From Byssothecium circinans (taxonomy: Eukaryota > Ascomycota > Dothideomycetes > Pleosporales > Massarinaceae), in NCBI GenBank assembly GCA_010015675.1, contig ML977056.1:30482-84666 (forward strand): 54,185 nt of DNA. Reading direction: 5' to 3'. The notes under the pieces are model-generated. The model did not search any database, had not been told where the DNA came from, and saw nothing but the letters and a program-made list of their open reading frames with translations. The position numbers and the translations under genes are program-made. This document shows positions 1 through 54,185 of this stretch, in pieces. Numbering within the stretch: the first letter of the stretch is position 1; every line of letters begins with the position of its first letter.

Positions 1-4
1 AGAA

Positions 5-310
5 ATGCTTGAGGAGAGGCGTCGTATTAGGGTGGCGGCGAAGGAGCTTCGGATCCAGCAACAGCAGAAGAAGGCTGCTGAGCGTAAGGAAGCTCAGATC
101 GCTCGGGCAGCAGAAAAGCAGCTCCGCCAGGACATACAATTGTCTAAAAAGAGATCTATACGTAGTAAAAAGGTCCCTGCACCTCCTCCAGATGTTATTG
201 AAGAGCCAGAGGTTCTTGATGTGGACGTAGCATCTATTGTAGATAAGGTGTCCGCATCCGGCCGTGCTACACGCACCCGCAAAATACAGCTCCCCACCCG
301 TTATCAATGA
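5..310 (+). CDS. C-terminal end of a DDE_1 (pogo/Fot-type) transposase, partial
   Basis: The open frame enters from the left edge and ends at a stop after 101 codons, so only the tail of a protein is in the window. It is Lys/Arg/Gln/Glu-rich and coiled-coil-like over residues 1-60, and ends in a basic stretch finishing with the residues IQLPTRYQ. Tails like this are common in fungal pogo-type transposases, downstream of the catalytic DDE domain. No catalytic residue is visible here. The ATG at 5 is only the first Met in the window, not a start. The assignment rests on composition and the terminal motif and could be wrong. The remainder of the element should lie upstream of the window. Confidence 0.5.
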   Translation: MLEERRRIRVAAKELRIQQQQKKAAERKEAQIARAAEKQLRQDIQLSKKRSIRSKKVPAPPPDVIEEPEVLDVDVASIVDKVSASGRATRTRKIQLPTRYQ

Positions 311-669
311 TAATTTGTCGTTGCCAATTTGTTTATACGGTGTCTTTGAGTGCTACAACAAAAAATCTGGTGATTTTACTGTCTGTATACAGCTATACAG
401 CTTCTTTTGTTGTTGGTGTTCGGCGTCCGAAAGTGATCGCCAGGTGGGGGCGATCGCCAGGCGGTGAGTCACGGTACGTGAGCCGGTGGTGCTGCGGCAT
501 ACTGTGCCTTCAATGTTGCCAACACCGACAGGACAAATGGGGCGTTGTGCCAGCCCCCACGGAACCTGCACAGACATCAACTATGCCGTAAAACTTTTCG
601 TGACCTGGTCTCACTTTTGACAACCATCTTCTTCACCTCAAAGCACATCCGGCCCGCCAGAACCAATCT
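311..669. other. Flank of the transposase tail and F-box gene promoter
   Basis: No gene is seen. The left part is probably the 3' untranslated and terminal part of the transposon. It carries two close copies of GATCGCCAG (around 436-461), which may belong to a transposon terminus, but the matching end is outside the window. The right part must hold the promoter of the F-box gene at 670. Confidence 0.4.
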
Positions 670-2655
670 ATGCAATCGACCGCAACAACACGCACGACCA
701 AAATGACTTTTCCTTCTTTGCCACTCGAGGTACTGCAGCAGATCGCAGGTTGTGTCGAAACAGTGCATCGACCTAGCCTTTACGCCTTTGGCCTGACGAG
801 CAAGGCTTGCCACCGTGCCTCGGCGCTTCTCATCTTTCGGCAAATCAATATTACAGTCCACCATCGCGAAGGACTGCGGCACGATGCCGACAGACTTGTT
901 GAGATTCTCTCCCGCGCGGATTCCGCTCGTCACGTCCGACGCCTCAATATCAAAGGGGCTCTACGGCTCAACGCCAAGAAGACGGACAGTGATGGCCAGG
1001 ACACGCATTGGCTGAGGAAGTCTGGCCTTGACGAGATACTGGTTGACGAGGAACCAATCTCTTATCACGACCCACATGTGGTTTATGATGAAGGCGTCAT
1101 TGAAAAGGCTTCCAAGGAGGACATGGCATGGGCTCCCGTTGTTAGCCTGCTCCAAGCGATAACTCACCTTGAAGACCTGATCTATGAATGCCAGAGTCAA
1201 TTTCCGCCAAGTCTTCTCAGGACCCTCCGCGAGCAGCATCCTCAATGCAGGCTTCACCATCTCACGTTCCGATTCCGGACCTTGTTGTGGGGTGTCCCTT
1301 ATCCGTACGAGATGGAGCTTGCCACATCCCCATCTCTGTACAGAGTGAAGCTTGCCTGCGCTCTACGGGATACAGATGGCGACGATGATTTCAACTTGGA
1401 GGCCATGATGGAGCTTGCTGCCGGGCTTGCTCCCAATCTAAAGGAGGTCATCATTTTGGATCTCTATCCAAGTGGCTCTTGCAGGTACCGCCGCTCCCGA
1501 GAGTCATGGCAAGGTCTCCCAGGCTTTACCGGCAAGGCAACGGGCTCCTTGACATCACTGTCACTAAAAGGAGTTTCAAACTTGAGGTCGCCAACAGCGC
1601 TACAGAACTGGGCCAGACATACAGACTTTGCTTGCCTGCAGCACCTCGCCCTCGGGGGGTGCTATGACTCAAAGACATCTGGGCTCAGTGGTGAGACAAT
1701 GGAGTGGGTTGCGCAGAACTATTCATTCCCCCGGCTCATGACGCTCAGTGTTTACCTTATCCGCGACGACATATTTCACGAAAGACCGTACTACAGTGAA
1801 AACGCAGTCTCCTTTTTCCAGGCTTTCGAATCTCTTGAGGAGCTATTTGTCCATGGGCCGATTGACCCACAAATTATGGATGCTATTCTATCCCATCATG
1901 GACCGGCGCTGAGAAAGCTCACTTTGTATCCTTTTGAGGAAACGTATAACGTCTCCAATGGTCGCGATCGACGAGGTATCCCTATGGAGTTCACCAAGGA
2001 TCGTATTCTTCAGATTCAAGCTCAGTGTCCGGTACTAGAAGAGCTCGCCATCCCAGTCAAGCGCAACAAGTCCAGTGCGTCTGAGGCTGAGATGTACAGA
2101 TGCTTCGACAAGATGGAAAACTTACGATTTCTCTTTCTTACTCTGGATTGTTCCAATTGGCGGGTCGGTCGAGACAGTACGTACAACCCCCAATTTGATG
2201 AGGATGATCAAAAGCCTGTGGACGATACAATGTCCCCAATGTCCCCCCTGAAGAGGGGTACTTTGAAGGAAACCTTTATCAATTGCGCAGTGGACGAGGC
2301 GCTGGCACGCTCCATCTGGAAGACCATTACCCGGAACAAGACGGGCAGACAGCTGGAGCGTCTCAAACTTTGGCCTACAGGGGGTGGTGAATACGGCGGG
2401 GTATGGTGCGAGCAAACCGTCCTCACGATCACCCAGGATCTGAGTCGGTCATGGCTAATTGAGCACGTTCCGCGTGACGATCAAGAGGATATCGCTGTTA
2501 GGGAACTGGGGCGGCGTGGAAGGGAGCCACGCTATCGAGACTCAAGGCACGATGTTGAGTCAGAGGTTGGGCAAGTATTCCGTACTATTTGGCCCTGCAA
2601 AGAAGGTAGCATGGATTGGCGAGATGACTGGTCGAGCTTTCCTCTTCAGGTCTAG
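670..2655 (+). CDS. F-box protein with LRR-like repeats
   Basis: Single-exon 661-aa protein. Residues about 12-60 form an F-box: LPLEVLQQIAGC, then a basic/Cys-containing helix with SKACHRAS and a hydrophobic end. This is the usual fungal F-box that docks to Skp1 in SCF ubiquitin ligases. The rest contains irregular leucine-rich segments such as SLTSLSLKG, LQHLALGGC and LRKLTLYPF, which in this family form the substrate-binding solenoid. The substrate cannot be told from sequence. An alternative start at 703 (Met12) has a purine at -3 and begins directly at the F-box, so it may be the real start. The C-terminus is charged and probably disordered. Such genes are numerous and poorly conserved in filamentous ascomycetes. 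Confidence 0.8.
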   Translation: MQSTATTRTTKMTFPSLPLEVLQQIAGCVETVHRPSLYAFGLTSKACHRASALLIFRQINITVHHREGLRHDADRLVEILSRADSARHVRRLNIKGALRLNAKKTDSDGQDTHWLRKSGLDEILVDEEPISYHDPHVVYDEGVIEKASKEDMAWAPVVSLLQAITHLEDLIYECQSQFPPSLLRTLREQHPQCRLHHLTFRFRTLLWGVPYPYEMELATSPSLYRVKLACALRDTDGDDDFNLEAMMELAAGLAPNLKEVIILDLYPSGSCRYRRSRESWQGLPGFTGKATGSLTSLSLKGVSNLRSPTALQNWARHTDFACLQHLALGGCYDSKTSGLSGETMEWVAQNYSFPRLMTLSVYLIRDDIFHERPYYSENAVSFFQAFESLEELFVHGPIDPQIMDAILSHHGPALRKLTLYPFEETYNVSNGRDRRGIPMEFTKDRILQIQAQCPVLEELAIPVKRNKSSASEAEMYRCFDKMENLRFLFLTLDCSNWRVGRDSTYNPQFDEDDQKPVDDTMSPMSPLKRGTLKETFINCAVDEALARSIWKTITRNKTGRQLERLKLWPTGGGEYGGVWCEQTVLTITQDLSRSWLIEHVPRDDQEDIAVRELGRRGREPRYRDSRHDVESEVGQVFRTIWPCKEGSMDWRDDWSSFPLQV

Positions 2656-3700
2656 GGTTTCCCTAGGATTTCATTTGTCGATGATTTCTTTACCTCTCGG
2701 AGTCTCAAACCTTTGTTTTTTCGGGTGCCGCGCCCCCCTGCTCCTTAGTGTTTCACCGGCCGACATAGGAAATAAGATCCTCATTGTGAAGTCTGATCTC
2801 ATCTGACATAACATTTCGGTTATATTGATTGACTTCTAGAGTACGGTTGCTACGCTACACGTGCTATTTAGGTGAAGGATCTGGGAAAGCTGCAAGTGTT
2901 ACTCAGCTTACTATTTTATAAGATAAGTATCTGAAGATCTTGCTATGGATAGGACGGAATTATGCGTGAATTATGCGACTTAAGTTCGACGTAAAGCTCG
3001 TTTGTTTTGTACGGTGCTTAAGGGGTGTCAGATATTTTGCTGGGCCGGAGAGCCTGATAGCAATGAGCTTGAAGACGGCAGTTTCGATTTGGGACGCTAC
3101 CAGAATACTTCAAGTCTTCTGTCACTAGGCGGCGGTCGCCTATGTCTTGAGCACGGCTTCAAGCGCGCTCGATGCAAAACTAAAGACATATTTTACCTAC
3201 GGATTCTTCAGTCTCCTAAACCTCGTGATTGGGTCGTTGTAGACTAGGTATGCCTTTTTCTGTTTTCCTTAACATTCGTTCCGGTGTCAATATTATTTGT
3301 AGTCTGTATCAACTAGCGTTTGGTATGCATTGATGATAGTTAGCGATGGCTTATTATAGACGGCTCGAATATTGTCCAGGCCACATGCTCTCTTTTACGC
3401 GATGAGGAACATGATCGCTGAGCGCCCCGGTGCTGCCAAGTTACGTACGTTCTTCATAGCAATGGGAGCTTGGTGCTGAGAAAGGTCGTACGACACAGAA
3501 TTGAGTTGAATATTCTTACGGAGAGATCCTGTAGGTATCTGGATGCTGGTGGAGATGTGAAGGTGAGTACCATCGGAAGGCCGAAGACCTCGGCTACCTT
3601 ACGTAAGCGAATTTTCTTCCTTCCGTTCCGTCGGACACCTCCAACCGACCGACATCAGCAACCCTTCTTCCATCGAATCCATCTCGATTCAATCGTTCGC
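2656..3700. other. Intergenic region upstream of the Zn2Cys6 regulator
   Basis: This is about 1 kb without a convincing gene. The small open frames (for example 3002-3247) show no domain and no splice signals. The open frame of the next gene extends upstream to 3470, but I see no coding-like composition before the Met at 3701. It probably holds the F-box 3' UTR and the regulator's promoter and 5' UTR. Confidence 0.5.
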
Positions 3701-5865
3701 ATGACCGCTGAGTCTCCGACCATACCCGCTGAGAAGCGACGGCGTCTCGATCGCGTCACGGCTGCGTGCGATCTGTGCAAGAAGCGCAAGGTCAAATGTG
3801 ACGGCGAGCAGCCATGCGCTTATTGCACGCGTAAAGACCGCGGTGATACCTGCTCGTTCACCGCTCCAAGGCGCGCCGGAGAAGTCACCAATGCATCTAC
3901 AGCAAACACTCCCCACACGCCAGCCGAGCATCAAGGTGCGTCTCAGAGTAGAGCGCCCAGTCAATTCAACAGCGGCGAGGAGCGCCCACCTGGAAGCTCG
4001 CTTTCTCCTACCTTGAGTAGAGATGCACACCATGAAGATACGGTGGTACCTCGAGAGGGTCGTATCCTACGAGATGCACAAGGCAAACTCATTTTCATCG
4101 GCGACTGCGCTCCGCTCTCGTTTCTCCAAACAGTGAGACATCTCATAGCATCCGAGGTCGAGCCAGATGGCTTTTCCCTGCATAGTGCTCGGGACTCCAT
4201 CATCGAGGTGGCACGTCCGGGCCCCAGCAATCACCCGCATGATATATCCATCGCTTTATCAGAAGTCCCGCTACTCATCGAAGAGTATCTAATCGCGACG
4301 AGCGGCCTTGTTGACCTGTTCGAACGCGAGCATCTGTTCCAGGAACTAAAGGCTTGGGCAAATGGCAACACTTCGCGCACGGAAGATGCTGCAGCCGCAG
4401 TCTTCTATCTCGTCCTCGCAATCGGCGCCCAAGAAAGTCGTGGGCAGAAGCCAGAGGCTTGGTTTTCTCATGCGAGAGATCTGTTGATCAAGCACATGTG
4501 CAACAGCATGAACGTAGCTACAGTACAAGGGTTTACACTTGTAGCTTTATACTCGTTACGGGCATTCCAGCCAAATGGAGCTTTCCTATACTTCTGTAAG
4601 TGAAGAAGCGTTTTCTATGGATGATCCTGACTTGTGTTTAGCACTGGCAGCTCGCACAGCATATGCAATCGGCATCCATCGTACCGAGGTCAATGCATCA
4701 TTTGGCCCATCTGTGAAAGCTATGCGCGATCGCATCTGGAAGAGTCTTCGCGTTGTCGACATGCTTATCAGCACCAACCTGGGTAGACCACCATCCACGT
4801 CGGACGTGGACTGCACAGTCAAATATAACGTCCCCGCAACCAGTAACGAAGCCGCTGTCAGCATCTTAGACGCAAGCGTGCAGATTTTTATGATTATTGA
4901 ACGCGTCGTTGTCGAAGTCTACTCGCGAAAACGGATCTCACTACAAATTGCCGACTACGTGTCTCGGCAGCTCAAGGGCTGGGCTTCAAAATGGCTCCGA
5001 GATCTTTCTGCTATCACGGTTCGACCGAACGATGAACCTTGCGCTGTAGTTGTTGGAGCCTGCTCAACGCTTTGCTCGTACTACTATGGCGTCATGCTGC
5101 TGACTAGACCATTCCTCATCTACGAGCTATATGAGTACATGGGCGCTTCCATGAAAGGCAGATGTACACAAGGAGACCATTACAATAAGAGGAAATATGC
5201 AGATGCTGCGCTTGATGCTGCTGCTTCTTTCGTGGAGACACTTCAGGCTGTCGTCAAATCGGGAAAGATGGCCTACAGAATGCCTCTCATCGTGTGAGTG
5301 GTCACTGCATTCCTGTTTTGACAACCCTGGCTGACTATTCCTTAGCTCTTGGCTCTTCACAGCATCTCTTGTCCTGGCAGTCAGTATCCTTGGCAGATCA
5401 GGCCTGACCTTTAAGAAAAGCTGCGAGGCATCCATCCGATGCTTAGACTATTTTGGTGAAGTCGATCCTCATGCTCGCCAATTCTCGCTCATCGTCCAGT
5501 CACTACTGAAGACCACAACATCACACGTTGAGGGAAGAGAGCGGCATTTGCGTTCGCAGTGCAAAGAAGCGTCTTCACAGTTGTTTGGTATGCTACCTTC
5601 CGAATCCAATTCTCAGCCACAGGAGCAACACAACCACCATCCCCAGTCTGTCACCTTTCCGAGCTCAGGACAAACGGGTACTTCAGCCATGGTTTCCGTA
5701 GACTGGACTATCTATGACGCGGATTTCTTTGCGTTACCTTGGCCACCGAATGAATTAGATCAAGGTCTTCAAGACTTCCTTCAACCTGGAACCCACAACC
5801 TCGACTCTGTAGCCGACATACCACTGTTTCCTATATATGACCAACAATCTTTTAATCTAATATGA
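3701..5865 (+). CDS. Zn2Cys6 transcription factor with fungal_trans domain, next to the kynurenine genes
   Basis: Three exons: 3701-4595, 4642-5293 and 5346-5865. The introns are 46 and 52 bp with GTAAGT/GTGAGT donors and CTGAC branch sites, and the joins keep frame, giving 688 aa. The zinc cluster is at residues 23-51 (Cys23, 26, 33, 39, 42, 51; spacing C2C6C5C2C8C). The first intron interrupts the fungal_trans region, which on splicing reads FLYFSLAARTAYAIGIHR, followed by RIWKSLRVVDM and GRP, typical of this domain. The C-terminal 100 residues are Gln/Ser-rich with an acidic aromatic patch, plausible as an activation region. The gene lies tail-to-tail with the dioxygenase gene, 85 bp apart, so it could regulate tryptophan catabolism; that is inference. 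Start chosen at 3701 because the zinc cluster follows directly; an upstream extension to 3470 is unlikely. Confidence 0.88.
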
Positions 5866-5950
5866 CTCCTGGGCTCAATTACGACGCCACATGCCCCCGA
5901 CATCGCGTGTCTTACAATGAAAGCGTGAGAACTTGACCCTCCCCGCCTCG

Positions 5951-7271
5951 TCAAGGTGCTCTTGCAATGGCCGTCTCGCCTGTCTCGTCTCTCGAAGTGC
6001 GCAAGAAGGGGATCAACTTGGTTCCACCCGTTCCTCTCAGCTCCTGAGTCTGAGCCTCCAAGGCCATCTTCGTTGATGCAGAAGCAATATCTTTTCGCTT
6101 TACACTGTGTGCTGGTTTTGCCATACGGCTGGGTATGATAATATATCGGGTGACTAGAGCGATGTGCGTATCCCGGAACTTGCTGAGCGCAGTAACAGCG
6201 TTGTTAAATGCTGTTACTAACACATCGTCATCCTGGTGGCAGTCAACATAAGCCCGGATATTGGCGATGGCTTCCACATCATCTAAAAACCTCGCGTGCG
6301 GACCGGGCATGTACCGGCGCATCTCTTTGTGGAAGTCGCCACACCGCGAATGGTTCACTGAAAGCACTGCGTCGAAGAACTGGAGTAAGGAGCTCTGTCC
6401 ATTACTGCCGCCGCGGTACTTCCTCCACGACCCTCTCCCGTCACCTTCATCATAGAAGACACCATTTGGAAGACCTGCGGCCTCCATGTTCATACTACCC
6501 GCTAGGAACGGGCGGATTGTGTGGTAGAAAGTTTGCGGGTCGCATCGTTCATCCATACGTTCCAGCAGCCTGCCGATATCTTCCATGCTCCTCTTGAAGT
6601 AACGGAGTGCGCTGACGATTGTGGCGTTGTCGTTGCGCGTCACTGCGTCGATTGCGCCGAGCATCGTCTCGATCAGTGGTCCAGCCCTCGCTTCCATGGC
6701 GTCGGAAATGATGAGAAACCACGACTCATCATCGGTACCCGTCATCGTGTGCCGCGAGACGATATTATCGGGTCGAGTGAGATCACTACTTTCTCTCAGC
6801 GGTGTCCAGTTCCAGAGGTTCAAAGCTGCGTATGTGGCCACCGGATGTACTTCGAGGCGCTCGGAAGTTTGTAAGAAGGGAACAGTGATTGCAGGAGGCA
6901 GTTGCTGCACACGTAGTCAGCAATCTCACTCTAGTACTTCCTTACCGTGCAGGAGTACTCACTTCCGAGGGTTCCGGACCTGTCCAAATGTAACCCTGAG
7001 CAATGACAGCCAGTATCGAATAGGCTCGTTGCCATTCTGCTTCACTGTTCAAATGCGCAACTCCAAGAACGGGCAATTCATCCACCCTGGCTCGTATTTG
7101 CTGCCTCTCGATGAGGGCTGGTAGCTCCTTGATGATTTGCTCCCATGGCAGGTAGTAACTGTGCGGGAGTCGACTCAACGGAGGTTTTGCAGGTAGGAAG
7201 CCGTTCGTCGATATGCAGTACTGCGACAGTGCGGCAGGAGACGGCAACACTTCGACTTTATGCGGACTCAT
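5951..7271 (-). CDS. BNA2: Indoleamine 2,3-dioxygenase
   Basis: Haem enzyme that opens the indole ring of L-tryptophan with O2 to give N-formylkynurenine, the first step of the kynurenine pathway; cytosolic in fungi. Two exons (7271-6963 and 6904-5951) flank a 58-bp intron with donor GTGAGT; the phase-0 join gives 420 aa, normal for fungal IDO. Recognisable parts are the N-terminal SYYLPWE region, the LPPAITVPF segment with the aromatic LNLWNW, HSRCGDFHKEMRRYMPGPH in the middle, RYIIIPS, and the C-terminal substrate loop RGTGGTKLIPFL. His350 (in RDTHIALV) matches the proximal haem ligand. It shares a 486-bp divergent promoter with kynureninase, strongly suggesting co-regulation. Confidence 0.93.
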
Positions 7272-7757
7272 GGTGAAGAAGAAATACTGAGTACAATGGA
7301 CGAATTGCTAAAATTGTATTGGGATGCAAGTACACAAACGGTGACTGTTAATGTAGGTAGCTTTACAAAAGGAAGTGGTGAGCGATTGCATTTATTGGGA
7401 AGAAACGAAAGACCCACTCTTCTCGGTAACGGAGTGTAAACCTTCCGCAGCAAAGTGACTAACGTACAGAGCAGGGTTTTCGAAGTTAGTAACTTCCAAT
7501 CTTTCTCCATCACGAGGAGGCCGGGCGGAACGGAACACCGTCGGAAGGGTGTCGGATGGCCTGTGCGGCAAACGTCGGTACAGCGCTTGTCTCTTTGTTG
7601 GGCCTTCCGTCGTCGGATGAAGACGAAAATTTTACATCTAGTCTTGACGTAGTCTACTAATGCCTGTGTATATAGAAGCAGGATCACGCCACTGCCAGTC
7701 AGAATAACCTTTTTCAACACCATCTACTTGATTTCCTCTCACCGACATTCCCACATC
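7272..7757. promoter_or_regulatory. Divergent promoter between indoleamine dioxygenase and kynureninase
   Basis: This 486-bp gap separates the two start codons. It contains several CGG triplets of the type bound by Zn2Cys6 dimers: TCGGA at 7541, 7552 and 7613, with the first two in direct orientation 11 bp apart, and a CCG/CGG inverted pair around 7608-7616. A binding site for the regulator at 3701-5865 is plausible but not shown. Open frames on both strands here lack any domain. Confidence 0.45.
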
Positions 7758-9227
7758 ATGGACGCAAGGAAGGCGATCAACCAACTCCGTCAAGGACAGA
7801 AGCCAGAATGGCCATCCAATTCATCAACCCATGGATTCGCCAAATCCCTCGACAACAGTGATCAAATTCTCAAGACCTTCCGATCCGACTTCATCGTTCC
7901 CACAAAAGCCCAACTCGCACGCAAATCACTCACCGACGACACGGCAACATCAAAACCGGCCTCAAGTACAGACGACGAGAGCATTTACTTTTGCGGCAAT
8001 TCATTAGGTCTACAACCCAAGGCCGTGGGCGAATATCTTCAAGCCTACCTAAAAACATGGGGATCCATCGCTGTGGGCGGCCACTTCACACAGCTCTCCG
8101 ACTCACCATTAGCTCCCTACCAAGACATGGCCGCCGACTGTTCGCGAAAGATGTCCGACATCGTAGGCGCCTCGCCTTCCGAGATCGTTGCTATGAACAC
8201 CCTCACCATCAACCTCCACCTCATGATGGCCATTTTCTACAAACCCACCGCCCAGAAACACAAGATAATGTGCGAATGGCGACCCTTTCCCAGCGACTAC
8301 TATGCCATAGAAAGCCAGATCGAGTGGCACGGTCTAGACCCCTCGGAATCAATGTTACTCGTAGAGCCCGATGACGGATACCTCGTTACGACATCGAAAA
8401 TCCTCCAGCTCATCGATCAAGAAGCCAATTCCCTAGCTCTGATCCTTCTTCCCGGCATCCAATACTACTCGGGCCAATTCCTCGACATCCCCACCATCAC
8501 AGCTCACGCCCAAAAACACGGCATCACCATCGGCTGGGACCTCGCGCACGCAGCCGGCAACATTGAACTCAAACTGCACGATTGGGATGTAGACTTTGCC
8601 TGCTGGTGCACATACAAGTACATGAACGCCGGCGCCGGTGCCGTAGCAGGAGCTTTCATCCACTCGAAGCACGGTAACAACGACCACTACAAGGGGCTGA
8701 AAGGATGGTACGGCCACGACAAATCCTCGCGGTTCCTAATGGACAACCGATTCGTCCCGACACCGGGCGCCCAGGGTTTCCAATGCAGCAATCCGTCCAT
8801 CGTGGACCTCACATGTCTTTCCGGCGCCCTCAGCGTGTTCGGCAAGACATCTATGAGTGAACTTCGGTCGAAATCCTTGCTTCTAACCGCCTACGCTGAA
8901 CAACTCCTCACGCAAATCGCTTCGCGAAATATACGCGACGGCGCATTTCCTTTTGAGATTATCACGCCGAGGGATCCGAGACAGAGGGGTACTCAGCTCA
9001 GCGTGTTGCTGAAAGAGGAGTTGATGGAGGATGTGAGCATTGCATTGGAGAAAAATGGAGTTATTTGCGATAAGAGGAAACCGGGGATTATTAGAGTGGC
9101 GCCGGTGGCTTTGTACAATACTTTTGAGGATGTGTGGAGGTTTATGCGGGTTTTGGAGGGGGCTTTGCAGACGGAGAGGATGCATGAGGGGTCTCAGAGT
9201 GCGGTGGAGGTAGGAGCGAGACTGTAG
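7758..9227 (+). CDS. BNA5: Kynureninase
   Basis: PLP enzyme that cleaves kynurenine to anthranilate plus alanine, or 3-hydroxykynurenine to 3-hydroxyanthranilate on the NAD route. Single exon, 489 aa, usual length. The family signature YFCGNSLGLQPK is at residues 77-88. Other parts are WDLAHAAGN with Asp261 (contacting the PLP ring nitrogen), and CWCTYKYMNAGAGA in which Lys287 is the expected Schiff-base lysine. The C-terminal domain reads RGTQLSVLL and KPGIIRVAPVALYNTFEDVW. The ATG at 7758 is the first in frame; the frame is open a few codons further up without an ATG. Divergent from the dioxygenase gene. The pair lacks a formamidase or kynurenine 3-monooxygenase locally, so the local module points to anthranilate unless other genes act in trans. 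Confidence 0.95.
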   Translation: MDARKAINQLRQGQKPEWPSNSSTHGFAKSLDNSDQILKTFRSDFIVPTKAQLARKSLTDDTATSKPASSTDDESIYFCGNSLGLQPKAVGEYLQAYLKTWGSIAVGGHFTQLSDSPLAPYQDMAADCSRKMSDIVGASPSEIVAMNTLTINLHLMMAIFYKPTAQKHKIMCEWRPFPSDYYAIESQIEWHGLDPSESMLLVEPDDGYLVTTSKILQLIDQEANSLALILLPGIQYYSGQFLDIPTITAHAQKHGITIGWDLAHAAGNIELKLHDWDVDFACWCTYKYMNAGAGAVAGAFIHSKHGNNDHYKGLKGWYGHDKSSRFLMDNRFVPTPGAQGFQCSNPSIVDLTCLSGALSVFGKTSMSELRSKSLLLTAYAEQLLTQIASRNIRDGAFPFEIITPRDPRQRGTQLSVLLKEELMEDVSIALEKNGVICDKRKPGIIRVAPVALYNTFEDVWRFMRVLEGALQTERMHEGSQSAVEVGARL

Positions 9228-10770
9228 GTGTATAGATTGGAGTGAAACGGACTAGAGTTGCTTGATGGCAGCTGGCAATACCAGAAATTTGCATTTATTT
9301 TGTTTGTGTAATGCATCATACCAGGGCCAATACGTTTAATGAATAGTTCCTCTGATTACTCGGACCAAGCTTAGGTGGTTTTAACACATGATTGTGCATC
9401 AATCTAATTCTGATATATTGTCCACGGTACAATGCTTACAACTAGAAAGACTTGTCCTACCAATAATTGCCACTTACCTTAACGTTAGCCCATCTTTCTG
9501 GCATTACTCATCCATACATTCAACTGCTATACCAACCTGTCTCGCCTGGGTAAATAAACCTAAAAGAGGCGAACTGTAGAAAAAGCACTACGGTTTCCAT
9601 CTTGTCATCCAGCCCACAGCAAACTCCATAAATCGCTGGATTTTATCCATCTTACAGTAATCCAATTCATATCACGCACAGCCCAATCGCACACCCCACA
9701 AACTCCGCTCGATCCCTACCAGGCACAAGGAGAGGGCTCCCCTATTCCAGAAATTACAACAGCAATAATAGCAATACTTCCTATTCCACACACCCACACA
9801 CAGTAACTCTTCCCACTCACACATCAACAAAAAAAAGATAGAAAGAGCAATGGCGGACACCGCCTTCTTCTACATAGATAAATCAGCGACCTAAAGAGCC
9901 CAGTCTGCGATATTAAGAAGTAACTTGGCAGGATTAGTGTAAAGGTAAGTGAAATGAACGCCAAATATCTCATTCAATAAAGCAAACGTATCCGGACATT
10001 TAATTCCCTCTCCTCTCCTCGCCTCTCCGCACCTCTCCTCGCCTATTCCCACTAACAACAAACTCTAGACAGTATCCTCCACCACCCACCGCAAGAACGA
10101 AAACGACCGCGTGAGGCCGCATTTCCAACGCCCAAGCCTGTAGCCTTGCCATCTCCTTCCAGCTCAGAGAGATCGCATGCAGACGAGAAAGTACCAAACC
10201 AGTTGTGAACAACCGAAATTCTCCCCAGAGACTGCTGCTGTTCTTCCATGGCTGAAATGGAGGAAAGTGCGGTGTGAGTTCTTTTTATTGAGAGCAGTTG
10301 AAGTATTGATCATGAAAAGTTAGGTAAAGGTAGAAATCTGAGGTGGAAAACGTGACACGTTGAGTGAAGGCCATCGGCGTGCTTAAGTATACCGTGAGGA
10401 TTTGGGGGTTTGATAGGGAAGTGTGATGCGGAGGGGGAAGGTACCTTCGTGTTCAGATATGCTGTGAGGCTTTGGCATTTAGGGGAGGAAGAGGGGTTGA
10501 TATTGAAAGGTTGTTGTTCCATGGGCTGGGCTGGGTGGGGATGGAGTGGGCATGATGATATCGGGTAGCAAAGCTAGAATTTCGCGCTATTTTTCGTTCT
10601 CTAGGATAACGACAGCGAAACTACATCATTTCAAAAGCCTTAACGGACCCGCTTTCTATCCCCGCCTTACTTTCATATCCCAGTCCACCTAATCCGCAGA
10701 GGAAATACAGACAAGAGAAGATTACACCCCAGCCTCTCAGAAACCATCACCACCACCGAACTCAATCCAC
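9228..10770. other. Intergenic region between kynureninase and the hydrolase, tail-to-tail
   Basis: About 1.5 kb without a supported gene. It contains a low-complexity pyrimidine tract of CTCTCC/CTCGCC units around 10,006-10,045. The open frames here are short and without domains. Expected to hold two 3' UTRs; a noncoding transcript is possible but not visible. Confidence 0.45.
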
Positions 10771-11821
10771 CTACCCACTCTCTCCCCCAAGCCCCTCCAA
10801 AAACCTCACCACCCTCCCCACAAGATCCCTTACAACCTCCTCAGGATCGCCGTTCAAATTATGCGAAGCACCTTCAATAATGCCCCCATTAACTTCATCA
10901 ACACTCCCACCTACACCCACAAATTAGCCCAAAAACTCTCTAAATCCCACTTAACTTATCCCCCCCCAAAAGGAAAATCAAAAAATACATACCCCCCTCC
11001 CTCACAACCCGCGCCCACCTGCTCAACAACTTCCCCCCATCCACCCCGCGCGGCACATACTCATCCCTCTCCCCCCAAACCATCATCACCCTCCCCGTCC
11101 TTCCCCCAACCCTCCCAAACGTCTTCCCCAAAACCTCATCCCCCAGATCACTCGAGAAGAAATCATCGTCTCCACCTCTACACAGCAAACTCCACGCACG
11201 ATACGCACTAACCCCATGACCAAAAAGCCTGCCGACCGCAGTACCCTCCCCCTCCTCCCCAACCGCAACCGCACTCAACACCTCCCCACCCCTCCCCCTC
11301 TCCACCAACCCCCGCGCCTTCTCCCTCACGCCCTCCAGATCCGCCCTCACCCCCCCATCCGCCCCGCCCATCCCATCCCAAGCCTCGCGATCACTAACCC
11401 CCGCCTGCAACACCACGCCGTCGACGATTGCGCGCTGCTGCGCCCCGGTGCCGACGAGGTACTCCATGATATCCTGACAGCCCGTCGAATGCCCCATGAG
11501 CACGATCTTGCCGCCCGGTCGCAGCGAGCGGAAGTACTCCACGCAGAGGCCGAGTTGCTTTGCGTCTTGTTGCAGACTGCCGGTCGCCCAGCCGCGGTAG
11601 GACGAGGAGGTTAGGACTTCGGCGATGCGCCAGGTTGGGGGGAGCGAGGTGGCGATGGCGCGCGGGTAGGACACGGTTAGGAGGCCGTCGCCTAGGCCGC
11701 CGAGCCAGAGGAGGGTGTTTAGGGGAGGGGAGGGGGTGGAGGTGGAAGTGGAGGGACTGCTGTGCTCGAATGCGACGAGGGTTTTGGTGTAGTTGTGTAG
11801 GGTGCCCGCGTGTGGAGCCAT
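10771..11821 (-). CDS. Alpha/beta hydrolase, DUF1749-like
   Basis: Two exons: 11821-10993 and 10910-10771, separated by an 82-bp intron with donor GTATGT and acceptor GTAG. The phase-1 join gives 322 aa. Motifs: LLWLGGLGDG (oxyanion-hole side) at residues 38-46, nucleophile elbow GHSTGCQD with Ser112, a probable acid in WGERDEYVP, and the catalytic His293 in IIEGASHNLNG. The last lies in the short second exon, so the unspliced frame, which ends at 10940, would lack it. DUF1749 proteins are small cytosolic serine hydrolases of unknown substrate in fungi and plants. Codon use in the second half is strongly G-rich on the coding strand. The start ATG at 11821 is the only Met before the fold. Confidence 0.82.
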
Positions 11822-12213
11822 GGTTTTTTTCCCTCTTTTTTTTTTTTTTTCAACTTCTTGTTTGTATTCTCGAATGATGAGTTGTCATGTTCATCAAGTT
11901 CATGGTAGTGGAGAATGTGTATCTACGCAGTTTCCGTGCATGCTCCGAACCTCGGAATTGGTGGGGTTGCTCACTCAAGATATCACGTCATATTCGGTCG
12001 CGTCGCGATTCCCTAAGAATGAATCGTGGACGAAAGAGACATTGGAGAGTGTAAAGTTGCATAGAGCTTTTGGCTATCATATCGCCTCAACCACTGGATG
12101 TACTGGCGCTACTGATGGAATTTCCATCCCATCCTCGAGTATCAGAAAGAGAAAAACGCCCGCGCAATGCAGAATCGGTATAGTATACACACTTTTCCCT
12201 CCCTCTCTGTACC
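11822..12213. other. Hydrolase promoter / Edc3 3' region
   Basis: 392 bp between the Edc3 stop and the hydrolase start. A run of 14 T lies about 15 bp upstream of the hydrolase ATG on the plus strand (an A-tract on the coding strand). Nothing else is seen. Confidence 0.45.
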
Positions 12214-14826
12214 TCACGCCTGTACCTCCTCCTCAAACCTCGCCTGAACAACCCACTCGCCTTCAAACCTTACCCCCTTCCCGCCACCAATGCCCGCACT
12301 TTTCCACGGTCGATTGACGCCAATATCCACCACCCAGATAAGCCAGCTCGGATCCCTCCCCGCGCCATTCTGAAGCGCCTTGAGCAATCCGCTCCTCGGC
12401 GCACCCAGACAGACGATGTACTTGGCCCTGACTTCCAGTGGCTCACCCTCCAGGATGGCTACTTCGCCTGTGGATCCGCCAACTCCTGATGGCGTCTCGA
12501 CAGCGAGGCAAGCAGCACGTGACTTGTTTGCCCATCCAACTATGGAGAGAACGCTGCGTCGATCTCCGTCGCCTAGGGCATCAAATTCCTTGTGTCGGCC
12601 GAGGAGGGCATCGATGATCAGTTCAGGCGGCGCTTGAAGGCGCTTGAGGGCTTCCTCAAGATCGGGCCATGCGCGGACTGAGCCACCGAATTTCTTGAAG
12701 AGATCAACTTGTCGTCGGACATCCTTGTCCCAGTCTGCGTTTCGCTCGAAGCCTAGCAGTGCTACCATAACTTTGGGACCCCGGGCTTGAAGCTGTCGGG
12801 CTGCAGCTACAGCTCGAGCACCAGCACGATGGTTGCCTGCTAGCACTACGATGACTGGACGGGCATTTGGGTTCTCGCGTGCTAGTCGACGGCCGCCGGG
12901 GTTGATAGCCATAAGTGCGACTTCTGCAATTCCGCGGCCAGCATTCTCAGCCATGAGATCTTCAGTGAGGCCGTAGTCTACCTCGGCGATCTCTTCCACA
13001 GCAAGCATGCCACCGGGCGTAACCGTGTGACATTTGCGGTTGCTGTTGACGAGACGCAAGCATCCATGCGTGGCAGCATTAAGGAGTGGAGACTCTGGAG
13101 GCGTCGCGATTCGGCCAGGTTTAGGACTACCAGTTGCGTGAGATGACGAGGCGTATTGACGGTTCAGAACGTTGCGGTTCGCATGGGTCATGAGTGTTGC
13201 CGATCCGGCATGGCTGTGATTGTCGGGATCCAGAACACCACTTCCTTGCCGTGTAGGAGCTCGTTTTATAGAGGCTCGTGACATTGCTCGGCGAGAACCA
13301 CGTCCGCTACCGAAGTCCGACATGTAATCATCCGTGCTGGAGTTAGTCGTGCTCTTTAGACGTCGGCTGTCTAAGACGTTTTCGGTAGGGTGGAGGTTCT
13401 TCCCTCCGTGTGTGCCTGGCCTTGCCAAACGGTTGAAGCTGACCAAGCGATCCTCATCGGCGGTAGTATCCTCATTCCTAATTTGGTTGAAGACGGTGCG
13501 CTTGTCGAATTTGGAAAGGTTTTCGGCAAAGTCAAACTCGGGAAGATCTTGAATATCGGTCGCATCTTCCGTAGCCCATCCGTTCTTGGCTTCGAGAGCA
13601 CGCTGTCGCTTCGTCTTCTTGTTCAAGGCGTGTACAGCCTCTAGACCGACCTTGCCTCCAATGACCCCTGGTGTTCGTGTCGGAGGTTGTGAGGCGTCTT
13701 CTAGGATCGGTGTCTGTCTCCAGCCGTTGCCCTTTCTGTGCAATGTTAGTATATATTGGTTTACGTGACCGATATTTACGCACCCCTTGCGGACAGCATC
13801 TGGAGACGACTGCAAGTCGCCTCCATTCCGCCTCTCCTGCGCCGCGACCTCCTTCTTCCTCGCCTTGCCACCCCGCCTCGTCTTCTTGTTTCCTTCCTCG
13901 TTCCTTGCAGGAGCTTGTGCCGCCGGCTCGTCCATAGGCTTACCCGTGCGGGTCTTATTGATGCTCGTCCTACGAACGGCAGGCTGGATAGTTTTGGTGT
14001 CATCGCTATCCTGCTCTGCATCTGCAATGTCTAGCGACGAGAAGGGACCTTCGAGCGTGGCCGCACTTGGCTTCCGTGTCGCGCGCCCTTTCGTGTGCCC
14101 AGTGAAGGGTGACGAAGTCGTAGGTACGGGTGCTACTGTATTTGCGACAGGAAGAGGCTTTATTGGCGTAGCGGGTGCTTCCAGAGGGACGGCTCGAGCA
14201 GGTGCAACAGAGCTCCTCTTGCCCATACTCAAGATAGCAGGATCGACGAATGGAGCTGATTGGGGAGCAGGCGGAATGTGAGTTTGCGGGGCGTGCAGAG
14301 CTTGCGGAGGCTGTGGCATGTGATGGGGAGGCGCCATCTGATGAGGCGGGCGCATCTGCTGAACTTGAGGCATCGCATGCTGCATTGGCCGCGCAAGTCC
14401 GGGTCCTTGAAAGCCATGCCCTCCACCATGTTGGCTATACTGATGCTCAAACTGAGGTGCCTGCTGTTGAGTTTGCAGCGCAGGTGCCAGACCTCCAACA
14501 TTCGCACCCGCACCCCCTCCGGTATTGACTTTGATATCCGCAATGGCATGTCCCTCCACATGGTAGCTCTGCAGCCGGTGACCGGTCGCTGGGAACAGTA
14601 CTGTTCAAAATCAGGCCCTGCCCCAATAATCTCTCATCCCCAATATCCAAGCTCATATTCAAAAAAAAGTCCACGAAACTAAAAGCAAAAAAAAGACAAA
14701 CTCACCGTTCTGCAGCGTAAGCGTGCTTGTCTGCGGATTCACATCCGCGACTCTGCCCTCAACAATCGTATTCGGCGGGTTCTGCAGCGTCACCGTGACA
14801 CTGATACCGATGAGGCCCGACGCCAT
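12214..14826 (-). CDS. EDC3: Enhancer of mRNA decapping 3
   Basis: P-body scaffold that binds Dcp2 and the helicase Dhh1/DDX6 and stimulates decapping. Three exons: 14826-14706, 14600-13784 and 13735-12214. Introns are 105 bp (donor GTGAGT, acceptor ACAG) and 48 bp (donor GTGCGT, branch TACTAAC, acceptor ACAG); all joins keep frame, giving 819 aa. The N-terminal LSm domain is split by intron 1: ISVTVTLQNPP and GRVADVNPQTSTLTLQN in exon 1, then the strand SYHVEGHAIADIKV. The FDF motif is at residues 380-382 (LPEFDFAENLSKFDK). The C-terminal YjeF_N dimerisation domain spans about 555-819, including VVLAGNHRAGARAVAAA and the VETPSGV loop. A long Gln/Pro/His-rich linker (about residues 70-290) is low complexity, as in phase-separating P-body proteins. 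Intron 2 is a multiple of three and has no stop. Confidence 0.95.
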
Positions 14827-15367
14827 GATTGCGGTTTGGCGTGTGCGAAGCAGAAGCAAGCAGCGAGATTGCTTGCTTCGAGGTGGCTTCCGCTTTCGCT
14901 TCGGCGGAGGAGATGGAGAGGTGGTGGTGGTGGTGGCGGTCTCGCGACAGCGCGTTCAAGCTGACGGTCGGAAACGGAAGTGGCAGCTCACATCACACAT
15001 TTCGCGTACGGCAGGAACGCCAAGATTACATCACGTGGACGGGCGTTGGTGGCGGAAGGCACGTCCGACGCTACTTTGCCGACTCGTGATTGGCTTCGAG
15101 TCACGGACCCAATCTTGAAATAGGTTGGATGTGGGAAAAGTGTAGCAGCGGTTGAGGTCTCTCACTTATACAAATCTGGGACGGAGCATTGCGGCCACAT
15201 GTTGGTTTCATGCAGGATACTAAAATCAAATACCTATACCCTGCCATACGATACATACAAAGAAACTCATAAATATTAACCGACTCGTCAGGGCATCCAG
15301 ATCATTATTTTCCCAGGGTATTCGTTCGTGCCACCATAAGCCTATCCATGCCTGTCGAATTCCATCG
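14827..15367. other. Edc3 promoter region
   Basis: 541 bp between two minus-strand genes. A (GGT)n-like tract lies around 14,920-14,940. No gene is seen. Confidence 0.45.
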
Positions 15368-17332
15368 TCAAGTCAGTTCCCACATGGCGCAGCTATTCCA
15401 CTGCTGGGCTACTCTCCCCTTCCGCGCATTATACGTTGCTAGACTGAGCCCCCGCCCATCTTTCCCATCAAATTGCGTAATATAGCACACATTGATCTTT
15501 TGACCAGGAGCACCGAGCTCTCGCCGGTCAATGTCAAGCCACCAAGCTTTCCCGTCGGTATTGAATGGAACCTGCTTGGTATTCCGCCCGTCCCTACCAC
15601 CCACGTTGAGCGTCATGATGTACGGTTTGCCACCGCCGTGGCGCTCGTGGTTCCAATGCATGCATTGCACAGCGAACGAAAATCGTATCGTGGGTTCGCG
15701 GGGTTCATCAACTTTGATGTGTAGCTTAGCTGGTTGAAACGTTCGTGCGCCGATTCCAAGATCTCTGCTTGGGGTCCCGTAGATCTGTACCCGTCCACCG
15801 GCATCGTCCATGCAGTACTCCTCCCAGGTGAAGATGCGGCCATCCTCTCGGAAGAAGTGTGATTTGTCCTCCGGAAAATGCGTGTAACCAAAGTCAATGT
15901 TGCTCTTGGTGAATTCTGCGGAAGTGAATCCCCGGCTGTAAGTGTTATTGCAGCCCAGTGCACCAGCTCCCCAGCATGGGTCGATGAGCTTCCACTGGCC
16001 GTTATCGATGCGTACAGCGTTCCAGGCATGGTTGCCGTCGTACTGAGGAAGAGGCCCTCCAGGAACAATAGCAGTGTGCCCGACACCTTTTCCATGCCCT
16101 GTTACCACAATAGCCTCCAGGCCTGCTTTGAGTGCTAGAGCGGCAAAAAGACCTGCATAGCCCTCGCACACAGCCAAACCACTCTTGATAGTACCTTCAG
16201 GGGTCGATGGAGAGATATTTCCGCTGAAGAATGAATGACAGTCATAATCAATATTATGATGCAACCAAGTGAAGATCGCACGTGCCTTGTCTGTCGGCGA
16301 AGAAAACGGAGCAGTTAGCTGTTGTGCAAGCCATCCAGCATCCGAAGATGGGAGAGTTTCCCTGGGAAATTGAGCAGCATGATGATCAGGTGCAGAGAAA
16401 TCCCGACAGATCAAACAACTGTCTTGCGCCGAGTGCTGCGGCTGAGCGCCAGGCTTCGGCTTGGAGGCCATGATCGCGTCCAAATTCGGCCGTGAACCTA
16501 TCGGTACAGGAGGAGGCGCACCAGCATCAGCCGCAGCCTCAGGAAAGGGGCGATTCGAGGGAAGTGGTGGTGGAGTCTCCGTGGCCTTGTTCAGTCCCCA
16601 CTCGAGTGCAGACTTGGGTGGAGGAAGGTTCCGTCGAGCAGGTTTGTCATTATCTTTTGGTTGCGTCCGAGGCCTTGTTGGGAGCATAGGCGGAAGAGCA
16701 ATGGGTGATCGCGTCTCTCTCTTCGAGGCCATCATTTTGCGAATCGAGCTCTCTTCCTTCGGATCCTCTTTCGCCTTGGTGGGGAGAGGAGGAAGTTTGT
16801 TTGGATCAAAAGGTGGCGCTCGTATATGGAAGCGCTGCTCGCCATTGTTGTTCAGGTATGCGGAGCCCAGTGACAGTGACGATATTCCCGAAGATACTGT
16901 GGCAATTGATTCATTCGACTCCCTCCTTTTGATAATAGGATCGGTGGGCTGGCGCGGCGGAAGGCTAGGCGGCACCTTGGAGTTGTTACGAGGTGGTGGT
17001 CGTGGAGGGAGGGCTGGTGAGCGTTTGGGTTCAGCTATGGGGGCGGGCTGGTTGCCCAGATGTCGCGCCGATGTTGGGGCGTTGCTCTGGATGGGAGGAT
17101 TGTTCACCGTCTGTTGTCGCCGGGAAATAGACGGACGCTGGCCTGGAGGCGGCGGCGGCGGAGGTTTCTTCTTCGTGGTCGTCGCTTGATCGTAGCTGTA
17201 CGTCGGACGACTGGTTGGGGCTGCGGAGTGAACCTGCTCGATGTTGAGCGCATTTCTGCCAGATTCGGCCTAAATAATTACCTGCTCGATGTTTAAAGCC
17301 GCGATACGAGCCTTGATACTGTTTTCCGCCAT
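15368..17332 (-). CDS. Transglutaminase-like domain protein (Cyk3-related)
   Basis: Two exons: 17332-17282 (17 codons) and 17233-15368, phase-0 join over a 48-bp intron, 638 aa. The short first exon (MAENSIKARIAALNIEQ) is followed by a proline-rich N-terminal half with PPPPPPPG and repeated PPLPxxP SH3-ligand-like stretches. A transglutaminase/protease-like fold spans about residues 315-470: Cys373 in GLAVCEGYAGL, His419 in DGNHAWNAV and Asp435 in KLIDPCWG form a complete Cys-His-Asp triad. Relatives include the fungal cytokinesis protein Cyk3, but no SH3 domain is visible here and Cyk3 usually has a degenerate triad, so this may be an active enzyme of another subgroup. The C-terminal 130 residues look like a beta-sandwich. 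Without exon 1 the frame has no ATG, which supports the intron. Confidence 0.82.
17232..17293. repeat. 14-bp direct repeat at both ends of an intron
   Basis: On the coding (minus) strand AACATCGAGCAGGT occurs at 17293-17280, ending across the donor, and again at 17245-17232, ending across the acceptor. The copies are exactly 48 bp apart, which is the intron length. Each copy carries AG|GT at the splice junction. Confidence 0.9.
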
Positions 17333-18590
17333 ATTGACGGCGTTGATAGTAGCTAGTCGAGCGCGTCGTCGCGATGGTGTGGTTTCGGTCAATCGAAGCG
17401 TTCCGTGGATCGTGATTAATGAGTGTCGGAGAGCCGTCGACGCCCAAGAAGTAGGAGGTTAGCAAATGGACCCCACCGAATCCCAGCACAGGCTGACATC
17501 CCACCGTGCCTCTCGTGAGTGTACAAGGCACAGTCCAGTCCACTACACGCACTTCGTATTACGCCGAAAGGATTCACGACTCAAGCCCGAAGCGTAAAAG
17601 CCACGGCCACAGCCACAGCCGCCAACCCGTTCAGGGAGAGGGGAAGCACAAGCCACGCGCTGCCCCACCAAATCGGGTCTGACGTTGATGCTGAGGTCCC
17701 GTTCTGGCCTGCCTTGACTCTGCCGAGTAGTCTGCGCCCGAAATAGTTCTGAGACTTGACAGGCAGCCCTAGAGTAAGACTATTTCAAGCGTCGTCGCGA
17801 CTTCAAGCCTGCGAATTATATTGAGGCGTTTGGCCGAAGGGATTGGGACCGGGAACCCCGCACTCTATCTGCCATCCCGGCCGGGGATCATGCTATCGCT
17901 GCCGTGCACGTCATTTCTCACCACCCTCGAGGCTCGAATATAGACTTCTACTTTATGCAACCATCTACGCTATCGGGTCGGATTGATTTGATTTGTAATA
18001 TAGTCGTTCAATATCGTAAACTAAAGGTCGCTACTGTGCAAACAAGTTGAATCGAGTTGAGTCGCAAAGAAAACAAGCAGCCGAAGCAACACAAAGAAAA
18101 CACCCATATCCGAACCACTCTCCATCCAGATAGCGAACCCACACCGTCTTGCCGTTAAAACACCCAAAACCCATAATCCCAGCCATTCCGAGCATCATCC
18201 CACCTCCCCCGAGCCCCGCGCACTACAACATGCCGCTCGCACCGCGTCGCGTAGATAGATAAAAGCAAAAGTGGTACTTTTGGGGGCTAACGAAATCAAG
18301 GAGCGGATCGGAAGATGGCCTTCCTGCAGCCTGCGTGGTATCCAAAGATGCTCGAACGCGCAACTCCAATAAGATCAGAGCCAAAGCCGAGAGCAATCTG
18401 AGATGAGTGTAAGAAATAAAAAAAGATGGGAACGGCAATAGGCCAACTGGGAACGCTTCTCAGAACTCCGAGCAACGAAAGCTTACAGGACCAAGTCAGA
18501 AGTCGACAGCTACACTTCTGACACACTGCAAAGCGCAGCTAGACAGTCGACACACGACTGTAGGGTCAAGGTGACGCAAATACTGGCGCG
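17333..18590. other. Intergenic region, promoter of the transglutaminase-like gene
   Basis: About 1.26 kb. Open frames exist but none shows a domain or coding-like pattern. No tRNA or repeat is recognised. It holds the 3' end of the zinc-cluster gene and the 5' region of the transglutaminase-like gene. Confidence 0.4.
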
Positions 18591-20557
18591 CTACCTCTTC
18601 CGCTTCTTGCTCTTATCAGCGATGCTGGCATTTATGCCAAACCCACTCGACATACTCGACATTTCAGACGGTACTATGTGATCGTGAAGGGGAGGAGGAT
18701 CCATGGCGTTCTTCTTGACCGTGACACCCATGTGACGTCCATAACGGCCTTTGCGCCCGTTGCCCTCGTCTTCGCTGATGCAGCCTTCGATGCCAATGCC
18801 GGCATCCTTGCAGCGACCGCAGGGACGCTGGCGATCGCATCCCTTCTTGCTCTTGCGGCAACGCTGGCAGCGTGGCTGGCTGGATAGATCCTCCTCATCA
18901 ACTGCAATAGAGTGGGCGCCATTGACGGAGGCGGTAGAAGTTTTGCGTGATTGAGAGGGCAGAGAGGCCGGAGACATGGGTGGCTTGGCAATCTTGCCCT
19001 TGACCTTAGCCAGAGGACGAGGCTTGTTGCCCTTGTTGCTCTTGCTGCTAGAGACCGAAGCACGGGCCTTGACAGTGTTGTGCTGTAGGCGGTCGTGATG
19101 CTCATCGGGGACAACTTCGTCGCTCTCGCCCTTGAAAGAAACATCCCTATCATCGTAGTCCTCGCCGCTGCTCTCGGCACTCTCATAGCCACGAGTGACT
19201 TGGGCAACCGCCCCATTGGACATGTTTGTGCGGCCGGGGGCATAGGGGAAGGGCGGCAGACCCTGCTCATCTTCGCTGCCCTCACTATCTTCGCTGGAAC
19301 ATGCAAGCTCGGCTTTGCCGCTCAACGCATCATCAAGCGTCGAAGTAGACGTGCGACCATGGGTTGAAAAGTTGGTCGCATCGCCCAGGCGCATGAGTTG
19401 ACGGGCAACATCCTCATCAGAGATGACGCTGGCGCTTCCAAGTGTGGGGTCCGGGGTAGGGAACACGCCTCCACCTTGACGATAACCATATTGTCCCGAG
19501 CCACGTGTGCGCGACCTGTATCCCTGGACCGGTCCTGTGGACATGGAATAGGGCGTAATGACACCTTGATGGTATGAAGCATCGGCCTGCCCGTAGCTTT
19601 GAGGTGATGGAAGGGGGTGGGAATAAGAGAACGTCTGTTGGTTGCTCATAGAATAGGGCGATGCCTGGTTGTTTCCACTTACACGTCTCTGGGGTGAGAC
19701 AGAGGAAAGCGATGCCGTCATGGGAACTTGAGGAGGAACGAAGAGGGGGAGCTCCTGTGGGGCAAGACTGTGTTAGAAAAGAATCCACCGAACAAGACAT
19801 CAATGTTGGCAAAACTCACGGAGCTGTCGAACTTGGCCCGCTTAAAGCGACGACCACCCTCGATGATGTTGTCAGCGCTGATTTCAGCACTAGCAACCGG
19901 CTCCTTTTTTGAGCGACGGGAGCTGGTGACTGAGGCGTCACCGCCGTCGCTGTCGCTGTAGTTGTTCGCATCTCCAGCGTCAGCAAAGCTTCCATGAGAG
20001 CTGGGCCCACGACTCTTTAGTGCTGGTCGAGCGCGCTTGGAGTTGGCACTTGCGGAGGCGCTGCGTCGGCCGCGACCTGGTTGGGGTGATTCGGTCTGTC
20101 GTCCAACAACGCGCGAGAGAGCAGGCGGCAGCATCTGGAACGCCTCGTCCAGTCGCGGACGACGAGGAGAGGCCGATTGGCGGGGACCAGACGAGAACTC
20201 ATCAATTTCGGGGTCTTCTGCTGTGACGCGCACATAGACAACCATGTCGTGGGTGAAGTTCTCGTACCTTGCGATCAGGGTGGTGCCGTGTCGGTCCTCA
20301 AACACGACGCCCCTACGCTCGTACAAGCCATAGAAGTTCTTCACCGTTGTAATGATCGAGTCGGTTGTATCATGCGGGTAGATGTTTACACGCATGGGGA
20401 GACGAGCCCGGTGCTGGGGCGACTGGGGGAGGAGCAATTCAAAGCTAACATGCTTCGCTTGCGACGTCTTTGTGGGCGACATGGAATCATGCGCCGGCAC
20501 CGGCTCAGTGCTTGGGTAGATGTCTAGCATCATGCTATCGTGGCCCTGAGGGTGCAT
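18591..20557 (-). CDS. Protein with C-terminal Zn2Cys6 cluster
   Basis: Two exons: 20557-19820 and 19754-18591, phase-0 join over a 65-bp intron (donor GTGAGT), 633 aa. Unusually for this class, the zinc cluster is near the C-terminus (Cys542 to Cys571; CQRCRKSKKGCDRQRPCGRC), followed by a basic tail KSKKRKR that may be a nuclear signal. Residues about 35-115 (VSFELLLP, RVNIYPHDTTDSIITTVKNF, VVYVRV) look like a small folded domain, possibly ubiquitin/PB1-like; this is a guess from strand pattern. The middle is Ser-rich and acidic. I do not recognise the gene. The frame is open upstream to an ATG at 20881 (108 more residues), but that extension is low in coding character. The branch-like CTAAC is followed by an AG 4 nt later that must be skipped for the acceptor at 19755. 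Confidence 0.72.
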
Positions 20558-23370
20558 TTTGTGTCCTTGGGCCGTTTGTCTTGGGTTCTGTCGCTGACCC
20601 ACAATGAGAGCGTCGGTGTGATCTGGGGAGAACCAAGCACTGGCGACTTGGGACTCGACAGGCAGTGTTTTTATGACCCTCGCCGTGCACACGGTAAGCA
20701 ATGGAGGACCTCGCGATGTGATCCGGTGCGTGGGGGAGGAGCTGTGCACCGATCCCGCCGGTGTCGCAAGGGCTTGGAGCGAATGGCGGTCGGGACGAGG
20801 AGCAAATCGGAAATCGGACCTGTAGGCCAATATGTCAGTATCAGAGGCGCACTGATGAGTTGAGGAGGGCATTGCGACCATGCTCGATGGCTATGAAGGG
20901 CAGTTTGGGGTGGGTGACGCTTCGCCCTCGTCGGCGCTCGGGTTGGATGAGGAGTGCAGGGCGCCAGGCATTGACAGCGACGACAGCGTCATGGCCCACC
21001 GTCCGAGGCCGTGATAAGTGCTGATGCGGTCGCATGGAGATAATGAAAGACTACTCACCAGCAATGCTGCTGTCTGGGCCAAATGAGCTGTGACGCTGTG
21101 CTGCGAGTGTTCCGTGTACCGCCGCTGAGCAGCAGTGGTTAGCGGAGGAGTGCGCTGCTGGGACGAGGAAAAGGAGGGGAGCAACTGTAGATGGAGCTCC
21201 CAAAAGCGCCGTGCAAAGGATCAAGGCTCACTAGGTAGTGATGTTTTGGGTGCCCACAGTTGAGTGGTCTGGTGAGGAGAGAGGGATGCCGACGATTGAA
21301 GACTGGAGAGCACGAGCACGGTTGAGCTTCTGATTAGCGAACGACTTACAGTACGCCAGCAGCCACCCAACCCACTTGCCGGCGACAAGAAGTCACTGAT
21401 GCGATCGCAAAGGCTGTTTCTTGATCGCCTTTGATTCTAGCGACAGTTTCAACTTGGGACAATTCACTGGGATGCGCAAGCGTTCAGAACAGCCCTCTAC
21501 ATGGGCGGATAACAGAGCGCCCGTCCAGGTCTGGTGTGCAACAGACGATACAACTACTGGTCAACAACCTATCTGTACACTGACCCTAGCATGGGACCGT
21601 TTTTGCATGCCTCTCAATGTTCGAGTCTGCTGAAGAAAGGCAGATCCGGAGGCGCCCTCTACGCGCCCCAATGACCTCCCACGGCGACGAATTGCGTGCC
21701 GCATAAACGCAAGTCGGTGGAGGAAGTAACAACGCAACATAGACTGCTACTGATATTGCTGCCATAGCTGCTCCCGGATGCGTTTGCGCTGGACCAATGA
21801 GATATGCAGCGCATCTCTGCTGGCAGAGACCTTTGCGCTTCGCCAAACCGTGCCAAACCGTGGAGCACCCTGATGCGCATTCGAACTCTACTGTACTCCG
21901 AGTCTGATTAGTTGGAGGATCGAGTTCCAAACCGTCAGCAGTCGATGTCCCGTTCCTCTCCCCAACTTTGGGTGCGCTGCGCATCGGATCTGGTGGTGAG
22001 CGAGGCGCGGCGTCTATTGAATCTCCGTGTTACGCCATCCCAAATATGTCCAGACCAGCGGTTCCTCAATACCATGACACCCTTCTATGCAGTATTATGG
22101 ATACCAGACGAAGGAAAAATATCCAGACCCTAGAGGCTCTTTGCGCTGAACTTGGGCAGTGGATGCTTGGCCCTGCATGACGAACGGGCTGCAGGCGCAT
22201 TTACCTACGTAGTGCTTCCGTGTCTCTCCAGATTGCATTATTTAACAGGCACAGCTTCCGGTTCAAAGCGTGCGGGATCAACAGTGACAGCTGTCCCGCG
22301 GTTTGCGCAAGCTGATATCGCGGCGAGGCTCGGCGGCTTTTGGCCAGGCGATGTATGAGTGGTGCAGCGTGATCTCGTCACTTGGCCCACGAATTCGGTA
22401 TGTCGGTGAAGAGGCAGCCCTCGGCCTCTGGCCCGCGTGGACAGACAAAGCCGCAGTCAAGGCCGCAGAACAACATTTGAACCCCCAGAAAGAGGATGGC
22501 TTGCCAAAGAAAACAAGATGCTACTTCAGGCACAGCGGGCGACCGTGGGCGAGGTAGCTGCAGGCGGACAGGTTTGAAACATGCTGCTGGCAATGTGGAT
22601 GATAGGTTGCGGGCGATCCGAAGGCGACTGCGGGGCCCGGCCGACCGCCTATGCGATTCCCGCAGCATCGCAAACAGGCACAGATATACGAGGGATGGTT
22701 TCGGTGGTTGTTGGGGCAATGGTGAGGACTTGCGGGCGTTGGAGGTTGTCGCGACAGTGTTGTCCCAGGTCACGGGAGCTGGCGTTCTCGCGCGCTGTTA
22801 TGAAGCTTGGCAGGTGGGATGGACGCGACTGCCGCGCACTCGACAGAGCCACGCAGTGAGTGAGTGCAAACTTCCCAAACACCTCGGAATGGTCTTTTTA
22901 TATCGTAGAGACATCTAGGGCATTTTATTGAGAAGATTTGTTTGTGGCGTCGATGTGCGCATGCCGTTCAAGCCTTCCATGCCCAGCGAGTTGGACGTGT
23001 CGGCAGGCGATGACGCACCTAGCATCCGTCGCTCGGACGACGGGGCAATCTTCGCTAAAGCGCCTAGTCCCGATCTGCCTTAGCGCTAAGACGCCCAAAC
23101 GGGATGTGCATGTGCGCGCGTCCGATCAACAAAACGATATTGTAAACAATTGCGACTCTCAAGTCTTTCACCACACCCACCCTCGTGCCGCCTGCGACCA
23201 TCTCGTGTATCTCATCGCCGCCGAATACTCCATAGATGGACAGTTAATTGATTTTAATACACGGCCATTGTCTCGACTCAATCGCCGCCGCCCGAGCGCA
23301 TTCCCCCTTCACATCATCTCAGCGCGCTGCAAACAGCAGCACCGCATTACCATAGGCCAAACGCGCAGAG
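20558..23370. other. 2.8-kb divergent intergenic region between zinc-cluster gene and cyclin gene
   Basis: Unusually long for this stretch. Many short open frames run on both strands, none with a recognisable domain. It probably includes long 5' UTRs for both genes. Long leaders are common for regulators and cell-cycle genes. No tRNA or repeat is seen. Confidence 0.4.
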
Positions 23371-25437
23371 ATGGACGCAAAAGTAAGTTATCCACCGTCA
23401 CCCACCTTTACTTGGCCTTCCACATCGCCATCACGGGTGCTTCTCTCTGCCTTGCTGCCGCCTTTTCCTGCTCTTCTTCGTCTCTCTCTCCTACTCCCTC
23501 CCGCTATCAGCACAAGCTCACAATTTCCTTACAGCCGCAACGACCACTCCGCGCCCTGCGTGTCCGGGACGAGAACGTCCAGCCCCAATTGCTGCTGAAC
23601 AAGACCATCCACCAGCGCAACAAGTCCACACCCGTCCTCTCCATGACGTCCCAGCAGCCGCAAAAGGTGAATCCAAACAAGCGCCAGGCGTTTGCCGATG
23701 TGAGCAATGTCGCCCGGATGGGACTTGTCAAGGACGACATGCTGGCAGCCGCCAAAGCCAAGGAGAACATCATTTCGAAGGATCCTGCCATTGTCTCCGC
23801 AAAGGAGCCAGCTAAGCCCACGGCACTGCTTCGACCGGCTCAGCGCCCTCTGACCCACGCTGCTTCCACGGCAAACATCTCTGCTGGCCCCCATGCACCA
23901 GCTACGAAGAAGATCGCGCTCGACGCCACCTCCCAGCCCACACACAAGGCTATCACGAAGAAGGCCACCACCGTCTTCCGGGAAGCTCCCTCAGAGCCCG
24001 CGACAAACTCCACCGTAGCCCCCCTGACATCGCGAGCACCCTCCAACGTCGACGTTCGTCCCTCCCAAGTAGCGCAGGCTGCGGGCTACAAGTCGACGGT
24101 ATATGAGAATGTTCAGTCAAAAGTGCTCAAGGAGCAGGTCTACCAGGTCCTCTCGAAGCCTGACATCGTTGCCAAGATCGCGCTCGACAGCAACATCACC
24201 AGCAATCTTATCGAGGCACAGCCAACCTACGAGTATGTCGACACGCTTGAGGAGAAGGCGCGTGCAATCGAACAAGAGCGCAACGATGAGCTCGCAAAGA
24301 CCAGCACCCTTAACGGCGGCGATGGTGAGGAATACTGGGATGAGGACGAGGAAGAAGAGTACTTTGACGCGGACGGCTACACGACGGCGCGTTCATTACG
24401 ATCTGCGCGCGACAACACCACCGGTGGCGTTACCCTCGTGCTGGCCCCTCGCATCACCGCTAAGTCGAAGCGGGAGCTGGAAGCTGCGAAGCTGTGGGTG
24501 GAAGCGCACATGAATGCAGACGATGTCGAAGACGAACTTTGGGATACGTCCATGGTCGCAGAGTACGGCGAGGAAATCTTTGAGTACATGCACACTCTCG
24601 AGGAGAAGATGAAGCCCAATGCCAGCTACATGGACCTCCAGGCAGAGATTCAGTGGTCCATGCGATCCGTCCTCATGGATTGGTTAGTTCAGGTCCACAA
24701 TCGCTTCACGCTGCTACCGGAGACTCTCTTCCTCGCGGTCAACTACGTCGACCGCTTCCTCTCTGCCAAGGTAGTTTCCTTGGGGAAGCTGCAGCTCGTT
24801 GGAGCTACTGCTCTCTTCCTTGCTGCCAAATACGAAGAAATCAACTGTCCTTCGGTGCAGGAGATCGTCTATATGGTGGATGGTGCCTACACCGTTGACG
24901 AAGTCCTCAAAGCTGAGCGCTTCATGCTCAGCATGCTCCAATTTGAGCTGGGCTGGCCAGGACCTATGAGCTTCCTTCGCCGCGTCAGCAAAGCAGATGA
25001 CTACGACGTGGAGACGCGAACTCTAGCCAAGTACTTCCTAGAGATCACCATCATGGATGAGCGCTTTGTCGGCTGTGTTCCGAGCTTTCTTGCCGCTGCT
25101 GCGCATTGCCTGGCGCGATTCATGCTGAAGAAGGGTGACTGGGTAAGATTTGGGATCATGAAATCGACGTTTGATCACGGCTAACACGCAACAGTCTCAA
25201 GCACATATCCACTATTCCGGATACACCCTCGCACAGCTCCGCCAGCTTCTGTCCGTCATGCTCGAATGTTGCGAGAGCCCGCAGAAGCATCACGCCGCCG
25301 TCTTCGACAAGTACACGGACAAGCGATACAAGCGAGCATCCGTCTACGTCGAGACGGAGATCAGCAGGGGCTTCCAGCTTCCTTTCGGGTCCAGGGACAG
25401 CTTTGCCAGCCAAGGTCAGATCTGGAAGCGAAAGTGA
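23371..25437 (+). CDS. B-type (G2/mitotic) cyclin
   Basis: Regulatory subunit of Cdk1 driving mitotic entry. Three exons: 23371-23382 (only 12 nt, MDAK), 23535-25142 and 25195-25437. The introns are 152 and 52 bp with donors GTAAGT/GTAAGA and acceptors ACAG; all joins are phase 0, giving 620 aa. The second intron has CTAAC just before its acceptor. The cyclin box starts with MRSVLMDWLVQVHNRF and LAVNYVDRFL, then LFLAAKYEEI; the C-terminal cyclin fold runs to HIHYSGYTLAQL and the end. Two likely APC/C degrons lie in the N-terminus: a destruction-box-like RQAFADVSN at 54-62, with Phe in place of the usual Leu, and a KEN box at 80-82. The 12-nt first exon means gene finders may truncate the protein. 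The long open frame upstream of 23371 is untranslated leader plus intron 1. Confidence 0.9.
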
Positions 25438-26536
25438 ATACAAACATCCCGTGCGGACATTGGCTTAAGCCCTTTCTGACGCAAAGTGTTCTAGGAGCCG
25501 TCTTGTCATGACTGGACTGCGCTACCTTGCACCGCCGTCATCTAGGGGTCAAACCAAAGCCGACTACGACAATACCAATCGACAATTCTTGCATTCTTGT
25601 TTATTGTTCCACGACTCTCAGCATTTTGGTGGCCTTGTAGAGCACCATCATGCAGCGGCTCGGTCTTCCAACCCTTCGTTTCCTCACTCCTCCACGGCGG
25701 TTCCTCATGGCGTTTACGGCTTCCCGGTCTAAATCTCTTACACTGTCAACCAGTCAATTCTCAATCGCTACCGTCTCTCAACAAATTTCCTTACTTGAGG
25801 CGTGTACGACATTTTCGTTGATTGAATATCTGGAGTCAACATGGTGGATCTTTCCGGCGTGTCAAGAGCAGGACCGTGCGGATTCCATTTCATTACCTTC
25901 CACTCTGGCTGTAAGTCTTTTTCCGGGCCTTTTTTCTTTTCTCTTTTCCTTTCTTGCATTGCGAGCGTGGTGGATGGACATGGTATAACTCACGACCCGA
26001 GACGAAGTCATGAAAGCTCGAAGCCCTTCCCATACAATTAATTCCTCACCACCATCCCAAAGTGGAGCATAGATTTCTACAGGGTGCTCCTTCTTATTTC
26101 CTTTCTGGTGTATTCGGCGAGGTTTTCTCGTATAGAGGGAAATTCTTTCCGTGGCAATGACGCCGATTCGCAGGCGTGGCTAGGAATTTGACGTGGGAGT
26201 TTTTCGGCTCGTACAAAGAAAAAACGAGATATGCTTAAACTTCAATCACCTCCCTCTATTCTCTGTGTGAAGCCTATGCCTGATATATTGAAATATAGCA
26301 CACCTATGCGGAGTGTCTAGATGTTATTGAAGATCATACACTTTGCCGTCGTGGTCGATCTGGGCAGCCAAGGGCTGCGCTTATCATTTATCTGATTTGG
26401 GGCAAGTTGAGCCGAGGCGCGAATTATCTCTAACTTCAAAACTTCCCTCAATTTCACACCGACGAACTCCACTCCCCCACCAAACACCCCAGACTCACCC
26501 GCGTAATCGCATACTGGCCATCTCTATCCATCCACC
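25438..26536. other. Intergenic region after the cyclin gene
   Basis: 1.1 kb with a long pyrimidine tract around 25,915-25,960. An open frame at 25,650-25,988 begins with ATG but has no domain and runs through the pyrimidine tract; I do not call it a gene. Confidence 0.4.
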
Positions 26537-27145
26537 ATGGCGACACCCATGCCTACGCCTACCTCACAAGCACCCCAAGCGCCACTCACGCCCGACCAAC
26601 GCCTCGCGCTCGAACAAAAAGCGCGCTACGACCGCATAACGCGCAACCTCGCCATCGGCGGCCTAATCGCATGTCCCGTGATCGCGCTCCTCCCGCCCCG
26701 CAAACTGGACCTCTACACTTTCTCCCTCAGCATAGGCTTCTACCTATCCGCCGACCATCTCGCAGAGTCGTATACCGGACGGCCGCTGTATCAGCAGTTC
26801 AGATGGGGGGTGCCTAGCATAAGCGCGCTGCCGACGGAGAAGGCAGAGGAGACGAGTCGGCTGATTCGGGAGCGGAGGGAACGGGAGGAGGTGGAGAGGG
26901 TGCGGAGGGAAGGGCTGGAAGGCCTGAGGAAGGCAGAGGAGAGGAGGCCGTTTTGGTATAAAGTGTGGATGGGAGGGGAGGGGGAGGGGTGGAAGGAGAA
27001 GAGGATGGAGGAGGAGAGGAAGGCGTTGGAGGAGGGGAAGAGTTATACGGATATTATCTTTGGGCAGATTTGGGAGGTTTGGAATTGGGATGAGAAGAAG
27101 GAGGATGAGGGGACGGGGGAGGGGAAGGGGAAGAAGGGTGAGTGA
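26537..27145 (+). CDS. Small membrane protein, conserved in fungi (often labelled rhomboid-family)
   Basis: Single exon, 202 aa, ATG in a good context (CCACCATGG). Two hydrophobic segments, about residues 36-52 (NLAIGGLIACPVIALL) and 57-72 (LDLYTFSLSIGFYLSA), suggest a hairpin membrane anchor joined by PPRKLD. The rest is a highly charged helical tail (Glu/Arg-rich from residue 95) ending in a Lys/Glu/Gly-rich stretch. Fungal homologues are often annotated as rhomboid family membrane protein. No rhomboid catalytic Ser (GxSG) or His is visible, so proteolysis is not supported. The role is unknown; mitochondrial membrane is possible but a guess. Confidence 0.68.
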   Translation: MATPMPTPTSQAPQAPLTPDQRLALEQKARYDRITRNLAIGGLIACPVIALLPPRKLDLYTFSLSIGFYLSADHLAESYTGRPLYQQFRWGVPSISALPTEKAEETSRLIRERREREEVERVRREGLEGLRKAEERRPFWYKVWMGGEGEGWKEKRMEEERKALEEGKSYTDIIFGQIWEVWNWDEKKEDEGTGEGKGKKGE

Positions 27146-27335
27146 GGCTTGGGAGACTCCGGGATTCGGATATTTTAGTTGGGTATGTTATAATGGCTGT
27201 ATTGTACTTGTAGGATAAGGTCGATTGTGGGAGTTGTGCAGATTGTTGGAGGACAGTATGCATGGAAAACTGGTTGGAATTTGTCCCAATTGCTATTATG
27301 CTCAATGATTTGAAGTTATCCGCTCTGACCCAGCA

Positions 27336-27377
27336 CCGTTCGCCACCGTCCGCGAACAGTTCGCAACCGTTAAGACC
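27336..27377. repeat. Left-end iterons of copy A
   Basis: Contains CACCGTTCGCCACCGTCCGC followed by GAACAGTTC at 27,354-27,362 and GCAACCGTT. The same words, tripled, are at the left end of copy B, and in inverted form at the right ends of both copies. Confidence 0.7.
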
Positions 27378-27473
27378 TTCAAATTCCACACGCATCCAGT
27401 TACTTCATGCCTTTCGCTATCCCACCCACTAATTGATCTAATGCTGACAGTAAACCTATCCTCCAAAATGCAG

Positions 27474-30400
27474 CTAGTTGTCAATCTCCATAGGATCATC
27501 TGCAGTGCAACCCTCTGGCAGCAAGGGATCCAGACCGTCAATGACATAGGCGTACCGTCTAATACTCCTCCAATCCACCTGCGCTCCATCTACTGTACTG
27601 ATTACAGCTTCACCATCCTTCTCACCCTCTTGAATCTGCTTCTTCGTGGCTTGCTTGAAATGTTGCTTTTGGAGGATGGTGAGCTCTGAAGGACAACGAG
27701 CATTGCATAGGATCAAGCCCGTCGTGAGAGAGGCAAGTTGACCGATTCGGTAGATTCTAAACAGGAACTGATCTTGTTTTGCGACCCTGTCCTGCGGCTC
27801 TACCAGTACGACCGTGTCTGCCTCCACTAGAGTGATGGATTCTGCAAAGGCCGTCACTGAGGCAAGGAGAATAAAGCGACTGTCTTCGGATCGCCATCGG
27901 TCAGCAGTCCTGCTTCGCTCGATTTTATTCTCGTGGCCAGCACAGTAAGCGATCGCCTCCTCTCCAAACTCATTCGTAAGCGCCTCGCGGAGCAGCATAA
28001 GGACGACTGGTTTGTATGATCCAATCAGAATCTTGCAGGGTTGAGGTTTTGGCGGGTTCGTTGGAGCACCGTAAACTGCGCGCACGCCAGTCCTCTGCTT
28101 TGTGTCGCGGCATAGACCAATGATAGTTTTTAGTTTTTCACTGTCTGCGATGCACGTTGTCAGGTTCTCTGTTAGAGGCCATCTCCCCGCCGGTGCGTCG
28201 GGCTGTCGGATCTTGTCGTAGCCTGTCATTCGCTCGGCGCTTATCTCCTTCACGAACTTTGCGGAACCCTTGAGGTATGCTGAGTCTTTATTAAACTTCC
28301 TCCCATCTCTTTCCGCAATTTCCTTAGCCCGCACCATCCATTTCTCTACGATCATGCCTTTCAAATGCGCGAGGCCGGGGAACGTCGCAATTGCTTGTTG
28401 CTCGTGTCGGCTAAAGAACTCGCCAACAACTTGCTTAAACGCGCCTGATGGTGTAGCGCCGTTCCTTAACGTCGCGAGATCGGAGATGGCTTTCCTGATT
28501 GTGTCGCGCCATGTGTCATTTTGGCAGCCCACAAACTCAGTCTTGAACTGACCTTCAATTGCTGCAATCTTTCGCCCCCATGGATCCCGTGTCTTGAGCG
28601 TTCGCCGAATCATGAAAAGCGGGAGTATTTCGTGTCCAAGCTTAATCGCGTTGCGCCATTGTTCGCTCTCGTAGATTTCATCGTGAGGACTCTTAGCAAT
28701 TCTGTCCGCCATTCTCTTCCAGGCGTTGGAACTGTCGATGCCCTTCTCGTCGATTAGATCCTCCAGTTGAGGTACTTGGAACTCCAGCACTACCTCGCCG
28801 GTGCCCTTCTCACGATCATACTTTGCCACCCAAGTCGCCCAATTACCATACGGATTGCCCTCCTCTTTGTCCCTCCTTGCGACTTCAACATTCAAGTAGG
28901 CTTCCCAGCTCGCCTCTGACCCGTCTCCATCGTATTCGGGGGTACGCTCGAGTATGCCTTCTTTCCATCTTGCAATATCTGGGAATGGTTTCTTTGCGCT
29001 GATCTGCGGCGGTTTGTTGACCGCAGTAGACATTCCGACCATACCCCTTCTGATGAGAATGTACATCTCTTGAAGGCCCGTCTCCATTGGTGTGCCTGAT
29101 AAGCCCCAGACTTTGAACGGCATATTTTGATTTGCGTTGCGGAGGTGGTCGTAGAATTTAGGGAACGTTGTATGCTCTCCCTTGGCATTGTGATACTCAT
29201 CGTACACAATACGACCGAAGACAATTCGATTCTGGATTGACCAATTTTTGACGGCATGTCTTTCTATCCATTGTCCTCTGGTGGTTGGTCGGTAGTATTC
29301 TTTTCTCGTTGTCTGGACTTTGACAACGCTGAGAGGGTATATCGTGTTTCCAGCCACAGAATTCCCTATGCCGATTCGAGAGATGAAGGAGTTGTGGCCT
29401 ACTATGAGGAAAAAACGACCGGCAGACGGCGCTGGTCTCCGAGGCGTCGATCCAGTAAAGTTCTCGAATTCTTCCATTTCATGCAGTTTGTATTCGGTCT
29501 CCATTGTCGTCCGGTTGCCAGCGGAAACTTTAGACGACTCTCGGGCCCCAGGTGCGTTGTTCCTGCTATTCAACCATTCATCGAGGTTGGTGGCAATCCG
29601 CATCTCGGACAGCTCATCCTCTGTAGGTGGCGGTAGGGCACTGTCTTTGTTTTTCATACAAAAGCAGAACCGCATAGGATATTTGCATTGGACCGTATGC
29701 ATGTAGTACGAGCCGACAAGCCACTGCTTGACCTCTTCCAGCCATGCATTCACCGAAGTACCAGCTCCCGAGATGAGGGTGACAGCCAGCCGTGGCGGTT
29801 TGCTGCCGAAGGGACAGTCTTGCTCGCAGACGCAGCGAAAAGTTCGCTCGTAGCGGGAGGGGCAGCGGTCGTCTAGACGAAGGTTTTCGTGGTTTCGGAT
29901 GTTGTGGCGGGAATTGTCTTGAAGTTTCTTCGCTCTCCTCCACTCCAACCATAGCAGCAAGTGCACATGTCCCACTACAAGCATGAGCAACATCGTCCTA
30001 GTTTTTCCCATCCCCATCATGTTGCCCAGGACTCCGCCATTTCTCCAGGAGATCTCCATCATATACATGTGGAATGCCTCTGTCAGCTGATAGGGCGTGA
30101 ATTGTACATTTGGTAGGTGCCATTGCCGGGGCAGTTCGATGTAGGTCTCGTTTTTCATCTGGTCAAGGCTAACGCCGAAGAATGTAGCTGCCTGGCTCCA
30201 ATCGTCCAAGGTGCATCGCTCGATCTTTCGCCCAACTTTGTTCATGAGCTCGTCGTTAGCCCTGGTGAGAAGTTAGTGATCAGTTACCGTTTGTCTCTGT
30301 AGGGAACCGTTCACTTACTTCGAATTCATGATGGCCCTTCTCTTGTCCGCCTCTTCATTCAATCGTGCCTTTTCCTCGTCAACCTCATTGTCTTCTTCAT

Positions 30401-31871
30401 CCGGATCCTTTATCTCTTCTGCATCTGACACTATCTCTAGTGCCTCTTGGTTCGCAGGCGGCACCGGCAGTGGGGACTTGGACGGTCGAGCACCGTTATT
30501 CGGAGGGATGTTCTTGGTCGCGTTGTGTTGGGGTTTTGTTTTGGTCGTATCATTTGCAGCATGAGATGACTTTTCTGCAACCTTCTTTCCGGTAGAATTT
30601 CCATCCTTGGTCGCTTTTTCGACCTTCTCGCCCCCCTTTTTCTCGTTCCTCTTCCTGTTTGTATGAGCCTTCTTGCGAGTTTGGCGGGTCTTCGCGTTTT
30701 GGGATTTGTCGCTGTTGGGTTCAGGCTCCGAGCCGGAGCGTTCACCTAGAGTGGAAGAACTTTCCGAATTGGACTTCGGCAAATAAGACGATCCTTGGGA
30801 GGATTCTCGTAGATCGGACTTCTCCTCAGTGCGTGGCAAATGGAACGACTCTTGTGACGGTCCCGGACTGTTATGGGCGGTCTTGGTCTCTTCCTCGAAC
30901 GGGCGCTTCTTGTCTCGAATTGGGCTTTCCTGTATTGCTGCTAATAGTTAGACTATGCACTCAAAACCTTTTATAGCTACATCGACAATGTACTTACTAG
31001 TAGGATTGAGCACATGAACCATCACGTTCCCATATTGCTTTGTCGTTAGGCACCTCTGAACATAGCCTTGCCATGTTGCTTGGGTTGTGATGGGTGAAGA
31101 ATCAATCGGGCTAGTCAATGTAGAGACTCCTCTCTTAAAGTGCGGGATCTTGAGTTCAAGTCGCGCTAGGAGTCGCTCGAAGCTCAGATCATCCACTTCC
31201 ATATCTTCTTGAAATCCCCTCACACCGTCGTCGGTGTCCTTGTCGAACGGGTCCCATATTGTCCATGTTGATATTGAGAGGAGAACGTTGTTGTTGGTCT
31301 GGTCCACGATGTGTATTATTACATCGCGAATGGATAGGTCCGAGGTTCGTAGGCTCATCTGACCCAGCTGCACAGACCCATGAGAGGATGCGGAGCTGCT
31401 GCGTCGGCGGCGGTCCACATCGTCAATCTTTTCTCCACCTGCATCGGTCATTTCGGTGTCGCCATCTTTTTTCACCACGGGAGGCTTTGACCATTTGTCT
31501 AACTTCTTTAGTTCCGTAAGTATTGTACTGGCCGTCGCATCTCGTGCCTCCGGCGGGACAGCTGGATGTCGGAAGCGCGGGAACTCCACGTCATGGAACC
31601 ATTGAAGGTGAAAGCCTTGTCGTTTGAACATGCGTGTATTGCTCTGCGTGCTGCCCTTTGCCACTGCCTGTTCGTACACCTCTTTCTCTTTCAGATATTG
31701 ACGCAGGTCGTCGACGAGGCTCTTCCATGTATCGTCATCGATTCCCCATGCAGCCTTGGTATTCCCCACTGATGCGTAACGGTTCGGTGGTGGTATAACC
31801 GTAGACCAGTCGACACCTGGGTCAGGACTCCATTCGTCCGTTGCAGATGTGTTTAGTTGACTTCCCGTCAT
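27474..31871 (-). CDS. SNF2-family ATPase encoded by the repeated element, intact
   Basis: Three exons: 31871-30998, 30940-30319 and 30261-27474. The two introns are 57 bp (donors GTAAGT) and the joins keep frame, giving 1,427 aa. Residues 1-291 are a domain also found as the stand-alone protein at 45,386-46,555. Residues about 292-499 are a Lys/Ser-rich linker, with the basic RDKKRP near its start and an acidic patch near its end. The ATPase follows: Walker A GMGKT at 582-586, motif Ia-like PRLAVTLISG, motif II DEYH at 853-856, motif III-like GLSGTP at 885-890, and motif VI YRIGQ at 1336-1340 in the usual SNF2 spacing before the C-terminus. SNF2 proteins are dsDNA translocases that remodel chromatin or displace proteins; the substrate here is unknown. 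Cys-rich spots (CVCEQDC, CKYPMRFCFC) sit between Ia and II. Intron 1 has a TAG/CAG tandem acceptor (NAGNAG). Its copy-B homologue is a pseudogene. Confidence 0.85.
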
Positions 31872-31883
31872 CGTAGGGTCGCG

Positions 31884-32083
31884 CTACTGATGGCTTTGTG
31901 TCGCGGTCGTGCTCGCCGATGTCTCACCGCAGCCTTCTATCGGTTCGAGGCCTGTCTCAGGTTAATACATTGTGATATTGTCTGGCGCGTGATGCTTAGA
32001 TACTTGCCTTGCCTGTAGGTGATCGTATGGGCCTCGCAGTCGCTACTCTCGTCGTCGTATGCCCAGAGTTTCCACTCAATCAT
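31884..32083 (-). CDS. 47-aa microprotein ORF with GC-AG intron, just upstream of the SNF2 gene (copy A)
   Basis: Two exons: 32083-32008 and 31951-31884. The 56-bp intron has donor GCAAGT, acceptor GACAG and a TTAAC branch-like site. The spliced frame has 47 codons, begins MIEWKLWAYDDESSDCEAH, and ends with a TAG 12 nt before the SNF2 ATG, in the same frame. Copy B keeps the same ATG, exon lengths (76 and 68 nt), intron borders and stop, with 7 of 47 residues changed. The peptide is acidic with aromatic residues near its start and Ser/Thr near its end; no known domain. It may be a uORF controlling the ATPase, a separate small protein on a bicistronic mRNA, or an N-terminal extension reached by readthrough of the TAG. 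Missed by ORF-length cut-offs. Confidence 0.55.
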
Positions 32084-34017
32084 GCGCGTAGTGGGGTAAT
32101 GGGTGTCAAGCAGTCAAGAGCTGCGTTGTGGCTCAGACAAAGACAACGGGCGTACTTGATATAAAGGTAGAATGTGCGTTGACTACGGTGCCAGGTGAGG
32201 GTTGCTCAGAGTTTGTTTGTGGGGGAAGGTGGTACGGTCTGGTAGCTTCTCTGACGTAGTGAGGGTGAAAGTGAGTACTATCTTTCTCACGACGCTCGCG
32301 CGCAGGCACGTGGTTGGTCTGTGCGTCCAGTTTGCACGTGAAGGCCATATTTTAACCTCGTGGTACAATCTTTGTGAAGATAATCTTGTTTAGAATGTGG
32401 GGTGAGAGTTTGCCTCGTTACTCTGATATCGTAGTGCCCAGCCCGTCGCAACAATGGTGGGTTTCCCGGCAGCAATACGTAGAATCGATAGACTGGGTGG
32501 CGGCTGTGCCTCTGTGACGAGTCACGACGATTCGATGTCGTAGGGTTACGGTGCGGAACTGTTCATGGACGGTTCTCGTCTGTTCCTGGGTATCGTTCTT
32601 CCGTCGTCTCTTTATCACGGATATTGGAGGGTGGCCAGTTGTCCATCTTCCCCGAGCAATGCGTCTCTGATTTGGTAGATGCGTGCCGTGATTCTGCCAT
32701 GCTTCGTTTGTCTAGTCGTCTCGTTGGTGTGGTGTCGCGGGGGTACGGTGCGGAACTGTTCATAGACGGTTCTCGTCTGTTCCGGGGTATCGTTCTTCTG
32801 TAGTCTCTTTATCACGGATATTGGAGGGTGGATAGTCGTCCATCTTATCAGAGCAATGCGTCTCTGCTTTGGTGGATGCATGCTGTGATTCTGCATTGCT
32901 TCGTCTGTCTAATCGTCTTGTTGGGGTGGTTTGGTAGTATGGATAGCGCAGTCTCTCGCGGATGATGTGCGCAGATTTGGCATATGTGGTGGTAGAGTTA
33001 GGTATATGATCTTACTGCGAACGGTAGTCGTTCGCTATACATCGAGGGCGGTGCATGGAGGTAGTAATAATACGGGTAGCCACCCTCCTACCTTTCTCGC
33101 TTTGGGCTTAAGTGACTGTTTTGTCGCTTAGACGGACGTGCACTCTTCGCAACCATTCGGACGACCGTAAAACCTCGTAGTAATGCTGTGGGACTGTATG
33201 TCGCTTGGTCGATAGACTCGAAGATACGGGACTGCGAGGTGTCAACTTGGTACTTTGCATAAAATTAAATAGTTGGAATAAGACGTAGATACAACGATAT
33301 AATGCCGTCTTTGATGCGCAGATGGCGGCAATTGCTATTACCTATGATACATATCTTTGCTGCTCTTCGCGTGAGATAGGCATATGTATAGTAGCCCCTT
33401 GTATTGTTGTTAAAGTCCTTACCATGGTATTAATGTCGCATCCCCCATCATCTGCTTTTGATCCTCGTCTGAACGTATTATCTCGCGCGTAATTATAATA
33501 TTCGTGTGGTGCTTTGTAGCTCTAAAAAGCATATAGATGGAGGTTAGATGTGAAGTATGTTATCAGCTGCCAAGGTCGGAGGCATGGTTTATCCGTCCGT
33601 CGTAACCTTACCGCGACATGACGTCTCTGGCTAAACGCTGTTGGATAGTATTATCAGGAGGCGACTTCACGAATTTTGTACATTTAAATAGTACGTCGAT
33701 GGTAAGAGTCCCATGTTACCCATCTAGAGCCACTGAAGGATGCGTATTATTTGTGTTCTCGATGGCGTGTTCGCTCTTTGCTAGACCAGTAGACGTGCAA
33801 ACTTCCGTCGAGCGTTAATGAACTGTCCTGTAGCTCTTTATACTTAATAACAGTCTTACTTATCTGTATATGCTACTCTAAGAAGCCTAATTTTCTCTTC
33901 AGGAAGTGTAAGTATGATATTGAAATACATCGCTCTGATCGTAGTAAACAATATGTACAATATAAAAATCTCGTTCATGTCTAGGCACGCCCAAGGTGCT
34001 ATACAATATTCCCATTC
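32084..34017. repeat. Spacer of copy A with two ~197-bp tandem units and a 330-bp copy-specific segment
   Basis: Tandem units are centred on TACGGTGCGGAACTGTTCAT, with GAACTGTTC at 32,556-32,564 and 32,753-32,761 (period 197 bp). Each also carries GGACGGTTCTCGTCTGTTCC and a shared GCAATGCGTCTCTG block. The array lies upstream of the microprotein/SNF2 genes and downstream of the stand-alone gene. From about 33,306 to 33,650 is sequence with no match in copy B. Nothing in the spacer has a convincing open frame. Confidence 0.75.
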
Positions 34018-35178
34018 GTCCCCAACACTTAAATTTTTTTGGGATTCTCGATCATCTATGCCTCAATCCTCCAAACCTGTGTTAATTACTCACACCGTGT
34101 GCGGTTAACACGTGTTGCAGTTAAGAATATGCAGTAGTATAGCATACCCCGTTTTAGGGTGCGCATAGGCGCGGTCCGCGGTAAGATCTCCCCGCTGTAT
34201 CCGTAGCATTTTATCTGCTAGAGTATGCAAATCTGCGTTGTCCGTCCTCTATTAATGCATTGCATAAAGGGACAGGAAGCTTTAAAAGACTACGGAGTAA
34301 ATTCGGAATAGAAACAATTTGCTGATACTAAAGCCTTTCAAGTGCGATAAGGTAAAAAACAATGCCAGTCTCCTTTGCGTCTCACCCCAGTCATTCTTTG
34401 CCTACCATCGTCCAGTACGGTATTGAGAGCGTCCACCACCCTAATAGTATAAAGTATACTCTTCGCAGACTCACACGTTACAAGGATACCAGCACATTTC
34501 AACAAAGTTACATACTTCCACTGCAGCTCAGGAACTGTACGTTTTATCCCCGTCGACCCGATCAACGACATAGTTCTGCTTGGTGTCGCGCCGCCGGGGT
34601 CAGCTGCCAGTCTTCGGAGAGCATCTGTTATACCTGTACCCTCCTCGTTCTTCACAATATACTCTTGCTTCACCCCAAGTTGCTATTTTTGATCGGGTAC
34701 CGTGCAACCTCTTGCATTTTCCACTAGACATGACAGGTTGCTTGCTTTCTGTTCTCGGCCGGAACTTCGGCATGGCGGAGGGGTTGACATGGCAGCCCTT
34801 GTGGCCATTTCGCATTATGCTTCTTATGTACCCCAATGGAGATTTCCGGTACTTGTGTCTCTGCCAACATGGTAGCGAACGAGCCCGTCCCCTTCACCAT
34901 TCCGACAGGTAGACACAGATCAGTTCTAGCGTGCCATCGTCGAAACCAGATACTGTTGTGGACCTCTTTGACTGATACTTGGGGAGTTCAGACCAGGACT
35001 TTATTGTGATCCTCAACGTAGAGTGTTGGTGTCCACGGGCCAGCTATCGCAGTGGCTGCGATTTTAAACGCGAGAGGTATGGGAGACGAGGGTGAGGAGG
35101 ACTCGAGAGGTGTCGTAGTCGCGCTATCTTGCGGCGGCGGGGGTGGAGGGTGGAGGTTGCGCTGTCTGATGGCGCCAT
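34018..35178 (-). pseudogene. Decayed copy-A version of the stand-alone SNF2 N-domain paralogue
   Basis: Collinear with the intact gene at 45,386-46,555. The start codon (35,178) is kept, but the frame is broken by stops and frameshifts. The longest surviving piece (34,673-34,338) still reads MKQEYIVKNEEGTG, like the intact copy's MKQECIVKNEEGAG. The first third is rearranged relative to copy B around 34,900-35,030. The 5' leader, including the splice-like sequences just above the ATG, is kept. Confidence 0.8.
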
Positions 35179-35341
35179 TGATAACTGTGTATGTTAGTGT
35201 GACCCATGGCCGTACCTAGCTATTAGGCTGGAATCTTACAGGGGATGCGCGACAATATGGCGCCTTGCGTTACTGGCAGGGCTGTGAGGTGGCGAGTATA
35301 TTGCGACGTAAGATTGTGTTATGATGGTTGACGGTAGTCAA

Positions 35342-35370
35342 GAACCGTTGCGAACCGTTGCGAACAGAAG
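35342..35370. repeat. Right-end iterons of copy A
   Basis: Two direct copies of GAACCGTTGC (35,342 and 35,352) followed by GAACAGAAGG, with 10-bp period. They are in inverted orientation to the left-end TTCGCAACCGTT words. They lie about 165 bp upstream of the start codon of the (decayed) stand-alone gene, so they could be promoter elements, terminal sequences, or both. Confidence 0.7.
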
Positions 35371-36069
35371 GCGTGCGTAGGTAGATGCAGACGGCAGATG
35401 TGCGTTGTGTAGGTTGCAGAGTCCAGGCATTCGTGGCGGGAAAGCGCGCAGCTGTACAGGGCGGAATGGTAAATATAATAAAGTAGCGGGTGGTGATGGT
35501 AAGGCATAACATTTGTTGTTGAAACTTGAAACATTGAAGTAGAAGGAAAGGTGGGGTACGGGGATGGATCCTAGACTAGCGTATCCTTGGCAAAAATTCA
35601 TCCTGAGCATCGACATCGACCCCATCCTGCCTGCCACCCTCGCAGTCCCATCGTCGTCTGACGCGGCGCAACAAAAGCAATCATCCTATATAAATTATTA
35701 CAGCCTGCCGCTGTTTTAATAGACTCTGCCACGACAATTCCTGCATCCGCCCGCGGGCACAGTCATCACACGTCACCACCAAGACATACTATTCCACGGC
35801 CCAAAACGTTTACATTTTTCTATCACTATATCTTGCTTAATCTTAATGTCTTAGGACAATTCAGTTACGTATGTTCTCCTCTCCCTAGCTTTGAACTCCT
35901 CCACATTCTCTATTTAAACTCTACTAACAAAATTTCAGTAGATTTCACATTAAGGGATACTCCTATACTGTTACGACCGAAAGCTCATCACCTCCGAACT
36001 CCTTCCACACGTAGTCCGAAAACCTCCATGTCCTAGCCTCGATCTCGCGTTCGATACCGCGTGACCATC

Positions 36070-36203
36070 ATGACATCACCTAATACCCCCGCTGGTCCGC
36101 CCACTCCGGATCGCTCTTTGACTCACGCCTTCGCGCACGCGACGCGAGCGCCAAACGCACTCGATGTCATAGGCAACACAGCGCCTACCCCACACAAACC
36201 TTT
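36070..36203 (+). other. Possible orphan exon
   Basis: ATG at 36,070 opens a Pro/Thr-rich frame (MTSPNTPAGPPTPDRSLTHA) that runs to a good donor GTGAGT at 36,204. A CTAAC and a CACAG acceptor follow at about 36,235-36,254, but the joined frame meets a stop after 9 more codons. It could be the first exon of a decayed gene. I do not recognise it. Confidence 0.22.
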
Positions 36204-37389
36204 GTGAGTATATATGCAATTCAGTCAACGACTACTAACAAAAGTACGTCACAGAATGGCCCAATGGATAAGCGCGCGATGATGAAGGGAAATCTACCCA
36301 GCTCATGTTTCTGATCACAGCATGATGGAATGTAGATACTTGTACCTAGTCTGAATGCGCATCAGGTCCTAGCTAAGTTCCTACCCCTAGATGATATGAG
36401 CTCACCGTGTCACAGTTCGAATCCACGCCGCGCCGGCGGCTCGTCTTTTTATTTGCTTTCGGTGTTTTTCCTCTCTCTTTTTACTCTGTCGGCTTCGCCT
36501 TCGCCCTCACCTTCGACAGCGACACGCATGCGACCACCGAGGGCCGCGACCTTGGGGGCGCTTGCTTGGTCGTCCATCTCGAATCAGGGTTAGGTGAACA
36601 CACATTGAGGCGAGCCCGGAGACTGTCACGACACTTGGAAGTCAATCACCCCGTGGACGCCCACGATTCAATGCGCGCATGCCGACTCTCGGAGGATGGT
36701 GAGATGGTAGGATAGCGACGCTGCACCCTGATTCTAACTCTTCTCGCGATTCGTGCGATTACTGCATGAAATCTTTCGATGTATTTTTGATCATGCACTG
36801 AAAGCAGCTTGGTCGTTTTAGTGTGGGTGGCATCGCCCGATCGGTTGTGAGAGCCGGTGGTAGCACTTATGTTAAAGTCCTGGTCAGAACTCTGGCAGAG
36901 CCATGCAAATTATGCACGCAGAAAAGCTACATCTTATCTCTCGTCTTAGTGCCGGCTTTCTCTGCTCCACGAGAGCGGCGTAACGGGCATCTCGTCAACC
37001 CTTCCAACCCGAGCGCCTAGGCAAACCGTGGATGTTCGAAGGCAGCCAAATAATCATTAGTTTATCGCCGCCATCCACATCCACATTTTCGAGTGCGCGC
37101 ATTGACAGGGATAATTTGGTCTACGGAGATGCTCAGAATGGCGGCATAAGAATTGAGTCATGAGATGACAAGGTACGACTCTCTCGAAGCCCACCACGAA
37201 TCCGCTCCCTATCCAATCTTCCCAAACTTTTCACTTGAAGTCGCCCCCAAATCACGGCTAATCTCTACTCTAGGGCTACAAATTCTTCGCAATCCCCTGC
37301 TTCGTCGCTACAGACCTCACCGTCATAGACATGTCCCCGCGACTATGGCTCAAGGGAGATACTCGGACAATGGGTGCAGGGTAGGAAAG

Positions 37390-37878
37390 GGCACGAAAAC
37401 TCCGCGACGCTGAGCTGCAGAAGCGTGAGGATGCCAAGCGTCAAGCATAGGAAGCTGCCACCGAGCGTAGACGCAAGGTCCTCGAAGAGCGTCAGAAACT
37501 TGAAGGACAAGATCGGCACTACACGGGCAAGTGCCACACGAATGACGCGAATGGCGTGTACGGCCACGTCTCTTCATTCGCCAACGAGCGGGTTTCAATA
37601 GTGCCCGAATCCATATCAGTCGCCGTAACTAAGGATGGTGACACCGTCGATGTCGAGATTGCGCCTGACGAAGACATCTAGGACGACCCGACCGAACTCT
37701 GCAGGCTGCTGGAGAACGAAGAGAGTACTAAGAACACTTGGGTCACAGTCGCAATCGCATCCGCGAAGCCCAAGAGGCTGGATGTAGGCATAGAGTTCCT
37801 CTCCAGGCCAGCGCTGTGGCAGCGCGGACGCGCCAAGGACTGGCTCAGCATCATCAACGGCCTATGTTGGCTGTCACC
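37390..37878 (+). pseudogene. CTR9: Fragment resembling the N-terminus of Paf1-complex subunit Ctr9
   Basis: One frame reads ANGVYGHVSSFANERV from 37,550, then DGDTVDVEIAPDED, a TAG stop (37,679-37,681), and DDPTELCRLLENE, NTWVTVAIASAKPKRLDVGI and DWLSIINGLCWLSP. This matches the pattern I know for the start of fungal Ctr9 (DDPTELC..LLENE, W.TIA.AYAKQ, D.AIEIL, R..LLN.LCWL), a TPR scaffold of the Paf1 elongation complex. Just upstream in the same frame is an Arg/Glu-rich stretch (EAATERRRKVLEERQKLE) with another stop, like Ctr9 C-termini. That would put tail before head, implying rearrangement. The functional host gene must be elsewhere. Identification is from memory of the family, without alignment. 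Confidence 0.55.
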
Positions 37879-38955
37879 TACCTCCTCCGTGGCGCCCCAC
37901 CATCGGCACGTCTGCCGCTATTCTCAATGAATGCATGGATGCGTTATAGCAGTGCGTCGACGATGCCTGCGCAACTCGAACAACAAGAACCTTCTGGCTA
38001 GGATGGTAGCGCCAATGGTTCAAGAGAAATCGGCGTCGAAGCCTGGTGTGTCAACAGGCTGACCAATCGGAATGTTTGGAGGTCTAGGAGCGGGGAGAAC
38101 CGAGGCCGTCGAGAAAAACTTGCGGGTCGAGCGCCGCCGAGAGGTTTAGTACAGCCCTCTGCGATTATTTCTGTATGATAACTATAAGCTACTCAATATC
38201 ATAATGGGACCCTCATCAAAATCATTTTCTGGGCGAGGTCATATGGTACGTCAATACTTTAGTGTGTTGTTGGATTCTATGTAAGGGTGATAGCGCACCA
38301 ATTGTCGCATTTCAAATGCTTCTTCGTGATCTCATGCCTAGTGGTCGCACAAGTCTTTGCAGCTTTATAGCCTCCTTTGCATACTCCGCCTGGACAGGGA
38401 CACCGCAGCCTGTCGCTTTGGGCTCCAGTTGACGCAGGGCTAGCCGCTCAGATTGGCGGTCAGCATCCTTAACATAGTTCGCATCAGTGTGGCCGACATA
38501 CAAGGCGAAGCGGCGAGGTCGTGCACGTGCTTCAGGTAGTTGGAAACCTTCTGTACTCACCAAAGATATGGCTAGGGTTAGAGGAGGAGCTGTTGGCTTG
38601 AACGACTGGGGAAGTCAGGCCTGGGCAGGTAAAATTGTCGGAGGAAGAGAAAAGGTTGAGTGAAATTTTGCAGCGAAATGTTTCTTCAGCGGCTTCCTTT
38701 GGATTTCGAGGATTATGCAGCGATGCATGGCGCAAGGGGGAGCAGAGCTTGAATTGGACGAGCGTGCATGTTGGATGAAAAACTTGGACTACCGTCTCAA
38801 AACGTCATGCACTAACGTCAATTATATCCCTCCTCCACGTACTGTATGTATTCAGACTGCTGGGGTTTCACCCCCAAATAACCACCCACATTAAGCATTT
38901 TGCGCTGTCCTGTCACTCATGACCGTCAATTAGTCATGATATCAGAATCGTGACC

Positions 38956-39022
38956 GTCCATGAACAGTTCGCAACCGTCCGTGAACAGTTCGCAACCGTC
39001 CGTGTACAGTTCGCAACCGTTA
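38956..39022. repeat. Left-end iterons of copy B, three 21-bp units
   Basis: Three direct copies of CGTCCRTGAACAGTTCGCAAC-like sequence with 21-bp period. The GAACAGTTC core is at 38,962 and 38,983, and the variant GTACAGTTC at 39,004. Copy A has only about one full unit at the same place, so unit number has changed since the copies separated. Confidence 0.85.
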
Positions 39023-39121
39023 ACACCTTCAAGTTTTACATGCCTCCAGTTACCTATGACTTTTAGCATCCCGCCTACTAAATAATCTCGCGCTGACCGT
39101 AACCCTATCTTTCAAATACAG

Positions 39122-42100
39122 CTAATCGTCAAGTTGTATGAAATCGTCAACTGCATCACCCTCTAGCACGGAGGGTTCCAGATCATCAATAACACATGCA
39201 TACTGTCCAATCTTCCTCGATTCCACCTGCGATCTCTCCACTGTATTAACCGCAGCTTCACCGTCTTCCTCGCCCCATGGATCCGCTTCTTCCTGACTTG
39301 TTTGAAATGTTGCTTTTGCAGGATAGCATACTCGAAAGGACACATAACATTGCATGGGATCAAGCCCGCCATAAGAGGGGCAAGCTGACTGATTCAGTAG
39401 ATTCGAAACAGTAACCGGTCTTGTTTTGCGACCTGCCTATGGTATCCTGCGGTTATCCTAGTACGACCATGTCCGCCTCCACTAGAGTGATCGATTCTGC
39501 AAAGGCCGTCACTGAGGCAAGGAGAATGAAGCGACGGTCTTCGGATCGCCATCGGTCGACAGTCCTGCTTCGCTCGATTCCATGCTCATAGCCAGCACGG
39601 TAAGCGATCGCCTCCCCAAACTCATTCGTAAGCGCCTCGCGGAGCATCATAAGGACGACTGGTTTGTATGATCCAATGCAGGGCTGAGACTTTGGTAAGT
39701 TCCTTAGAGCAGTGCAACCTGCGCGCACGCCAGTCCTCTGCTTCGTGTCGTGGCATAGAGCAATGGTATTTTTTTTAGCTTTTGGCTGTCTGCGATGCAT
39801 GTTGTCGAGTTCTCTGTTAGAGGCCAGCTCCCGCCGGTGTGTCAGGCAGAAGCCTTGAGGTATGTCGAGTCTTTATTAGAATGACTCCCAACTCCTTCCG
39901 CAATTTCTTTGGCCCGCACTATCCTGTTCTCTGTGATCATGGCTTTTAAATGCGCGAGGCCGGGGAACGTCGCAATTGCTTGTTGACCATGTTGGCTAAG
40001 AACTAGCCAGCAACGTGCTTAAATACGCTTGATGGTTCACTACTGCTCCTTCGCGTCGCGGGATAGAAAATGGCTTTTATCATTGTGTCGCGCTATACGT
40101 TATGTCGGCAGCCCACAAACTCAGTCTTGGATTGACGTTTAATTGATGTAGTCTTTCGCCTCCAAAGATCGCGGCTCTTGAGCGTTCGCTAAATCATGAA
40201 AAGCGGGAGTATTTCGTGTCTAAGCTTGATCGTGTCGCGCCATTCATCGCAAGGACTCTTAGCAATTGTATCGCTATTCTCTTCTAGAACTGTCGATGCC
40301 TTTCTCGTTGATTAGATCGTCTAGTTAAGGTACTTGGAACTCTAATTCTACCTCACCAGTCTGCTTCTCCCAATCGTACTCTGCTATCCAAGTTTCCTAA
40401 TTACCGTACGGGTTGCCCTATTTTTTAGTCATTTTCGCGGCTTCGTCATTCTAGTAGGCTTTCCAACTCGCTTTAGGTCTGTCTCTATTGTACGCGGGGG
40501 TGCGCTCGAGTATGCCTTCTTCCCACTCTGTAATATCTAGGAATAATTTCTTTTCGCTAATCTGTGGGTGCTCCTTGACCGCGGTAGCTAGTCCAACTAT
40601 ACCCTCTCAAATAGGGATGCACACATCTTAAAGTCCCGTCTCTATTAGTGTGCCTAATAGCTACAGACTTTTACGTGCATGTTGTATGTTGTGCTGTAGA
40701 GGCTCACGTAGAATTTACAGAACGTGGTATGCTTTCCGTTAGCGATGTGATACTCGTCGCACACAACAAGGCCGAAGATTATTCGATATAATGCAACTGG
40801 GGTTATACTCACCTCTTTTACTGCATGCATGCCCTTAGTTCCACGTCGCCAGAGTTCTCGCCTAGTCATTTGGATTGCGATAACGCTAAGCGCGTAGATA
40901 GAGTTTGCTAGCCTAGAATTTTATACGCCGATCTGGGAGATGAAAGAGTTGTAGCCGGTTGTAAGGAAGACCTAACTGGCTGACGGTGCTGGTCTATAGC
41001 ACGTCAATCTAGAAAAGTTCTCACGGCTATTTATTTGATGGAGTTTGTACTTAGTCTCAATTGCCCCCTAAATGGCAACTTGCCCTTTAGATAACTCCCA
41101 GGCCCAAGGTGCGTTGTTCTTCTCGGTTAAGCATTCGCCGATGTTAGTAGCGATTCTCATCGCCGCCACCTCTCTCTCCATGGGCGTTGGTAGGGCGTCA
41201 TCTTCGAATGCCATACAAAAGCAGAACTGTATTAGGTACCTGCATTCGCTCGTATGTATGTAGTGCGACTTGATAAGCCACTAATTAACCTCTTCCCGCC
41301 ATGCATTCACCGCAGTACCTTATCTCGCGGCGAGGGTGACAGCCACCTGTAGTGGTTTGCCGTCAGATGGACAGTGCTGCGTACAGATGCAGCGAAAAGT
41401 CTACCCATAGTTAGAAGGGCAGTGGCTGTCTAGACGACGAGTTTCGTAGTATTAGATGTCCTGGTGGGAATTGTCTAAACTTTTCTTCGCTCCCCTCAAG
41501 TCCACCCATAGCAGCAAGTGTGCATGCCCCATTACGAGCATGAGCAGCATCGCCCTGGTTTTTCCTTCTCTATCATGTTGCCCAGGACTTCGCTATTTTT
41601 CTAATAGAGCTCCATCCTATACAAATAGAAGGCTTCTGTTAATTAACGGGGTTTTGAGAGTAGTTCGATGTAGACCTCGCGTTTCCAAATACTAGGGCTG
41701 ATTCCGAAGAATGTAGCTGCGTGGCTGCAATCGTCCAAGGTGCATCGCTCGATCTTTCGCCCAACTTCGTTCACGAGTTCGGTAGTTGATCCTAGTGTAA
41801 AATTAGCGACTAGTTACAGTTCCTTTCTGTTGGGAACTGTTCGCTTACTCCGAGTTCACGATAGCCTTTCTCTTGTCTGCCTCTTCTCCTAGTCGTGCTT
41901 TTTCCTCGTCGATCATATTGTCTTCTTCATCCGGATCCTTTCTCTCTTCTGCATCTGACGCCATCTCTGGTGCCTCTTAGTTCGCAGGCGGCACCGGCAG
42001 TGGGGACTTAGACGGTCGGGAACCGTTATTTGGAGGGATGTTATTAGTCGCGTTGTGTTTAGGTTTTGTTTTGGTCGTATCATTTGCAGCATGAGATGAC

Positions 42101-43326
42101 TTTTCTGCAACCTTCATTCCAGCGGAATTTCCTTCCCTTGTCGCTTTCCTAACCTTCTTCCCCCTTCTTCTCGTTCCCCTTCTCGCTGGTATGAGACTTC
42201 TTGCGAGTTCGGTGGGACTTCACGTATTGGGATTTGTCACCGTTGGGTTTAGAGTCTAAGCCGGAGTGTTCATGTCGGGATAGAGAATTATCGGAGTCAG
42301 ACTTCTCTAGGATGTTCGACCGATTGTACGACTCTTGCGACGGTTTGTAACGGTTCTGAACAGTGTCAATCTATTCTTCGAGTGCGCACTCTTCAAGTTG
42401 AATTGGGCTTTCTTGTACTCCTACCAATAGTTAGACTGTGCACTCAAAACCCTTTATAGCTACATCGACAATGTACTTACTAGTAGGATTGAGCATATGA
42501 ACCATCACGTTCCCATATTACTTTGTCGTTAGGCACCTCTAGACATAGCCCTGCCACGTTACTAAGGTTGTGATAGGTGTGAAATCAATAGGATTAGTCC
42601 ATGTAGATACTCCTTCCTTGAGATTCAGGATCTTGAGTTCGAGTTGCGCTATGAGTCGCCCAAAGCCCAGACCATCCACCTCCACGTCCTCGTGAAATTC
42701 CTTAACACCGTCTTTTGTGTCATTGTTGACCGGCTCCCAGATTGACCATATTGATATTGGGAGCAGGACAGCGTTGCTAGTCTTGTCTATGATGTGTGTT
42801 ATCACATCGCGAATAGATAGGTCTCAGGTTCGTAGGCTCATCTAACCCAGCTGCACAAATCCATGAGAGGATGTGGAGCTGCTGCGTCGGTGGCGGTCCA
42901 AGTCGTCAAGTTGTTCCACACCTGCATCAATCAGTTCGGTGTTGCCGGTTTTTTCTTTCCTTTTCACCACGAGAGGCTTCAACCAATTGTCCGACTTCTT
43001 TTACTCTCGTGCCTATGGCGGGACAGCTGGATGTCGGAAGCGCGGGAACTCCACGTCATGGAACCATTGGAGGTGAAAGCCTTGTCGTTTAAACATGCGC
43101 GTCTCGCCCTGCTCCTATCTTTCTCCACTGTTGGTTCCTACACCCCGCTGTCCTTCAGATATTGACGCAGGTCGTCGATGAGGCTCTTCCATGTATCGTC
43201 ATCGATTCCCCCGTGCAGCCTTAGTGTGCACCACCGATGCGTAACGGTCCAATGGTGGTATAACCGTAGGCCAGTCGACACCTAGGTCGGGACTCCATTC
43301 GTCCGTTGCAGCTGACTTCCCACCAT
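39122..43326 (-). pseudogene. Decayed copy-B version of the SNF2-family ATPase gene
   Basis: Collinear with 27,474-31,871, from the retained ATG at 43,326 to a retained stop at 39,122, but interrupted by many stops and frameshifts, plus deletions around 43,000 and in the central ATPase part. Surviving pieces include a C-terminal segment with FILLASVTAFAESITLVEAD and an N-domain piece with DPVEF-to-WQGYV-like order at 42,539-42,805. The Walker A region is destroyed. Many differences are CpA to TpA type. Exon-intron borders such as TAGTAAGTAC at the first donor are still visible. Confidence 0.9.
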
Positions 43327-43338
43327 CGTAAGGTCGAG

Positions 43339-43537
43339 CTACTGCGGACTTTGCGTCGCGGTCGTGCTCGCTGATGCCTCGCCGCAGCCTTCTATCAGTT
43401 CAAGGCCTGTCTCGGGTTAATACATGCGATATTGTATGGCGCAGGGCATCTAGATACTTGCCTTGCCTGTAAATGATCGTATGGGCCTCGCAGTCGCTAC
43501 TCTCGTCGTCGTATGCCCAGAGTTTCCGCTCAACCAT
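43339..43537 (-). CDS. 47-aa microprotein ORF with GC-AG intron, copy B
   Basis: Exons 43,537-43,462 and 43,406-43,339, of the same lengths as in copy A. Donor GCAAGT, acceptor GACAG, 55-bp intron. The frame starts MVERKLWAYDDESSDCEAH and is open to a TAG 12 nt before the position of the decayed SNF2 ATG. It has stayed open although the adjoining ATPase frame is destroyed. That hints at its own function, but 47 codons can survive by chance. Confidence 0.5.
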
Positions 43538-43984
43538 GCACATAGCGGGGTAATGGGTGTCAAGCAGTCACGCGCCGCGTTCCTTTTCGGAGCGTAGCGT
43601 GGTCGATGATTTGCTGGAGGTAAAGTCAATTGAGATTTCGGGTGAGTGTTTGTTGTGGTATACCTGTAGAAAAAGGCGGTAGGTATAACCCAACAGCCCA
43701 CTCGAAGGGTAAGAGGGGATGAGAGAGGTATTTTTCTTCTCAACGCTCGCGCGCCAACACGTGGTTGATGTGTGCGAGTGGTATTATACGTTTGAGTTAA
43801 ACGCAAACGTCCCTGCGCCACTATTGTTGAATGTTACTTGCTATATATGCACCGTTACATACACTCTGATACCATAGTGCCCAGCCAGTCGCAGCAATGG
43901 TGGGTTTCCCGGCAACACTACGTAGAATCGATAGACTGGGTGGCGGCTGTGCCTTTGTAACGAGTCACGACGATTCGGTGTCGT

Positions 43985-44640
43985 AGGGTTACGGTGCGGA
44001 ACCGTTCATGAACAGTTCTCGTCTGTTCTAGGGTATCGTTCTTCCGTCGCCTCTTATCATGCGCCGTTCTTCTTGTTTCGGCATTGGCAGGTGGACAATT
44101 GTACTGTACATCTCCCCCCAGCAATGCGTCTCTACTTTGGTAGATGCGCGCTGTGATTCTGCCATGCTTCGTTTGTCAAGTCGTCTCGTTGGTGTGGTGT
44201 CGTAGGGTTACGGTGCGGAACTGTTCATGAACAGTTCTCGTCTGTTCCAGGGTATCGTTCTTTCTTCGTCTCTTACCGTGCGTATTTCTTTTCGTTTGGA
44301 TATTAGAGGGTGGACAGTCGTCCATCTTCCCCGAGCAATGCGTCTCTGCTTTGGTGGATGCGCGCGCTGTGATTCTGCCATGCTTCGTTTGTCTAGTCAT
44401 CTTGTTGGTGTGGTGTCGCGGGGGTACGGTGCGGAACTGTTCATGGACGGTTCTCGTCTGTTCCGGGGTATCGTTCCTCCGTCGTCTCATAGATATTAAG
44501 GGTGGGCAGTCGTCCATCTTCCCCGAGCAATGCGTCTCCGCTTTGGTAGACGCGTGCCGTGATTCTGCCTTGCTTCGTTTGTCTAATCGTCTTGTTAGGG
44601 TGGTTCGGTAGTATGGATAGCTCAGTCTCTCGCGGATGAT
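43985..44640. repeat. Three ~216-219-bp tandem units in the central spacer of copy B
   Basis: Units are centred on GAACCGTTC at 43,999-44,007, GAACTGTTC at 44,218-44,226 and GAACTGTTC at 44,434-44,442. Each is followed by a CATGRACRGTTCTCGTCTGTTC segment and later by the GAGCAATGCGTCTC block. Copy A has two units. Each core and its follower form an imperfect palindrome. Confidence 0.85.
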
Positions 44641-45385
44641 GTGGGCAGATTTGGCATACATGGTGGTAGAGTTAGCTATATGATCTTACTGCGAACGGTA
44701 GTCGTTCGCCATACATCGAGGGCGGTGCATGGAGTTAGTAATAATATGGGCAGCCCCCCTCTCACCTTTCTCGCTGTGGGCTTGAGTGAATGTTTTGTCG
44801 CTTAGACGGACGTGCACTCTTCGCAACCATTCGGACGACCGTAAAACGGATAATTTCTTGCAGCGGTAATATTGTAGGACCGCATGTCGCTTGGTTAATG
44901 GACTTGAGAATACCTAGGTACATACTGCGAGGTGTCAAATCGGTACTTTGCACAGAATTAAATAGTTTGAATGAGAGGTATATACAACGATATAATGCCG
45001 TATAAATGCTTCCGAGTAGCCTCACCAAGAGGCGACTTTAAAGACTCTTGTTTCCGATATCTAATGATACGTTGATGGTGGGAAGAGTTTCCCAGCCCCC
45101 CTCTAGAACTACCGCAGGATGCAGATTGTTTACGTGACAGATGGTATACTCGCCTTTCAGTAAACGAACAGATTTGTACAGTTCTAAGCACGTCCATGAA
45201 CAGTTTCAGAACGGTTTGCATGCTATTACTTGGGGATCAACTATTCTCTTCATAAAGTCCAAATATAGTGCGGAGCCAAAACCACTCTGCTCAAGCTAAC
45301 AACGAATACATCATTCCAGTCTCGTTCGTGTCCACCACCAGGCACACCAACAGTGCTAGCCATTCTCCCGTAATCGTCTCTAACC
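44641..45385. other. Spacer of copy B between tandem array and stand-alone gene
   Basis: No gene seen. It matches 32,965-34,017 of copy A apart from the 330-bp segment missing here. It holds the 3' UTR of the stand-alone gene and, at 45,194-45,217, another pair of motif words (GAACAGTTT and GAACGGTTT). Confidence 0.55.
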
Positions 45386-46555
45386 CTAGGATTTGCGTTT
45401 TTTTCTCGGTGATTCCCCATCATGCGATTCTTGACCTTCGGAACCCGGTCCAATTACTCGCACTGTGTGTGATTAGCATGTGTTCCAGTTAATAATATAC
45501 AGCAGCATAGGCATACCTCGTTTTGGGGTGCGCATAGGCGCGGTCCGCAGCAAGATCTCCACATCGCCTCGCCGCCGCATCCGTAGCATCTCAATCACCA
45601 GGGCATGGAGATCTGCATCGTCTTCCACGAGCGTGTTGTACATGGGGTTGAGGAGCTTAGAAGACGCTAAGTTGAAATCCACAAGGGAGTTGTTCAGCTG
45701 ATGCTGAAGCCCTGCAAGAGTGACAACGTAAGGAACAATGTCGTTCTTTTTTGCGACTCTTCTTATTCTTCTCTGCTCAGCATCATCCATCGCGGGATCG
45801 AAGGTGTCCACTATCCGAATGGTACAAAGTGTGTTCTTTGTAATCTCGTCCTTGACAAGTATACCACCATCTTTCAATTTGGTTGGATGTTCTCGTTGCG
45901 GCTCGGTGACTGCACGGTTCATTTCTGTCGATCCGATTGACGACACGATTCTGCTTGATGTCGCGCCGCGAGAGTCAACTGCTAGTCCTCGGCGAGCATC
46001 TGACGTCCCCGCACCCTCCTCGTTCTTCACGATACACTCTTGCTTCATCTTTAAGTTGCCATTTTTGCTTGGGCACCGTGCAGTCTCTTGCATTTTCCAC
46101 CAAACATGCCAGGCTGCTTGCTTTCTGTTCTCGGCTGGAACTTCGGCATGGCGGAGGCGTGGACAAGGTACATCGGCCAACCATTGAGTGATATAACTGT
46201 CTCGTATCTTACTCAAGTTTTTCGATCCTTCCTTCTCTGCCTGCATCAGCTGGAAAGCGCCCGTCTTCTGCGCCCATTGGGTCAAATGCCAACAGAGAAA
46301 GGACAGCGCCACATCGTCCAAATCAAATGCGCGTTTAATTCTATCACCTGGGACCTTGGGGGTTCGAACTAGGAGTTTCTTGTACTCGTCGGCGTTGAGT
46401 GTTGGTGTCCACGGGCCAGCTATCGTAGTGGCTGCGATTTTAAACGCGAGAGGTGTGGGAGACGAGGGTGAGGAGGACTCGAGAGGTGTCGTAGTCACGC
46501 TATCTTGCGGCGGCGGGGGGTATGCGATGGGGGTTGCGCTGTCTGATGGCGCCAT
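45386..46555 (-). CDS. Stand-alone paralogue of the SNF2 protein's N-terminal domain, intact
   Basis: Two exons: 46555-45517 and 45462-45386, phase-1 join over a 54-bp intron (donor GTATGC, acceptor CACAG), 371 aa. The second exon ends SPRKKRKS, a typical basic nuclear signal. A further 55-bp intron (46,616-46,562, donor GTAAGA, CTAAC before CACAG) probably lies in the 5' leader. Similarity to residues 20-320 of the SNF2 protein is seen by eye in order: TQWLADVPCPRLRHAEVPAE against LQWFHDVEFPRFRHPAVPPE; TIRIVDTFDPAMDD against SISTWTIWDPFDKD; then GDVEILLRTAP against GNVMVHVLNP, directly before an intron of the same phase, and QESHDGESPRKKRK against QESPIRDKKRP. No known domain recognised. It may pair with, compete with or target the ATPase (inference). 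The copy in A is broken. Confidence 0.75.
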
Positions 46556-46728
46556 TGATAACTGTGTATGTTAGTGTGACCCATAGTTGTACATAGCTAC
46601 TGGGCTGGAATCTTACAAGGGATGCGCGACAATATGGCGCCTCGCGTTACTGACAAGGCTGTGAGGGGGAGTGTATATTGCGACGTAGGATTGCGATACG
46701 ACGGTTGATGACAGACAAGAACTGTAGT

Positions 46729-46758
46729 GAACCGTTGCGAACCGTTGCGAACAGAAGG
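46729..46758. repeat. Right-end iterons of copy B
   Basis: GAACCGTTGC at 46,729 and 46,739 then GAACAGAAGG, identical in order and spacing to copy A. They lie about 175 bp upstream of the stand-alone gene's ATG and upstream of its putative leader intron. Confidence 0.75.
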
Positions 46759-46885
46759 CGTGCGTGGGGAGATGTGGACGGCAGATGTGCGTTGTGTAGG
46801 TTACAGTCTAGGCATTCGTGACGGGAAAGCGCGCAGTTGTACGGGACGAAATGGTAAATATAGTATAATCCGGTGGTGAGCGGTG

Positions 46886-47488
46886 AAGATGAGGGTGAGG
46901 AGACAATAGGAAGAGCGCCGTTTCAGTGTAACAACGTCGAGCTACGACGGTCTAACTCGATTAGTCCAACACGTGGAACTATGACGTCACGTAGCCTTCA
47001 ATGCCACGTTTACGAAGAATAATCGTCACCACCTTTTTTTTTTTTTTTTTTGTGCGGGCGGCATAGAAATCACACCCCATAGATGAACGATCTATAGATT
47101 TGACGTGTTGTTACCCGCCCACGTGCCGCCTAAGCCTCCATGTCATTATTATTATTCTCAACGCTATGTCTCCGTAGACCCTCCAGGATTGTACCCTGTA
47201 TCTAGCGGCGATCGGCAATCTGTCACTTTTTGTGTGGCTAAAGCTGACATGCGTGCCACGAGGCGCTAAGTAAGCTGTAGGAACATGAAAAAAAAGTTAA
47301 CTAAATCACACTTCAATAATTCATCACCACCACCCTGCGCTTACCTTTTTGCGCTGAATTAGCCGCCATCTGTATGCGCGTCACATACAAATTAACGCGA
47401 AGTCGATGCGACGTGTGGTTGTTGCGCAGTGGTAGGGGGCAGCTTAGTAATTTAATTAGATAGCCGTACCTAATAACTACTTGATATA
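46886..47488. other. Intergenic stretch between copy B and the Fot1-like transposon
   Basis: No gene seen. It contains a run of 18 T at 47,034-47,051 and a TGACGTCA palindrome at about 46,982. Otherwise nothing recognisable. Confidence 0.45.
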
Positions 47489-49339
47489 ACGTAAAGCACC
47501 ACCGAACCGCGCACACCACCGAACCGCGCAGAATTCCTTGGCAACACCATCACCATCTTCAACGCGAAAATGCCTCAACACCATCGTACTGAAGCACTTC
47601 AACACGAAGGTAGACTTCAGCTTGCCCTTGCTGCATACAATAGAGGCCAATTTCCAAGCCTCCGACGCGCTGCTGAAGCCTTTAACGTTAAGGACCGAGT
47701 CCTCAACGAACGCGCCAAAGGAATACCTTTTCGAGCAGAAACAGTTCCGAACCGTTCAAAACTGTCCCCAACCGAGAACAAGACGATTGTTGAATACATC
47801 CTCGACCTCGATTCGCGAGGATTCGCGCCTACGCTGGGCGAAGTGTCGGATATGGCGAATAAACTACTGGCTGAGCGGGGTAAAGAGAGGGTGGGCAAGA
47901 ACTGGGCAGAACGGCTCGTGAACCGTTCAGAACAGTTACGAACTGTCTGGAACCGTGCGAAGGACCGTCAGAGGGCTCTACAGGAAGATCCTGAGGTGGT
48001 TGGCGCGTGGTTTAAGCTTGTGGAGGACACCAAAATCAAGTACGGCGTACACGATGACGATATCCACAACTTTGATGAGACTGGCTTTCAGATGGGTGTT
48101 ATTGGCTCTATGAAAGTAGTCACTGGCTCAGAGAGGCGAGCAAGGCCTACAACGGTTCAGCCAGGCGATAAAGAGTGGGTGACAGAAATCCAGAGTATAT
48201 GTTCGAATGGTACTTTTACCCCACCATTCGTTATATACAAAGGACGCGTCTACATCTCATCGTGGTACCAGGAAGCCGATATACCACGCAATTGGAAGCT
48301 CTCAGTCTCAGAGAATGGATGGACGACCAATGCGCTTGGTCTCGCGTGGTTGAAGCACTTTGATGAGCATACAAAGGCGAGAACTGTTGGCGTCTATCGG
48401 TTGCTGATTTTGGATGGCCACGAAAGCCACCTAAATCAGGATTTCAAGGATTATTGCAAGGACAACAAGATTATTACGCTTTGTATGCCTGCGCACTCAT
48501 CACACATCCTTCAGCCGCTTGATGTGGTGTTATTCTCGCCGCTCAAGCGCAAGTACTCTGAGACTATTCGGAACTTGGCGCGCCAACACGTCTTTCACGT
48601 CAACAAGGAAGCGTTCCTACCAGCCTTCAAAGACGCGTTTTCAAGCGTATTTACGGTTCAGAACTGTCGAAAGGCATTTGAGGCAACAGGGCTAGTCCCT
48701 CTGAACGCGCAGGTGGTGCTTGATCGCCTTAATGTGCGTATACGCACCCCACCAGGACCCCCACCACCAGAGACGCCGTGGCAATCAAGAACTCCAAGTA
48801 ATACACGCGAATTTGGCTCGCAGTCAAGGCTTATACAAGATTCTATTACTCGGTCACCACAAACAGCGCGCGGTGGGCTTTCGCAGCTTGTCAAAGGCGC
48901 TGAGTTGGTGCTGCAAGGTAGCGTGCTTATGAAGGCGCGCATTGAAGAGCTTAAAAAGCAACTTGCAGCGGTAACTAAGCGAAAAACACGCAAGCGCAAG
49001 TATATTCAGAAGGGCGGCACTATGGAGTATGGTCCTACAGCAGACCAGAACGGTTCTGAACCGTCAGGAACCGTTCAGAACCGTAAGAGGGCGAGGGTGG
49101 AGGGTGAACGCGAAGTGCGACAACCAGGTGTTCGCCACTGCGGCAACTGCGGTAAGGCTGGGCATAACGCGAGAACGTGTCAAGCAGATGAAGAGGGTTC
49201 TTCTGAGTCGGAGGCTAGTACTCAGTTTATCATGTCAAGTAGTGATGCGGACGATAATGGCGATGAAGTTGAGTGAGTTGGTGTTGCCAAGGAATCGTGG
49301 GCGGTTCGGTGGTGTGGGCGGTTCGGTGGTGCTTTACGT
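47489..49339 (+). mobile_element. Intact Fot1/pogo-type DNA transposon, 1,851 bp
   Basis: Ends are ACGTAAAGCACC at the left and GGTGCTTTACGT at the right, a perfect inverted repeat flanked by TA on both sides (47,487-47,488 and 49,340-49,341), the expected target duplication for this superfamily. Inside each end are two copies of a 15-16-bp unit containing ACCACCGAACCGC, giving terminal repeats of about 55 bp that finish with CCTTGGCAAC. The single gene fills the rest. The element is free of RIP-type decay although it abuts a RIP-like block, so it is probably a recent arrival and may be active. Confidence 0.93.
47570..49276 (+). CDS. Transposase, DDE_1 superfamily (DD35D) with C-terminal zinc knuckle
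   Basis: 568-aa single-exon cut-and-paste transposase. The N-terminus has a helix-turn-helix (psq-like) start (ALAAYNRGQFPSLRRAAEAF), then a CENP-B-like DNA-binding part (GKNWAERLVNRSEQL). Catalytic triad: Asp169 in HNFDETGF, Asp282 in LILDGHESH and Asp318 in LQPLDVVLFSPLK; 35 residues separate the last two, as in Fot1/pogo elements. A CCHC zinc knuckle is at 524-537 (CGNCGKAGHNARTC), followed by an acidic tail. The ATG at 47,570 lies 80 bp inside the left end. The coding sequence contains at least nine GAACNGTTC-like words (for example at 47,749, 47,920, 49,048 and 49,068). No stops or missing residues, so likely functional. Confidence 0.93.
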   Translation: MPQHHRTEALQHEGRLQLALAAYNRGQFPSLRRAAEAFNVKDRVLNERAKGIPFRAETVPNRSKLSPTENKTIVEYILDLDSRGFAPTLGEVSDMANKLLAERGKERVGKNWAERLVNRSEQLRTVWNRAKDRQRALQEDPEVVGAWFKLVEDTKIKYGVHDDDIHNFDETGFQMGVIGSMKVVTGSERRARPTTVQPGDKEWVTEIQSICSNGTFTPPFVIYKGRVYISSWYQEADIPRNWKLSVSENGWTTNALGLAWLKHFDEHTKARTVGVYRLLILDGHESHLNQDFKDYCKDNKIITLCMPAHSSHILQPLDVVLFSPLKRKYSETIRNLARQHVFHVNKEAFLPAFKDAFSSVFTVQNCRKAFEATGLVPLNAQVVLDRLNVRIRTPPGPPPPETPWQSRTPSNTREFGSQSRLIQDSITRSPQTARGGLSQLVKGAELVLQGSVLMKARIEELKKQLAAVTKRKTRKRKYIQKGGTMEYGPTADQNGSEPSGTVQNRKRARVEGEREVRQPGVRHCGNCGKAGHNARTCQADEEGSSESEASTQFIMSSSDADDNGDEVE

Positions 49340-49341
49340 TA

Positions 49342-51852
49342 TAGCTAATAGAACATTATTAAGTATTGCAAATAATAATTTAAGAGCCTTAGTAGCTATT
49401 TTTAGCTTCTCTAAAAATAACTTAATCTTCTTAAGTATAACTTAGTCCTTTAAAGAGAGCTTATCTCTAACGCAATCTACTTCTACCTATTTATTAAAAT
49501 AGCTATTAATTGCGTGTCTAAGACTTAAAGTAGCTTACAGTATAATATACTATAAACTCTACCTTATACTATTATCTCGCGTAAGCTTGCGGTTATAGCT
49601 AATAGCTAGAAATTTTTAATTGCGCTAAACACTTTATTAGATAAAAATAGCGAAGTTATAAAGCTTACTAAGAGGGCCTTTTTATCACTAGTTCTTAATC
49701 TCTTTTAATATTATATTATATACGCCTAGATTATTATCTTTAAGGTTCTCCTTATTAGTAATAAAGATAAAAGCTTTAGTAGTAAGGTTATTTAAGTTCT
49801 AAGGCTAGTATGCTTTATCTTTATTATATTTTTTCCTTATGTTAACACCCTACTATACTTGCATAAGTACTAGTAGTAATGATTACTCTTTCTTAATTAG
49901 TAGTAAGGTTAATAATATAGCCTTAGTAGTAAAGTTAGTAAGATTTAGGATTATACTTAATATTAAATTAGTAGAGAAGGCCTATAAAAGTTAGGTTTAA
50001 CTAAAAAAGACACTACGTTATACTAATAAAAAGAAAGGGATCTTCTTATTATATTATTATTACCTGCATTATCTATAATAAAATATCTAAGTTTTAAAGT
50101 AAAACCTTAGTCCTTAACTACTTCTATATTACTATTATAAGGTTCTTACTATTATGTTTACTATTAATATCTTTTAAGGCTAAGATATAGTATTCTAGCT
50201 AACTATCTTCTATAATAAAATAAGCGACTAATCCTAGGATAGCTAAGGAGTTAGGGGAAGTCTAAAGATCGTAGCTAATATAAATCCTTAACTTTACTAA
50301 CTATATATATTACTTAACTTTCTCTTTATAACTTCTATACTACCGTATAATCTATTTCTTAATAGTCTCGTGTATATCTAGAAGCTAAGTATTAATATTA
50401 TTATTAAGGTAGGCTAAGAATGCTTAGAACTTAAGGCATTCTACAAGCTAAAAGGGGATAGAATAGGCTATAAGAAACCTAACGTATAGCACTTTAAGCT
50501 AATTAAGGTTAATTAAGTCTCTATATTAATTATTAAGGTAATAACGTTTTTAAGAATTTTCTACTACTAAAACACGAGCTTATTTAAGAATAGTTCATAT
50601 ATTTATAACTTTATACGTTTAAGGAGCGCCTCTTAGAAGGCTATAACTATTAAGAGGACAGCCTATTAGATGCTTTATAGGAGCTATAGTACCTCTAGAA
50701 TAGATATAAGTTCTATTATAATACTTATAGCGCTACTCTTCTTTTTTAGTTTATTTATTATAATACCTTATCTCTATATCCTTATCTAGTATATAAGAGA
50801 ATACCTATAATATTTATAGCTTAGTAGAGGAGACTAAAGATGCTATATAAAGATGCGTTAGTTAGCTTTTAGAGGTTTTACACTCTTTTAGGTTATAGAA
50901 TTATTAGCTAGAAACCTTTAAAAGACTGCCTAATACTAACTAACCTCTTTATTACAACGTTTATATAAAAGAAAGGTATTATTAAGGCATAGTAGTAGCC
51001 TCTAGGTCTTATAGTATAATAAAGTTAGGTAAAGATAAGGAACGCGCTAATATTTATAGATAACTACTAGTTAGTAAGTTAACGCGCTTTAACTTTCTTT
51101 TATATATTTCTTCTTCGCGTTTCTTTTACGCGTGATTACGTGTTAGGTTTAGTTATTAATAAAGAAGTATAATTTACTAATAATAGGCAACCTAATATAG
51201 ATAATATATTACTAATATAGATATCCCTATATTATATTATCGCAATATTATAATCCGCATATTATATTAGTATAATATTAGAAAATGCATATTATATATA
51301 CTATAACCTTGATTTCTCTAAAATAGGGTATTAGATACCCTATTTTAGAGGTTAAAAAGCTCCTATATTAAGGAGTAAGCCCTTAATTTAGAGGATAAAG
51401 GCCTTATTTTAGGAATAGAAATCCCCTATTTTAAGGGCTTACTCCCTATTTTAGGGGTGTTTACCCTTATTTTACTAGTATTTATTACTAAGCCATTGTC
51501 TTACTAGAGCTATAGCTAGCTAAGATTATAATATTTTTTTTTTATTAGCTAAACCTAAGTAAACCTAAGATTTTCCCTTAGGCGTGTATTAGCTTAAGAT
51601 GTCCTTAAGATAGTAGCATAGTAGGTGTAAAGGGAGAAGGTAAAGTATAAGTAGAGGTAAGGTAGCAAGGGTAGGTAAAAGGGTAGGTAAGCTAGCTTAG
51701 AATAGTAATATAACTACTCTAGGGCCTATTTTAAACCCCTAAAAATAGTAAAAAATTGCCTATAAAATAGGGTATAATAAAAGAGCCCCTAAAGTAAGGA
51801 TTTTCGACTATAGTGTGGTAGTTATTATAATATAACATTATTACTTTATTAT
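49342..51852. other. AT-rich, RIP-like block
   Basis: 2.5 kb dominated by A and T in which CpA and TpG are almost missing, while TpA is very common; whole 60-base lines contain none (for example 49,921-49,980). RIP in ascomycetes changes CpA to TpA on both strands of repeats, so this is most simply a repeat beyond recognition. All frames are full of stops, and I could not recognise any transposon protein in it. Confidence 0.85.
51316..51350. repeat. Perfect 16-bp inverted repeat with 3-nt loop
   Basis: CTCTAAAATAGGGTAT, then TAG, then its exact reverse complement. A second inverted pair nearby uses GGAGTAAGCCCTTAA (around 51,373) and TTAAGGGCTTACTCC (around 51,433). The stretch 51,316-51,475 is made of CCCTATTTTAG-like words in both orientations, perhaps the end of an unidentified element. 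Confidence 0.8.
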
Positions 51853-51854
51853 TA

Positions 51855-52958
51855 ACGTAAAGCACCATCGAACCGCCCACACCATTGAACCGCCCAAAAA
51901 TGCTTGGCAGAAAATCAAATAGTCAACCTTTAATAACAATTTAAATATAAGAGCTATAAAGCTGAAATTTTAAATACAGATATATATAATATAGAATAAA
52001 AGGATTATAAAAAAAATTCTAGGATTTCTAATAGCTTAGTAAGCTATATAAGTATAGAGAATTCTAGGTTCACTTAGGCTTTATACCCTACAACACCTAA
52101 TAAACTAGCTAAATAAATTATAATAACTTTAGAGCTAGTTTATGTATATATAATACACCTATTAGTACTAAAATTATAGCGTGCAGCCTAGACCTATTAG
52201 AGAATTAGCGTAGAGAGGGTAGAGATTCCTAAAATTAGAAAAATATAAATAAATATTTTATCTAGCTAGATATTCTTACTTTTTTTCTTTTAATAAACTT
52301 TATATATATATATAACAGTAATATAAATAGTTAGCTATAAAAAATTAGCTTATATAAGCTTCATAATAAGGCAGTGTCTAAATTTTCTAAAAATCTATAC
52401 TTCCTAAGCTAGATCTTTTAGTTTTAGAGGTATTTACTTACTTTAAACTTATATATAGCTTTATTTAGTATATACTATCCTCCTCTTAAGAAGGAAGTAA
52501 GGATATCTAGTATATATAACTTTATTTAAAGGGATTACTAACTTTTCTTACCCTCTACCTTCTACCTCTTATAATAGCCTTAATTCTAGGTCGCACGCTA
52601 TAAACTCTTAAATAGCTATTAACTAATATAGTAATAAGTAAGTCCTAAAAGTTATATAGTATAATACTAAGGTTTAGGTATTAATCTATAGTATAAGGTA
52701 GATTTTAGGTACTAATACTTTATAGGTTAATAACTATTTTATTACGTAAGCTATAGCTATAAGAATTTAATACCTACTAGATTATATATATATTTATCTA
52801 GGTTTAAAATTTCAAAAGAAAATATTAAGGTTTAGCTTTGTTATTAAGATAATACTCTTTGGTTTTCGCTGCCAAGCATTTTTGGGCGGTTCGATGGTGT
52901 GGGCGGTTCGATGGTGTGGGCGGTTCGATGGTGTGGGCGGTTCGATGGTGCTTTACGT
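51855..52958. mobile_element. Non-autonomous relative of the Fot1-like element with RIP-like interior, 1,104 bp
   Basis: Begins ACGTAAAGCACC and ends GGTGCTTTACGT, the same 12-bp ends as the element at 47,489, with TA on both sides (51,853-51,854 and 52,959-52,960). The left end carries two subterminal units (ACCATCGAACCGCCC type), the right end four. The interior of about 950 bp is AT-rich, nearly lacks CpA and TpG, and has no transposase frame. The ends, by contrast, keep many CpA and TpG sites. Either it is a short derivative that captured RIP-mutated DNA, or RIP spared the ends. Confidence 0.82.
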
Positions 52959-52964
52959 TATATT

Positions 52965-53747
52965 ATTAGTAACACTAATTCATACCTAATCTTATCATCT
53001 GTCTAACTATTCTTACTTACGGCGATCGCCTAGTTGTGTAGTAGGTTACTATTAGTATACTAGGTTGCTTAGTAGAGTTTCGCAGCAAGGATAATTAAGG
53101 GTAGAAGCGCCTAACCTTAAGCATTAATCCCGTGTACAATAGTAACCTATTTACGTTAAATAGTCTTTGTACGACCCTTTCTCTCTACCCTTGTAATAAC
53201 CTTTAAGGTTGATATAATGCCCATCTAGAAGCCAGTCTCGTTAAAGTTGTACGTGTCTTCATCTAGTATCCTATGCTTTGCCTTTATATTTTGTATGAGG
53301 TTGAACCACTGCTAGACGACTATAGGATCCTCGCAAAGCGCGCGCTAGTAGTCATACTTACGGTTATAAGTCATACAAAGCATCTCATAGCGGTTAACGA
53401 AGTTTGTAACCTAGTTCTAACCAACAACTGTAGGGTTTAGACTGCATCGAGCAGATAGGATAATATCTGCAATTTCTCGTACAATTAAAATCCGGGGGGG
53501 GAAATCCTTGCGCATCAAGATTAAGGATATGTTAGACGAGGACTTCCTCTTCCGTAGATATAAGTTTACATATTACTGGCTAAGTATCGCGTCGTGGAGG
53601 TGTACCATGATAACGACGCGTAAGAGTTGTGTATAACACATTGTACGAGGAAGCGGCAGCACGAAGGCTTTTAAAAGAACCTAATTTATATGCATTAAGT
53701 GCTAAAGAAAGCCTCCCTTCAGTGATAGGTTGATTGGATAAGGGCAT
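52965..53747 (-). pseudogene. Truncated, decayed transposase of a second pogo subfamily
   Basis: Read from the ATG at 53,747: MPLSNQPITEGRLSLALNAY, then EEEVLV, RILIVREIADIILSAR, NFVNRYEMLCMTYNRKYDY and CEDPIVV. The first catalytic motif appears as LDEDTYNFNETGF (about 53,267-53,229) with Asn in place of the catalytic Asp, then MGIISTLKVITR and finally AIAVSKNS near 53,010. Several in-frame TAG/TAA replace Gln or Trp codons, the RIP pattern. The second half, with the other two Asp residues, is missing: similarity stops within a few bases of the right end of the 1.1-kb element. It differs clearly from the intact transposase at 47,570. Confidence 0.82.
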
Positions 53748-54185
53748 AATTTGTTATAGTGGTTAGAAGGTGCGCGTACGCAACGCGCGATGGAGCTGAC
53801 CCGCTCGCTTGTGTGTATCGCTCGTTTGTGAAACACGTTATCTTAACGTAGGGTTTACCTAAACGATCACTTACTTTAACAGTTTGTCAGCAACTGCAAC
53901 AGATAAACGAAAGAGGCAGACAGTTTCTAATATAAAATAGTATCTTTTATTTTCTTTGCTCTCCATAATAAACTATTTTAACAACGAAACAACGCGCTAT
54001 AACTCGCGATCTAGTGACCAGCTGTAGCATTACCCTTAGGTATATCTGGCTAATCTTCCTGACCGAGGAGGGGCCCTGAAGTGGGAATCCATTTACTGTA
54101 ATGTCCCGAGTGCTAGGATGGAAGCCCTCTTGTGACTACTGAGGGGGATTAACAATATCGTTGATGACCAGTCCGTCTGCAACAA
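53748..54185. other. Right-edge sequence, probably transposon end and unknown repeat
   Basis: Just beyond the pseudogene's start should lie its terminal repeat, perhaps in GC-rich 53,765-53,820, but the partner end is missing. From about 53,880 the sequence has a different texture (for example ACAACGAAACAACGCGCTAT). It could be part of an LTR; I cannot support that. No gene seen. Confidence 0.35.

Follow-up and report, generated by a model that had tools for sequence, protein, structure and literature searches.

The window analysed here, a 54,185-nucleotide stretch of Byssothecium circinans DNA, contains an 8-kb unit that is present twice. Copies A and B are direct repeats; self-BLAST aligned them as collinear blocks (27335-35477 and 38985-46862, 73-87% identity), and global alignment placed the left edge of copy B at ~38953 and the right edges at ~35481 (copy A) and ~46867 (copy B). 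Gene order is the same in both copies. One gene encodes an SNF2-family ATPase and the other a smaller companion protein, and the two have decayed reciprocally, the ATPase in copy B and the companion in copy A. Copy B ends ~7.3 kb before the end of contig C80 (84,666 bases), where the window also stops, and an AT-rich tract lies between copy B and that end. Rfam and tRNA scans of the whole window gave no matches. The features are as follows, in window coordinates unless C80 is named.

27335..35481, genes on the minus strand: copy A of the unit, a direct repeat of copy B; left edge inside a motif array, flanks outside unlike
27335..27371, no strand: left-end motif array of copy A, at the unit edge
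27474..31871, minus strand (exons 31871..30998, 30937..30319, 30261..27474): intact SNF2-family ATPase, 1,426 aa; the spliced exons match P0001 exactly
32536..32930, no strand: internal minisatellite of copy A, period 197, motif in each unit
34084..35178, minus strand: decayed companion of copy A (exon-1 part), with 4 in-frame stops and all 7 exon-1 gap events frame-breaking
35342..35367 (C80:65823-65848), no strand: right-end array of copy A, exact three-unit 10-bp pattern, upstream of the companion start
35482..38952, no strand: spacer between the copies, outside the repeat and without motif enrichment
38953..46867, minus strand: copy B of the unit, delimited by self-BLAST and global alignment against copy A
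38953..39020, no strand: left-end motif array of copy B, 3.2 units of 21 bp
39100..43310 (approximate limits), minus strand: decayed ATPase of copy B, carrying 29 in-frame stops relative to copy A, with the frame broken by 15 of its 22 exon gap events
43977..44488, no strand: internal minisatellite of copy B, period 216, motif in each unit
45386..46555, minus strand (exons 46555..45517, 45462..45386): intact companion, 371 aa, P0008; paralogue of the ATPase N-terminal domain
46729..46754 (C80:77210-77235), no strand: right-end array of copy B, exact three-unit 10-bp pattern
47478..49343, plus strand: pogo-like transposon adjoining copy B, with a 568-aa DDE_1 transposase and the same 10-bp-period motif

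These results agree with an earlier note on this DNA, which had described two copies with the same genes in the same order, an SNF2 ATPase intact only in copy A and a 371-aa companion open only in copy B; the length of 1,427 aa that it gave for the ATPase is 1,426 aa in the annotation. The assignment of the ATPase (annotated protein P0001, CC80DRAFT_314514) to the SNF2 family is likewise borne out by Pfam, by motor motifs and by profile matches to solved motors. In particular, its 923-aa exon matches PF00176 (SNF2-rel_dom) at 25.6 bits (cut-off 24.9) and PF00271 (Helicase_C) at 25.0 bits (cut-off 23.5), both weak, and the full-length protein scores 24.1 bits, just below the cut-off, and 24.6 bits, respectively. 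The motor motifs MGMGKT, DEYH, SGTP and QDQFLFRIYRIGQ are present, giving a motor domain with motif I, a DExH box and motif VI (R..R.GQ), and the profile matches the solved motors of Rad54, ISW1, RAD5 and INO80 with a best E of 4.1e-8. Like the Rad54, ISWI, Rad5 and INO80 translocases, the protein thus has the motor motifs and, by profile, both RecA-like lobes; unlike them, it gives weak profile scores, has ~260 residues with three invariant cysteines between motif I and the DExH box, and carries an N-terminal domain of its own with a stand-alone paralogue of that domain encoded next to it. The family is sparse, comprising the Byssothecium circinans protein and five distant relatives. Repeating the protein search with the six-member alignment brought in only one further protein, of generic plant SNF2 type (E 8.7e-8, 12% query coverage), and none of 69 pattern matches in viral contigs or 131 in prokaryote genomes was confirmed as a relative.

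The stand-alone paralogue is the companion, represented in copy B by P0008 (CC80DRAFT_540934). It matches the ATPase N-terminus in pairwise blastp (E 5.4e-8, 22.6% identity), by hhalign (probability 91.5) and in a genome-scale search (E 5e-6), and on this sequence evidence it is to be classed as a paralogue of the ATPase N-terminal domain, so the gene set is not an ATPase plus an unrelated companion. The N-terminal regions of P0005 and P0006 match neither the companion nor the ATPase N-terminus (for P0006, hhalign E 0.28 and 0.66; blastp E at least 0.24), so that these two proteins give no sign of the partner domain elsewhere in the ATPase family. Basic clusters occur in the ATPase linker (RKR/RKK) and in the companion (RKKRK), and from these clusters only, both proteins may be nuclear. 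Structure models of the ATPase exon (6-sequence alignment, mean pLDDT 48.7) and of the companion (2 sequences, mean pLDDT 49.5) were too poor for use. A Foldseek search with the companion model returned 216 matches at E <= 10 and 0 at E <= 0.001, with PB1 or ubiquitin-like structures frequent among the best-ranked; no conclusion was drawn from it.

Searches of the 48.4-Mb assembly with the unit DNA, the ATPase and the companion found copies A and B only, with no third copy or solo end; the recent spread, or membership of a repeat family, that the earlier note had raised is thus not supported. Alignment of the copies, by which that note had hoped to define ends and target duplications, placed the edges but revealed no target duplication. 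An 8-kb unit that moves whole, by means of an unrecognised enzyme or another element acting in trans, and that inserted twice at close quarters would account for the same two boundaries recurring within unlike flanks, for motif arrays that lie in inverted orientation at the two edges, for a motif in common with a transposon family and for the very patchy distribution of the ATPase family. We nevertheless regard such a low-copy mobile element as rather unlikely. No flanking word of at least 4 bp is shared within 20 bp outside either copy, nor any of at least 5 bp in wider windows, and the edges share only motif-sized inverted words, with no long terminal inverted repeats. Consistent with the statement in the note that no transposase is seen inside the unit, Pfam scans of part of the ORFs (the ATPase, the companion and ten others) recognised no transposase domain. 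The target-site duplication with terminal inverted repeats that marks a DNA transposon is thus missing from the unit, as are dispersed copies, since there are two neighbouring copies in 48.4 Mb.

Comparison with described elements, on the parts of the published accounts used here, gave partial likenesses. As in the helicase-encoding DNA transposons AcademH and KolobokH (PMC10799480), a helicase-type gene lies in a low-copy fungal unit; unlike in those elements, neither a transposase domain nor a target duplication was found. The unit also resembles Starship elements, as these are described in part of the literature, in being fungal, of low copy number and of unusual gene content, but a Starship has a DUF3435 tyrosine recombinase, its captain, at one end; this candidate was rejected, as 23 DUF3435 stretches occur in the genome and 0 on contig C80 (which may be incomplete).

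Telomere-linked helicases are RecQ-type and adjoin telomere repeats at many ends. With the repeats that carry them in fungi, as far as the partial source goes, the unit has in common a helicase-type gene close to a contig end, and a subtelomeric repeat family of this kind would fit copy B lying ~7.3 kb from the end with an AT-rich tract between. We consider this very improbable: Pfam identifies SNF2-rel_dom and Helicase_C rather than a RecQ-type protein, there are two copies only and none at other contig ends, and scans of C80 1-30000 and of the window (C80 30482-84666) turned up no telomere repeat.

The pattern of decay bears on why one copy of each gene survives. Read in the frame of copy A, 18 of the 29 in-frame stops in the ATPase of copy B are one substitution away, and 15 of its 22 exon gap events have lengths not divisible by three. 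All 18 single-substitution stops are in copy B (P = 7.6e-6 under equal neutral decay), and all 11 companion exon-1 disablements (4 stops and 7 gap events; a gap inside the annotated intron is left out of this exon-1 count) are in copy A (P = 9.8e-4); the companion stops taken alone (4 of 4) give P = 0.125. Moreover, the five distant ATPase relatives share 163 invariant residues, of which 133 are kept in copy A and 86 in copy B. The one-sidedness of the disablements argues that each surviving gene has been kept by selection. Neutral decay of both copies, with each gene by chance still unhit in one of them, finds some room in the weak codon-position bias of the A/B differences (ATPase 0.203, 0.190 and 0.257; companion 0.287, 0.228 and 0.307); synonymous changes make up 150 of 446 single-change-or-stop codons (~34%, compared with 27.5% expected without selection), so that by this measure constraint on the survivors since the split was not strong. 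Since the disablements are one-sided in both genes (18 of 18 and 11 of 11), and since conserved family residues are retained in A and lost in B, chance is highly improbable. Thus, where the earlier note had left chance, selection and recent spread side by side, selection is the likelier reason for one surviving copy of each gene, and recent spread finds no support. That the losses are reciprocal was considered as a sign of something special and rejected: two singly kept genes land in different copies half the time, so that with each retained by selection, reciprocal loss is a coin-flip outcome.

Repeat-induced point mutation indices are mild in both copies and strong in the AT-rich tract, and the C-to-T bias at CpA, which would be strong in duplicated DNA shaped by this process, is mild in the dead genes (ATPase, 117/573 CpA compared with 53/527 in the reverse direction; companion, 45/161 and 25/145). 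Repeat-induced point mutation therefore does not stand out as the chief source of the decay. Conserved non-coding DNA shows 88.8% A/B identity and 3.1% transversions, compared with 78.4% and 7.1% for the ATPase exons and 72.7% and 9.7% for the companion, which is a hint only, as the non-coding figures come from 1,441 selected alignable columns, with 32136-32420 (48.0% identity) and 33309-34083 (57.6%, 375 gap columns) dropped. Counter to non-coding conservation, the left end (137 columns) has only 79.6% identity.

In both copies the non-coding DNA contains arrays of GAACNGTT spaced 10-11 bp apart and so helically phased, which are putative oligomeric protein-binding arrays. Half-sites number 18 in copy A and 32 in copy B (4.0 and 3.9 expected from 200 shuffles each); because the motif was first read off the units, this enrichment is partly circular, whereas the counts across the genome and the occurrence in two families of repeats, described below, are independent of it. 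The excess lies in the non-coding parts and ends (13 compared with 1.15 expected in A, 23 compared with 1.44 in B) and not in the intact coding exons (2 compared with 2.0 for the ATPase of A, 1 compared with 0.5 for the companion of B). The dead ATPase DNA of copy B has 8 half-sites where 1.9 are expected, so arrays can arise in decayed DNA. There was no enrichment in the host flank (9, 12.0 expected), the spacer (1, 1.5 expected) or four further stretches, three of C80 and one of C29.

The same arrays are common to the unit, the pogo-like transposon and a second dispersed repeat. Allowing up to 3 mismatches, the three-unit pattern occurs 425 + 473 (898) times in the genome, compared with 14 + 9 (23) for the reversed pattern, and there are 32 exact matches, representing 22 distinct arrays. 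Among the 30 of these that were inspected, 21 are in pogo-like elements, 7 in the second repeat and 2 in the units, with 0 at loci outside both families and the units. (The second repeat is LTR-retrotransposon-like by eye; the frame scanned had no Pfam match, and that label is not claimed.) The sharing of a motif between the SNF2 unit and two unrelated repeat families is new here. AACNG is the core of Myb-type sites, and the arrays could be sites of a general host transcription factor, serving as promoters for repeats and genes alike; the locus would then be an ordinary pair of lineage-specific host genes, first duplicated and then reciprocally lost. Selection on both genes would suffice for that loss, and the arrays sit in the presumed promoters of the ATPase and companion genes and also in repeats elsewhere. 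However, general sites are difficult to reconcile with the 0 of 30 inspected loci outside the two families and the units, or with the lack of enrichment in the host flank, the spacer and the four other stretches, and we judge this explanation unlikely.

Tandem motif arrays in non-coding DNA are also a feature of the Arabidopsis VANDAL transposons, which have VANC anti-silencing proteins (PMC5735166, PMC10398659). Going by the portions of these papers drawn on here, the unit is like VANDAL/VANC in having a short motif in dense, same-orientation tandem arrays limited to its non-coding parts (PMC5735166) and in encoding what its sequence suggests is a nuclear-type protein. It is unlike VANDAL in having no Mutator-type transposase or recognised VANC-like protein and in that its arrays are putative binding sites; in addition, its motif recurs in two unrelated families of repeats, while other TEs seldom contain the VANC21 motif (PMC5735166).

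We propose, with a probability of about 0.5, that the locus arose by old local duplication of a two-gene, nuclear SNF2 locus, is tied to the same motif-binding factor as the local repeats and is perhaps the supplier of that factor. The first gene would encode an SNF2-type DNA motor that works in the nucleus and has a partner domain of its own at the N-terminus, and the second gene that partner domain alone. The locus would have duplicated locally, after which each gene was kept once, the ATPase in A and the companion in B, presumably because each had to remain functional in one copy. The two products may cooperate in the nucleus as a remodelling complex, with companion and ATPase meeting or competing via the shared domain; complex formation of this kind seems plausible. 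An array-binding factor would control expression of the locus, or the locus itself would supply the factor, for its own arrays and for the repeats. A more far-reaching version, which we hold to be doubtful, is a fungal, sequence-guided chromatin-control unit in which the SNF2 motor and a stand-alone copy of its targeting or partner domain would be bound to helically phased GAACNGTT arrays marking both the unit's own DNA and two unrelated repeat families, and would control several repeat families in trans, either freeing or silencing them. Phased arrays common to the repeats lend the 'selfish chromatin-targeting unit' of the earlier note an indirect argument but not proof.

As a natural example, the locus shows cleanly a two-gene unit that was duplicated and whose genes survive in opposite copies; it also represents a very sparse SNF2 branch. 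If the arrays bind one factor, then three unrelated sequences (a DNA transposon, a second repeat and an SNF2 locus) use a single cis-signal within the same genome, either through convergence or through recruitment by it, and the SNF2 pair would be the obvious candidate reader. If the chromatin-control reading were true, the unit would be the fungal equivalent of the plant VANC systems, driven by a motor and with targets common to unrelated elements. Whether one trans-acting locus controls unrelated repeat families in a fungus thereby becomes a testable question.

The window, positions 30482-84666 of contig C80, comes from a 48.4-Mb assembly in 109 contigs, and its right end coincides with the end of C80 (the scaffold may be a little longer, judging from the 88,360-base contig in an identical protein's record). 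Copies A and B share one orientation, are separated by a 3.5-kb spacer and have flanks that differ from one copy to the other:

27335-35481, genes on minus strand: copy A, with an intact ATPase gene (two introns) and a companion broken many times over
36843-36978: about 135 bp with matches (72-81% identity) at 20 other places
37385-38006, spacer: three fragments in shuffled order, 84-89% identical to a gene on contig C29 (by eye, a CTR9-like TPR protein)
38953-46867, genes on minus strand: copy B, with an intact companion gene (one intron) and an ATPase broken many times over
47478-49343: pogo-like transposon whose inverted ends hold tandem units of 17 bp; its DDE_1 transposase (568 aa) has an open frame
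51880-52950: AT-rich 1.1-kb element, its inverted ends resembling those of the pogo-like element; stretches on C39 and C41 match it at 97-98% identity

On the minus strand, the companion comes first in each unit and the ATPase last, separated by a long non-coding region that contains a minisatellite. The earlier note had described two copies with one gene order, the ATPase intact in A alone and the companion in B alone, and the analysis bears this out. Searching the 48.4-Mb assembly with the ATPase, the companion and the unit DNA yielded no third copy of any of them; recent spread, which the earlier note thought possible, finds no support in two neighbouring copies.

We entertained the idea that the unit might be a mobile element. 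Neither a flanking duplication (a check proposed in the earlier note) nor a long inverted repeat was found at copies A and B and, as that note had seen, no transposase domain was present in the unit proteins scanned. Given these absences and only two neighbouring copies genome-wide, the unit is not filed as a transposon here; a mobile element is kept as a less likely rival reading. Note that DUF3435 genes (the Starship captain family) are present in the genome and absent from C80. TAG or TAA stops interrupt most of their 23 stretches (for example on C40, C60 and C91), which suggests past point-mutation decay; three stretches on C35 lack such stops.

When both copies decay freely, disablements are expected on either side. 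All 18 ATPase stops that lie a single substitution away are in copy B (P = 7.6e-6 under free decay of both copies), and all 11 exon-1 disablements of the companion are in copy A (P = 9.8e-4 on the same model). Moreover, of 163 ATPase positions invariant in five distant relatives, 133 are kept in A and 86 in B. Because the disablements are one-sided and the invariant residues favor A, each of the two genes appears to have been retained in one functioning copy, in line with the earlier suggestion that selection may retain a full set. Against retention, however, the codon-position bias of A/B differences is slight and the excess of synonymous changes only modest. Given retention, survivors in different copies are a one-in-two event that is silent on mobility.

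By sequence, the ATPase motor is of the SNF2 type and distant from the well-known branches. Pfam scores of its motor domains are weak, and the nearest solved structures by profile are Rad54-like, ISW1, RAD5 and INO80. A search of 5.8 billion proteins, dependent on shared five-residue words and thus liable to miss remoter kin, returned a family of six including the ATPase itself; among the other five, two pairs are 65% and 50% alike and all remaining comparisons fall at 32-40%. The companion had no relative outside C80 among 3,040 candidates examined, the sole match being itself, and did not match the N-terminal regions of the ATPase relatives P0005 and P0006. Since it is a paralogue of ATPase residues 39-303, the simplest picture is that the companion would be a partner or regulator derived from the motor's own front domain.

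The motif word GAACNGTT recurs at 10-11 bp spacing at both unit edges and in the minisatellite. Half-sites of the motif (counted against shuffles) are enriched in copy A, copy B and the adjoining pogo-like transposon, and not in the 27-kb host flank, the spacer, three further stretches of C80 or one of C29. Non-coding DNA holds 13 in copy A versus 1.15 expected and 23 in copy B versus 1.44; intact coding exons do not exceed chance. The decayed ATPase of copy B departs from this non-coding placement (8 versus 1.9).

Genome-wide, the three-unit, 10-bp-spaced pattern had 898 matches with at most 3 mismatches versus 23 for the reversed pattern. Exact matches numbered 32, or 22 distinct arrays. Of the 30 fetched, pogo-like elements account for 21, a second repeat family for 7 (L060, L063, L065 and L043 checked against locus L069; the three others are these arrays again in further registers) and the units for 2. 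Of the two matches not among the 30, one belongs to the pogo-like element of the window and one lies on C99. The pogo-like transposon, found in many places (at least 187 match pieces, with 40 of 731 candidates scored), carries phased GAACNGTT arrays in its reading frame. On its plus strand, successive same-strand neighbors less than 60 bp apart are exactly 10 bp apart in 8 of 8 cases within that frame, which points to a signal in DNA rather than in protein. The second dispersed repeat (L069, C43:380761-383196; also on C32, C18 and C29) is rich in the same phased motif, with 20 half-sites versus 1.0 expected at L069:397-2012; a Pfam scan of one of its frames found no domain. The arrays could be read by a general factor common to the locus and these repeats.

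Spacing by one helical turn would suit oligomer binding on one DNA face. Among the open-access papers listed by literature searches, most of them covered as titles and abstract openings, none was found to describe this ATPase/companion pair or the array. The nearest parallel is VANDAL/VANC of Arabidopsis, in which an element-encoded protein reads motif arrays that stand densely and in one orientation in non-coding DNA (PMC5735166). That the SNF2/companion locus itself encodes the reader is an unlikely candidate reading, to which we give a little under one chance in five. The locus is real and unusual; its duplication story is simpler than the earlier note supposed, and its non-coding DNA is stranger.
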